The notes under the pieces were generated by a model, which had not been told where the DNA came from, did no database searches, and worked only from the letters and a program-made list of their open reading frames with translations. This document shows, piece after piece, positions 1-44,564 of a stretch of 44,564 bases of DNA. Every line of letters begins with the position of its first letter. The stretch's first letter is position 1. Position numbers and translations under genes: made by a program. Source of the stretch: Prochlorococcus sp. AG-436-E22 (lineage in GTDB: Bacteria > Cyanobacteriota > Cyanobacteriia > PCC-6307 > Cyanobiaceae); NCBI GenBank assembly GCA_003212615.1, contig QCPG01000008.1:1-44564 (forward strand), given 5' to 3'.

Positions 1-624
1 GATAAGCCTTATGGTGGAGGCTCAGGGATGGTTTTAAAACCAGAGCCGATTTACAAAGCACATGATTCAATAAATAAATCGTCCAATAATAAAACTTTAT
101 TAATGACTCCACAAGGAAAAACAATGCAGCAAAAGGATCTTTTAAGATGGTCTTCCTTTGATCAGTTAATAATTATATGCGGACAATACGAAGGTTTTGA
201 TGAAAGGGTTAGAAACTTAGCCGATGAAGAGGTTTCTATTGGTGATTATGTACTCTCAGGTGGTGAAATTCCTGCTATATCAATAATTAATGGTTTGACA
301 AGGTTGTTACCAGGGACCCTCGGAGATCCAGATTCTTTAATTGATGAGAGTCATAATTCTCCTCTGTTGGAGTATCCTCATTACACTAGACCTCCAATTT
401 TTAAAGGAATGAAGGTACCTGATGTTTTGATAAGTGGTAATCACAAGGAGATTAAGTTATGGCGCGATAAGAAAATGATAGAGAGAACGTTAAATATGAG
501 ATCTGATTCAGTTGTAGATGAGTGTAATAAAAAGTCTTTTAAAAATAAGAAAGTTGGAAAAGAACCTAATAAATCGATGAAAATTCTAAAAGATATTCAA
601 TATGAAATTTATCCTGATTGGTAG
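1..624 (+). CDS. trmD: tRNA (guanine-37-N1)-methyltransferase TrmD (5' end cut off by window)
   Basis: TrmD methylates N1 of G37 next to the anticodon using S-adenosylmethionine, which prevents frameshifting. The frame is open from base 1 ([16 protein letters not shown]), so the ATG at 28 is internal and the true start lies before the window. Visible TrmD signatures are [23 protein letters not shown], the trefoil-knot SAM site, then [20 protein letters not shown] and [10 protein letters not shown]. Beyond the usual ERTL ending there is a lysine-rich tail of about 40 residues ending IQYEIYPDW. About 207 residues are present, so the N-terminal part with the first beta strand is missing. The next gene is convergent; no clear terminator hairpin is visible between them. 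Confidence 0.95.
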
Positions 625-786
625 TAATAAAGATTATTTTTTGATTAGTTAGTTTAAATATATTATTGTCACATTTTATGGATCTTTTATTAATTAATTC
701 CTAATTGATAAAAAATTTATTCATCTAATTCATTTTATATTTAAGATTAAAACTTTTTTAATTTTTTTAGAGTAAAAAATTATTAT

Positions 787-1911
787 TTAGGTATACAAAA
801 TTGAATAAACTGAATTTAGAATAAATTGCGAATCAAATTTTTCGTAAGATAATTTGCAGGGTAGATAATCTTTACTTATATATGTTGCCTTTTTAATTGA
901 GTTACTTAACCAATTAGAATTGTTCAAATCTCCTTTGGCAACATTAATTACTCTTGATTTCATAGAGTCAGTCATATAATTTTGATATGGATTATCCCGA
1001 AGTATTGTGGGTGCCCCTGAAAATATAGATTCATAAACTGATTTTGGAGAGGAGTCTGAAACTGGTATAGATATTGCTGCGATTGAATTTGCCATCAAAG
1101 AATAAAGTTTTTTTTTCTTGACTTTACCCAATAACTTGTCAAAAGGCTTTAAGTATTTTTTGACTTCACTAAAGTAAACATCATCAAAAAATGGATATAC
1201 AAAATAAATGGGTATATTTGGTGCTGAATAATTCCTGCTTTTTACTATCTCTAGAATTCTGTAATTTTCATGTATTGATCTAAAGCTTAATAAGAATTTA
1301 TCTTTTGATAAAGATTCGTCTCCCTTAATCTTTAAAATGGATGAACAATCAATGCCATTCTGAATAACATAAGAATCTAGTTTATATAAATTATTTATGG
1401 TTTTTTTCATGAGATCAGAATCAGTAGTAATACTCTTCGCTCCGCTTAAAATTTTCCCCGCAATAAATCTGTATAAATAATTATTTTTTGCTCTAATGAG
1501 TATTTCACTTCCTTGAGGAGTAATAATATATTTCTTATTTAATATTTTGCAAATCAATCCATAATATATAGGATGTGCATGTATTATTTTTGGATTAAGA
1601 AGAAAGCAAATAGTTAGAAATAAAATCGAGTTTAAAGGTAGAATTAAAATTTTTAAAGTGTTTCTCCAAATATTTGCGAATTTTGATTGACTTCCTAACA
1701 ATAAATTATCTAAAGATATAAGTTGTATATATGAATGACTTTTGGGCATTTGGTTCTCGATGCCTTCTCCGCGATTACAATCACTGACAAAAATTATATT
1801 TTTATTGATTTTATATAAATTTAAGTACCAATCTACAGCATGATAGTCTCTCACTGATCCAAATATAATTATCGGATTTCTAAGTTTCTTAAATATTGAG
1901 AGTTTAATCAT
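787..1911 (-). CDS. GT-B (family 4-like) glycosyltransferase
   Basis: Predicted cytosolic glycosyltransferase of 374 residues. A long hydrophobic stretch near residues 85-107 could anchor it to the inner membrane. GT4-like features are KIIHAHPIYYGLI, an ITPQGSE segment resembling the acceptor-side loop, NGIDCSSI (the common 'N-G-I/V-D' turn), and a C-terminal SSPKSVYESIFSGAPTILRD that matches the nucleotide-sugar binding region where an acidic residue recognises the donor. The donor and acceptor cannot be told from sequence. It sits alone between trmD and ispF on the opposite strand to both, which suggests insertion of a surface-sugar gene into a core locus. The start ATG at 1911 has no strong Shine-Dalgarno. 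Family fairly sure, exact role unknown. Confidence 0.75.
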   Translation of the reverse strand: MIKLSIFKKLRNPIIIFGSVRDYHAVDWYLNLYKINKNIIFVSDCNRGEGIENQMPKSHSYIQLISLDNLLLGSQSKFANIWRNTLKILILPLNSILFLTICFLLNPKIIHAHPIYYGLICKILNKKYIITPQGSEILIRAKNNYLYRFIAGKILSGAKSITTDSDLMKKTINNLYKLDSYVIQNGIDCSSILKIKGDESLSKDKFLLSFRSIHENYRILEIVKSRNYSAPNIPIYFVYPFFDDVYFSEVKKYLKPFDKLLGKVKKKKLYSLMANSIAAISIPVSDSSPKSVYESIFSGAPTILRDNPYQNYMTDSMKSRVINVAKGDLNNSNWLSNSIKKATYISKDYLPCKLSYEKFDSQFILNSVYSILYT

Positions 1912-2327
1912 TAGAATTTAAATTTAAAAAATTATTTTTTTTAAGTGATGATTTTTATTGGAAGTTTACTCTTACAAGCTTTTTTATTAAGATTATTTTT
2001 TAAACATATTTAATCCCATTAATTTTTGAAATGTGAATTTTCAAATTTTCTGTAACTTTTTCAGAAAATAATTCAACTATCATACCCCAATTATTCCCTC
2101 TGCAAAATTTAGTTACTGGATTTTTAAGGTTTAAATAAGTTTCTTATTACCTAATGTGTAACTTATAAAGTAAACAACTAATATGAACAAATTAAAAACT
2201 TGTTAGGTCTTTTTTATTGGTAAGATTTAGAAAGGGGGTTAAAAGTATTATTAAATTTTACGTTAATTATCCAAATGGAATTATATATAAATTACAAATT
2301 TTTATCATTTACATATAAACATTTAAT
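1912..2327. other. 416-bp intergenic region with a start-less ORF fragment
   Basis: This AT-rich gap separates the divergent glycosyltransferase and ispF, so it must hold both promoters; I could not fix a convincing -10/-35 pair. On the minus strand, 2000-2143 is an open stretch of 47 codons ending in TAA with no start at its head (a TAA TAA pair precedes it). It reads like protein (for example NPVTKFCRGNNWGMIVELFS), so it may be the 3' relic of a lost gene. I do not recognise the family. Confidence 0.4.
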
Positions 2328-2828
2328 ATGACTAAATACTCTCCAAAGTTTCGTATTGGTAATGGATATGATATTCATAGACTAGTGAAGGGTAGAAATT
2401 TAATTATTGGTGGTGTTAATTTGATACACCCTGATAATTTAGGCCTGCAAGGTCATAGTGATGCTGATGTTTTAAGTCACTCAATTATGGATGCATTATT
2501 GGGAGCTCTCTCAATGGGAGATATTGGAAAGTATTTCCCCCCATCTGATCCAAAATGGAAAAATGCTGATAGCTTGTTTTTATTATCAAAAATAATTGAT
2601 TTGATAAGAAAAGATGGTTGGGAAATAAATAATATTGATAGTGTTCTAATCGCCGAAAGGCCAAAAATTTTGCCACATGTGATGTTAATGAAAAAAAATA
2701 TTTCTGAGATCTTAAATATTGATGAAAATTTAATTGGGATTAAAGCTACCACAAACGAAAAATTGGGGCCTGAAGGAAGAGAAGAGGGTATAAGTTGCCA
2801 TTCTGTAGTACTACTTGAGAAGAAATGA
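2328..2828 (+). CDS. ispF: 2-C-methyl-D-erythritol 2,4-cyclodiphosphate synthase
   Basis: IspF is the fifth enzyme of the plastid-type MEP isoprenoid pathway: it cyclises CDP-methylerythritol 2-phosphate to MEcPP with loss of CMP. At 166 residues it has the usual length. The metal ligands are visible as D15 and H17 in GYDIH and H51 in [12 protein letters not shown]. Also present are the HSDADVL loop, [12 protein letters not shown] and the C-terminal [18 protein letters not shown], which binds the cytidine nucleotide. Its stop overlaps the start of the next gene (ATGA at 2825-2828), so translation is probably coupled through the following two genes. Confidence 0.97.
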
Positions 2829-3271
2829 AATTCAAATTAAAATTGAAAAGAAAATTTGAACGATTTAGTTTAATATTCATTTGCTTAGTGGTTTTATTTT
2901 TTCAATCTAATAACCCTAATTTAAAAGCTCTTTCTATGGATTCTTATAAAGATCAAATGATCATAGAGGAATTAAGACTTAAAGTCCCTGCCGATGCAAA
3001 AGTAGCATGGTTAAATGCTGAAAAAGAAGTATGGGATCCATGGTTATCTTCTCAAAAGGGTTTTTTGGGTAGACAATTATTTTGGAATAAAGAAACAGAA
3101 GAGGCCTTAATTTTAGTAAATTGGGAAAGTAAAAAATTATGGAAAAGTATATTAATGTCTGAAGTAAATTTAGTACAAGAAAAGTTTGAAGATAATGTTA
3201 AAACCGCATTAAATGTAAGCTCAAATCCTTGTGAATTAATTTACGAGGGGGAGCTAGATAAACAAAGATGA
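2825..3271 (+). CDS. TIGR03792-like cyanobacterial protein with signal anchor
   Basis: Small protein (148 aa) of unknown function. A basic N-terminus followed by a hydrophobic stretch at about residues 14-29 looks like a signal peptide or single anchor. The mature part has [38 protein letters not shown] and [10 protein letters not shown], which fits my memory of the TIGR03792 family, a cyanobacterial group that resembles the dimeric alpha/beta barrel (ABM-like) fold. That family call is from recall, not a search. The gene overlaps ispF by 4 bp upstream and larB by 4 bp downstream (ATGA junctions), so it lies in the ispF-larB operon. No catalytic motif is evident. Confidence 0.75.
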
Positions 3272-3924
3272 ATTTAGATATAAGATTTGATTTTGATAGA
3301 AGAAAGAGAATCGGACTCGTTGAAGCGATTTGGGGAGCAGATAAAAGTGTTGATCAATTAAAAAGAATATCAAAAAAGGTTTTAAATAATAATGAGGTTG
3401 TTTTCATTACTAGAATTAATCGTGTAAAGGCTAATTATCTTTTGGATTTATATGACGATGCACGATTCTATGAAGCAGCAAATTGCCTTATAATTGGTGA
3501 AAATCAGAATAAAATAGATACGAACAAAAAAGTTGCCATAATTTCGGGAGGCTCAAGTGATTTGCCCGTAACGCTTGAAGCTCAATTAGCACTTGAAATT
3601 TATGGAGTGTATTGTCAATTTTTTATAGATGTTGGAGTAGCTGGACTTCATCGATTGATGAGTCAGTTAGAAGAAATTAATAAATATGATGTATTAATAG
3701 TTTGTGCTGGAATGGAAGGAGCTTTGGCAACGGTTGTGGGTGGATTGTTGGCACAACCCATAATTGCAGTGCCTGTCTCAGTCGGATACGGCGTTAGCAA
3801 GGATGGAGAAACCGCATTAAATAGCATGTTGTCAAGTTGTTCTCCAGGTATTTCAGTTATGAATATAGATAATGGTTACGGAGCAGCAATGGCGGCTCTC
3901 AGAATTATTAAAAGTATTACCTAG
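3268..3924 (+). CDS. larB: LarB/CpmA-type pyridinium-3,5-bisthiocarboxylate synthesis carboxylase homologue
   Basis: LarB carboxylates nicotinic acid adenine dinucleotide in synthesis of the nickel-pincer nucleotide cofactor. The cyanobacterial homologue is also known as CpmA, a circadian phase modifier in Synechococcus elongatus. The protein (218 aa) has the PurE-like core: IISGGSSDLPVTLEA, then DVLIVCAGMEGALATVVGGL, PIIAVPVSVGYGVS and the glycine-rich NIDNGYGAAMAALRI end. No larC, larE or lactate racemase gene is in the window, so cofactor synthesis here is unproven and the CpmA role may be the relevant one. ATGA overlap with the preceding gene indicates an operon. The family is clear; the physiological role is open. 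Confidence 0.9.
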   Translation: MNLDIRFDFDRRKRIGLVEAIWGADKSVDQLKRISKKVLNNNEVVFITRINRVKANYLLDLYDDARFYEAANCLIIGENQNKIDTNKKVAIISGGSSDLPVTLEAQLALEIYGVYCQFFIDVGVAGLHRLMSQLEEINKYDVLIVCAGMEGALATVVGGLLAQPIIAVPVSVGYGVSKDGETALNSMLSSCSPGISVMNIDNGYGAAMAALRIIKSIT

Positions 3925-3928
3925 ATAA

Positions 3929-4060
3929 TTACTTTTTTTCTATTTCTAATAGGTTTTCTATCCATAAATTAAGTTGTTTAGAAAGTATTCCTTCCTCTCT
4001 CATTTTTATTGCTCTTATCACGACTTCTGTATTTATCCATTCTGGAAATCTTTTCGGCAT
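3929..4060 (-). CDS. 43-aa small protein, unlisted ORF
   Basis: Short minus-strand frame of 43 codons, starting MPKRFPEWINTEVV and ending ENLLEIEKK. It runs tail to tail with larB, with only 4 bp between the two stops, and fills space that would otherwise be empty. Composition is protein-like: an amphipathic helix with tryptophans at 8 and 33 and many charged residues. I recall similar small hypotheticals in Prochlorococcus but cannot name a family. There is no clear Shine-Dalgarno before the ATG, so this is a probable rather than certain gene. Confidence 0.55.
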   Translation of the reverse strand: MPKRFPEWINTEVVIRAIKMREEGILSKQLNLWIENLLEIEKK

Positions 4061-4127
4061 TTGTAAATATATTCAGTAACTTTAATTTGGTACAAATTTT
4101 TATTAAGACAAGATTTAAGTAACAAAT

Positions 4128-4295
4128 TTAATCTTTTATGTTTGATTTTGTACCTAATCTAGAAAGCTCAGAAGATGTATGTTCACTTTCTACATTTTTT
4201 AATCTTTCAATTAACTCAGAGAGATCTTTTTGTGCTAACTCCCCGTTTCGCTCCCATTTTAGGGATCTTGAGTTACTATCAATTTTTTCTTTCAT
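4128..4295 (-). CDS. 55-aa charged small protein, unlisted ORF
   Basis: Minus-strand frame of 55 codons from ATG at 4295, beginning MKEKIDSNSRSLKWERNGE and ending LGTKSNIKD. It is very hydrophilic. A heptad-like helix at residues 19-37 (ELAQKDLSELIERLKNVES) suggests a short coiled coil. It lies 67 bp from the 43-aa ORF and in the same direction, between larB and thiS. Function unknown. The coding-like composition and position in a compact genome support it, but it could be a chance ORF. Confidence 0.5.
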   Translation of the reverse strand: MKEKIDSNSRSLKWERNGELAQKDLSELIERLKNVESEHTSSELSRLGTKSNIKD

Positions 4296-4407
4296 TTTTT
4301 TATTAAAGTAATAAAAATATAAAACGAAAACAGGAAAAATTTGGTTATTGTTTCAAGGCTAAACTTAAAAAATTATGAAGATTTTTAAAATATGAAAATT
4401 TTATCTT

Positions 4408-4617
4408 TTATCCTCCACCAACTATTGAAACGATTTCTAAATTATCTCCATCTTTAAGTTTCACTTTTTCCCATTTTATAGAATTAATAATCAAATTATT
4501 TAACTCTACGACAATTGTATTGGGTTTGTATCCCATTAAATGTAGAGCTTTAGATAGTAGAGCATTTTCTTGATCAAGTTCTATTTTTTTTTCTTCTCCA
4601 TTTACTTTAATATTCAT
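4408..4617 (-). CDS. thiS: Sulfur carrier protein ThiS
   Basis: ThiS is the ubiquitin-like protein that carries sulfur as a C-terminal thiocarboxylate for synthesis of the thiamine thiazole ring. This 69-residue protein has the beta-grasp layout (MNIKVNGEEKKIE, then a helix with LSKALHLMGY, then IVVELNNLII) and ends in the required Gly-Gly, here IVSIVGGG. It overlaps the 3' end of thiE by 11 bp on the same strand, so the two are co-translated. The adenylating and thiazole synthase partners (ThiF/ThiG) are not in this window. Confidence 0.95.
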   Translation of the reverse strand: MNIKVNGEEKKIELDQENALLSKALHLMGYKPNTIVVELNNLIINSIKWEKVKLKDGDNLEIVSIVGGG

Positions 4618-5662
4618 GAGACAATTCTTTTAGGATCATGATAGCGTCTTCTCTAGGATTTTCAGAATTCATTAATTGGGAAACTAAGGCAACTTTTTTG
4701 AAGCCATTTATTTTTAAATATGAAATATTATTCGACTTAATTCCTCCAATAGCAAACCAAGGAATATTTAAATCTTTTGTTAATGTTTTGATCTTTTCAA
4801 TACATATAGGTTTTTTGTTCTTTTTTGTTGCTGTTTCAAATACTGGTCCTATTCCTATATAATCGCAACCATCTTTAAGGGCATTAGAAATATCAATTTC
4901 ATTGTTTGCGCTTATCCCAATAATTTTTGAATATCCCAATAATCTTCTTGCGGTTTTTAAGTCTAAATCATCTTGTCCAAGATGAATTCCATCCGCATTA
5001 GAAGCGAGAGCCATATCAATTCTGTCGTTAATTATGAACAAAGAATTATATCTTTTACATAGATTTTTAATCTGAATTGCTTCTTGAAGATTATCTTTAT
5101 CAGTTCCCGTTTTAAATCTATGTTGAATGATTTTTACTCCTGCAATTAAAATCTCTTCTATTATTTCTAATAAATTGTCCTTTTGATCTGTGATTACATA
5201 TAAGTCATTTTCTTTTAATATTTCCTCAGAATTCTTACACCTGCATAAGCTTAACAAGTCGACTTCTATCGTATAAATTTCATATCTAATTTCCGAAGCA
5301 ATTTTTGAAAGCTCTTGATTATGTAGCCTTGAGAATTCTTCTATGACCCTTAACGCTTCTTGAACTCTTCCCGAATTAGAACTTATTATTTGCTCAGGGG
5401 TTTTTCTGTTGATTTGCTCTTGATGAGTCAATCCTTTGCATTTGTCCTCAAAATGGTTCCTAGATTGCTTATAAACTTCTAAATGATTTTTTCCTAAAAT
5501 TTGCCTGAAATTTTTAATCTTTTCAACATATTTTTTTTTGCCTAGGCCAAATCTAGACCAATCTTCTAATACTCTTAATCCTTCTCTAGCTCTATCTAAA
5601 TTAGCGTCAATAATTTGATAAATTCTTAAATCTTCAGTTTCTTTACTATTGGAGTTCAGCAT
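4607..5662 (-). CDS. thiE: Thiamine-phosphate synthase ThiE with N-terminal cyanobacterial extension
   Basis: ThiE joins HMP-pyrophosphate and the thiazole phosphate to make thiamine monophosphate. At 351 residues it is about 140 longer than E. coli-type ThiE. Residues 1 to about 145 (YQIIDANLDRAREGLRVLED, later SNSGRVQEALRVIEEF) form the helical domain found fused to ThiE in cyanobacteria, called ThiD2 in my recollection. The TIM-barrel synthase follows: LYVITDQ, IIQHRFKTG, LFIINDRIDMAL, ADGIHLGQDDL, IGISANNEID, CDYIGIGPVFETATKKN and PWFAIGGI, which hold the pyrophosphate and phosphate sites. It lies 7 bp after ribF's stop and overlaps thiS, giving a ribF-thiE-thiS operon of cofactor genes. 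Confidence 0.95.
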   Translation of the reverse strand: MLNSNSKETEDLRIYQIIDANLDRAREGLRVLEDWSRFGLGKKKYVEKIKNFRQILGKNHLEVYKQSRNHFEDKCKGLTHQEQINRKTPEQIISSNSGRVQEALRVIEEFSRLHNQELSKIASEIRYEIYTIEVDLLSLCRCKNSEEILKENDLYVITDQKDNLLEIIEEILIAGVKIIQHRFKTGTDKDNLQEAIQIKNLCKRYNSLFIINDRIDMALASNADGIHLGQDDLDLKTARRLLGYSKIIGISANNEIDISNALKDGCDYIGIGPVFETATKKNKKPICIEKIKTLTKDLNIPWFAIGGIKSNNISYLKINGFKKVALVSQLMNSENPREDAIMILKELSHEY

Positions 5663-5669
5663 TTGTAAT

Positions 5670-6593
5670 TTATTTTTTGTGATTTTTAAAAATTCTTAGG
5701 GCAATATCCCTATCATTTTTTATTTGGTTAGAAAGTTGATCTATATTCTTGAACTGGATTTGAGATCTAAGTTTTTCAACTGGTTCTACATATAGATTTA
5801 AACCATATAAATCGATATCTTTATTAATTAAATGAACTTCAACTGCAGATGGCAATAAAGGATTTATTGTTGGTTGGGAGCCAAGATTCATAACAGATTC
5901 AATTTTTTGGTTTGTATTTTCTATAGTTGTCCAAGCTGCGTAGACTCCTTCTCCAGGTAAAAATTTTCTTCCATCTATTTCAAGATTTGCAGTGGGCCAC
6001 CCTATACTTTTTCCAATACCTTTACCTTTTACAACCTTTCCATTAAAACTATAGGGCCTATTAAGAATTTTAAAAGCATTTTTCAGATCACTTTTCTCTA
6101 ATAAATCTCTTATTCTGCTGCTGCTGATTCTACCTTCTTTGTCTTTTAAAATTGGAGTAATTTTTAGTTGTATATCAGTATCTTTAATTATATTTTTTAT
6201 AGTATTTATGTCTCCACTTCTTTTAAAACCAAATCTAAAGTTAGCACCTACAGAAATGTTTTTTGCTTGTAATTGATTTATCAAAATATCTCTTACAAAT
6301 CTTTCTGCACTTAATTTAGATAGTTCCTTATCAAAAGGAATAAGAACTAATTGTTCAATCCCGAGATCTTCAAGAATAGATAGTTTTTCTTTAGGTAAAT
6401 CAAGTCTAAGGCGAGTCTCTTTGTATAGAACTTCTCTTGGATGAGGCCAGAAGCTTGCAATTGTTGGGGTATATAAATTGTCTTCAACAACACTTTTGAT
6501 TAATTTTCTGTGGCCAGCATGTAGCCCATCAAAACTCCCAATAGCTATTGAAGTGGGATTATTAACTTCAGATGGCGATATTAAAGAGATCAA
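5670..6593 (-). CDS. ribF: Bifunctional riboflavin kinase/FMN adenylyltransferase
   Basis: RibF phosphorylates riboflavin to FMN and then adenylates FMN to FAD. The 307-residue protein has both modules. The N-terminal nucleotidyltransferase shows IAIGSFDGLHAGHRKLI (HxGH-type site), GANFRFGFKRSGD and ISSSRIRDLL (the ISSTxxR-type motif). The C-terminal kinase shows GKVVKGKGIGKSIGWPTANL, LPGEGVYAAW and a conserved VMNLGSQPTI. Length is normal. It is the first gene of the minus-strand set ribF-thiE-thiS and is divergent from the DUF3611 gene, with a 68-bp shared promoter region. Confidence 0.96.
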   Translation of the reverse strand: MISLISPSEVNNPTSIAIGSFDGLHAGHRKLIKSVVEDNLYTPTIASFWPHPREVLYKETRLRLDLPKEKLSILEDLGIEQLVLIPFDKELSKLSAERFVRDILINQLQAKNISVGANFRFGFKRSGDINTIKNIIKDTDIQLKITPILKDKEGRISSSRIRDLLEKSDLKNAFKILNRPYSFNGKVVKGKGIGKSIGWPTANLEIDGRKFLPGEGVYAAWTTIENTNQKIESVMNLGSQPTINPLLPSAVEVHLINKDIDLYGLNLYVEPVEKLRSQIQFKNIDQLSNQIKNDRDIALRIFKNHKK

Positions 6594-6661
6594 AAGATTA
6601 CGTGCAATTTTATGATTTTAATGGCAAATTTGAATAGATTACATTTTATTCAATCAAATGA

Positions 6662-7195
6662 ATGTCTGACAAAATTGATTTTCAGTCCCTTTCATTTGGA
6701 ATGCGGCGTGTTGGATGGATACGCTTTTGGGTTCAATCCATTTTAGGTGTTGTTGTCGCGGCTGTTTTGCTTTTTTCTAATGTTGTTAATAATAGCGAAG
6801 GACAGCTTGGCTTGGCACCTGGGTTATCACTTACAACGATTTCCTTGATTTTACTACTTTTTAGTCTTTGGCAAGGTTGGTTAATAGTTAGAACGGGTAG
6901 AGCAATCGCGAGCAATGCAAGACCTTCAAGAGGACAAACGAGTAAATTAATAAAAAGAGGTCTAATAGTTGATTTATTTGGAATTTTTTTTGGATTAATA
7001 GGATATCAAGCTCTTATGGGTGCCCTATTTATTCAAGCATCCTCTCAAACAACTGGACAATTGATAACAGCTACATCTGATATTCCAATTACAGGACTTG
7101 AAATATTATCAGTGCTCAGTAATACACAGGTTATTGCTGCTCACTTTTTTGGGCTTTGCTTTTCTTTATGGCTTTTAAGAAGGATTTACAAATGA
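6662..7195 (+). CDS. DUF3611 family membrane protein
   Basis: Conserved cyanobacterial (and plastid) membrane protein of unknown function, 177 aa. Four hydrophobic segments are visible near residues 20-43, 53-75, 98-122 and 153-172. The N-terminus [15 protein letters not shown] and the loop [26 protein letters not shown] match the DUF3611 family as I remember it. Its last 21 bp overlap the 3' end of the convergent surE gene, so both coding ends share the same bases on opposite strands. No enzymatic motif is evident. Confidence 0.85.
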
Positions 7196-7984
7196 ATTAT
7201 TAATTTTTGGTAAGTCGTATAAATTACCCCTCCAAAATAAATCGGGTTCTACAGGTGTAAGCGATATTTTATTCTCTTGTATTTGGGATACGTCACTGGG
7301 CCAGTTTTTTGGACCATAACCTTTTGATTTAAGATTTAAAACTACCTCACCTGCTAACCAATAATAATCGTCACCCCTTGGATCTTCCCTTTTGGAAAAT
7401 TGATTTTTATATTTTCTTACTGATAATCGTGTCCAGGATAATTCTTTTATTTTGCTTTTCTCGCAAGGAGGTATATTCAAGTTTAGTAGAAGTGAAGCTG
7501 GCCAATTATCGTTAATTGCTTGCTCTGCAATATTCATTGCAATCTCTCCCGCATACTCAAAATTCTTCCATTTAAAACTGGCTACACTTATCGCCATGGA
7601 GGGAACATTTTCTAAAGTGCCTTCCATAGCTGCTGCGACAGTGCCTGAACAAAAAATATCTGTCCCTAAATTGGGCCCGTGATTTATTCCAGATAGAATT
7701 AAATCAGGTTTATTATCCAAGAGTTCAGATAGGGCTAATTTGACGCAATCAGCAGGCGTGCCTGAACATCCCCAAGCTTTAATTCCTTCACTAAATAATT
7801 CGTCCGCTCTTTCAACTCTTAATGGAGATTGTAAAGTAAGGCCATGTCCAGTAGCTGATCTTTCTTGATCAGGACATACTACTTTTACTTCATGCCCTCT
7901 TTTTTGCGCTGATTTTGCTAATGCTCTTATCCCCGCGGCAAAAACACCATCATCATTACTAATCAATATATTTAACGGTTTCAT
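7175..7984 (-). CDS. surE: 5'-nucleotidase SurE
   Basis: SurE is a metal-dependent phosphatase that removes the 5' (and 3') phosphate from nucleoside monophosphates, linked to stationary-phase survival. The 269-residue protein has the N-terminal [12 protein letters not shown] with the metal ligands D11 and D12, then [28 protein letters not shown] and [16 protein letters not shown], which complete the active site. Length is normal. The gene is convergent with, and overlaps, the DUF3611 gene, and is divergent from pheS. Confidence 0.95.
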
Positions 7985-8053
7985 TAATCAATACATTATT
8001 ATTTATGGACGATATTTAAGTAAGATAAAGTAATACTTATCTTTACTATATCA

Positions 8054-9061
8054 GTGAGTCAAATTGAATCATTAACTCAAATTGAAGAAAAATTAAATAA
8101 TCTTTCTCTTACAGCAAAAAAAAATATAGATAATTCTCATACTCATGAAGAGTTGGATCAATTGAGAGTGTCTTTGCTGGGGAAAAAAGGTGATTTGTCA
8201 GTTATCTTGAAAACAATGGGTCAATTATCTGCTTCTGATAGACCAATTGTGGGCCAGAAGGCAAATTTAATAAAGATAAATTTGCAAGAATTAATAACAG
8301 AAAGAAAAAATCAACTAAATATTGAAGCCTTAGATAAAAAGATTAAAACAGAAAAAATTGATGTAACTATTCCTTCAATTGGAATCCCTCCTGGGAATAA
8401 ACATCCTTTAATATCAACTCAAGATGAAATAATAGATATTTTTTGTGGTTTAGGATATTCAGTTGAAAGTGGCCCAGAAATAGAAACTGATTTTTATAAT
8501 TTTGAATCTCTTAATATACCCAAGAATCATCCTGCAAGAGATATGCAGGATACTTTCTACTTAGATGAAAATCGACTTTTAAGAACACATACTTCTCCCG
8601 TTCAGATAAGATACCTTGAGAAAAATCCTCCTCCAGTGAGAATTATTGCCCCTGGAAGAGTATATAGGAGAGATGCTGTAGATGCTACTCATTCCCCTGT
8701 CTTTAACCAGGTTGAGGTTTTATGTATAGATCAAGGTATTAATTTTAGTCATCTAAGAGGAACGGTTCTTACTTTTTTAAAGACATTTTTTGGAGATATT
8801 CCTGTAAGATTTAGAGCTAGTTATTTCCCATTTACTGAACCTTCAGCAGAAGTAGATGTTCAATGGAAAGGTAAATGGTTAGAAGTAATGGGATGCGGAA
8901 TGGTAGATCCTAAGGTCTTAGAAAAATTAGGAATAGATTCCGAGAAATGGACCGGATTCGCAGCTGGATTAGGAGTTGAAAGATTTTGTATGGTCAGACA
9001 TCAGATTGACGACATCAGAAAATTTTATACAAATGATCTTAGATTCTTAGAACAGTTCTAA
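8054..9061 (+). CDS. pheS: Phenylalanyl-tRNA synthetase alpha subunit
   Basis: Catalytic subunit of the class II PheRS (alpha2beta2), charging tRNA-Phe. The 335 residues show an N-terminal coiled coil (about 1-95) and then the class II core. Motif 2 is [22 protein letters not shown] and motif 3 is [12 protein letters not shown]; also seen are [10 protein letters not shown] and [21 protein letters not shown]. The start is a GTG at 8054, giving [12 protein letters not shown]; no closer in-frame ATG fits the coiled coil. The beta subunit gene pheT is not in the window, so the two subunits are encoded apart, as is usual in cyanobacteria. Confidence 0.96.
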
Positions 9062-9131
9062 TAAAATAGAAATTTTAAATTAGGATTGTCCAGCAAATTA
9101 GTTTAAAATAGGAATAGTTTAAGTTTTTTGA

Positions 9132-10040
9132 TTGGTACGTAAAGCAGGGCTAATCGTTAATGATGGAAAAGAACTTGCTGTTCAAACTGCAAGTTCTGTT
9201 CAGAAAAAATTGGAAAAATCCAGTTATGAAGTTGTAAGAGTTAGTAGCTCTGGTGGAATGGTTGGGTTTGCTAATCCTGATCAACATGTTCGTCCTTTGG
9301 GATATGCAAACTGTGTTCCCGATGGTTTTGACTCGTCAATGGATTTTGCAATTGTTCTTGGTGGAGATGGAACTGTGCTTTCTGCAGCAAGGCAAACAGC
9401 ACCTGCTAAAATTCCAATCCTTACAATAAATACTGGTCATTTAGGTTTTCTTGCGGAAGCTTATTTATCAAATCTTGATGAAGCAATAGATAAAATAATT
9501 GCTGGAAATTGGGATGTTGAAGAAAGAACTTGCTTTATTGTTAGTGTAATGAGGAATGATCAGAGGAGATGGGAGTCTCTCTGCCTTAATGAGATGGCTC
9601 TTCATAGAGAGCCTCTAACAAGTATGTGCCATTTTGAGATTTCTATAGGGCGACATGCTCCTGTGGATATATCGGCTGATGGAGTAATTTTATCTACTCC
9701 AACTGGATCAACTGCCTATTCTCTAAGTGCTGGAGGGCCAGTTATTACACCTGATTGCCCAGTAGTGCAATTAACTCCAATTGCTCCTCATTCATTGGCA
9801 TCTAGGGCATTGGTTTTTAATGATTCAGAGCCAGTGACTGTTTTCCCCGCGACACCTGAAAGGTTGGTAATGGTCGTTGACGGAAATGCTGGTTGTTATG
9901 TTTGGCCTGAAGATAGAGTTCTAATAAGAAAAAGTAAACATGCAGTAAAGTTTATTAGACTTGAAGACCATGAATTTTTCCAAGTTTTAAGAAATAAACT
10001 AGGTTGGGGATTACCCCATGTCGCTAAACCCAACAAATAA
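9132..10040 (+). CDS. nadK: NAD kinase
   Basis: NadK phosphorylates NAD to NADP using ATP or polyphosphate. The 302-residue protein carries the GGDGT motif ([13 protein letters not shown]), [22 protein letters not shown] and [23 protein letters not shown], all hallmark NAD-kinase segments. The start chosen is TTG at 9132 ([16 protein letters not shown]), since the Rossmann strand begins at once and no ATG is available upstream. It follows pheS by 70 bp on the same strand. Cyanobacteria often have two NAD kinases; this one has an extended loop ([19 protein letters not shown]) between the first strand and the GGDGT site. Confidence 0.95.
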
Positions 10041-10046
10041 AATTAT

Positions 10047-11333
10047 TTAAATATATTTTTTTCCCTTTAATATAAAAACAGGGTTATTTGGTTCTAATCT
10101 CATTCCTTCAGCGATACTTAAGCTTTTATATGTCTGAATTAAATTTAAATTTGTTTTGAAACCTTTATCTTCTAATTCCTCTTCCAGTTCTTTGATAGTT
10201 TGAATGTCAATTATTGGGATAACGATAATATCTCCAATATTCATAACCTGAGCCAGGGTTTTAATTATTTGAAGTTTAGTTTTTTTATTGCATCCTCCAA
10301 TCACTAATCTATTAGGTTTTCCAAAGGAACTTAAATTTCTTTTATTAAAGGTATTATTTATGTCTTCCTCAAAAATAAATTTTGGTTTAACGCCAAGCCT
10401 TTTTGAATTTTCTAGGATTAATTCTTTTGAGCCAATCCTTTTGTCGATACAGAATAAATCTAAATTAGGCCTTAATTTTAATGCCTCTAAACCAATTGAA
10501 CCACAACCTGCTCCTATATCCCAGATTACACCATTTTTAGGAAGCTCTAAATCAGCTAAGATTTGGACGCGAATCTCCCTTTTAGTAAATAAATTTGGCC
10601 TGTCATCAAAAGTTTTAAAAATATGGTCACTAATTCCGAAAATAGGGAGATTATTGTTTGAGTAATTTATCTTTGATTTAGTAAGAACAACAATGTTCAA
10701 TTTTGATATATTAGTCGGTAATGATTCTTTAAGATTTAATTTTCTTATATTTTCTTTGTCGAAGCCTATTTCTTCACAGAGCCAGAAATCATAGAAGTCA
10801 ATCAGATTTAATTCTGATAAGTTTTCTTTGATTATTTCTAAACTTTTATTATTTGAATCCGTAATAATAGTCAAACTTGCAGGTCTTGCTTTAAGAGCCT
10901 CAACTAACTTAATCGAATCTCTGCCGTGAATACTTACATTAACAGTATCTTGCCACGGAATCTTTAACTTACTAAATGCTAATTGAATGCAAGTATTTGA
11001 AGGGTAGAAACTTAATTCTTCTTTTGAAAAATTTTCTAGTAATATTCTTCCAATTCCAAACCAAAGTGGATCTCCTCTAGAAATTAAAATAGCATCAGTT
11101 TTTTGAGATCTAAGCCAGTTAAAAAGTTCGTTATTACTTTTGCTCGAAAAAAATGATTTCTTCTTTAATAAACCATTTTCTTCGCTCCATGATTTAATTT
11201 CTTCGAAATATGAATTTGGAACTGCAATATTTTCTGTTTCTAAAAATAGATTTTGTAAATCGCAAGATAGATCCTCAAATTTATAAGAATTAATCCCAAT
11301 TACATGAATTTTTCTATTAACTTCAGTCATCAA
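10047..11333 (-). CDS. cobL: Precorrin-6Y C5,15-methyltransferase (decarboxylating), CbiE-CbiT fusion
   Basis: This enzyme methylates C5 and C15 of the corrin precursor and decarboxylates the acetate side chain, in cobamide (in picocyanobacteria, pseudocobalamin) synthesis. The 428 residues split into two domains. About 1-215 is the CbiE-type tetrapyrrole methylase with AILISRGDPLWFGIGRILL and VSIHGRDS. About 230-425 is the CbiT-type Rossmann methylase with LTKREIRVQILADLEL, WDIGAGCGSIGLEALKL and NRLVIGGCN. It runs convergent to nadK with a 6-bp gap and is divergent from the small hypothetical at 11414. No other corrin genes are in the window. Confidence 0.93.
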   Translation of the reverse strand: MMTEVNRKIHVIGINSYKFEDLSCDLQNLFLETENIAVPNSYFEEIKSWSEENGLLKKKSFFSSKSNNELFNWLRSQKTDAILISRGDPLWFGIGRILLENFSKEELSFYPSNTCIQLAFSKLKIPWQDTVNVSIHGRDSIKLVEALKARPASLTIITDSNNKSLEIIKENLSELNLIDFYDFWLCEEIGFDKENIRKLNLKESLPTNISKLNIVVLTKSKINYSNNNLPIFGISDHIFKTFDDRPNLFTKREIRVQILADLELPKNGVIWDIGAGCGSIGLEALKLRPNLDLFCIDKRIGSKELILENSKRLGVKPKFIFEEDINNTFNKRNLSSFGKPNRLVIGGCNKKTKLQIIKTLAQVMNIGDIIVIPIIDIQTIKELEEELEDKGFKTNLNLIQTYKSLSIAEGMRLEPNNPVFILKGKKYI

Positions 11334-11413
11334 TATTTAATTAAATGGAATTAAGTTGTTTGAATGTTTTATTAATTTATCTTATTATTATTTGAGTTAT
11401 CATATTAAAGTAA

Positions 11414-11665
11414 TTGTCTGAAAGGAGAAAGAGATTACATGATTTATTGTTAACTCTAATTAATAAAGATAGTAAATTTGAGTTTATTGAGGAAAATTCT
11501 AGCGATTTAACAAGTAGTTATTCTGAAAAAGACACTCTGAATTTATCTCGAGTAATAGAAAAAAATCGTAAAATAATCAAAAGATATCAAGCTATTGTAA
11601 GAACAGCTGTGACTCTAGATGCCCTAATGGATTCTGAAAATGAAGAAAATTACAAAATCAAATAA
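11414..11665 (+). CDS. Small hypothetical helical protein (83 aa)
   Basis: Unrecognised soluble protein, 83 aa from a TTG start at 11414 (MSERRKRLHDLLLTLINKDS). It is charged and mainly helical, with a basic second half (RVIEKNRKIIKRYQAIVRTA) that could bind nucleic acid or a partner. The 3' end overlaps the start of the DUF3122-like gene by 26 bp in another frame, which supports real co-translation. No known motif. The TTG start is the only one that gives the full frame; an ATG giving a much shorter protein is not available in frame upstream of the middle. Confidence 0.6.
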   Translation: MSERRKRLHDLLLTLINKDSKFEFIEENSSDLTSSYSEKDTLNLSRVIEKNRKIIKRYQAIVRTAVTLDALMDSENEENYKIK

Positions 11666-12140
11666 AAATATTTTCTTAAAAGGAATATTACCTTTGCTTT
11701 TACTACTATCCTTTATTTTTAACCCATTAAAAGTATCTGCAGAAGTTGCAGAAACAGAAATAAATGGGGTATTAATAAATGCTAGCAGTGAGTTTTTAAG
11801 GGATTTAGACTTTGAAACTTGGCAATTAGTAGCTTATAAATCACCTCTTTTTGAAGATAAATTGATCTTGAGAGTAATAGGATATCCAGGGAATCTCAGA
11901 ATTGATCATCCTACTGACTTGAAGGTTGAATCAGGGAGAAAACAGTGGCTTTTAGATGATAAAACATTACTTAATATAGAATTAGCAAATGATGGAAGAC
12001 AAGCTGCAGTAGAATTCGACCTTGATGAATTGATTAAAAATTTAGATAAAAACAGGCCATTAAGATTATCTTTGTCAGGAGTTTTTTCTGAATTACCTGT
12101 TCCTCCCTTCGTTGTTAAAGAGTGGAGATCAATGAACTGA
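11640..12140 (+). CDS. DUF3122-like exported protein
   Basis: Predicted exported protein (166 aa). Residues 8-34 form a signal peptide (basic start, then LLLLLSFIF, with a likely cleavage at VSA-EV). The mature part has LRVIGYPGN, DHPTDLKVESG, WLLDD, VEFDLDEL, RPLRLSLSG and the terminal LPVPPFVVKEWRSM. This order matches what I recall for DUF3122, a cyanobacterial family of unknown function related to lumenal or periplasmic beta proteins. Function cannot be inferred. It overlaps the preceding small gene by 26 bp and is followed by ribD 15 bp later, so the three are likely co-transcribed. Confidence 0.75.
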   Translation: MKKITKSNKNIFLKGILPLLLLLSFIFNPLKVSAEVAETEINGVLINASSEFLRDLDFETWQLVAYKSPLFEDKLILRVIGYPGNLRIDHPTDLKVESGRKQWLLDDKTLLNIELANDGRQAAVEFDLDELIKNLDKNRPLRLSLSGVFSELPVPPFVVKEWRSMN

Positions 12141-12155
12141 ATTTGATTTTTGGAG

Positions 12156-13250
12156 ATGTCTGAAAAAAATGTAAGCCATACAAAATGGATGAAGAGAGCA
12201 ATTTTTTTGGCTTCCTTAGGTAAAAATACAACTAGTCCTAACCCGAAGGTGGGAGCAGTGATACTTGATAAGAACGGAAGCCTTGTTTCAGAAGGGTTTC
12301 ATTTCAAGGCAGGGATGCCTCATGCAGAGGCAATGGCACTTAATAATTTAAAAAAGGATGCAAGAGGTGGAACAATGTATGTGAATCTCGAACCTTGTTG
12401 TCATCAAGGTAAAACACCTCCATGTGTAGATAAGGTAATATCCTCTGGTTTGAAAAAGGTATATGTATCTATCGAAGACCCTGATAAAAGAGTCTCTGGT
12501 AAAGGTATTAAGCTTCTAAAGGAAGCTGGAATACAAGTTCATTTGGGATTATGTAAAAAAGAATCCTTAGATCTAAATAAGGCTTTCATTCATAGGAATA
12601 TTACTAAAAAGGCATTTGGTGTTCTTAAATGGGCAATGAGTATAGATGGAAGAATAGCTTTAAAAAATGGGAAAAGTAAATGGATTACTAATAATGAATC
12701 AAGGTCATTAGTTCATTCTTTTAGAGCAGAATTTGATGCAATAATCATTGGGGGAAACACATTAAGAAGAGACAACCCACTATTGACTACAAGAGGTTCA
12801 AAAAATCCTGAACCTTTGCGAGTTGTTTTCACAAAAAGTTTAGATCTCCCTCCAAAATCTAATCTTTGGGATTGTAATAAGGCAAAAACTTTAGTTATTT
12901 ATGATTCTTCTACAGCAAATGAAAATTACCTCAAAAGGATTCCGAAATACGTTGAGGTTCAAAAAGTATCATCAGATAATCCTGAGTTAATTTCAAAAAT
13001 ACTCGCAAAAAGAGGCTGTAATAAAGTGCTTTGGGAATGTGGCCCAGGATTGGCTACTGCCGCTATTCAATCTAATTGTATTCAAGAACTTATTACTTTT
13101 ATTGCCCCAAAAATTTTAGGGGGAGAAAATAGTATGAATCCCCTAAGTGATTTTGATTTTCGAGAAATGCGCGAAGTTATTAAACTAAGTGATTCTCAGT
13201 TTAGTTTGATTGGAAATGATATCTGTTTTAAGAGTTCATTAAAGAATTAA
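12156..13250 (+). CDS. ribD: Bifunctional deaminase/reductase of riboflavin synthesis RibD
   Basis: RibD deaminates the pyrimidine produced by GTP cyclohydrolase II and then reduces its ribosyl group. Zinc deaminase motifs are visible as HAEAMAL and LEPCCHQGKTPPC (HxE and PCxxxxxxxxC). The reductase domain (about 155-end) has KWAMSIDGRIAL, SKWITNNESR, IIIGGNTLRRDNPLLTTR and WECGPGLATAAI. I place the start at ATG 12156 (MSEKNVSHTKW); a TTG at 12150 in the same frame would add two residues but has less support. Total 364 residues, a normal length. With ribF elsewhere in the window, much of flavin metabolism is represented. Confidence 0.95.
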   Translation: MSEKNVSHTKWMKRAIFLASLGKNTTSPNPKVGAVILDKNGSLVSEGFHFKAGMPHAEAMALNNLKKDARGGTMYVNLEPCCHQGKTPPCVDKVISSGLKKVYVSIEDPDKRVSGKGIKLLKEAGIQVHLGLCKKESLDLNKAFIHRNITKKAFGVLKWAMSIDGRIALKNGKSKWITNNESRSLVHSFRAEFDAIIIGGNTLRRDNPLLTTRGSKNPEPLRVVFTKSLDLPPKSNLWDCNKAKTLVIYDSSTANENYLKRIPKYVEVQKVSSDNPELISKILAKRGCNKVLWECGPGLATAAIQSNCIQELITFIAPKILGGENSMNPLSDFDFREMREVIKLSDSQFSLIGNDICFKSSLKN

Positions 13251-13279
13251 TTTTTTTACAAATTTTCATGGGTCAAAGT

Positions 13280-13289
13280 ACCGTACGGT
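13280..13289. promoter_or_regulatory. Perfect 10-bp palindrome in the ftsH leader
   Basis: ACCGTACGGT at 13280-13289 is its own reverse complement. It is flanked by GGGT at 13270-13273 and ACCC at 13294-13297, so a longer imperfect hairpin or operator-like element of 28 bp is possible. It lies 51 bp before the nearest ftsH start and is GC-rich against an AT-rich surround. It does not fit the cyanobacterial LexA consensus. A dimeric regulator site, or a leader hairpin, are both possible. Confidence 0.4.
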
Positions 13290-13364
13290 TCTCACCCAAA
13301 AAAAACAATACAGATACGGAAACTTTTCGTTTAGTTTATAATGAAACCAATATTGTTCATAACT

Positions 13365-15227
13365 ATGCCAATAAGACAAGACGATAATCAACCTAATAGA
13401 AGATTTGGAATTGTAAATATCATTTTGATAGGAGTAGGAGCATTACTTCTATTTAGCAGTCTTTTCCCTAACCAGAATATGCAAATCCCTAGGGTTCCTT
13501 ATTCTTTATTTATTGATCAAGTTAATGATGGTGAAGTTAAACGTGCATACATAACTCAAGAACAGATTAGATACGAGTTAAATGGGGCTGAAGAAGGGGC
13601 ACCCTCAGTTTTAGCTACAACCCCAATTTTTGATATGGACTTACCACAAAGGTTAGAGAGTAAAGGGGTTGAATTTGCAGCTGCTCCTCCCAAAAAACCT
13701 AATTTCTTCTCAACAATCTTGAGCTGGGTTGTTCCTCCTTTGATTTTTATCCTTGTTTTACAATTCTTCGCTAGAAGAAGTATGGGAGGAGGAGGTGCTC
13801 AAGGTGCTCTGAGTTTTACTAAGAGTAAAGCTAAAGTTTATGTTCCTGATGATGAATCAAAAGTAACTTTTGCAGATGTAGCAGGAGTTGATGAAGCAAA
13901 GGATGAATTAACAGAGATAGTTGATTTTTTAAAAAAACCTGAAAGATATACTGATATAGGCGCACGAATACCTAAAGGAGTGCTTCTTGTAGGACCTCCA
14001 GGAACGGGAAAAACTTTGCTTTCAAAAGCAGTAGCAGGTGAAGCAGAAGTCCCTTTCTTCATTATTTCAGGTTCTGAATTTGTTGAGCTTTTTGTTGGTG
14101 CAGGTGCCGCAAGAGTAAGAGATCTATTTGAACAAGCAAAGAAAAAAGCACCATGTATTATTTTTATTGATGAATTGGATGCTATTGGTAAAAGTCGTTC
14201 TGGCTCAATGGGAGTTGTTGGAGGTAACGATGAGAGAGAACAAACTCTTAACCAGCTTCTTACCGAAATGGATGGTTTTGCATCCGCTGATAAACCAGTT
14301 ATTGTATTAGCTGCAACAAACCAACCAGAGGTTCTTGACGCAGCACTTCTAAGGCCAGGAAGATTTGATAGACAAGTTTTAGTGGATAGGCCAGATTTAT
14401 CAGGTAGAAAAACAATATTGGAAATATATACAAAAAAAGTTAAACTTGCAGATTCAATTGATTTAGATTCTATAGCTCAAGCTACTAGTGGTTTCGCAGG
14501 GGCTGATTTAGCAAACATGGTGAATGAAGCTGCTTTACTTGCTGCCAGAGCAAAAAGGAAAAGTGTAGAACAACAGGATTTAAACGAGGCTATAGAAAGA
14601 GTTGTGGCTGGTTTAGAAAAGAAAAGTCGAGTTCTTCAAGATGATGAGAAAAAAGTTGTTGCATATCACGAAGTTGGTCATGCCATAGTTGGACATCTGA
14701 TGCCAGGAGGTTCCAAAGTAGCTAAGATCTCAATTGTTCCTAGAGGTATGAGCGCATTGGGTTATACTCTTCAGTTACCTACGGAAGAGAGATTTCTTAA
14801 CTCAAAAGAAGAACTTAAAGGACAGATAGCTACACTTCTTGGTGGAAGATCTGCAGAAGAGGTTGTCTTTGGGAAAATTACTACTGGAGCTTCAAACGAT
14901 TTACAGAGAGCAACTGATATAGCCGAACAAATGGTTGGTACATTTGGGATGAGTGATATTCTTGGTCCTCTCGCTTATGACAAACAAGGTGGAGGTCAGT
15001 TTTTAGGAAATGGCAACAACCCTAGAAGATCTGTTAGTGATGCTACCGCTCAAGCAATAGACAAAGAAGTGAGAGACTTAGTAGATGATGCTCATGAAAC
15101 TGCACTTAATATTTTGAGAAATAATTTACCTCTTCTTGAATCGATTTCTCAAAAAATTCTTAAAGAAGAAGTTATTGAAGGAGAGGATCTTAAAACTCTC
15201 TTGGCAGAAAGTAAAATGCCTGCGTAG
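13365..15227 (+). CDS. ftsH: ATP-dependent zinc metalloprotease FtsH
   Basis: Membrane AAA+ protease that extracts and degrades membrane proteins; in cyanobacteria this subgroup removes photodamaged D1 from photosystem II. Numbering from the upstream ATG at 13341: transmembrane segment about 23-42, lumenal domain, second segment about 125-143, Walker A GPPGTGKT at 218-225, Walker B IIFIDELDAI at 273-282, the arginine-finger region LRPGRFDRQV near 337-346, and the zinc site HEVGH at 443-447. I prefer the ATG at 13365 (MPIRQDDNQPNRR), because the eight extra residues are hydrophobic and unlike the family start; the upstream ATG remains possible. The gene stands alone with a distinctive palindromic leader and is followed 29 bp later by argF. 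Confidence 0.95.
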   Translation: MPIRQDDNQPNRRFGIVNIILIGVGALLLFSSLFPNQNMQIPRVPYSLFIDQVNDGEVKRAYITQEQIRYELNGAEEGAPSVLATTPIFDMDLPQRLESKGVEFAAAPPKKPNFFSTILSWVVPPLIFILVLQFFARRSMGGGGAQGALSFTKSKAKVYVPDDESKVTFADVAGVDEAKDELTEIVDFLKKPERYTDIGARIPKGVLLVGPPGTGKTLLSKAVAGEAEVPFFIISGSEFVELFVGAGAARVRDLFEQAKKKAPCIIFIDELDAIGKSRSGSMGVVGGNDEREQTLNQLLTEMDGFASADKPVIVLAATNQPEVLDAALLRPGRFDRQVLVDRPDLSGRKTILEIYTKKVKLADSIDLDSIAQATSGFAGADLANMVNEAALLAARAKRKSVEQQDLNEAIERVVAGLEKKSRVLQDDEKKVVAYHEVGHAIVGHLMPGGSKVAKISIVPRGMSALGYTLQLPTEERFLNSKEELKGQIATLLGGRSAEEVVFGKITTGASNDLQRATDIAEQMVGTFGMSDILGPLAYDKQGGGQFLGNGNNPRRSVSDATAQAIDKEVRDLVDDAHETALNILRNNLPLLESISQKILKEEVIEGEDLKTLLAESKMPA

Positions 15228-15256
15228 TAGAATTTAAGTTTTTTATAAAAAGTTAG

Positions 15257-16183
15257 ATGTTGAAACCAATAAAGCTTGCTAATAAAAATTTCTTATCAAG
15301 CTTGAATACCTCAAGTGAAGAGCTTTTTTATATTCTAGAGATGGCTAAAAATCTTAAAAACAAAAATTCAAATTTTGAATTTAAAAATAAAGTTTTAGGT
15401 CTGATTTTTGATAAATCCTCTACTCGTACTAGGGTTAGCTTTCAGGTGGCAATGTCAAGACTTGGTGGTACTACAGTTGATCTAAATCCTACTACTTCCC
15501 AAATTGGAAGGGGCGAGCCAATTAGAGATACAGCAAGAGTACTAAGCAGATACTGCGATGTTCTTGCCATAAGAACTTTCAAACAATCTGATTTGGAAGA
15601 GTATGCAAAATGGTCTTCTAAACCAGTTATCAATGCTCTCACAGATATAGAACATCCTTGCCAAGCTTTGGCTGATTACATGACAATTAAAGAGGAATTT
15701 GTCGATTTTAAAAATGTAGTTTTAACATTCATAGGTGATGGCAATAATGTTGCAAATTCTCTTATTTTATGTGGGGCATTATTAGGAGTTGAAGTTAGAA
15801 TTGCATGTCCAAAAGGGTATGAACCTAACTCTCTGGTGATAAAAAAAGCCTATGAAATTTATAAAGATAAAGATTTATTGAAAATCACTAATGATCCTAT
15901 TAAAGCTGTTTTTGGAGCAAATGTAATTTATACAGATGTTTGGTCATCTATGGGGGAAGAAAATAAAAAGGCAGAGAAAGATAAGCTTTTTAATGGATAT
16001 ACTGTTGATAATGATCTAGTAAGCAAGGCTGAAAAAGATGTAATTATTCTTCATTGCCTACCAGCGTATAGATCTAAAGAAATAACTGATGAAGTAATTG
16101 AAAGTAAAAAAAGTAGAATATTTGAACAAGCAGAAAATAGATTGCATGTTCAACAAGCACTTCTTGCATGCCTTCTTTCATGA
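15257..16183 (+). CDS. argF: Ornithine carbamoyltransferase
   Basis: ArgF makes citrulline from ornithine and carbamoyl phosphate in arginine synthesis. The 308-residue cytosolic protein has the carbamoyl-phosphate motif STRTR at 55-59, the HPCQALAD motif at 133-140, a FIGDGNNVANSL ornithine-side segment, DVWSSMGEE and the HCLPAYR active-site loop near the C-terminus. Length is normal. It lies 29 bp after ftsH on the same strand and 56 bp before lexA. Confidence 0.96.
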   Translation: MLKPIKLANKNFLSSLNTSSEELFYILEMAKNLKNKNSNFEFKNKVLGLIFDKSSTRTRVSFQVAMSRLGGTTVDLNPTTSQIGRGEPIRDTARVLSRYCDVLAIRTFKQSDLEEYAKWSSKPVINALTDIEHPCQALADYMTIKEEFVDFKNVVLTFIGDGNNVANSLILCGALLGVEVRIACPKGYEPNSLVIKKAYEIYKDKDLLKITNDPIKAVFGANVIYTDVWSSMGEENKKAEKDKLFNGYTVDNDLVSKAEKDVIILHCLPAYRSKEITDEVIESKKSRIFEQAENRLHVQQALLACLLS

Positions 16184-16204
16184 AAAGATTGCTATTTATC
16201 TCTT

Positions 16205-16239
16205 AAGGAGGTACAAATGTATTAGAGTACATTTGTTTC
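16205..16239 (+). promoter_or_regulatory. LexA-box-like inverted repeat and strong Shine-Dalgarno before lexA
   Basis: Two sites resemble the cyanobacterial LexA consensus RGTACNNNDGTWCB, each with one mismatch: GGTACAAATGTATT at 16210-16223 and AGTACATTTGTTTC at 16226-16239. Their cores make a 9-bp inverted repeat (16213-16221 against 16228-16236) with a 6-bp spacer. LexA binding here would give autoregulation. AAGGAGG at 16205-16211 is a strong ribosome site, but it is 28 bp from the lexA ATG; it fits a two-codon ATG-TAT-TAG at 16217-16225 instead. Confidence 0.6.
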
Positions 16240-16857
16240 ATGCAAACTTCTTCAGGGGATGATCTTACCCAAGCTCAGAATGAGCTTTATGGATGGATAA
16301 AAAATTATATGAAAGATTTTCAACATAGTCCTTCTATCAGGCAAATGATGCAGGCTATGGGATTAAAATCTCCTGCTCCTATTCAAAGTCGCTTAAAACA
16401 TTTGCAAGAAAAGGGGTACATCTCATGGCAAGAAGGTAAAGCAAGAACAATGCAAATAGTTGATGAATCTATAGGAGGTGTACCAATCATGGGTTCAGTG
16501 GCAGCTGGAGGTTTAATTGAAACTTATTCTGATGTTCAAGAGATTTTTGATATTTCTGATGTTTTCACAAAGAAAAATGTTTTTGCTCTTACAGTTAATG
16601 GAGATTCTATGATAGATGCATGTATTGCAGATGGAGATATGGTTTTGATGGAGCCAATTACAGATTCATACTCCCTTCGTAATGGAACAATAGTTAGTGC
16701 AATGGTACCCGGATTAGGGACGACTTTAAAATATTTTTTTAAGAGAGGTGAGAAAATATTTCTTGAGGCTGCAAATTCAGCTTACGAACCAATTCAATTA
16801 GACTTAGATCAAGTTGTTTTTCAAGGAAAATTATTAGGAGTTTGGAGAAAAATGTAA
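16240..16857 (+). CDS. lexA: SOS repressor LexA
   Basis: LexA represses SOS genes and cleaves itself when RecA filaments form on damaged DNA. The 205-residue protein has an N-terminal winged helix-turn-helix (about 1-75, SPSIRQMMQAMGLKSPAPIQ). The cleavage bond is Ala89-Gly90 in MGSVAAGGLIE. The catalytic dyad is Ser123 in NGDSMID and Lys164 in TTLKYFF. All residues needed for self-cleavage are present, unlike some cyanobacterial LexA proteins. The preceding leader carries two LexA-like boxes. The start at 16240 is the first ATG in frame. Confidence 0.95.
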   Translation: MQTSSGDDLTQAQNELYGWIKNYMKDFQHSPSIRQMMQAMGLKSPAPIQSRLKHLQEKGYISWQEGKARTMQIVDESIGGVPIMGSVAAGGLIETYSDVQEIFDISDVFTKKNVFALTVNGDSMIDACIADGDMVLMEPITDSYSLRNGTIVSAMVPGLGTTLKYFFKRGEKIFLEAANSAYEPIQLDLDQVVFQGKLLGVWRKM

Positions 16858-16897
16858 GTTCTGATTTTGAAATATGGATTATTTTAAATTAAGTTAT

Positions 16898-17533
16898 TTA
16901 AATTAGATTTATATATTCTTTAATTTCCCAAAGTGAATTAATATTTCCACCATAAGCGAAAGAATTTAAACTGAGCTTTTGATATCCATATAAATAATGT
17001 AAATATTTGCATTTAGCTTTGTAAGCAGCTCTCATATCAGAAATCATATCACCAATAAATATAGCGTTGCATATTGGGATTGATAGCCCTTTTGCAGCAA
17101 AAAATAAGGGTTCAGGATGAGGTTTTCCCTTTAAAGTCTTTTCTGGAGTTACTATTAAATCTATCTCTAAGTTGAGATATTCCACTAATTCAATTGTTCT
17201 TACAAAATCCTTTGAAGTAACGATAGCTATTTTAATTTTATTTGTTCGCAACCAAGATATAATTTTTTCTGCATTGGGATTTAACTTTATTAATTTGATA
17301 TTTTTGCGCGCTTCACGTGAGTAAGTTTCTTTAATTAAAGAATGTTTTTGCTTAGAAATTTGCAAATTATCCAGAATTGTATTAAATGGCATACCTAAAT
17401 ATTTAGAGAATTCTTCAAATTTAGGAATCAAAGAATGAGATTCTCTAGATATCTCCCAAGCTTTTTTCATTGCGGGCAGAGAATCTATTAAGACCCCATC
17501 GAAATCAAAAAAAACAGCCTCAACTTTTTTCAA
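16898..17533 (-). CDS. HAD-family phosphatase next to kdsB
   Basis: HAD hydrolase, 211 aa, with the four motifs: DFDGVLID (nucleophile D10 and D12), VTSKD, KGKPHPEP and GDMISDMRAA. A helical cap lies between motifs I and II (about residues 16-85), so it is of the capped phosphoglycolate-phosphatase/beta-phosphoglucomutase subgroup, not the capless KdsC type. Its start overlaps the kdsB stop by 4 bp (ATGA at 17530-17533). That coupling suggests it acts on a sugar phosphate of the same pathway, perhaps in place of a classical KDO-8-phosphate phosphatase; this is inference. Confidence 0.85.
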   Translation of the reverse strand: MKKVEAVFFDFDGVLIDSLPAMKKAWEISRESHSLIPKFEEFSKYLGMPFNTILDNLQISKQKHSLIKETYSREARKNIKLIKLNPNAEKIISWLRTNKIKIAIVTSKDFVRTIELVEYLNLEIDLIVTPEKTLKGKPHPEPLFFAAKGLSIPICNAIFIGDMISDMRAAYKAKCKYLHYLYGYQKLSLNSFAYGGNINSLWEIKEYINLI

Positions 17534-18270
17534 CTATTTTGCAATGCTATTTTTTCGATTACATTAACAAGATCTTGAGGAGTATCAACTGAAATGCTCT
17601 CTTTATTTATAATGCAAGCTTTAATATGATAACCATTTTCTATCCATCTAAGTAATTCAACTTTTTCGCTTTTCTCTAAATTGCTTTGCTTAAGAGCGGC
17701 AAATCTTTTTAAGGTATTGAATGACATTGCGTATAATCCTAATTGTTTGAAATAGTGAGTTCCATTTATGTTGGAATCTTCACTATTTAGAAGTGGTTTT
17801 CTAGAAAAATATAAAACTTTATTATTCTCTTCGATAACTGCACATTTTACGTTATTTGGGTCAAATGCTTCTTCAGAATTAACTGGAGTAATTCCATTAA
17901 GTATTAGATTCTGAGTTTTTTCCAAATCAGGAAGCATGCTGACAATCTTATTTATAGAATCTTTTGTTATGAGGGGTTCATCACCTTGCAAATTGATCAA
18001 ATACTTTGCTTTAATTTGTTCGCTAGCCCATGCAATTCTGTCAGTTCCAGTATTAAAATCTGGAGTCACTATTGATTTAACATCATATAATTTGCAAACT
18101 GATTGAATTTCTTTTGAATCAGTACAGACAAAAACATCCAAACCAGTTTTTAAAGCGTTCCTTGCGCAATAAACAACCATTGGTATGCCCTCAATTGGAG
18201 CTAATGGTTTACCAGGAAATCTAGTACTAGCCATTCTCGCTGGAATTAGTATTTTAGTCTCAGATTTCAT
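17530..18270 (-). CDS. kdsB: 3-deoxy-manno-octulosonate cytidylyltransferase (CMP-KDO synthetase)
   Basis: KdsB activates KDO with CTP to CMP-KDO for transfer into lipopolysaccharide or capsule. Family signatures over 246 residues are IPARMASTRFPGKPLAPI, FNTGTDRIAWAS, YLINLQGDEPL, VLYFSRKPLLN, HYFKQLGLYAM and ESISVDTPQDLVNV, which are close to KdsB rather than NeuA. No kdsA, kdsD or KDO transferase is in this window. Marine Synechococcus lipopolysaccharide has been reported to lack KDO, so the enzyme may serve an accessory surface glycan instead. It marks the start of the polysaccharide island, followed by the HAD gene with a 4-bp overlap. Confidence 0.93.
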   Translation of the reverse strand: MKSETKILIPARMASTRFPGKPLAPIEGIPMVVYCARNALKTGLDVFVCTDSKEIQSVCKLYDVKSIVTPDFNTGTDRIAWASEQIKAKYLINLQGDEPLITKDSINKIVSMLPDLEKTQNLILNGITPVNSEEAFDPNNVKCAVIEENNKVLYFSRKPLLNSEDSNINGTHYFKQLGLYAMSFNTLKRFAALKQSNLEKSEKVELLRWIENGYHIKACIINKESISVDTPQDLVNVIEKIALQNS

Positions 18271-18356
18271 AATTATCTTTAAGAGCTTTATTTTATCTTA
18301 TTTTTGAAAATTTATAAATGAAAGTATTGATCATATTTAATTAATTCAGAATTGTA

Positions 18357-19310
18357 TTATTTAGTCAATATACAATTTATTCTTCCTAAAAAAAATTCAT
18401 TAATAATGGGAATATGAGCCAATGGGAAAGTAATGCGACTTAAAATCTTAAATTTGAACAACTCTGATTTCCTTCCATCAGAGAGAATTGGTTGAACTTT
18501 AAAATTTCTTGAAACCCAGTATTGATTTTTAATTAATTTTTTAAAGCTTTTTATAGAAGTACCATTTAAACTAAATAGTTTTTCCCAGGAACGTAATGGA
18601 TACGATATTGGTTTGTACCAGTAAGAATTCGGCTTTCTTTCTTCTATTATTTCATTGTAAGCTGCAGTAATGATCTCACTTGAGAAAAACCAATGTAGTG
18701 CAATTGCATTCGTAACCTTGCCTAGGTGTGCTTCAAGTGGTTGTAAATATTGGGGAAATGCAACGAGTAATTTCCCTCCATCTTTTAGAACTCTGTAACA
18801 CTCATTTAAAACCATTTCTAAATCTTGAACGTGTTCAAAAACATCGGTAGACACTACATAATCAATAGAATTAGAAGCATATGGTAAGTTCTCACCAACT
18901 CCTGTTTCAAAATATACATTATTAACATTAAGACTATTTGAAAATTCTTCAGAGGCTAATTTGAAGACTGAGTCTGTATCTAGCCCTAATCCCGTTGACA
19001 ATTTATATTTTTTTGTCCAAGCCGTAATACGGCCACCGGTATATGATCCAAGATCTAAAAGTATTTTGTTTTCCAAATCTTTAGGAGAAATTCTTGGGAA
19101 AAAATATTTCTCCATCCAACTTATTTTGGAGTTATATTCCCAATTATAATCAGCATTAGAAGAAGAATAACGAATTGATTTTTGATATTCATCTGAGCCA
19201 TAAATATATTCATTAGTTTTAAAAACTTCACAAAGATGAGGATTTTGGGGGTTTGGATAAGAGGGAAACATCTTCATTATCCTTTTGCAAATATTTTTCC
19301 TAAGTATCAT
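18357..19310 (-). CDS. Class I SAM-dependent methyltransferase (Methyltransf_11 type)
   Basis: Predicted soluble methyltransferase (317 aa). The SAM-binding region reads LLDLGSYTGGRITAW, followed by GLGLDTD, VYFETGVGENLPYAS and VSTDVFEHVQDLEMVLNECYRVLKDGGKLLVAFP, the usual motif I, post-I, II and III order at about residues 85-190. The C-terminal third (LHWFFSSEI onward) is specific to the protein. The substrate is unknown; location in the surface-polysaccharide island favours a sugar, lipid carrier or glycan end group. An upstream 356-bp non-coding stretch separates it from the pseC-like gene. Confidence 0.8.
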   Translation of the reverse strand: MILRKNICKRIMKMFPSYPNPQNPHLCEVFKTNEYIYGSDEYQKSIRYSSSNADYNWEYNSKISWMEKYFFPRISPKDLENKILLDLGSYTGGRITAWTKKYKLSTGLGLDTDSVFKLASEEFSNSLNVNNVYFETGVGENLPYASNSIDYVVSTDVFEHVQDLEMVLNECYRVLKDGGKLLVAFPQYLQPLEAHLGKVTNAIALHWFFSSEIITAAYNEIIEERKPNSYWYKPISYPLRSWEKLFSLNGTSIKSFKKLIKNQYWVSRNFKVQPILSDGRKSELFKFKILSRITFPLAHIPIINEFFLGRINCILTK

Positions 19311-19666
19311 TACAAAATAAATCTTGAACTAATTATCTCATAAGAAATAAATCAATATTTTTTTAATAAAATATTACGATAATTTGATTGTAGTATATCT
19401 AATAAAAATTTAAAAAACTTTTACAAGCAAATCATAATTCAATGGAACCTTTATAAGAAAATATCTCAAATGAAAATTAATCTGGTCATATTTGAGTTAA
19501 AAATTACTTAAATAATATCCAAACCATTAAAAGATAATTACATTGAGTAGAAATGAATAATAGCAGTGAGGAAGGCAACATAAATATTGAATTTATTTAA
19601 CAAGTTAATTCAAAGGCAAAATGAACAAATCAAAGCTTGAAATATTAGTATTACAGTATCCATTTT
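19311..19666. other. 356-bp gap with a possible relic directly after the aminotransferase
   Basis: AT-rich, without a real gene. The only point of note is a minus-strand frame at 19610-19663, starting 3 bp after the stop of the PseC-type gene. It begins MDTVILIFQA and stops after 17 codons. That opening loosely resembles the start of SpsF-type cytidylyltransferases (VIIIQARMGSTR), which often follow pseC. A gene whose body was deleted is possible but weakly supported. I see no hairpin or other structure here. Confidence 0.3.
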
Positions 19667-20839
19667 TTATAAACCTGAATCACTACATATTTCCTTTATT
19701 ATTTTGACTATATTTTGCTGCTCTATGTTTTTTAATTTTGAAAAAATTGGAATACTAATTACTTCTTTAAAATAACGTTCTGCTTCTTCACAGTATCCTT
19801 TTTTAAATCCAAGTTTTCTAAAATATGGTTGTCTATAGATTGGAATATAATGTAAATTTACACCTATGTTGTTGTTTCTTAATTCATAAAATAATTTTTT
19901 TTGATTTATGCCTCCCTTTAATAGGGATACTCTTATTGGATATAAATGATAACTCGACTTAGAGTCTTCAATTACATGAGGGAGCTGTATTCCAGTACTT
20001 GATAGATTCTTATTATAAAATTCTGCAATTTTATTTCTTTTAATTATAAATTCATTTAACCTTTTTAACTGACTAATTCCTAAGGAAGCTTGCAAATCAT
20101 TTAAACGATAATTAAATCCCAAACGATTTTGTTGGTAATTCCATATTTCTGAATTTCTATTTTTAATATGATCTTGATTTAATCTTTCAATTCCATGAGT
20201 CCTATCCATAGCCATTTTTTTTGCAAGAATTCTATCGTTAGTAGTAGCAATTCCACCTTCTGCAGTAGTGATTATCTTTACTGGATGAAAACTAAAAACA
20301 GTTATTGAACTATATTCACAGCAACCAATTTTTTTTCCTTTATATTCACCACCAATTGCATGTGAGGCATCTTCAATAATTTTGAACCCATATTCTTTTG
20401 ATAACTGAAAAATTTTTTCCATATCACAGCTTTGTCCGCCAAAATGTACTGGAATTATGATCTTAGGTAAAAGATTATTTTTTTTCGCAACTGCAAGCTT
20501 CTCTTCTAACTTTTCGCAACTCATATTGTAGGTATTAGGATCTATATCTACGAAATCAATATTAGCTTTACAATACAATGCTGCGTTAGCACTTGCCACA
20601 AAACTATTCGGACTAGTCCATACCCATTCATTATCTTTCAATTCTAGAGCCTTACACGCCAAATGGAGGCAACTAGTAGCACTATTAGCTGCAACCGCAT
20701 AACTTGATCCAACCCTTTTATTTACTGCTTCTTCAAATTCAAGAACTTTTGGTCCCTGAGTTATAAATTCGGATTTAAGAGTTTCGATTACACTCTCAAT
20801 ATCCTCATTAGAAATATCCTGTCTACCATAGGGAATCAT
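19667..20839 (-). CDS. pseC: PseC-type UDP-4-keto-hexose aminotransferase (DegT/DnrJ family)
   Basis: PLP-dependent aminotransferase that in pseudaminic acid synthesis makes UDP-4-amino-4,6-dideoxy-AltNAc. The 390-residue protein starts MIPYGRQDI and carries TSPNSFVASANAALY, VHFGGQSCDM, IIEDASHAIGGEYKG (the PLP-binding Asp157) and FSFHPVKIITTAEGG with the Schiff-base Lys188, the form typical of PseC. The earlier enzyme PseB is not in the window, and the later genes (pseG, pseI, pseF types) lie 15 kb away, so the pathway may be split. It is 30 bp downstream of the sugar methyltransferase gene. Confidence 0.88.
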   Translation of the reverse strand: MIPYGRQDISNEDIESVIETLKSEFITQGPKVLEFEEAVNKRVGSSYAVAANSATSCLHLACKALELKDNEWVWTSPNSFVASANAALYCKANIDFVDIDPNTYNMSCEKLEEKLAVAKKNNLLPKIIIPVHFGGQSCDMEKIFQLSKEYGFKIIEDASHAIGGEYKGKKIGCCEYSSITVFSFHPVKIITTAEGGIATTNDRILAKKMAMDRTHGIERLNQDHIKNRNSEIWNYQQNRLGFNYRLNDLQASLGISQLKRLNEFIIKRNKIAEFYNKNLSSTGIQLPHVIEDSKSSYHLYPIRVSLLKGGINQKKLFYELRNNNIGVNLHYIPIYRQPYFRKLGFKKGYCEEAERYFKEVISIPIFSKLKNIEQQNIVKIIKEICSDSGL

Positions 20840-20869
20840 AGTTCGTAAAAATTTATTAATTTTTATTTA

Positions 20870-22006
20870 TTAATTTTTATTTTTTATTTTTTCTAATTTA
20901 ATTGCTACTGCATCTGCGCATACAAGTCTGTGTAATTTGGAAATCTCATTAATTAATGTTTCATTACGCTTTTGCCAAGGATAATGGTAAAAATTGTTTG
21001 GAGGTGAAACTTGAATCTCTGTATAAGGATTATTATTTGTGGGTATTTTTTCAACTCTATTTGAACAAAAGAATAAGCTATTATCTTTACCTAAACGATA
21101 TATAAGTTTGAAATAATCTGAAATTATATTTTGATCCATTTCCTGAAATGAATGGGTATTAATTGATAAGTCTACAATATTATCTGGGATAAGATTTTTT
21201 TGAGATGGGACTAAAAATATAAAGGTAGTATTTTTGTAATTGTTTTCTTTATGTAATGTTTTAGGATTGAATTGATCAGGTAAAATATATCTATAAAAAG
21301 GAAATTTAGTTGATAGAAAAATATAAGAATTTATTAACGCTTCAGGCAAATCAATAATTAAATATATTTTTGGTGAAAATGTATTCGCTAAGATTAAAGC
21401 CAAATTACCACTTCCAGCACCAACTTCTAAAAAAACATCTTTAGGCTTATTTTCTAAGAAAGGAATTAATAAATTTCTATAATAGTATTGAAAAATAATA
21501 TTACTTCTTTCCTCAGCTAAATTTAAATTCATAGATGTCATTTCCTTATAGTCTTTTACTATATTTTTATATTTTTGAATGATATTTTTGAATTTAATGC
21601 TATTTTTGAGATGATCAAATCTGTAATCAGATAGATCAGGATCGGAAATAAGCTTATTTGACATAACAGCATCAAATGCTTTCATATGACTCATATATTT
21701 AGGTCTTGAAAATATTGATGAAATTTTAGATTTAATTTTGAAAATTAATTTTTTTCTTAAAAAATCAAAATCTAGTATTTTTTTGATTAAAAGTTTGTAT
21801 TTGTTTGCTGGCACATAAAAACCTGAATTACCAGTTATTGAGATTTCATTAGATCCTTTAAAACTAAATCTTAATAATTTCGATTCCGCTTCCCAATAAG
21901 GAGAATAATTATCATTTTCTTTATTTTTAAAAAATTCTGAATGTATATAATTTTTAATCAAATTCATTTGGTTTTTGTTCAATTTGAATTTTATACCTCT
22001 TTTCAT
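20870..22006 (-). CDS. Putative sugar O-methyltransferase (NanM-like)
   Basis: 378-residue protein with a SAM-binding core late in the chain: DVFLEVGAGSGNLALILAN, then YLIIDLPEALINSYIFLS, LPDQF and NTHSFQEMDQNIISDYFKLI. The combination of a long basic N-terminal half, the EVGAGSGN motif, DLPE and SFQEM fits the family of 'putative sugar O-methyltransferases' called NanM/TIGR04371 in my recollection, which accompanies sialic-acid-type sugar clusters. The N-terminal half (to about 180) is helical and of unknown role. It lies 30 bp upstream of pseC and is probably its co-transcribed partner. Confidence 0.7.
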   Translation of the reverse strand: MKRGIKFKLNKNQMNLIKNYIHSEFFKNKENDNYSPYWEAESKLLRFSFKGSNEISITGNSGFYVPANKYKLLIKKILDFDFLRKKLIFKIKSKISSIFSRPKYMSHMKAFDAVMSNKLISDPDLSDYRFDHLKNSIKFKNIIQKYKNIVKDYKEMTSMNLNLAEERSNIIFQYYYRNLLIPFLENKPKDVFLEVGAGSGNLALILANTFSPKIYLIIDLPEALINSYIFLSTKFPFYRYILPDQFNPKTLHKENNYKNTTFIFLVPSQKNLIPDNIVDLSINTHSFQEMDQNIISDYFKLIYRLGKDNSLFFCSNRVEKIPTNNNPYTEIQVSPPNNFYHYPWQKRNETLINEISKLHRLVCADAVAIKLEKIKNKN

Positions 22007-22248
22007 TACTTTTTAATAAGTGCCTTGTAAAATAGTCTTATCTTATTATAAAAAATTTTGTATAGTAATCTTTAAATATTTAAAATTATTTGGAAATATA
22101 GTTAATTATTTTTTTTAAATATTATTTAAGACCAACCTTTTATTTTTATAGTATAAAATACATTTCTTGATAATAATATAGTAAAACAACTTTTATAGAA
22201 ATTATTATATCTTTGATTGCTAGTGAGGTGTACTTCAAGGTTCGGGAT

Positions 22249-22484
22249 TTATGAACTGGCCTGTTGTATACAAATTACTTTTTTAGGATCATCTTTACTG
22301 AATCCTCTAATAATGGTTTAATATCAAATTCAGAATGTCTTAGATCTGCTTCTTTACTATCAAAAATTTTTACCCATTCTTCAAATGTACTTTCAATTTT
22401 AAAAGAAATTGCGGTTGTTATTTTCCTAAACATTAAATAATAAGATATTTTTTTTATATTAAAAGGTAAGTCAAACATTCTCAA
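22249..22484 (-). pseudogene. Frameshifted DUF3764-like gene
   Basis: The open frame 22275-22484 gives 69 aa with the core FEEWVKIFDSKEADLRHSEFDIKPL, then turns into unlike sequence (LEDSVKMILKK). If one base is added at about 22313, the next frame reads on as RGFSKDDPKKVICIQQAS before a stop at 22249. RHSEFxIKPLFRGxSKxDPKKV is what I remember of DUF3764, a small picocyanobacterial family of about 90 residues. So a single-base deletion in a TTATTTAGA-like stretch has probably broken it, and the last 20-30 codons are also lost. Function of the family is unknown. Confidence 0.65.
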
Positions 22485-22631
22485 TTATTTAAACCATCTA
22501 ATTTTGAAAACAAAATAACTCAAAGATAAAAAATTTTATCTTAATTTTTTAAGTAATTTTCAATAGAACTTTTAAAAAAAATAATATAATTTTAGTTATC
22601 CTAAAAATTAAAGACTAGATCTTAGAAATAC

Positions 22632-23054
22632 TTAATTAAAAGGTGTACTGTTATTAGTAGGAGCTATTAATAAGATTTCAAAAACTATCCCAGTTATGGC
22701 AATTGGTAAAACCCAAATACCAATAAATCTATGATCAAAAAATCTCAAATGATCATCACCCTTAAAAACATTCCTCAAAGCAGTAAATAGAGTTTCCGGT
22801 TGTTTATATGATGGACCATTTTCAGAGGGAGAATATGGTTTAACAAAAGCGGATGAGGAAGAAAACTTTGCAAACTTTCTAATGAAATAAATTGGCAAAA
22901 CCCATATAGCAACAAATCTTCCACCTAACCATTGCCTTGCATTAGGAAGGGCATACTCTTTTATAGATTTATTCTCTGGCATTCCAGATTCTAAATCTCT
23001 ATAAATATTTTCTAAAGTATCTTTTTTATTTAATTCATTAATCATTAAATTCAC
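22632..23054 (-). CDS. Hypothetical protein with two similar hydrophobic repeats
   Basis: Unrecognised 140-aa protein. Two related segments stand out: RQWLGGRFVAIWVLPIYFI at about residues 40-58 and LRFFDHRFIGIWVLPIAIT at about 103-121. Both share the pattern RF-hydrophobic-IWVLPI, so the protein looks like an internal duplication with two membrane-associated helices joined by a polar, proline-rich linker. It lacks the ExxNGR chlorophyll motif of high-light-inducible proteins. The start could be codon 1 (MNLMINELNKK) or the second Met. It stands alone between pseudogenes, with its own upstream region. Confidence 0.6.
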   Translation of the reverse strand: MNLMINELNKKDTLENIYRDLESGMPENKSIKEYALPNARQWLGGRFVAIWVLPIYFIRKFAKFSSSSAFVKPYSPSENGPSYKQPETLFTALRNVFKGDDHLRFFDHRFIGIWVLPIAITGIVFEILLIAPTNNSTPFN

Positions 23055-23284
23055 CTATAGATGAGATAAATTCTCTAAAAGTTAAATATTTTTGTTGGCT
23101 AGGTTCATAAAGACGGATTGTAAACCTTTGCAGATGCGCCAAATATCTACATATTCTTTATAAATAAAAAACTATTTTTTTTAAAGTAAATAATATACAA
23201 AGGCATAGATATTTTTTAATTCGAAGAGTTTATTTTTGATACTGGATTTTTACCTTATATTTTTTTCTTTTATAAAAATATTTA

Positions 23285-23323
23285 AACCTCATTTTCTAAG
23301 ATTGCGAAAAAGAAAATGAGGTT
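23285..23323 (-). terminator. Inverted repeat, candidate Rho-independent terminator
   Basis: Thirteen-base perfect arms (AACCTCATTTTCT at 23285-23297 and its complement at 23311-23323) with a 13-base loop. Read on the minus strand the hairpin is followed by TTTAAATATTTTTATAAAA, a moderately U-rich tail, so it can end transcripts coming from the formyltransferase gene. The plus strand side has no U run. Confidence 0.6.
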
Positions 23324-23338
23324 AAAGGGAGGTTCTTA

Positions 23339-23500
23339 TTACAAACCGTACTTATCAAAGCTAGCGGCTATATCTTCTTCTAAACTTATATTAACTGTAA
23401 TAGATAGGTTTAGTGATTGATTAAATTTTATCCAATTTTCACTTGATTTCGTTATTATCATTAATATTTAATCTTTTAAGCTAAAAATATATTTATTCAT
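23339..23500 (-). pseudogene. Decayed copy (copy A) of the GT-like gene found intact at 27400
   Basis: The start is kept: ATG at 23500 reads MNKYIFSLKD then stops, matching MNKYIFNSSDS of the intact gene. Further on, 23339-23461 reads KSSENWIKFNQSLNLSITV then NISLEEDIA, against KSEKYEKWMKANNNLSLSITI then NRTLEEDIA at residues 220-249 of the intact protein. The roughly 200 codons between are missing, and the C-terminus ends early. It begins 8 bp after the formyltransferase stop, the same order as in copy B. Confidence 0.8.
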
Positions 23501-23507
23501 ATAAAAA

Positions 23508-24230
23508 TTAGTTCTGAAACTTATATTGTTTTTTATTTACTTTATTTTTTACCATATCCAATGAATCTTCATCCATGGGTTTATAATATATTCCACCAGA
23601 TATAATTTCCCCTTTGTGTGAATCTTTTAATAAATTTGAAGGGGATTTAGCTATTTGCTCAATTAACTCTGCAAGAAGCTTAACTCCATCTTGATAGACT
23701 CTTTTTCTAATATCTTGATAATTATCTGACTTATAACATTCAGTTATTTTATGTTTAACAATAGGTCCAGAGTCAATCCCTTTGTTCATCCAATGGATTG
23801 AATTTCCTACAGGTTCATCTTGGAATATAGACCATTCAACACAAGAACATCCTTTGAAAAAAGGGAGTATTCCAGGATGACAATTTAAAATGCCAAAATT
23901 AGTTTCATCTATTATTTCTTGTTTAAGGATTCTTGGAGTTCCTCCATTTACTAAAAAGTCAATATCAAAATTTCTTATTATATTTAAGATTTCATTATTA
24001 TTATGACTTTCAACATCAAATATTTTTAAATGATAATTAATATTTTGAAAAAAATTTAGTTTATCTAATCTTTGTCCAGTTCTATCACAATATCTTTCAA
24101 TCTCTTCTTCTGATAGATTTTTTTTATCAAATATAATTGCTTTTGGTAAACTATCTCTAGACTTTAGTTCATTTAAAAAATATTCTAATAAAGGATGATT
24201 TCTTACAGAAAGTAGAGCATAATTTATCAT
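23508..24230 (-). CDS. Formyltransferase-fold enzyme (probable amino-sugar N-formyltransferase), copy A
   Basis: Enzyme of the Met-tRNA formyltransferase/GART fold, 240 aa, which usually transfers a formyl group from 10-formyl-tetrahydrofolate to an amino group. The active site is visible: N116-x-H118 in ILNCHPGILPFFKG and D153 in KGIDSGPIV, the N-H-D triad. It lacks the tRNA-binding C-domain of true Fmt, so an amino-sugar substrate is likely. It is the only intact formyltransferase of a duplicated module; its counterpart at 28371-28535 is a relic. The neighbours on both sides are remnants, so it is isolated within decayed DNA. Start ATG at 24230 (MINYALLSVRNHP). Fold sure, substrate inferred. 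Confidence 0.8.
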   Translation of the reverse strand: MINYALLSVRNHPLLEYFLNELKSRDSLPKAIIFDKKNLSEEEIERYCDRTGQRLDKLNFFQNINYHLKIFDVESHNNNEILNIIRNFDIDFLVNGGTPRILKQEIIDETNFGILNCHPGILPFFKGCSCVEWSIFQDEPVGNSIHWMNKGIDSGPIVKHKITECYKSDNYQDIRKRVYQDGVKLLAELIEQIAKSPSNLLKDSHKGEIISGGIYYKPMDEDSLDMVKNKVNKKQYKFQN

Positions 24231-24232
24231 TT

Positions 24233-24332
24233 TTATAATAAGTTAAGATTATCCCAGACTTTTTTAAATGCTTTAATCATCATTTCCATATCTTTATTTG
24301 AAAGCTAATTTATTGTTTTTGGTGAATTTCAT
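24233..24332 (-). pseudogene. Internally deleted copy (copy A) of the aminotransferase found intact at 28565
   Basis: The last 23 codons read LSNKDMEMMIKAFKKVWDN then LNLL and stop, against LSNHDIENMIKVFQKVWDN then LNLL in the intact gene. The start is apparently also kept: ATG at 24332 gives MKFTKNNKLA, against MNFNNKEKLA. The two ends are joined near 24304 at a short shared GCTT/CTTT, and about 390 codons in between are gone. The 3' match is strong; the 5' match is short. Confidence 0.8.
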
Positions 24333-24495
24333 AATTTAATCTTTATTTTATTTAATAAATTTGGAGTATCGAGGGCTTCTTCGCCATAACATAAGAAATT
24401 TTTTTTACCTCTTATAGCAAGATTAAATTACTCTGTAAAATAAAATTGTATACGAGTGAAATACAAATCTTTAGAACATCATAATTTATTGACAT
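24329..24495 (-). pseudogene. Decayed copy (copy A) of the Gfo/Idh oxidoreductase found intact at 29841
   Basis: The minus-strand reading gives RIQFYFTE, an in-frame TAA, then FNLAIRGKKNFLCYGEEALD and TPNLLNKIK, against RIQFYFTEQLNLAIKGQENF then LCNSQDAFDTQKVLQKIK in the intact protein. The start may survive as MSINYDVLK at 24495 (intact start MSAILKYSVV), but that match is short. About 265 codons are missing. Its TGA overlaps the ATG of the next relic. Confidence 0.8.
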
Positions 24496-24602
24496 TTAAC
24501 AAAAAATTTAAAGATTTTAAGTTTTTTTGGTTTCTATTTATAAAAAATGATTTATTAATTTAAAGATAACCTCTAAAATAACAGAAATAATATATTAACA
24601 GT

Positions 24603-25325
24603 ATGAATTATAGAGAAGAAAGTAATAAGAAAATTTTTCCTGCAAGAGAAGAAATAAAAAAATTGTTAAATGAAAACATTTTTGATTTTATTGATCATTT
24701 CCCCTTATTTGCAAGTCCTCAAACTATTTTGAGATTTTGTAAGATTTATGAATTAACTCTTGAGGCATTAAATATTCCAGGTGATTTTTGCGAATTTGGC
24801 ACCTGGAAAGGAGCTACAGCTCTATTTATGGCTAAATTAATAAATGAGTTAGAGCCTCAATCTAAAAGAAAAATTTTAGTATTTGATACCTTTTCAGGTT
24901 TACCCGATCCAGTTAATGAAGATGGTGATTATGCTAAAACTCAAATTGGAAGATATTTAGGGAATAAAAAATCTATGGAAGAAATGATCGACTTATACAA
25001 TTTGGAACATAGGTTAGAACTTATAGAAGGCGACGCATGCAATACAATTCCCGAATTTTTTACTGAGGATAATCCCGCTCTAGTAAGTTTGGCTTATTTT
25101 GATTTTGATTTATACGAACCTACTAAAATTGCTTATGAACATATTAAGTCTCGTTTATTAAAAGGGTCTTTACTCGTTTTTGATGAGGGTCTCGATAGGG
25201 ATTTATGGCCTGGTGAATGTAAAGTGGTTAAAGAAATATTGAATGATACTTTTTTAGAAAGAAAATTCTTATCAATTCCAAATAAAATTTCTAGACAACC
25301 AGAAATTATTCTCAAGTTACAATAA
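24603..25325 (+). CDS. TylF/MycF-like O-methyltransferase
   Basis: Putative SAM- and metal-dependent sugar O-methyltransferase, 240 aa, of the macrocin O-methyltransferase (TylF) family. Motifs: GDFCEFGTWKGATALFMAKL (SAM site), ILVFDTFSGLPDPVNEDGDY, ELIEGDACNTIPEF, LAYFDFDLYEPTKIAY (metal-binding acidic residues) and LLVFDEGLDRDLWPGE. Length fits the family. It and the next gene are on the plus strand, inserted between the two copies of the duplicated module. Likely to methylate a hydroxyl of a surface sugar; the position cannot be told. Confidence 0.85.
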   Translation: MNYREESNKKIFPAREEIKKLLNENIFDFIDHFPLFASPQTILRFCKIYELTLEALNIPGDFCEFGTWKGATALFMAKLINELEPQSKRKILVFDTFSGLPDPVNEDGDYAKTQIGRYLGNKKSMEEMIDLYNLEHRLELIEGDACNTIPEFFTEDNPALVSLAYFDFDLYEPTKIAYEHIKSRLLKGSLLVFDEGLDRDLWPGECKVVKEILNDTFLERKFLSIPNKISRQPEIILKLQ

Positions 25326-25426
25326 TTTTGTAATCTATAAATTATTGATATACCCTTTTATCGATATTCTTGTTTATTAACTTTTTAAGTATTTAATTTT
25401 GAGTAATTTTTATCGAATTTAAAATA

Positions 25427-27229
25427 ATGATTGTAATTGATAAAGTCAGCAGTAATTCTCTTTTTTTTATACTTCCTTTATTAAAATTTGGTATAAAAAT
25501 TTATTATCATGAAAAAAAAATAAAAAAAGATTATAAAAATTTGATACCACTTACATTTAAAAGAAGAAATCAAAAAAGTAAAAATCTATATAAGAAATGG
25601 AATGTTGGTGAATATAATTATTTTCAGGAATATACCTCAAGATACTTTAAAAGTAAATTTGATTCTTACTATAATGACCTTTTTAAAGATGTCAGTGATA
25701 CAAGAGATAAAATAAGAGCTGCTTTTATAAGAAGTTTAAATTTTCATGTAATTGGATCAATTAATATCAATTATGAAATATTCTTCAGAAATAAAGAGAA
25801 TAAAATTTTTATTTTACACACTAGTTTTCATGATTATATGTGTAAAGAAAATGGTTCTAATTTCAATGTAAAGTTGAGGCACTTTTATTTGCCTTGTGAT
25901 GTTCTTTCTGCAATTTTAAGCCTAAAAAGAATAAAAAAACTTCCTAATTTATTAAAATTATTTAGAAAGAATAAATATCAAAAGAAATTTAGCTCAAGCA
26001 ATAGTTCAGATCAAAAAAATATAGCTTTAATGATACACGAATCTATAAATTATGGAAAACTATATAGAAAAGATCACTATTTTTCAGATGATAAAAATAG
26101 TCCTTTAAATATAAACAATGTTTTAATTTACACTAATAATCAAAGTAATAATGAAAAATTAGATAACAACAAAGAACTAATAAAAATTAACAAAAGAATC
26201 AAAATAAATGTAATTATTCAAAGTTTAAATTTTATTTTATTAAATTTTTATAAAGCAAAAAATATTGATGAATTATATGGTTTGTTGTACTCAGCTTTTT
26301 TATTTATTAAATATAAAACCTGGTATGAATATTTTAAAGATAAAAATATTTCAAATTTTATATATGACTATGATGGTTTGTTTTCTAATTCTTTAGCTAT
26401 AGCTTTAGAATCATTGAAAATCAAAACAATTTGCTTCCAGGAGAGACCTGTTACCTCATGGTGGTGTAATTATGGAGCGATTGTAGATACTTATTTGATA
26501 GGTGGAAATTTATATAAAAATAACCTAAATAAAAACTTTACTATAATTAGTAAAAATTTAATTAATTTTGGAATGTGGAGAATTTCTTTTTTTTATAAAA
26601 AAGATTTAATAAAAATACAAGATACAAAATTTACATCAAATTCAACTTTATCAGTACATGATTTTAAAAAAAAGATTTTATTTTTAGGGTACTTTTCTAT
26701 CCCTCAGGATAATTTCCCCTCAACATGTCGAGAAGCCTTTAATGATTTTATGGAATATGTTTTTGAAGTCGCAGATGAATTTCCTAACTCTGCGATAATA
26801 ATCAGACTTAAAGCGTTAAGTAATATTGATAAGAACTTAGTTCTAAGAAAAATTTATGGAAAAAAAAATATATTTTTATCAATCGATTATGAAAATTTTC
26901 TAGTAAGTTATTCGTTATGTAAAGAAGTAGACTTAATTATTTCTGTGCCAACTTCATTAGCTGAAGAGTCTATTGCGTATGGCAAAAAGGTGATTTTTAT
27001 AAATAATCTTTTTCCTATAAATAATATATCAAAAGATACTTATCATCCTGAATTTTATTTCTGTATTCCAGAAAATTTAGAAGAAATTAAAGTACTTATA
27101 AGTAAATGTTTTAAGAATGATCAAGATATTTTGATTAAATACCAGACACTGAAGAAACTTCTTTCTGGATCAGTTGATTTTTCTAAACCAAATATAATTA
27201 GTAAAAAATTGGAAGAAATTTGCCATTAA
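25427..27229 (+). CDS. Large protein of unknown function, GT-B-like C-terminal region
   Basis: A 600-residue protein, extremely AT-rich and lysine/asparagine-rich, without a recognised family. A basic N-terminal region is followed by a variable middle. The last third has KILFLGYFSIPQDNFPS, AIIIRLKAL, YSLCKEVDLIISVPTSLAEE and SIAYGKKVIFINNLFP. That pattern of 'D-L-I-I-S-x-P-T-S-x-A-E-E' and 'G-K-K-V-I-F-I' recalls the donor half of GT-B glycosyltransferases and capsule synthesis proteins, so a surface-glycan transferase is plausible. No signal peptide. It follows the TylF-like gene by about 100 bp on the same strand and is probably part of the same unit. Confidence 0.65.
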   Translation: MIVIDKVSSNSLFFILPLLKFGIKIYYHEKKIKKDYKNLIPLTFKRRNQKSKNLYKKWNVGEYNYFQEYTSRYFKSKFDSYYNDLFKDVSDTRDKIRAAFIRSLNFHVIGSININYEIFFRNKENKIFILHTSFHDYMCKENGSNFNVKLRHFYLPCDVLSAILSLKRIKKLPNLLKLFRKNKYQKKFSSSNSSDQKNIALMIHESINYGKLYRKDHYFSDDKNSPLNINNVLIYTNNQSNNEKLDNNKELIKINKRIKINVIIQSLNFILLNFYKAKNIDELYGLLYSAFLFIKYKTWYEYFKDKNISNFIYDYDGLFSNSLAIALESLKIKTICFQERPVTSWWCNYGAIVDTYLIGGNLYKNNLNKNFTIISKNLINFGMWRISFFYKKDLIKIQDTKFTSNSTLSVHDFKKKILFLGYFSIPQDNFPSTCREAFNDFMEYVFEVADEFPNSAIIIRLKALSNIDKNLVLRKIYGKKNIFLSIDYENFLVSYSLCKEVDLIISVPTSLAEESIAYGKKVIFINNLFPINNISKDTYHPEFYFCIPENLEEIKVLISKCFKNDQDILIKYQTLKKLLSGSVDFSKPNIISKKLEEICH

Positions 27230-27399
27230 AAAATATTCTAATTATTTAAAATTTATAAATATTTTGAAATAATTAAAAATACCGTTTTGTAATAAATTTA
27301 GATTGGAATATTAAAGTTTTAAAAATGAAATAATCTATCTACTCTAAATATTAATCTATCCAATTCTATAAATTCCAAAAAATTTTTTTAAATTTATTC

Positions 27400-28302
27400 T
27401 TATAAAATATAATTAAAATCTCTGAGGTATTCAAGATTTTTAATCTTCAAGTTTGCATTTTTTTCTTTTGGTAGCTTTGATGAAATACATCTTTTAGATG
27501 ATGCACTAGCTACAACTAATGCAAAAGATTCATACCCTACTACAATGTCAGCCCAAGCAATATCTTCCTCTAAAGTTCTATTGATAGTGATAGATAAGCT
27601 CAAATTGTTATTAGCTTTCATCCATTTTTCATATTTTTCTGATTTTTCAGATGGATGAGGTCTTAGTCTTATTTTTAAATTATTCTTCGATTTTAAATTT
27701 TTAATTTTACTCAAGAAAAAATTTAATACTTCAAATTCGAATGGAGTTTTTTTGATTGATTTTTTTCTTATAGGCTCTAATACATAAAGTATGTTAGTTT
27801 CTGAGTTAAGTTTTACTTTCTCAATTTTTTTTATATTTCTTACAAGATTTTTCAAATAGAAATTTTCATAAGCTTCGATTTTAGTTTCTGTAAAAATATT
27901 TTTAGCAATTTTTTCAGCAAACTCATCAAAAACCCAAATAATATCTGGTAATACTTTTTTACATGCTCTAATAAATCTGTCCTCGTAGTTTACCCAATGA
28001 TCAATAACAGCGATGCTGATTATTTTATTTTTTTTTGCGTAAATACGTGCATTATGTTCAAGCATAGATTTATAACTTGTACCAGTAATAATTACACTTG
28101 AATTATTAATCGTTTCTTCTAAATCAAGATTTTCTTTGAAAAACATTTCATCTTGAAAAATCTTTATAGCTGGGCCACTTAAACAAAAATATAAATTTAG
28201 ATTTTTTTGTTCTTTAATCCAACCTAGTATTAAATTTGCTGCCCCTGCATCATTTGCAACTATACCAATAGAGTCAGAAGAATTAAAAATATATTTATTC
28301 AT
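27400..28302 (-). CDS. Putative GT-B-like surface polysaccharide protein (copy B, intact)
   Basis: 300-residue cytosolic protein of unknown exact role. It starts with a Rossmann-like strand (SIGIVANDAGAANLILGWI). In the C-terminal half it shows NILYVLEPIRKK, KIRLRPHPSEKSEKYEKWM and LEEDIAWADIVVGYESFAL, a pattern seen in GT-B transferases and polysialyltransferase-like proteins where the Arg/His loop and the acidic pair bind a nucleotide sugar. The decayed twin of this gene lies at 23339-23500. Start ATG at 28302. It is the last gene of the minus-strand nonulosonic-acid-type operon, separated from the aminotransferase by a formyltransferase relic. Confidence 0.65.
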   Translation of the reverse strand: MNKYIFNSSDSIGIVANDAGAANLILGWIKEQKNLNLYFCLSGPAIKIFQDEMFFKENLDLEETINNSSVIITGTSYKSMLEHNARIYAKKNKIISIAVIDHWVNYEDRFIRACKKVLPDIIWVFDEFAEKIAKNIFTETKIEAYENFYLKNLVRNIKKIEKVKLNSETNILYVLEPIRKKSIKKTPFEFEVLNFFLSKIKNLKSKNNLKIRLRPHPSEKSEKYEKWMKANNNLSLSITINRTLEEDIAWADIVVGYESFALVVASASSKRCISSKLPKEKNANLKIKNLEYLRDFNYIL

Positions 28303-28370
28303 ATGAAAAATAAATTTTTATTTATAATATATTTTATTTTTTATTTTGTTTTATTTTAAATTTAAAGATT

Positions 28371-28535
28371 ATTCATCGATTAGTTTGTAATAATTGCCGC
28401 TTGGCCTTGTTTATTTCTTTAAATAAATTTGAAGGCAATTTAGCTAATTGCTAAATAAATTCTGCAATAAGGGTAAATCGCTCAAGCTAAAATCTTATTC
28501 TAATATCTTGATAATTATTTAACTTAAAACACACA
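28371..28535 (-). pseudogene. Decayed copy (copy B) of the formyltransferase found intact at 23508
   Basis: The minus-strand reading is NNYQDIRIRF, a stop, LERFTLIAEFI, a stop, then QLAKLPSNLFKE, against NYQDIRKRVYQDGVKLLAEL then IEQIAKSPSNLLKD in the intact gene. A 20-base stretch (TCTAATATCTTGATAATTAT, plus strand) is identical at 28499 and 23706. The N-terminal 150 codons with the NxH active site are gone. The rest of 28303-28564 is AT-rich, with a possible worn start near 28555. Clear relic with several stops. Confidence 0.8.
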
Positions 28536-28564
28536 ATGATTTTATTTTTATGATTTAAAAATTT

Positions 28565-29851
28565 TCATAATAAGTTAAGATTATCCCAAACTTTTTGAAA
28601 GACTTTAATCATATTTTCTATATCATGATTTGAAAGTTCATATAAGCACATCTCAAAACCTATATAAGTTGAATCATGAAGTTTTTCTGCAACAGGGCAA
28701 ATACCTTTTTGATAGTTAATCTCTCTTCTGCATAAGTCAGATGTCCAAGGAAATCCTTTAGTACCATAAGCAATCTTTTTTTGATAAAGAGGCAGAAGAT
28801 GTAAATTGGCAAATCGTTTACTAAGGCCTTGAAGGCCTTCAGCTATTAAAGCATCAAATATTTTATCCCTTGATACGCCTGTTATATTTTCATCTATTTT
28901 CATGAAATACATGTAGTAGGAATGTGTGCACCCCATTTTTACTATAGGAGTTGTTAATCCTTTTAAATTCTTTAGAGATTGAGTAAGTTTTTCAGCAGCT
29001 TCTCTTCTTGTTTTTAGCAGATTATCTAATTTTTTAAGTTGTTCAATTCCAATAGAACATTCAATCTCCCCTAGGCGGAAATTATGTCCAATCATGTTAC
29101 TTAAGTTTTCTATTTTCATATCACCAACAGCAGCCTCTGCATGATTCCTAATTAGATACATTCTTTCAGCTAATTTATCATCATTAGTTACTAATATCCC
29201 ACCTTCTCCAGTATGTATATGTTTATGATAATTCAAACTATATCCTCCAATATCAGTTAGAGTCCCAGCAAATTTTCCATTATCCTTTGCACCAGGGGCT
29301 TGAGCTGTATCTGAAATTACTTTTAAATTATATTTCTTAGCAATTTTATTTATTTCGGTTGTGTTTGCTGGATGTCCACCAATATCAACACTAATAATTG
29401 CTTTAGTATATTTACTAATATTTTTTTCTATTGATTCCGGACTTATACAAAAGGTTTGATCTTCTATATCGGCAAAAACTGGAATAGCATTCCAGTGAAG
29501 AATAGCAGTTGCTGTTGCGCACATAGTCCAAGGTGGAACAATAACCTCATCACCAGGTTCTATACCTATAGCTCCTACAGCAGCTACTAAACCAGATGTC
29601 CAAGAATTAACGGTGATAGCATGTTTTACATTGAAGTATTCTTCACAATTTTTTTCAAATTCTTTAACCTTAGGCCCTCCAAAAAAATTTGGCCCCCATT
29701 TGCCTAAATAACCAGACAATACTCCACTTTCAATAACTAATTTTGCAGCCTCTAACTCTTCAGATCCAATTGAATTATACTTTTGAAAAGGTTTAAGAAT
29801 TGTTTTCTCGCCACCATTAATAGCTAATTTTTCTTTATTATTAAAGTTCAT
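28565..29851 (-). CDS. DegT/DnrJ/EryC1/StrS aminotransferase (copy B, intact)
   Basis: PLP-dependent sugar aminotransferase or related dehydratase, 428 aa, acting on keto-sugar nucleotides. Key sites are SWTSGLVAAVGAIGI, PPWTMCATATAILHW, VISDTAQAPGAKDNG (PLP-binding Asp181) and SLNYHKHIHTGEGG (Schiff-base Lys210). It overlaps the oxidoreductase gene by 11 bp. Gfo/Idh plus DegT pairs usually oxidise and then aminate a sugar, so a second amino group on the sugar is plausible. It is not closely similar to the PseC-type enzyme at 19667. The C-terminal end is duplicated in the relic at 24233-24332. Confidence 0.88.
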   Translation of the reverse strand: MNFNNKEKLAINGGEKTILKPFQKYNSIGSEELEAAKLVIESGVLSGYLGKWGPNFFGGPKVKEFEKNCEEYFNVKHAITVNSWTSGLVAAVGAIGIEPGDEVIVPPWTMCATATAILHWNAIPVFADIEDQTFCISPESIEKNISKYTKAIISVDIGGHPANTTEINKIAKKYNLKVISDTAQAPGAKDNGKFAGTLTDIGGYSLNYHKHIHTGEGGILVTNDDKLAERMYLIRNHAEAAVGDMKIENLSNMIGHNFRLGEIECSIGIEQLKKLDNLLKTRREAAEKLTQSLKNLKGLTTPIVKMGCTHSYYMYFMKIDENITGVSRDKIFDALIAEGLQGLSKRFANLHLLPLYQKKIAYGTKGFPWTSDLCRREINYQKGICPVAEKLHDSTYIGFEMCLYELSNHDIENMIKVFQKVWDNLNLL

Positions 29852-30818
29852 AATTGCTTTTTATTTTTTGTAATACCTTTTGGGTATCGAATGCATCTTG
29901 GCTATTACATAAGAAATTCTCTTGACCTTTTATAGCAAGATTAAGTTGTTCTGTAAAATAAAATTGAATACGATCAAAGTCATTTTTAATAATTTGAGCT
30001 TGTTTAGCTAAAACCTTATATCCTGAAAATCTTTTGTCATCTATAATAGGTTTCCAAAATATATCTTCGCCTCCATTCTCAAAATTTAATTTTCCATTTT
30101 CCATTATTAATTCAGCATCATTAAGGAAAATATTACTATTTTTATTTGATAAAAATATTATATTCCCTTCATCAAATCCTATTTCAAAATCTGGTTCAGG
30201 ATCTGATAAAGATTTATTTTTATTTATTAATTTTATATTTTTCACTTTCCCAAATAAAAATTCAAATAGATTTATAAAGTGTGATGAACTATTAAAAAGT
30301 CCTTTTGAGTAGATGCAAGTCCCTTGAAACGGAGTTCTAATTTCTTTTGAATTTATTAAAGATAAAATTTTTAAGTTACCGGGAAGAACTCTTCTGAAAT
30401 AATTTATAAATAATTTTGCATTATTAAACTTACATAACTCCAGTATTTTTTTACTTTCATTTATTTCATAAGAAAGAGGTTTCTCGCAGATAATTATTTT
30501 TGGGGTGTGGTATTTAAAAACTTCTTTTATATTTTCGAAATGCTTATTAGTTGGACTTGAAATAATAACTATATCTGGGCATAAATTAATCATTGCTTCT
30601 TTAATTTCACTAAAGCCATTGCATTTATATTTTTTTTTAAATGCATTAAGATTCTTTTCTTTTAAATCGACTCCTCCAATTAAATTAAAATTCTTATTAA
30701 TATGAAAAGATTTGGCATGTGTAAGTATTATTTCTTCTGAATGATTATCAAAATCATATTTCATCCCTATATTACCAAGACCGATTATAACAACTGAATA
30801 TTTTAAGATTGCCGACAT
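29841..30818 (-). CDS. Gfo/Idh/MocA family oxidoreductase (copy B, intact)
   Basis: NAD(P)-dependent sugar dehydrogenase, 325 aa. The N-terminal Rossmann fold has VVIIGLGNIGMKYDF, IVIISSPTNKHFENIKE and PKIIICEKPLS, with the conserved EKP lysine that sits near the substrate. The C-terminal half is divergent, without the common HxxD motif in clear form (SSSHFINLFEFLFG is the candidate), so catalysis may differ. It starts 18 bp after the PIG-L gene stop and overlaps the aminotransferase by 11 bp. A relic of a second copy lies at 24329-24495. Confidence 0.88.
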   Translation of the reverse strand: MSAILKYSVVIIGLGNIGMKYDFDNHSEEIILTHAKSFHINKNFNLIGGVDLKEKNLNAFKKKYKCNGFSEIKEAMINLCPDIVIISSPTNKHFENIKEVFKYHTPKIIICEKPLSYEINESKKILELCKFNNAKLFINYFRRVLPGNLKILSLINSKEIRTPFQGTCIYSKGLFNSSSHFINLFEFLFGKVKNIKLINKNKSLSDPEPDFEIGFDEGNIIFLSNKNSNIFLNDAELIMENGKLNFENGGEDIFWKPIIDDKRFSGYKVLAKQAQIIKNDFDRIQFYFTEQLNLAIKGQENFLCNSQDAFDTQKVLQKIKSNYEL

Positions 30819-30836
30819 TTTTTTGAATTTACCATC

Positions 30837-31529
30837 TTATGTAATTTTTCTTGAAATTATGAATGCTTCTGCATAATTTAAACCTGAAATACTTCCTCTC
30901 CACAATGCTAAGTTTTCTACGGCTTTTAAAGATCTTGGGTGAGGGAATACTCTTATTTCTTTCTCGTAACATTTTAGAGCATTTAATTTTTTATTAATAG
31001 TTTTAGATATATCAATGAAATAATTTGGCGAAAAAAGCTTTCCAGAATTTATTACCCATTCTGTGGAAGATGGAATTTCAAAAAAAAGAATTTCTTTGAC
31101 ACTTTGTCCAGGCAGTGGTCTGCAGGCGACTAAGGTCGCTTCATTAATTCTTCTATGATCTAAATTCAGATCACTATGATAATGAGTAAGAATTAATTCA
31201 GGCTTGTATCTTATTAATCTTTTTTCTATTTCTTTTATAAGATCTAGTAGGTCAATACTATCAAGTCTGTTGTCAGGATAATTAAGACTTTCGATAGTTT
31301 TAAATCCAAGAATTTTTCCTGCATTCTCTAATTCTTGATTTCTTTTTTTTATTAAAAAATTTGTTGATTCTATATTTTTTTCATTTAGCCTCGAGGATTC
31401 TCCATCTGCAATTACCAAAAGATGAACAGAGTGTCCTTCTTCAGTTAAACGTGCAATAAGACCTCCACAACCAAGTACCTCATCATCAGGATGGGCAACT
31501 ATTACTAATGTAGGGCCTTTATTTAACAT
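30837..31529 (-). CDS. PIG-L/LmbE family zinc deacetylase
   Basis: Zn-dependent N-deacetylase, 230 aa, of the GlcNAc-PI/LmbE family. The metal site is formed by AHPDDE (His13, Asp16) at the N-terminus and the histidine after TLTHYHSDLNLDHRRI-type sequence (LTHYHSDLNLDHRRINEA). In this context it probably removes an N-acetyl group from an amino sugar, freeing the amine for another acyl group; the intact formyltransferase would be a natural partner. Overlaps the IMPase-family gene by 11 bp upstream and precedes the oxidoreductase by 18 bp. Confidence 0.9.
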   Translation of the reverse strand: MLNKGPTLVIVAHPDDEVLGCGGLIARLTEEGHSVHLLVIADGESSRLNEKNIESTNFLIKKRNQELENAGKILGFKTIESLNYPDNRLDSIDLLDLIKEIEKRLIRYKPELILTHYHSDLNLDHRRINEATLVACRPLPGQSVKEILFFEIPSSTEWVINSGKLFSPNYFIDISKTINKKLNALKCYEKEIRVFPHPRSLKAVENLALWRGSISGLNYAEAFIISRKIT

Positions 31530-32313
31530 AACTTCTTAACTCTAATATATTCTCTACTAATTTATAATTTTCCATGGAATTTATTGCTATTATTCCCTCT
31601 TCTTTTGTTAGAGAAGTATTGTATTTTATTTTTTCCCCTTTGAAATCAAAAAGATAACCTCCAGATTCTCTTAAGAGTAAATCACCAGGAGCAAGATCCC
31701 AATCTTTTACAACGACATTTTTGATAAATAGATTGGCTTCACCACTTGCTATTAAACATATTTTAAGACCTAAACTACCTGATTCTAAATATTTTGAACA
31801 ATTTAATTTCTGAAATACCATTTTTGTAAAACCCTCTGGATTTGGATAATTATCAACAATTATTATATTTTTTGAATTATTCTTGATGCAAAGTTTTTTT
31901 CCATTAAGTCTGCCCCCTCTTCCCTTTGTTGCTGTATACATTCTCTTCAATTCTGGGCAATAAATGAAAGAATTTATAGGTTCATCTTTCTCTATAAGTG
32001 CTAATTGAATTACATAACCACTAAAGCCATTACAGTAACTTGCGGTGCCATCTATAGGATCAATTATCCAGTATATTTCTGATTTGTAAAATTTATGAGA
32101 ATTTAAATCCTCTTCACTGACTATAGGAATCCCTGGCTTGAGTTTGTAAAGACCATTTTTTAAAAGTTTTTCAGATATTAAATCAACTTCAGATTTATAT
32201 TGTGTTTTAACCCATAGACCATTATTTTGATAATTTTTTTTAAAATCTATTAAAACTTTGCCAATATCTTTTAGAAGTTTCTCTATCTTTTGGCATTCAT
32301 AGGTATTTAGCAA
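31519..32313 (-). CDS. Inositol monophosphatase/CysQ-like phosphatase
   Basis: Mg-dependent phosphatase, 264 aa, of the IMPase/FBPase/CysQ superfamily. Metal-binding motifs are present: PIVSEEDLN, WIIDPIDGTASYCNGF and VVKDWDLAPGDLLLRESGG. The substrate could be a sugar phosphate or 3',5'-bisphosphonucleotide; in the sugar operon a sugar 1- or 9-phosphate is more likely, but this is inferred. It starts at TTG 32313 (MLNTYECQKIEKLL), since no ATG gives a complete N-terminus. It overlaps the SDR gene by 17 bp and the PIG-L gene by 11 bp. Confidence 0.87.
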   Translation of the reverse strand: MLNTYECQKIEKLLKDIGKVLIDFKKNYQNNGLWVKTQYKSEVDLISEKLLKNGLYKLKPGIPIVSEEDLNSHKFYKSEIYWIIDPIDGTASYCNGFSGYVIQLALIEKDEPINSFIYCPELKRMYTATKGRGGRLNGKKLCIKNNSKNIIIVDNYPNPEGFTKMVFQKLNCSKYLESGSLGLKICLIASGEANLFIKNVVVKDWDLAPGDLLLRESGGYLFDFKGEKIKYNTSLTKEEGIIAINSMENYKLVENILELRSYVK

Positions 32314-33232
32314 AATAATTTATTTCCTTTTTTCTTAAATCAGTTTGTTCTATAACTTTATTCGCAAAGGTACAATCATAAAATGACTTAGGCTCTAATT
32401 TAATATATTTATAAATATTTGTTTTGGAAATATCCAAATTTTTTTCTTTCCAAAAGGGTTCTAAAATTAAAAATTCTGGTAAGTTTTCCTCTAGTTTTAT
32501 TTTAGGAATATCTATAAATTCAATTTCTCTATTTAAAGAGATTGCCATACTTTTAATAAGTTCTCTAGAAGTTAGACCATTATTTGGTAGAGCTTCCCAA
32601 ATATTTATAGGATATTTTTCACAAATGTTTATCCACTCTATAAAAGCGTTAGACAAATTATTTAAACAAGCTATTTGAACTTTATTATTGTGATCTTTTA
32701 TTTGAATTATAGGCTCATTGTCCATAATTCTTTCTATATAGAAATCTAATCTTCTTGTATGATCGCCATTGCCAAGGACAATTGGAAATCTTATAATTTT
32801 TGCATTAAAACCCCTTTCTATTAGTTTAAGAAGATGTTTTTCGCATTGATATTTACCTATTAAATATTTTTTGGTCACTTCAGATAAATGAAGATTGTTA
32901 TTGTTAATTAATTTAAATTCATCACCAACCTTACCCTCCCACAACCTTGTAATCCAAGTTGTAGATATTAAAATATATCTTTTTGAATTAATTTTATTAT
33001 AAATATTAGCTATATCTTTTTCTTCGTAAGCAATAAAATCAATAGTGAGGTCAAATTCCTTATCTTTTAGAGCATTAATACCATTATTTCTTTCCATATT
33101 TAAAAAAATTATCTTATTTTTTATTGAAAATTTTCTTCGAGAAATTACCCAAATTTCATTACTAGAATCTAATAAATTATTTAATATTTTCTTCCCAATG
33201 AATCTTGTTCCTCCCAATATTAAAATTCTCAC
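32297..33232 (-). CDS. Extended SDR family NAD(P)-dependent epimerase/dehydratase
   Basis: Sugar-nucleotide epimerase, dehydratase or reductase of the extended short-chain dehydrogenase family, 311 aa. The N-terminal GGTRFIGKKILNNLL is the nucleotide-binding loop, and ISTTWITRLW with YQCEK gives the Ser/Thr and YxxxK catalytic residues. The C-terminal part (NGDHTRRLDFYIERIM onward) resembles atypical SDRs that act on RNA or sugar substrates. The reaction is not determined. It begins 2 bp after the NeuB-family stop and overlaps the phosphatase gene by 17 bp. Confidence 0.82.
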   Translation of the reverse strand: MRILILGGTRFIGKKILNNLLDSSNEIWVISRRKFSIKNKIIFLNMERNNGINALKDKEFDLTIDFIAYEEKDIANIYNKINSKRYILISTTWITRLWEGKVGDEFKLINNNNLHLSEVTKKYLIGKYQCEKHLLKLIERGFNAKIIRFPIVLGNGDHTRRLDFYIERIMDNEPIIQIKDHNNKVQIACLNNLSNAFIEWINICEKYPINIWEALPNNGLTSRELIKSMAISLNREIEFIDIPKIKLEENLPEFLILEPFWKEKNLDISKTNIYKYIKLEPKSFYDCTFANKVIEQTDLRKKEINYFAKYL

Positions 33233-33234
33233 AA

Positions 33235-34311
33235 TTATCTATTTATATCTATCCAATTTAAAACATTACCTTTGGCAATATTTCTTTTTAATTTCTTACC
33301 AATAACCTCATCATATGCTGATGGAGGGATACCAGTTCCAGGTCTTACCAATGTTATATTATTTTCACTAATTAAATCTCCTTTTTTTAAGTCCCTTTTT
33401 GCTACAACGCTTTTTAAATAATCTTTTCTATTTTTAGCTTCTTTAATTGAAGGTGGTTTGAACTCTTTTTTATTTAAATCTTCATATAAGGTATTAATAG
33501 AGTCTACATAAATCTTCATTTGATTTGGCTCTAATGCAAAAGGATGATCTGGACCTTTTGAACAACGATTAAGAGTTACATGTTTTTCAAAAATACATGA
33601 TCCAAGAACCATTGCCAAAGAAGAACTAATTACATCATCAGAATGATCAGAAAAGCCAATTGGAATAGGGAAATTATTTTTTAAAAACTCTATATTTGAA
33701 AGTCTTAGTTCTTTTGTACTTGCAGGATAGATTGATACACAATGAAATGCCCCAATACCTGGGTTGTGATTTTTTAAGATTTCTAGTGCTTTTTTGATAT
33801 CATAAAATTCTGCCATTCCAAAGGAAATTAATATTGGTTGTTTTATATTATTTATAATATTTCTTAAAAAGGGAAAATTATTATGATCCATAGAAGCAAT
33901 TTTGATAAGGTCAAAATTTAAATCTTTTATCCAATTAATTCCATTTGATCCATGAATTGTAGTAGCACAATCAATCCCTAAATCATGGCATAATTCAATT
34001 AATTCAGGAAACCAATCTTTTGGGGTTTTAAGATATTTATCAAACATATCAATTGCAGGAATATTACCATAAAGATTTTCTAGCTTATAGTCTTTAGATG
34101 TTATGATTTCATTTACAATTTCATTCGCTTCATAGGTTTGAAACTTTGCACAATCAAAACCAGCTTTTGCTATTTCTTTAATTAGTTCTTTAGCAATATT
34201 TATATCCTGGTTATGGTTTGTTCCGATTTCTCCGATTAGATATGGTTTATGTAAATCTCCTATCTTTTTAGATTCTTTTAATTTAATTTCTGATCTAATT
34301 TTTTGATTCAT
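33235..34311 (-). CDS. N-acetylneuraminate/pseudaminate/legionaminate synthase-family enzyme
   Basis: NeuB-family enzyme condensing phosphoenolpyruvate with an amino sugar to a nine-carbon acidic sugar. The 358 residues give a TIM barrel (about 15-275) with YLIGEIGTNHNQDI, CAKFQTYEANEI, LIKIASMDHNNFPFL, HCVSIYPASTKELRL, IPIGFSDHSDD and IFEKHVTLNRCSKGPDHPFA. A C-terminal SAF (antifreeze-like) domain follows (KSVVAKRDLKKGDLIS to the end). Motifs alone do not separate NeuB, PseI and LegI. It lies 17 bp from the ATP-grasp gene and 2 bp from the SDR, in the operon core. Confidence 0.9.
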   Translation of the reverse strand: MNQKIRSEIKLKESKKIGDLHKPYLIGEIGTNHNQDINIAKELIKEIAKAGFDCAKFQTYEANEIVNEIITSKDYKLENLYGNIPAIDMFDKYLKTPKDWFPELIELCHDLGIDCATTIHGSNGINWIKDLNFDLIKIASMDHNNFPFLRNIINNIKQPILISFGMAEFYDIKKALEILKNHNPGIGAFHCVSIYPASTKELRLSNIEFLKNNFPIPIGFSDHSDDVISSSLAMVLGSCIFEKHVTLNRCSKGPDHPFALEPNQMKIYVDSINTLYEDLNKKEFKPPSIKEAKNRKDYLKSVVAKRDLKKGDLISENNITLVRPGTGIPPSAYDEVIGKKLKRNIAKGNVLNWIDINR

Positions 34312-34328
34312 AAAATTTAAATTTAGTT

Positions 34329-35267
34329 TTAGTTTTCTGATATTTCATTATACCAAAAACGTCTTAATGAAATTTTTGAATTATATTCAAAAGATTTTCT
34401 ATTAGGATTTATATTGTTATCTATATTAAGAAAATTACCTATAATATCTGCTCCCGCAGCAATTGATAAACAAGTTGTTGTTGATATCCTTGGGTTAATT
34501 TCAAAAGGCTTGATTAGGCCATTTTTATCTTTAATAAGTTGTATGTTATAGCAACCACCAACTTTATATGTATTATGTATTCTTTCGCAGCTTTCAATAA
34601 CATCTTTATCTTTTGATAAATCAGCTGATATCGTTATACCTTTTTTAAGTTTAACCTTAACAGGTATTATTGCTTTTAATTCTCCATTTTTGTCCGCAGA
34701 AATATTTACTGTAAACTCTTGTCCAGTGATATATTCTTGCAAAATAAATTCACTTCTTTTTTTTCGTGCAACAATTATTTGTGCATTTACTTCTTTTTCA
34801 TTATTAGCTAAAAAAACATTTCTTGATCCTCTTCCATAAATTGGTTTTACAATACAAGGAAATTTTAGAGATCCTAAGTCAGCCCTAATTACCTTAGGTG
34901 CAGGTAAATTTTTACTTATTAGGAATTGATTAGATTTTAATTTATTTAAATGAATTTTGATAAATTTTAAAGGAGGTAAAAGAACATTTATTGAAGGTTC
35001 ATTTTTTAAATTAGATAAAATAACTAATTCCTCATCTACGCCAGGAATAAGCAAGTCTATCTTATTATTAATGCAAATTTCCCGTACTTTTTCTTCAAAA
35101 TTAGATTCATTAGCTAGCGGAATAAGATGTTTTTTATTTAAAGGAATTTTGCTGTTAATTAATTCAATATTCGCATCACAAAAATGCATGTCATACTTTT
35201 TATTTAAAAGTCTGTAAAAAGCTTCATAACCTGCCCCGCCTGCCCCTGTAAATAAAACTTTTAACAT
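34329..35267 (-). CDS. ATP-grasp ligase, carbamoyl-phosphate-synthase-like
   Basis: ATP-dependent ligase joining a carboxylate to an amine or other nucleophile; 312 aa. VLFTGAGGAGYEAFY opens a pre-ATP-grasp fold. The ATP-grasp core has PCIVKPIYGRGSRNVF, FILQEYITGQEFTVNI and PFEINPRISTTTCLSIAAG (Mg ligands in E-x-N-P-R). It may add an amino acid or acyl group to the acidic sugar or its precursor. Its start shares one base with the PseG-fusion stop (TAATG at 35265-35269), so translation is coupled. Confidence 0.85.
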   Translation of the reverse strand: MLKVLFTGAGGAGYEAFYRLLNKKYDMHFCDANIELINSKIPLNKKHLIPLANESNFEEKVREICINNKIDLLIPGVDEELVILSNLKNEPSINVLLPPLKFIKIHLNKLKSNQFLISKNLPAPKVIRADLGSLKFPCIVKPIYGRGSRNVFLANNEKEVNAQIIVARKKRSEFILQEYITGQEFTVNISADKNGELKAIIPVKVKLKKGITISADLSKDKDVIESCERIHNTYKVGGCYNIQLIKDKNGLIKPFEINPRISTTTCLSIAAGADIIGNFLNIDNNINPNRKSFEYNSKISLRRFWYNEISEN

Positions 35268-37351
35268 TATGATTTTTTTTGTTTTTCAATAATAACTTTA
35301 TAACTAGTTCCATTAAGAGTAAAGAAACTGGGATATTTTTTAGAATCAGCTGTTCTCATTAGATTGAATTGACTCTTTATGGATTTATTTGGATCAATCT
35401 CACTATCTTGCGCATTTCTTTTTCTATAAAAACTCTCTTTTCCTAATTGTTTTTTTCGAACTAACTTACCATTTTTAAGATTTCTAATGAATTCAAAAAT
35501 TAATCCTTGAGTTTCACGTCCTTGTTTATACCTCAATTCATCGCATAATTCTGAGCCATCAAATTCTAATAAGGATTGTGCATAAATATCTCCACTATCT
35601 ACATTCTCTCTGGCTTCAAATAAGGTAATTGGAAATTTATTTTTACCTTCTATTATTTGCCAAGTTAATGGCGACCAACCCTTTCCTAAAGGTAGATTAC
35701 TTTCATGAATGACAAGATTATATTTATTAATATTTAAGGATTCTTTATCTACAATTTTTTCATAGCTTAAATAAAAACAAATATCAGATGGAGTAATATC
35801 TTCATGAGAATTAACCCATAAACAAATATATCCCTGATTAGTAAGCTCAATAATTAGTTCTGAAATAAAAATATTAATCCAGCTATTGCTATTGCTGCAG
35901 AAAGCAATTTTTAGATTCGATTCTTTTGATTTTTTTTCTGCTAAATTGGAAATTTCTTTTATTTTAAGCATTTTGGGGCTTGAATCTTTGTAGTAATTTA
36001 ATACAAGTGCTAAAATTTTGAATTTAAATCCTTCTTGATTAATAATCTTCGGAAAATAAAAACTTAATAATAAATAATCATTATTTAATTGGAAGTTTAT
36101 CCATGCTATTTTAAGCTTGCTTTTTTTTGTTTCAACAATGTAAGAATTATATTTCTCTAAATTTCTTAGATTGTTTTTATAATTTTTTATAAGGGTTTGA
36201 TTTTTAATATTTATTGATTTTATAAAATCAAAATCTTTGAGGTTAGAATCTCTAATATCGATACAATACTTTTTTTCGAGTAAAAGGTAATCAACTACTC
36301 TTATAGTTCCAAGACCATCGATAATTTTTTTACAATTAATTGATAATTTTTCATTTAATTTTAAATTTAATAATCTTGAAATCTCAATTTTTAATTTATC
36401 TTCAGTTATTTCCTCAGATCTACCAAGATATTTTATTATTTTTTTCTCTGATAAAATTTTAATTACATCTTCTTGATTCTTAGCTAATGAAATTACTGTG
36501 CTAGGTAATCCTAGGCAACACCTTTCAAGACAACTCATCCCCGCTCCGCCTATGGCATAGTCTGCTCGAGCAATAAAAGGTACTAGTGTTTTTTGATAAT
36601 TATATATTTTTATATTTTTAGAATGTTTTGTAATTTCTTGAATTTCTTTAAAATTTGGAGATTCTTTTTTTACTATTACTTCTATAAATATATTTTTGAT
36701 ATTAAGGCTAGTAAATGCTTTTAATGTCATTAAGGTCATACCTTCTAAATCTCCCCCTGCAAATGAAATAAGAATATTTTTTATTTTTCCTTTTCTATTT
36801 ATTATCTTTTTTTGAGTTTCATTATAAATTGAATCTAATAAAGCAAAATCTAATCCAAGTAATTGAATACAATTATTAGAAGTTAAGTTAATATATTTTT
36901 TTAAAATATCCTCTTTCCAATTATGATCTAGTAAAATATCACAATCATGTTTTCTATTTGCTAAGTCATCAATAACAAATATTTTTTTACAAAATTCTTT
37001 TACGATCTTTTCCCAATTAATGTCAAGATCATAATGATCGACAATGACGTATTCAGGTATTCTTTCTAAAAGTAAATTTATTGTTTCTTGCGCATCTGCT
37101 TCTAAGTTAATAATTTTCTCTCTTTTACACTTATCTATCTCAGCAATATTTTTTTCTTTATATAAATCTCTGCTAATTTTGCTTACTTTAAATCCATTTG
37201 ATATTATTTCTTCTATTGCGTTTCCTTCATAATCAACTGTAATAAATTCGCAAATTTCACCCCTATTTCTTAATTCTTTTGCTAGATATAAGCATCTTTT
37301 TATATGACCATCTCCAATCCATGATGATGAATCGCATCTGAAAATTATCAT
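35267..37351 (-). CDS. pseG: PseG-type UDP-sugar hydrolase fused to a formyltransferase-like domain
   Basis: A 694-residue fusion. Residues 1-358 match PseG, which releases a 2,4-diamino-trideoxyhexose from UDP: DSSSWIGDGHIKRCLYLA with His16, ILISFAGGDLEG and YAIGGAGMSCLERCCLGLP. Residues about 362-455 (IDIRDSNLKDFDFIKSIN onward) may be a worn GNAT/PseH-like domain; this is weak. Residues about 480-694 have the formyltransferase fold: LVIHESNLPLGKGWSP, TWQIIEGKNKFPITLFEARE and DSGDIYAQ. The triad keeps His549 and Asp585, but the expected Asn two before the His is Val547. So it may transfer something else, or be weak. It shares one base with the ATP-grasp start and follows the CMP-transferase by 3 bp. 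Confidence 0.85.
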   Translation of the reverse strand: MIIFRCDSSSWIGDGHIKRCLYLAKELRNRGEICEFITVDYEGNAIEEIISNGFKVSKISRDLYKEKNIAEIDKCKREKIINLEADAQETINLLLERIPEYVIVDHYDLDINWEKIVKEFCKKIFVIDDLANRKHDCDILLDHNWKEDILKKYINLTSNNCIQLLGLDFALLDSIYNETQKKIINRKGKIKNILISFAGGDLEGMTLMTLKAFTSLNIKNIFIEVIVKKESPNFKEIQEITKHSKNIKIYNYQKTLVPFIARADYAIGGAGMSCLERCCLGLPSTVISLAKNQEDVIKILSEKKIIKYLGRSEEITEDKLKIEISRLLNLKLNEKLSINCKKIIDGLGTIRVVDYLLLEKKYCIDIRDSNLKDFDFIKSINIKNQTLIKNYKNNLRNLEKYNSYIVETKKSKLKIAWINFQLNNDYLLLSFYFPKIINQEGFKFKILALVLNYYKDSSPKMLKIKEISNLAEKKSKESNLKIAFCSNSNSWINIFISELIIELTNQGYICLWVNSHEDITPSDICFYLSYEKIVDKESLNINKYNLVIHESNLPLGKGWSPLTWQIIEGKNKFPITLFEARENVDSGDIYAQSLLEFDGSELCDELRYKQGRETQGLIFEFIRNLKNGKLVRKKQLGKESFYRKRNAQDSEIDPNKSIKSQFNLMRTADSKKYPSFFTLNGTSYKVIIEKQKKS

Positions 37352-37354
37352 TTT

Positions 37355-38041
37355 CTAATAATTTATAACTTTAAACATTTTTTCCGCTCTAATCCAATCC
37401 TCTTCATTATCAATATCTTGTACCTTATATCTAGGAATAATAATGGGACAGGAATGTTCTGCAAAAAATATATCTTCGTTAATCCATGAAGAGGCTTTCC
37501 CCCAATAAAATTGACCTGCGTCATGAAAAGTTTCTTCTAAATCTTGAGATCTTTTATTGAAATTTTCTGGATTCAGCATTTCTACACGATTTAATTTGCT
37601 AATTTTGATTGCTCGTTGAATTGGGAAAGGAAAAGATGTTACAGAGAAAGTATAATTTACATCGTTATTAATCAATTTATCATAACCTTCTATTAAATAA
37701 CTTGGTTCTACAAAAGGGGCAGTTGCATATAAACAACATACATATTCAACTCTATTAATATTTTTATTAACCCAATTTATTGTATGTTTAATAACTGGAA
37801 TTGTACCTGTGAAATCATCGGATAATGATTTGGGTCTTAAAAAAGGAATCTCTGCTCCATATTTTTGTGAAATCTTTGATATTTCTTTGTCATCAGTAGA
37901 TACTATTATTTTATCAAATATATTACTTGAAATTGCTGCTTTGATTGACCAGGATATCATAGGTTCACCACAAAATAATCTTATATTTTTTCTTGGAATT
38001 CTTTTACTACCGCCTCTAGCTGGTATAACGCAAATTTTCAT
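37355..38041 (-). CDS. Acylneuraminate cytidylyltransferase (NeuA/PseF family)
   Basis: CMP-sugar synthetase that activates the nonulosonic acid with CTP, 228 aa. ICVIPARGGSKRIPRKNI is the CTP-binding loop, followed by IIVSTDDKEI, PFLRPKSLSDDFTGT, LYATAPFVEPSYLIEG, FHDAGQFYWGKA and a C-terminal DIDNEEDWIRAE with the metal-binding aspartate. The DAGQFYWGK form is typical of PseF in my experience. Start chosen at ATG 38041 (MKICVIPARGG); a TTG at 38062 would add seven residues. First gene of the operon, divergent from the plus-strand gene at 38272. Confidence 0.92.
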   Translation of the reverse strand: MKICVIPARGGSKRIPRKNIRLFCGEPMISWSIKAAISSNIFDKIIVSTDDKEISKISQKYGAEIPFLRPKSLSDDFTGTIPVIKHTINWVNKNINRVEYVCCLYATAPFVEPSYLIEGYDKLINNDVNYTFSVTSFPFPIQRAIKISKLNRVEMLNPENFNKRSQDLEETFHDAGQFYWGKASSWINEDIFFAEHSCPIIIPRYKVQDIDNEEDWIRAEKMFKVINY

Positions 38042-38271
38042 TAAGAGTAATTTTAATTCCAATAATCATAATTATAGTTGATAAATTAAACCTAATTTAA
38101 AAAATATCAAAGTTGAAAAAATAGTTCTTTAATACTTAAGAAGTCTTCTAAATAATTTAAAATATTAAATGTAATTTATTTAAGATTTTCTTTGATAGTT
38201 GATTAAGTTCAATTAGAAATTTATCTAAAATAAGTTAGTATAAAATTAAATAGTTGTGAAATATTTATTTA

Positions 38272-39108
38272 ATGAGTTCGTACTACCCAATACCAAACGA
38301 TATTTTGATTAGTAAAAAAGAAAATATATATATTAAATCTTCTATAAAAGTTTTTAATTATCCCAATAATGCAAGATATAAACTTTTAAAAAATATAAAT
38401 AAAAAAGATATTTTTTTTAGTTTATATATTCTTGAAAAAAATGCCTGGGTAAAAATTTTTGATAAAAAATGCGAGTTTGGTGAGAATTATGAGTTTGTAA
38501 AAGAAAATTTGGATTTAGATAAAAATGAATTTGCTGTTGTTATTCCATCTGAAAATAAGCTTAATCCAAAAAAAACTAATATTCTTCCTAAACCTTATTC
38601 TTTAAGAATAGATAAGTCACCTATTAATGAAAGAGCCGCTTATAATTTTCAACTAGATAATGTATCAACAACTTATCAAGGAGAATTTCCTTATGAATTA
38701 ACTTTAACTGGGAAATCATTTTTCTCAACTGATATTCTTAGATCAGATTTTGAAAAAAATTCCAAAACATATATTTTATTGATGAATTTAAATAAATCAT
38801 CACAAGAAAATAATTTTCATGAATTTGATATTTTTGATTTTAAAGAAAATAAATTAATAAAAAAATATTTTGTAAAAAGTAATAGTTTTGAATCATATTT
38901 ATTACCAAAAAATTCATTATCATATAATCACTCTAATTTATTACTAACTTGTAAGACTGCTAGTTTTATTCCAATATTTATAAGTTTTAGAATAGATAAT
39001 GAAATCCGTGAGATTTGTGCAGAACATACACATCCTCCACATGAATTATTTTTAGGCGTAGAGAGATTTAAAATAATCTCAAAAATTAGAAATAATTGGT
39101 TGCGATAA
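38272..39108 (+). CDS. Protein of unknown function, first of a related pair
   Basis: 278-aa soluble protein without a known motif, very rich in Lys, Asn, Ile and Phe. It looks mainly beta-stranded (LYILEKNAWVKIFDK, EFAVVIPSENKLNP, YELTLTGKSFFS). A His-rich turn, EICAEHTHPPHELFLG, near the C-terminus could bind metal. The next gene overlaps its stop by one base (TAATG) and appears distantly similar in layout. It heads a plus-strand unit, divergent from the nonulosonic-acid-type operon, with 230 bp of promoter region between. A role in surface glycan assembly is inferred only from location. Confidence 0.6.
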   Translation: MSSYYPIPNDILISKKENIYIKSSIKVFNYPNNARYKLLKNINKKDIFFSLYILEKNAWVKIFDKKCEFGENYEFVKENLDLDKNEFAVVIPSENKLNPKKTNILPKPYSLRIDKSPINERAAYNFQLDNVSTTYQGEFPYELTLTGKSFFSTDILRSDFEKNSKTYILLMNLNKSSQENNFHEFDIFDFKENKLIKKYFVKSNSFESYLLPKNSLSYNHSNLLLTCKTASFIPIFISFRIDNEIREICAEHTHPPHELFLGVERFKIISKIRNNWLR

Positions 39109-39929
39109 TGAAGGAAAATTTAAAAAAATTATTAGGAATAAAGGGAACAATATTAGTTAATCATCTTATTAGAAGAAACTTTTCTCCCATGTCATTATTA
39201 TCAAAGCTGCGACCTGATGAATCTTATAGCGATTTCTTTTTTTATTGTTCTTCTTATTACAAAAATATATTCAGAGCAGAAAATACAATTGCTTTGATTT
39301 TAAAGAAAAATATTAAAGTATTGCATAAATTTGTTTTCTATTCTAAAAATGGCCAAAAATTTAAGGAAATTAATTTTAAATCTTCAGATTTTATAGTGTC
39401 TTTTGATTTACCTAGATTTAAAACTAAAGATAAATACTTATCATTTACACATGAAATAATTCCTTGTGATATTTCTTTGAAAATCAGAAACATCTTAGGT
39501 AGTAAATCACTAATTTCCTTGCAACATCGTGGATATACTTTTTTTAAAAAAAATCAAAAATCTATAGGCAGTTGTTTGCATGGAAATTTTGGAGTAATTA
39601 ATCCATCTAATTTAAATAATTCAGCAGCTAAGCAAAGAAATTTTGAATTTTCTTACACCCCTTCTTATGAATTTGAATCTACTTCGCTTTATCATGTTCT
39701 ATTTAATAATCCTACAAACAAAAGTTTAAAAATTATTGTTGAATATAATTTCAATTCTCAGATAATTCCAAATTTGGAATTGCTAATTAAACCTATGGGA
39801 ACAGAATATTTCACACTAAAAAAATATAAAGGTCAATTATCATTTTGTTCAAAACTTCCAATATGCAGACCTATTATTATAAAAAATCCAGATATCCATT
39901 CTGTTAACTTTGATGTATTTCATTCTTAA
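39108..39929 (+). CDS. Protein of unknown function, second of a related pair
   Basis: 273-aa soluble protein without a known motif. Start taken at ATG 39108 (MKENLKKLLG); a TTG at 39096 would add four residues. The predicted beta-rich C-terminal half (FNNPTNKSLKIIVEY, LELLIKPMGTEYFTLKKY, PICRPIIIK) resembles in order and spacing the corresponding end of the preceding protein (FVKSNSFESYLLPKN, ASFIPIFISF), so the two may be ancient paralogues or subunits of one complex. It also has a hydrophilic SCLHGNFGVINPSN loop. Translation is coupled through the shared TAATG. Nothing identifies a reaction. Confidence 0.6.
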   Translation: MKENLKKLLGIKGTILVNHLIRRNFSPMSLLSKLRPDESYSDFFFYCSSYYKNIFRAENTIALILKKNIKVLHKFVFYSKNGQKFKEINFKSSDFIVSFDLPRFKTKDKYLSFTHEIIPCDISLKIRNILGSKSLISLQHRGYTFFKKNQKSIGSCLHGNFGVINPSNLNNSAAKQRNFEFSYTPSYEFESTSLYHVLFNNPTNKSLKIIVEYNFNSQIIPNLELLIKPMGTEYFTLKKYKGQLSFCSKLPICRPIIIKNPDIHSVNFDVFHS

Positions 39930-40022
39930 TCTTTTATAAAAAATTTTAAATTTTTCTAATTATCAGAAATATATTTTTAGAGTTTTATTTTTGTTAAAAT
40001 GATTTAAATAAATTTTAGATTA

Positions 40023-40829
40023 ATGATTAATTTTTTAATTAGGTTTGTAAAACTTATTAAAAATAAGCTGATATGCGAAATTAGAAATTTTTATCAAAAT
40101 TATTTTAAAAGATTAGGCTTTCAGGAAAAAATGTATTCTAAAAATAACTTAGATAGAACTCAAGGAATTAAATTAATTAATAAAATTCTTAGAAAGCAAA
40201 ATTTAAAAATTTATGATGAAGGTAATGGAATGTATTCTGAACATTTAATTATGTTTGCTTCAATAGCTTTTCAATCCAAAACTAAAATTAACTCAATATT
40301 AGAAATAGGAACTTTTGACGGAATTACTTCTATATTATTATCCAATCTATTTCCTAACTCTGAAATTATCACTATTGATCTTAAGGATGACGATCCTATT
40401 TTTAAAAGTATTTATGAAAGAAAAGATGATAAATTAAGAAAAAAATTTATTTTAGAAAGAAATAATAGATTATCTAAGTTTAAAAATATTAAATTTATTC
40501 AATTCAACTCTTTAAAACTTACTTTGAATTCTCTACCAAATAAAAAGTTCGATCTTATTTGGATTGATGGTGCTCATGGATATCCAATAGTTTGTTCAGA
40601 TATAACTAATGCAATTTCTTTGGCAAATAATAATACAATATTAATGTGTGATGATATCTGGAAAAATCTTAAAAATAGTGATCCTATTTATTCTTCAGTT
40701 GCTGCATATGAAACTTTAGAAGCATTTAATCGGGCAGGTATCATTAAATCTGATTATTTTTATAAAAGACTTGGAAAAAAATATCTTTCTTCAGAAAAAT
40801 TTATCTCTTTATCTAGATTAACAATTTAA
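40023..40829 (+). CDS. Class I SAM-dependent methyltransferase (Methyltransf_24-like)
   Basis: 268-aa methyltransferase. The N-terminal 60 residues are basic and hydrophobic and may attach to the membrane. SAM-binding core: SILEIGTFDGITSILLSNLFP, EIITIDLKDDDP, IKFIQFNSLKLTLNSLP and FDLIWIDGAHGYPIVCSDI, with the GAHGYP and DDIW (MCDDIWKNL) segments typical of the Methyltransf_24 group. Distinct from the TylF-like gene at 24603. Acts most likely on a sugar of the surface glycan. It is convergent with galE, with a 23-bp gap and no clear terminator. Confidence 0.82.
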   Translation: MINFLIRFVKLIKNKLICEIRNFYQNYFKRLGFQEKMYSKNNLDRTQGIKLINKILRKQNLKIYDEGNGMYSEHLIMFASIAFQSKTKINSILEIGTFDGITSILLSNLFPNSEIITIDLKDDDPIFKSIYERKDDKLRKKFILERNNRLSKFKNIKFIQFNSLKLTLNSLPNKKFDLIWIDGAHGYPIVCSDITNAISLANNNTILMCDDIWKNLKNSDPIYSSVAAYETLEAFNRAGIIKSDYFYKRLGKKYLSSEKFISLSRLTI

Positions 40830-40852
40830 CTAGCTTATTGATGATTATTTAT

Positions 40853-41929
40853 CTAATATCCACTAGGGTTGCTGATTTGCCATCTCCAAGAGTCTCTACA
40901 CATGTCTTCTAAGCCTTTTTTAGGTTTCCAATTAATTATTTTCTTTGCCATTGTGACATCAGCTATCGCAATCGCTGAATCCCCATTTCTTCTAGAAACT
41001 ATTTCATAAGGAATTTTTTTATCGGTTATTTTTTCAAAGGCTTTCAATACTTGAATTACACTTGTTCCTTTTCCTGTCCCAAGATTTAAAGTTAATAATT
41101 GCGGCTTTTCAAGGAAAAGATTTTCCAATGCTGCACAATGACCTTCTGCTAAATCCATAACATGTATATAATCTCTTACTCCAGTCCCATCATGAGTTGG
41201 CCAATTATCTCCAAAGATTTGAAGAGATTTAATTTTGCCTATTGCAACTTGGTTTATATAAGGAAAAAGGTTATTAGGCATCCCCTTGGGATCCTCCCCT
41301 ATTAAACCACTTTGATGCGCACCTACTGGATTAAAATAACGCAGACGAGCAATTTTCCACCCATTATTGCTGGTTGCTTTTATTAATTTAGTATTTGAGC
41401 AGCCAGCTATATCAGATAAGAAATTTTCTATGGTTGCCTTAGTATTACCATAAGGATTCAAAGGATTTATAGTTGCTAATTCAGGGATTGGAACCTTATC
41501 AGGATAACCATAAATCGTAGCACTACTACTAAAAACCATCACCTTGCAATTATGTTTTTGCATTGCTTTGATTAGATTTATTGTGCCATTTACATTTACA
41601 TCCCAGTAGTGATTAGGTTTAATAAAAGATTCTTGTACTGATTTAAGACCAGCAAAATGAATGACCGCCTCTATAGGTTCTTTTTTTGAAATGTATTCTT
41701 CGAAAACCGAATTTAAATAAATTTCATCTCTTATATCACCCTTTTTTAATGAAAAAATGTCTGCTGTTATGTTTTTAATATTAGATAAATTTTTTGCTCT
41801 TTCAAGTGCTCTTGGTGAACTATTAGAAAAGTTATCATAAACAATTATCTTGTGATTTAAATTTAAAAGACTTATACAAGTATGAGATCCAATAAAGCCT
41901 GCCCCTCCAACAACTAATAACCTTGCCAT
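40853..41929 (-). CDS. galE: UDP-glucose 4-epimerase
   Basis: Extended SDR enzyme interconverting UDP-glucose and UDP-galactose (or the N-acetyl forms) for glycan synthesis. The 358-residue protein has VVGGAGFIGSHTCISLL (NAD site), FSSSATIYGYPDKVPI with PYGNTKATIE (catalytic Ser/Thr and YxxxK), LRYFNPVGAHQSGLIGEDP and DGTGVRDYIHVMDLAEGH. Length is slightly more than E. coli GalE. It lies 31 bp downstream of the Wzz-type gene on the minus strand and is probably co-transcribed with the export genes. Confidence 0.95.
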   Translation of the reverse strand: MARLLVVGGAGFIGSHTCISLLNLNHKIIVYDNFSNSSPRALERAKNLSNIKNITADIFSLKKGDIRDEIYLNSVFEEYISKKEPIEAVIHFAGLKSVQESFIKPNHYWDVNVNGTINLIKAMQKHNCKVMVFSSSATIYGYPDKVPIPELATINPLNPYGNTKATIENFLSDIAGCSNTKLIKATSNNGWKIARLRYFNPVGAHQSGLIGEDPKGMPNNLFPYINQVAIGKIKSLQIFGDNWPTHDGTGVRDYIHVMDLAEGHCAALENLFLEKPQLLTLNLGTGKGTSVIQVLKAFEKITDKKIPYEIVSRRNGDSAIAIADVTMAKKIINWKPKKGLEDMCRDSWRWQISNPSGY

Positions 41930-41960
41930 AAATATTAATTATTGTTGTAATTTGTTTCCA

Positions 41961-43547
41961 TTAATTTGCTTTAGAGTTTATTAAAATAGAACCAAGAATT
42001 CTATTTTCTTGTAATTTTAATTGATCTATAAAAAGACTCAATTCTGATCTAGTAACAACCCCCAAATTCGCAATTATCAGAATTGAAGAACAACCTTTAG
42101 TATCTAAAAGATTATCACTAATAATACATGATTTTTCTTTTGAGAATTCTTTTAATGATGATTTATAAAATTCAAGATAATTATTTTTGAATTTTCCAAT
42201 AGAGATAATTCCTAAAGAATTATTTTTATTGGAAAAGGCATCGATTAATAATTTCCCGTGAGTTTCAATTTCAAACTTTTCTTTGGAATTCACGCGATGA
42301 AAAATAGGAAAATTGGATAATTTCTCAAATTCATCAAAATTATATATAATCCCTTTTCTTTTATCCATGTATGAGGCAGTTATAAAACCAATAAAAAATC
42401 CTAATAAAGTACTAATACCAACGATGATCTTTTTCTTAGGCGCGACTGGTGAGTCTTGTAAATTAGGAATTGATATTAGTTTCCATGGCTGAATTTTTTT
42501 GGCTTTACTCATTTTTAGAGAAATAAGGTTAGCCTCTAAGTTATTTACAATTTGAGTATTTCTCTTAGCCTCTCTGCTTAATTCATTGTATTTAAGGATA
42601 ATATTTTGTGCCTCTTCTTTCGTTAAATTTTTATCTCCAGTTAATGATATCTTGCCATTTGCAGTGGTTTCAATATACTTTTTAAGAAAATCCCTCTCTT
42701 TAATTAAAGCTTTAATGGATGGATCATTATCTTTAAATAATTGTTTTCTTCTTATTAGTTCTTGATTAATTTCTGAAAGCCTTGATATGGGACTTCCTGC
42801 ATTTGATTTTGGCAATTCATTTGAATCCTGAATATTTCTTATGATATTGCTTATATCTGCATCACTTTGGAAATTCATACTATCAAATTTATAGTTTGAA
42901 GTTGAAGTTATTCCATATTTGAATCCATACATGTCAAATTCTCTATTTGAAAATTTAGATTTTTTTCTGAACTCATCTAGTTGTTTTTCTGCATATTCGA
43001 TTTCATATTTGAGATAATTTTCTCTACCAGAAGCAGAATAATTCTGATATGTTTTTGATATTTTCTCTAAAATCGGTAGGATATGATCTTTATCAATACT
43101 CCTATATCTTATTTTTAAAACTGAAGTATTCTCAATAAGTGAAATTTTTAGACTATTTTTAAACCAATTATCATATTTAAAATTTTCGACATTTTTACCA
43201 TTATTTTTCTTTAGCTCCTTGACAAGTTTAAAAACAGGCCGCAAGACAGATGGGCTTTCTAAAATTGCAACCTCAGTTGATAAAGAATCTTCTTTATCTA
43301 AACTTGAAAACTGGTTCCCAAATAATCTACCAGCTTGTACTAATAAATTATCATCATTGTTCTCTTTTTTAAGAACAATTTGAAAATTACCTTCCCAAAC
43401 TTTATTAATGGATAATGAATAAGGAATTGATATTAATATGCTAGATAAAGTGAATAAAAATAATATTTTCCATCTCCTAATTGCAATATCTAAAAAATCA
43501 TATAAATTAACATCCTCATCACTATTATTAAAGTTATTTAGTGACAT
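41961..43547 (-). CDS. Wzz-type polysaccharide co-polymerase with degenerate kinase-like tail
   Basis: Inner-membrane protein controlling glycan chain length, 528 aa. Transmembrane segment 27-47, a large periplasmic part with a helical coiled region (about 170-350), then the Pro-rich LQDSPVAPKK and a second segment at 374-392, as in Wzz and Wzc. The C-terminal 130 residues on the cytosolic side end in SSILIIANLGVVTRSELSLF, which looks like the last strand and helix of the BY-kinase P-loop domain, but there is no Walker A (GxxxGKS) loop, so it is unlikely to phosphorylate. It shares one base with the Wza-type stop (43547). Confidence 0.88.
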   Translation of the reverse strand: MSLNNFNNSDEDVNLYDFLDIAIRRWKILFLFTLSSILISIPYSLSINKVWEGNFQIVLKKENNDDNLLVQAGRLFGNQFSSLDKEDSLSTEVAILESPSVLRPVFKLVKELKKNNGKNVENFKYDNWFKNSLKISLIENTSVLKIRYRSIDKDHILPILEKISKTYQNYSASGRENYLKYEIEYAEKQLDEFRKKSKFSNREFDMYGFKYGITSTSNYKFDSMNFQSDADISNIIRNIQDSNELPKSNAGSPISRLSEINQELIRRKQLFKDNDPSIKALIKERDFLKKYIETTANGKISLTGDKNLTKEEAQNIILKYNELSREAKRNTQIVNNLEANLISLKMSKAKKIQPWKLISIPNLQDSPVAPKKKIIVGISTLLGFFIGFITASYMDKRKGIIYNFDEFEKLSNFPIFHRVNSKEKFEIETHGKLLIDAFSNKNNSLGIISIGKFKNNYLEFYKSSLKEFSKEKSCIISDNLLDTKGCSSILIIANLGVVTRSELSLFIDQLKLQENRILGSILINSKAN

Positions 43548-44563
43548 TAGAAAACTCCGTTAAAGAAACTATAAATTGAATAAACACCAATAAATGGAGA
43601 GGTTAATTCTCCAAGAGCAGTAGATGTTGCACTTAATAGATTATCTTGTACTCTTATCAAGTCTCCATCCATTAAGATTGGATTTTTATAGGATGCAATT
43701 GGTTCTTCTGCAGAATAATTAAAAATCCTTCTTTCAGATTCACCTCCGATTTTAAATCTTACAAACTCTATTTTTCCTCTAACTAACTTTGGACCATCTG
43801 ATGCTACCAAAGCCTGATTAAGGCTAGCTCCTTGAGGAAGAGTTATTTGCCCAGGCATTTTGACTCTTCCACTAACAAAAACCCTCAATTTATCTGGACT
43901 TAAATTTGAGCGACTAGCAGTTAGTAATTGTTCTCTTATGACTTTATTATTTTTATTTATTTGTATTACATCTCCGTCAAATAATCTAATATTTTGTGAA
44001 TCATTACCTTCTACTAGTAATGATATAAAATCAAGCTCTGCTTTTTTTCTGCCTCCTCCTTGTCCTTTGGGAATCTTTCTTATTACAGTTATTTTTGATA
44101 AATCACTATAAGGTGTTACTCCATTACTATTTTGAATCGCATCGAAAAGAGTTGGGAAGATATAGGGAAGATTTTCTGACTGCGCTTTATTATTAATTAG
44201 ATTATTATTTTTATTTAAGTCATATGAATTAAAACTACTATTGGGATTTCCTGAAAGAGAATAAAAACCAGGTTTAGCCACTTCACCCCCTACGTATACT
44301 CTTATTGGCCTATAAGCGATTGGTCTAATATAAATATCTGGTTTTATTAAGTATTCTGAAAAGGCTATAATAAGAGCGTCTCTTAATTCCTCAATACTAA
44401 GACCTTCTGCATAAAAATCTCTTACTCTAGGTAAATATAAATGTCCTGATGGCCCTATCTTAAAGGAACCGCTTAATTCTGTTATGTTTAGAAATTCTAT
44501 ATATAAAATATCTCCAGGACCTAAAATATATTCATCAAATTCCGATAATTTTTTTACATCATT
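43547..44563 (-). CDS. Wza-type polysaccharide export protein (N-terminus cut off by window)
   Basis: Outer-membrane polysaccharide exporter of the OPX family. The frame is open to the window edge (NDVKKLSEFDEYILGPGDIL), so the GTG at 44281 is not the start. Visible: the Poly_export domain (YILGPGDILYIEF, FKIGPSGHLYLPRV, EYLIKPDIYIRP), then SLBB-type segments (IRVYVGGEVAKPGFYSL and RVFVSGRVKMPGQITLP), each probably a beta-grasp repeat. 338 residues seen. The signal peptide and lipoprotein cysteine lie outside. Coupled to the Wzz-type gene by the shared TAATG. Confidence 0.92.
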   Translation of the reverse strand, partial: NDVKKLSEFDEYILGPGDILYIEFLNITELSGSFKIGPSGHLYLPRVRDFYAEGLSIEELRDALIIAFSEYLIKPDIYIRPIAYRPIRVYVGGEVAKPGFYSLSGNPNSSFNSYDLNKNNNLINNKAQSENLPYIFPTLFDAIQNSNGVTPYSDLSKITVIRKIPKGQGGGRKKAELDFISLLVEGNDSQNIRLFDGDVIQINKNNKVIREQLLTASRSNLSPDKLRVFVSGRVKMPGQITLPQGASLNQALVASDGPKLVRGKIEFVRFKIGGESERRIFNYSAEEPIASYKNPILMDGDLIRVQDNLLSATSTALGELTSPFIGVYSIYSFFNGVF

Positions 44564-44564
44564 T

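Follow-up and report, generated by a model that had tools for sequence, protein, structure and literature searches.

Complementary relics in two copies of a four-gene sugar module within a Prochlorococcus surface-glycan region

Introduction

Why should a bacterial genome carry the same four-gene module twice within a few kilobases, each copy broken where the other is whole? The question is raised by the window analysed here, a stretch of 44,564 nucleotides (contig QCPG01000008.1) from Prochlorococcus sp. AG-436-E22, whose unfinished assembly consists of 60 contigs and is 66.5% complete, with a listed contamination of 0.02. The window lies in a surface-glycan region, next to core genes that encode a carbamoyltransferase, LexA and FtsH, and we infer that it is ISL4 of Prochlorococcus. 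The gene content of ISL4 is highly variable according to the available text of PMC7522525, and work cited in the accessible part of PMC3782348 mapped phage resistance in Prochlorococcus isolates to island 4, described there in terms of O-chain synthesis.

Results

The module runs in the order Gfo oxidoreductase, DegT aminotransferase, formyltransferase and GT-B-fold gene, and copies A (23366-24460) and B (27400-30818) share this order on the same strand (Table 1). BLASTN of 23300-24520 against 27350-30830 gave four colinear same-strand matches (280 columns at 72%, E 2e-38; 153 columns at 79%, E 5e-33; 84 columns at 85%, E 4e-22; 77 columns at 74%, E 2e-7), and the nucleotide similarity runs across gene borders; the many remaining matches all had E values of 0.012 or worse. 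The two copies in one order and strand claimed by an earlier, sequence-only reading are thus borne out, and so is its gene content for copy A, although the bounds it gave (23339-24495) had to be narrowed.

Table 1. Features of the two module copies and of the DNA beside them
Feature	Copy	Coordinates	Strand	Description
Inverted repeat		23285..23323		perfect, 13 bp, loop of 13 bases, directly beyond copy A; candidate terminator
GT-B-fold gene relic	A	23366..23500	-	start-codon region + codons 225-249
Formyltransferase, intact	A	23508..24230	-	240 aa; Pfam PF00551 E 1.1e-17
DegT aminotransferase relic	A	24233..24332	-	about 10 N-terminal codons fused to last 23
Gfo/Idh/MocA oxidoreductase relic	A	24341..24460	-	codons 281-320, one internal stop; 62.5% aa, 80% DNA identity to B
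TylF-type O-methyltransferase gene	between copies	24603..25325	+	opposite to copies; Pfam PF05711 E 1.9e-16
600-aa protein	between copies	25427..27229	+	no Pfam match
GT-B-fold protein, intact, probable glycosyltransferase	B	27400..28302	-	300 aa; AlphaFold model pLDDT 81.7, fold matches
Formyltransferase relic	B	28327..28549	-	codons 159-236, several stops, frameshift
DegT aminotransferase, intact	B	28565..29851	-	428 aa; Pfam PF01041 E 2e-88
Gfo/Idh/MocA oxidoreductase, intact	B	29841..30818	-	325 aa; Pfam PF01408 E 4e-14
Nonulosonic-acid-type genes	adjoining B	30837..38062	-	PIG-L deacetylase, inositol-phosphatase-like, epimerase, NeuB, ATP-grasp, PseG-formyltransferase fusion, PseF

Copy A retains an intact formyltransferase together with relics of the Gfo, DegT and GT-B genes, and copy B shows the reverse, 'intact' being judged by reading frame and conserved residues. 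This distribution, also part of the sequence-only reading, is upheld by TBLASTN and by the stops and large deletions of the relics. With the B proteins as queries, the Gfo relic was recovered over aa 281-320 (E 9e-14), the A-side homology beginning at 24460, and the DegT relic over aa 406-428 (E 1.5e-8). In the latter, the N-terminal codons from 24332 abut the last 23, so that about 1.2 kb has been deleted relative to B, and a 'CT' at the joint is common to both ends of the DegT gene of B. The GT-B relic matched over aa 225-249 (E 1.9e-7; its start-codon piece by itself, 0.002) and lacks the middle of the gene and the last 51 codons. In copy B, the A protein detected the formyltransferase relic over aa 159-236 (E 5e-12), approximately codons 1-158 being gone. 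The strings QKVWDNLNLL/KKVWDNLNLL and RIQFYFTE, reported earlier as common to relics and partners, are both present. Chance similarity in AT-rich DNA was ruled out, since every relic (55.5, 40.8, 37.0 and 49.3 bits) scored above all of its 200 first-order Markov shuffles (maxima 24.6, 21.9, 28.5 and 22.3). Complementary decay of two module copies is, on this evidence, very probable.

As judged from their sequences, A and B descend from a single Gfo-DegT-formyltransferase-GT operon segment, because each relic compared matches its partner copy better than any other homologue compared. The A and B segments agree at 96 of 120 bases for Gfo (other genomes compared, at most 79 to A and 83 to B), at 60 of 69 for DegT (at most 46) and at 53 of 75 for GT (at most 38), in a comparison that left out homologues below about 30% identity to B (5 of 12 for Gfo, 1 of 17 for DegT, 1 of 10 for GT). 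The formyltransferase relic of B shares 25 of 50 residues with A, and at most 14 of 50 with seven other homologues. In this 66.5% complete assembly each module gene is intact in one copy only and decayed in the other. The proposal of exactly one working copy per gene therefore holds for this module in the assembly and is limited to it, because the assembly is incomplete and other formyltransferase-family genes exist (on contigs 1 and 2, plus a domain at 35267-37351).

The similarity between A and B ends at the module edges. The gene for the 600-aa protein that lies between the copies was found in only one of 129 genomes searched, its own, in a single occurrence. A larger duplicated unit including this gene and tylF was considered and rejected: TBLASTN of both proteins against 20000-24600 gave E values of 0.28 or worse, BLASTN of the segment against 18000-24602 and 27230-36000 gave short matches only, and no second pair was found in this neighbouring DNA. 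Short similarities in the flanks, 11-52 bases long with E values from 4e-4 to 0.3, are typical of AT-rich sequence and were not counted as homology. Eight spacers searched for gene remnants (19311-19666, 22007-22631, 23055-23365, 24461-24602, 25326-25426, 27230-27399, 28303-28402 and 38063-38271) yielded, apart from the known formyltransferase relic, nothing but weak matches with E values between 6e-4 and 0.009. The inverted repeat past copy A occurs in exact form nowhere else in the assembly; it is absent from the output of the terminator scan, which allows loops of 3-8 bases against the 13 of the repeat. Promoter and terminator scans gave sites no more numerous than in shuffles.

From the families of its members, the four-gene set is probably responsible for making a surface sugar and for attaching it, and the surviving genes of both copies probably still act as one pathway. 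The Gfo protein would oxidise a hydroxyl, the DegT protein would aminate the product, the formyltransferase would N-formylate it and the GT-B protein would transfer the sugar, which would feed the neighbouring nonulosonic-acid-type surface glycan genes. Among these neighbours, PseG and PseF pass the NCBIfam cut-offs and NeuB/PseI falls below, and none of the module proteins reaches a cut-off in that collection. The copy A protein fits a predicted sugar N-formyltransferase by domain and residues: it carries a Formyl_trans_N domain, PseJ is among its best matches, and N116, H118 and D153, which we take to be the Asn-x-His and Asp catalytic residues, are invariant in eight aligned sequences (itself included). 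The best structure match of the DegT protein is perosamine synthetase, with KdnA-type enzymes and WbpE also found, and the Gfo protein has three weak PDB matches only. The 300-aa GT-B protein has no sequence match in the PDB; its AlphaFold model gave 50 listed structure matches at Z 14.4-16.5, to GT-B-type enzymes, the best being UDP-GlcNAc 2-epimerase (16.5), with polysialyltransferase 5wc6 at 15.1. An HP pair at 216-217, presumably the motif of polysialyltransferase-like NulO transferases, is invariant in seven sequences. We call this protein only a probable glycosyltransferase because the polysialyltransferase match is not distinct from those to epimerases and MurG.

Relatives were sought with protein queries: all four genes were run against 266 genus genomes, among them that of the window, and two of the genes against 400 family genomes sampled from a larger group. 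No single or unbroken four-gene module was seen in the loci fetched after these searches, so that the strain with one unbroken module for which the sequence-only reading had suggested a search was not encountered among the Prochlorococcus-group genomes. A formyltransferase between DegT and GT was likewise not seen at the searched loci of 17 other same-family genomes. In each of two further genomes the GT search gave one weak match interrupted by many stops, outside the fetched loci. A first scan of genome contigs found no relatives; a second, which used an alignment plus a pair of peptide patterns, recovered 18 formyltransferase loci, one being the own contig of genome G109. At one of the 18, in a distant Peribacterales genome, the four genes stand intact in unbroken order, at 25-41% identity. 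It alone of the 18 loci shows that order, and the arrangement was seen at none of the loci fetched from other Prochlorococcus genomes, where the sequence-only reading had proposed to look for it. A SAR11 locus has the first three genes in order, Gfo-DegT-formyltransferase. IMG/VR scans with the formyltransferase, GT and DegT proteins and the formyltransferase alignment gave no relatives, the pattern scans reaching mainly close relatives, and phage records gave 25 matches, ten of them listed at 23-29% identity.

Discussion

How did the second copy arise? We slightly favour the arrival of a diverged cassette, to which we give an even chance, because A and B differ by 13-32% across the relics, their similarity is confined to the module and no further copy of the two genes between them lies nearby. 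The second copy would have come as an already diverged relative, recombined into the surface-polysaccharide island from the DNA of another cell, and the TylF/600-aa pair may have come with it or later, separating A from B. With both copies present every module gene would have been redundant; deletions and point mutations, whose products are seen in the relics, would then have cost B its formyltransferase and A its three other genes, while selection may have kept one intact version of each. Arrival is favoured rather than shown because no strain with a lone A-type or B-type module was found.

The pattern of substitutions also enters into this preference, since the relics have an excess at third codon positions (37/24/53) that is best fitted with about half of the divergence under constraint (lnL -257.8, against -259.2 for decay from the start), in a fit whose rates are based on just two of the module genes and on relic pieces that BLAST still finds, which biases them to conserved stretches. 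The codon data do not date the decay, as decay from the start is not rejected by the fit. When genome G004 serves as the outgroup, the few changes on the relic branch are spread evenly (4/4/5), as early decay would give. The difference in divergence among the relics had a chi-square p of 0.054 and was left aside.

The leading alternative, somewhat doubtful in our view, is a tandem duplication in place: the copies would have diverged within one lineage and lost genes reciprocally, and the TylF/600-aa pair would have been inserted between them afterwards. It accords with the shared orientation and order, with A and B being mutual closest relatives in all four genes among the homologues compared, with a fit that does not reject immediate decay, and with similar branch lengths after outgroup polarisation (13 against 11 changes, 9 unassigned). 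However, it needs a separate insertion of the intervening genes, which are without a second copy nearby. Recombination normally removes or homogenises identical direct repeats of several kb that lie next to each other, which makes a divergence of 13-32% in place harder to reach. Of the reciprocal loss after segmental duplication put forward by the sequence-only reading, the complementary losses thus stand, whereas the segmental duplication is somewhat doubtful, as the similarity stops at the module edges and the two genes between the copies have no second copy in the neighbouring DNA; the alternative it named, recombination of a related cluster from another cell, is an equally good or better fit and has perhaps one chance in two.

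An assembly or amplification chimera joining the DNA of two cells or strains is improbable. The assembly is unfinished, and chimeras occur in single-cell genomes, of which the related genome G109 seems to be one, but each copy has stops or deletions of its own and each decayed copy is thus real DNA, the listed contamination is 0.02, both copies lie on one contig, and only short AT-rich matches were found between the A edges and the B side. Least credible of all are two unrelated sugar clusters that merely share common enzyme families: formyltransferase-domain genes match in 259 of the 266 genus genomes, and the DegT and Gfo families are present at several fetched loci, but colinear nucleotide matches cross gene borders and A and B are clearly more similar to each other than to any other genome compared.

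Reciprocal loss of duplicated genes is best described after whole-genome duplication in eukaryotes. Here too redundant copies have lost different members, leaving one full set over two sites, but the losses fall within a single operon segment of a bacterium, and acquisition rather than duplication may account for the second copy. The evidence establishes the pattern of complementary decay at one locus, which is a clear and unusually readable fossil of surface-island turnover rather than a novel type of system. In it, two related cassettes of a very abundant ocean phototroph coexist and decay to one functional set. Like the hypervariable ISL4 islands, this would be a highly variable island with surface-polysaccharide genes, but complementary relics of one module are absent from the available text of PMC7522525 and PMC3782348. 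None of the papers listed by our literature search, which covered few subscription papers, reports either this locus or complementary loss within a single cluster of bacterial genes.

It is conceivable, though we think it unlikely, that two diverged versions of a glycan module met in one cell and left a hybrid pathway, with the formyltransferase from one lineage and the other three genes from another. If so, the pathway would fail whenever one half was swapped with that of another strain, neither site being complete, and complementary decay would bind the parts of the new surface-sugar variant to each other and restrict later exchange of cassettes. Were such a hybrid fixed, phage-facing sugars would be remodelled by complementary decay besides whole-cassette swaps.

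Comparable Gfo-DegT-acyltransferase sugar pathways are, we assume, those of the WbpB/WbpE/WbpD and GnnA/GnnB type. By family, the present module resembles them in combining a dehydrogenase, a PLP aminotransferase and N-acylation, and differs from them in the predicted transfer of a formyl instead of an acetyl group.

Two complementary copies of the module

The sugar module, consisting of Gfo, DegT, formyltransferase and GT-B genes (the last encoding the 300-aa protein of copy B), is present in two copies, A and B, of a 44.6-kb contig, about 3 kb apart and identical in strand and gene order. The sequence-only reading had described them as colinear and complementarily decayed, and this observation is well supported. 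BLASTN of the copy A region against the copy B region gave four colinear matches (E from 2e-38 to 2e-7; the remainder had E of at least 0.012), TBLASTN with the intact proteins against the opposite copy recovered the relics at E values of 9e-14, 1.5e-8, 1.9e-7 and 5e-12, and none of 200 shuffles per gene attained the observed score. Complementary decay is the right description.

Genes and relics of the two module copies
Feature	Position	Strand	Pfam
Copy B intact Gfo/Idh/MocA oxidoreductase	29841-30818	minus	match
Copy B intact DegT aminotransferase	28565-29851	minus	match
Copy B formyltransferase relic	28327-28549	minus	
Copy B intact 300-aa protein	27400-28302	minus	no match
Copy A Gfo relic	24341-24460	minus	
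Copy A DegT relic	24233-24332	minus	
Copy A intact formyltransferase	23508-24230	minus	match
Copy A relic of the 300-aa gene	23366-23500	minus	

For the most part the lost sequence is absent altogether, not degraded by mutation, and deletion therefore appears to account for a large share of the decay. In copy A, the Gfo relic retains codons 281-320 with one stop, the DegT relic consists of about ten start codons fused to the final 23 (the CT at the joint is common to both ends of the copy B DegT gene), and the GT relic retains the start and codons 225-249. The formyltransferase relic of copy B has lost approximately codons 1-158, and its remainder carries stops and a frameshift. By arithmetic, if four redundant genes each lose one copy independently, 14 of the 16 outcomes are split across both sites, so the split pattern is a prediction of redundancy and a special mechanism is unnecessary. 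The locus is a good example of an already known kind of process.

The proposal that exactly one working copy of each gene remains holds for the module in the present assembly, which is unfinished (60 contigs, 1.02 Mb, 66.5% complete); it does not extend further, because the genome is incomplete and contains other formyltransferase-family genes. Contig 2 carries a second intact formyltransferase (18346-19089 of locus L064; 30% identical), contig 1 a 27% relative that is probably a housekeeping enzyme, and positions 35267-37351 of the window encode a 694-aa fusion of a PseG-like hydrolase and a C-terminal formyltransferase domain. The contig 2 gene adjoins a 365-aa gene, close to housekeeping-looking genes, at the contig end.

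Relatives in other genomes

For every relic compared, copies A and B resemble each other more than either resembles any other genome compared. Among homologues of about 30% identity or more, A and B share 96 of 120 bases in the Gfo segment (others at most 79 with A and 83 with B, both from genome G004), 60 of 69 in DegT (others at most 46) and 53 of 75 in GT (others at most 38). The formyltransferase relic matches copy A at 25 of 50 residues and seven other sequences at 14 at most; over the same residues copy A matches those seven at 17 at most. G004 is the nearest of the 266 genus genomes, own included, for Gfo (59%) and DegT (77%).

Counting our own genome, 5 of the 266 match Gfo (1e-20), 10 DegT (1e-60), 8 the GT-B gene (1e-3) and 259 the formyltransferase (1e-3). 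The last matches are mostly at 26-35% identity among those listed, and these are probably other formyltransferases; the best outside our genome is in G109 (E 1.9e-41, 40%), the next having E 5.6e-20. At 1e-22, two of 400 family genomes match, one being our own. G166 (L040, 1501-1677) and G080 (L041, 1501-1725) show weak matches to the GT-B gene, interrupted by four and six stops respectively, and these are possible further relics.

At the loci searched in 17 other same-family genomes, the order Gfo-DegT-GT occurs in G030, G113 and G321, and GT-Gfo-DegT in G043, G324, G316 and G493; in the rest these genes are wider spaced or partly present, and a module formyltransferase between DegT and GT was seen in none. 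Some same-family contigs (G229, G109) end beside module genes, where gene order is only partly visible. A search with the formyltransferase alignment gave 18 loci, in four of which the formyltransferase comes immediately after DegT: SAR11 L086, L087 and L088, and L089 of a Peribacterales MAG. L086 and L087 start just before DegT, so that any Gfo gene upstream would lie outside the sequence. In L088, Gfo precedes this pair and a gene other than GT follows it, and L089 (524-4494) has all four genes as Gfo-DegT-formyltransferase-GT, at 25-41% identity. In the other 14 loci the genes lie apart, come in another order, are missing or run into a contig end. Since L089 shows the order of all four genes and L088 that of the first three, the ancestral arrangement behind A and B is a genuine module that occurs in other organisms too, and its completeness in L089 suggests a wide spread. 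This order elsewhere also counts against the alternative that the two copies differed in the genes they contained.

Possible origins of the second copy

The second copy could stem from duplication of the module or from the arrival of an already diverged cassette. The A-B similarity stops at the module edges, and the neighbouring DNA tested contained no second copy of either gene lying between A and B, the TylF methyltransferase gene and the 600-aa gene; the product of the latter was found in one of 129 genomes searched, our own, once. Relic identity ranges from 68% to 87%. Differences by codon position are uneven (37/24/53 over 162 codons, p 0.004), and a simple rate model, parameterised on DegT and Gfo alone, was best when relics were constrained for about half of the divergence (lnL -257.8), immediate (-259.2) and very late decay (-259.95) being near best. 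Polarised by G004, changes are flat on the relic branch (4/4/5) and 5/1/5 on the intact branch, with nine unassigned. Long identical direct repeats lying close together seldom last until they have diverged this far, and on this tie-breaker we consider cassette arrival slightly more likely than duplication.

Probable function and surroundings

The window lies in a surface-glycan region with PseG-type, PseF-type and NeuB-like genes, adjoining core genes for carbamoyltransferase, LexA and FtsH. Two publications describe Prochlorococcus surface islands of this kind as highly variable and phage-related (PMC7522525, PMC3782348). Against structures, the hits of DegT are sugar aminotransferases: perosamine synthetase ranks first, and 8-amino-3,8-dideoxy-octulosonate transaminase and WbpE come lower. 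The formyltransferase matches 10-formyltetrahydrofolate dehydrogenase first and PseJ second, and its likely catalytic residues are kept in eight aligned sequences. The 300-aa protein had no sequence match in the PDB; its predicted structure (pLDDT 81.7) has a GT-B fold, with Z of 14.4-16.5 among the 50 matches listed, which include epimerases, MurG and a polysialyltransferase. The likeliest pathway would comprise sugar oxidation, amination, N-formylation and transfer.

Directly past copy A lies a perfect 13-bp inverted repeat (23285-23323), absent from the terminator scan results and found in exact form only once in the assembly. A 140-aa ORF (22632-23054) without Pfam match has the internal repeat RFVAIWVLPI/RFIGIWVLPI, and on the plus strand two neighbouring ORFs, one of 278 aa (38272-39108) and one of 277 aa (39096-39929), likewise have no Pfam match.
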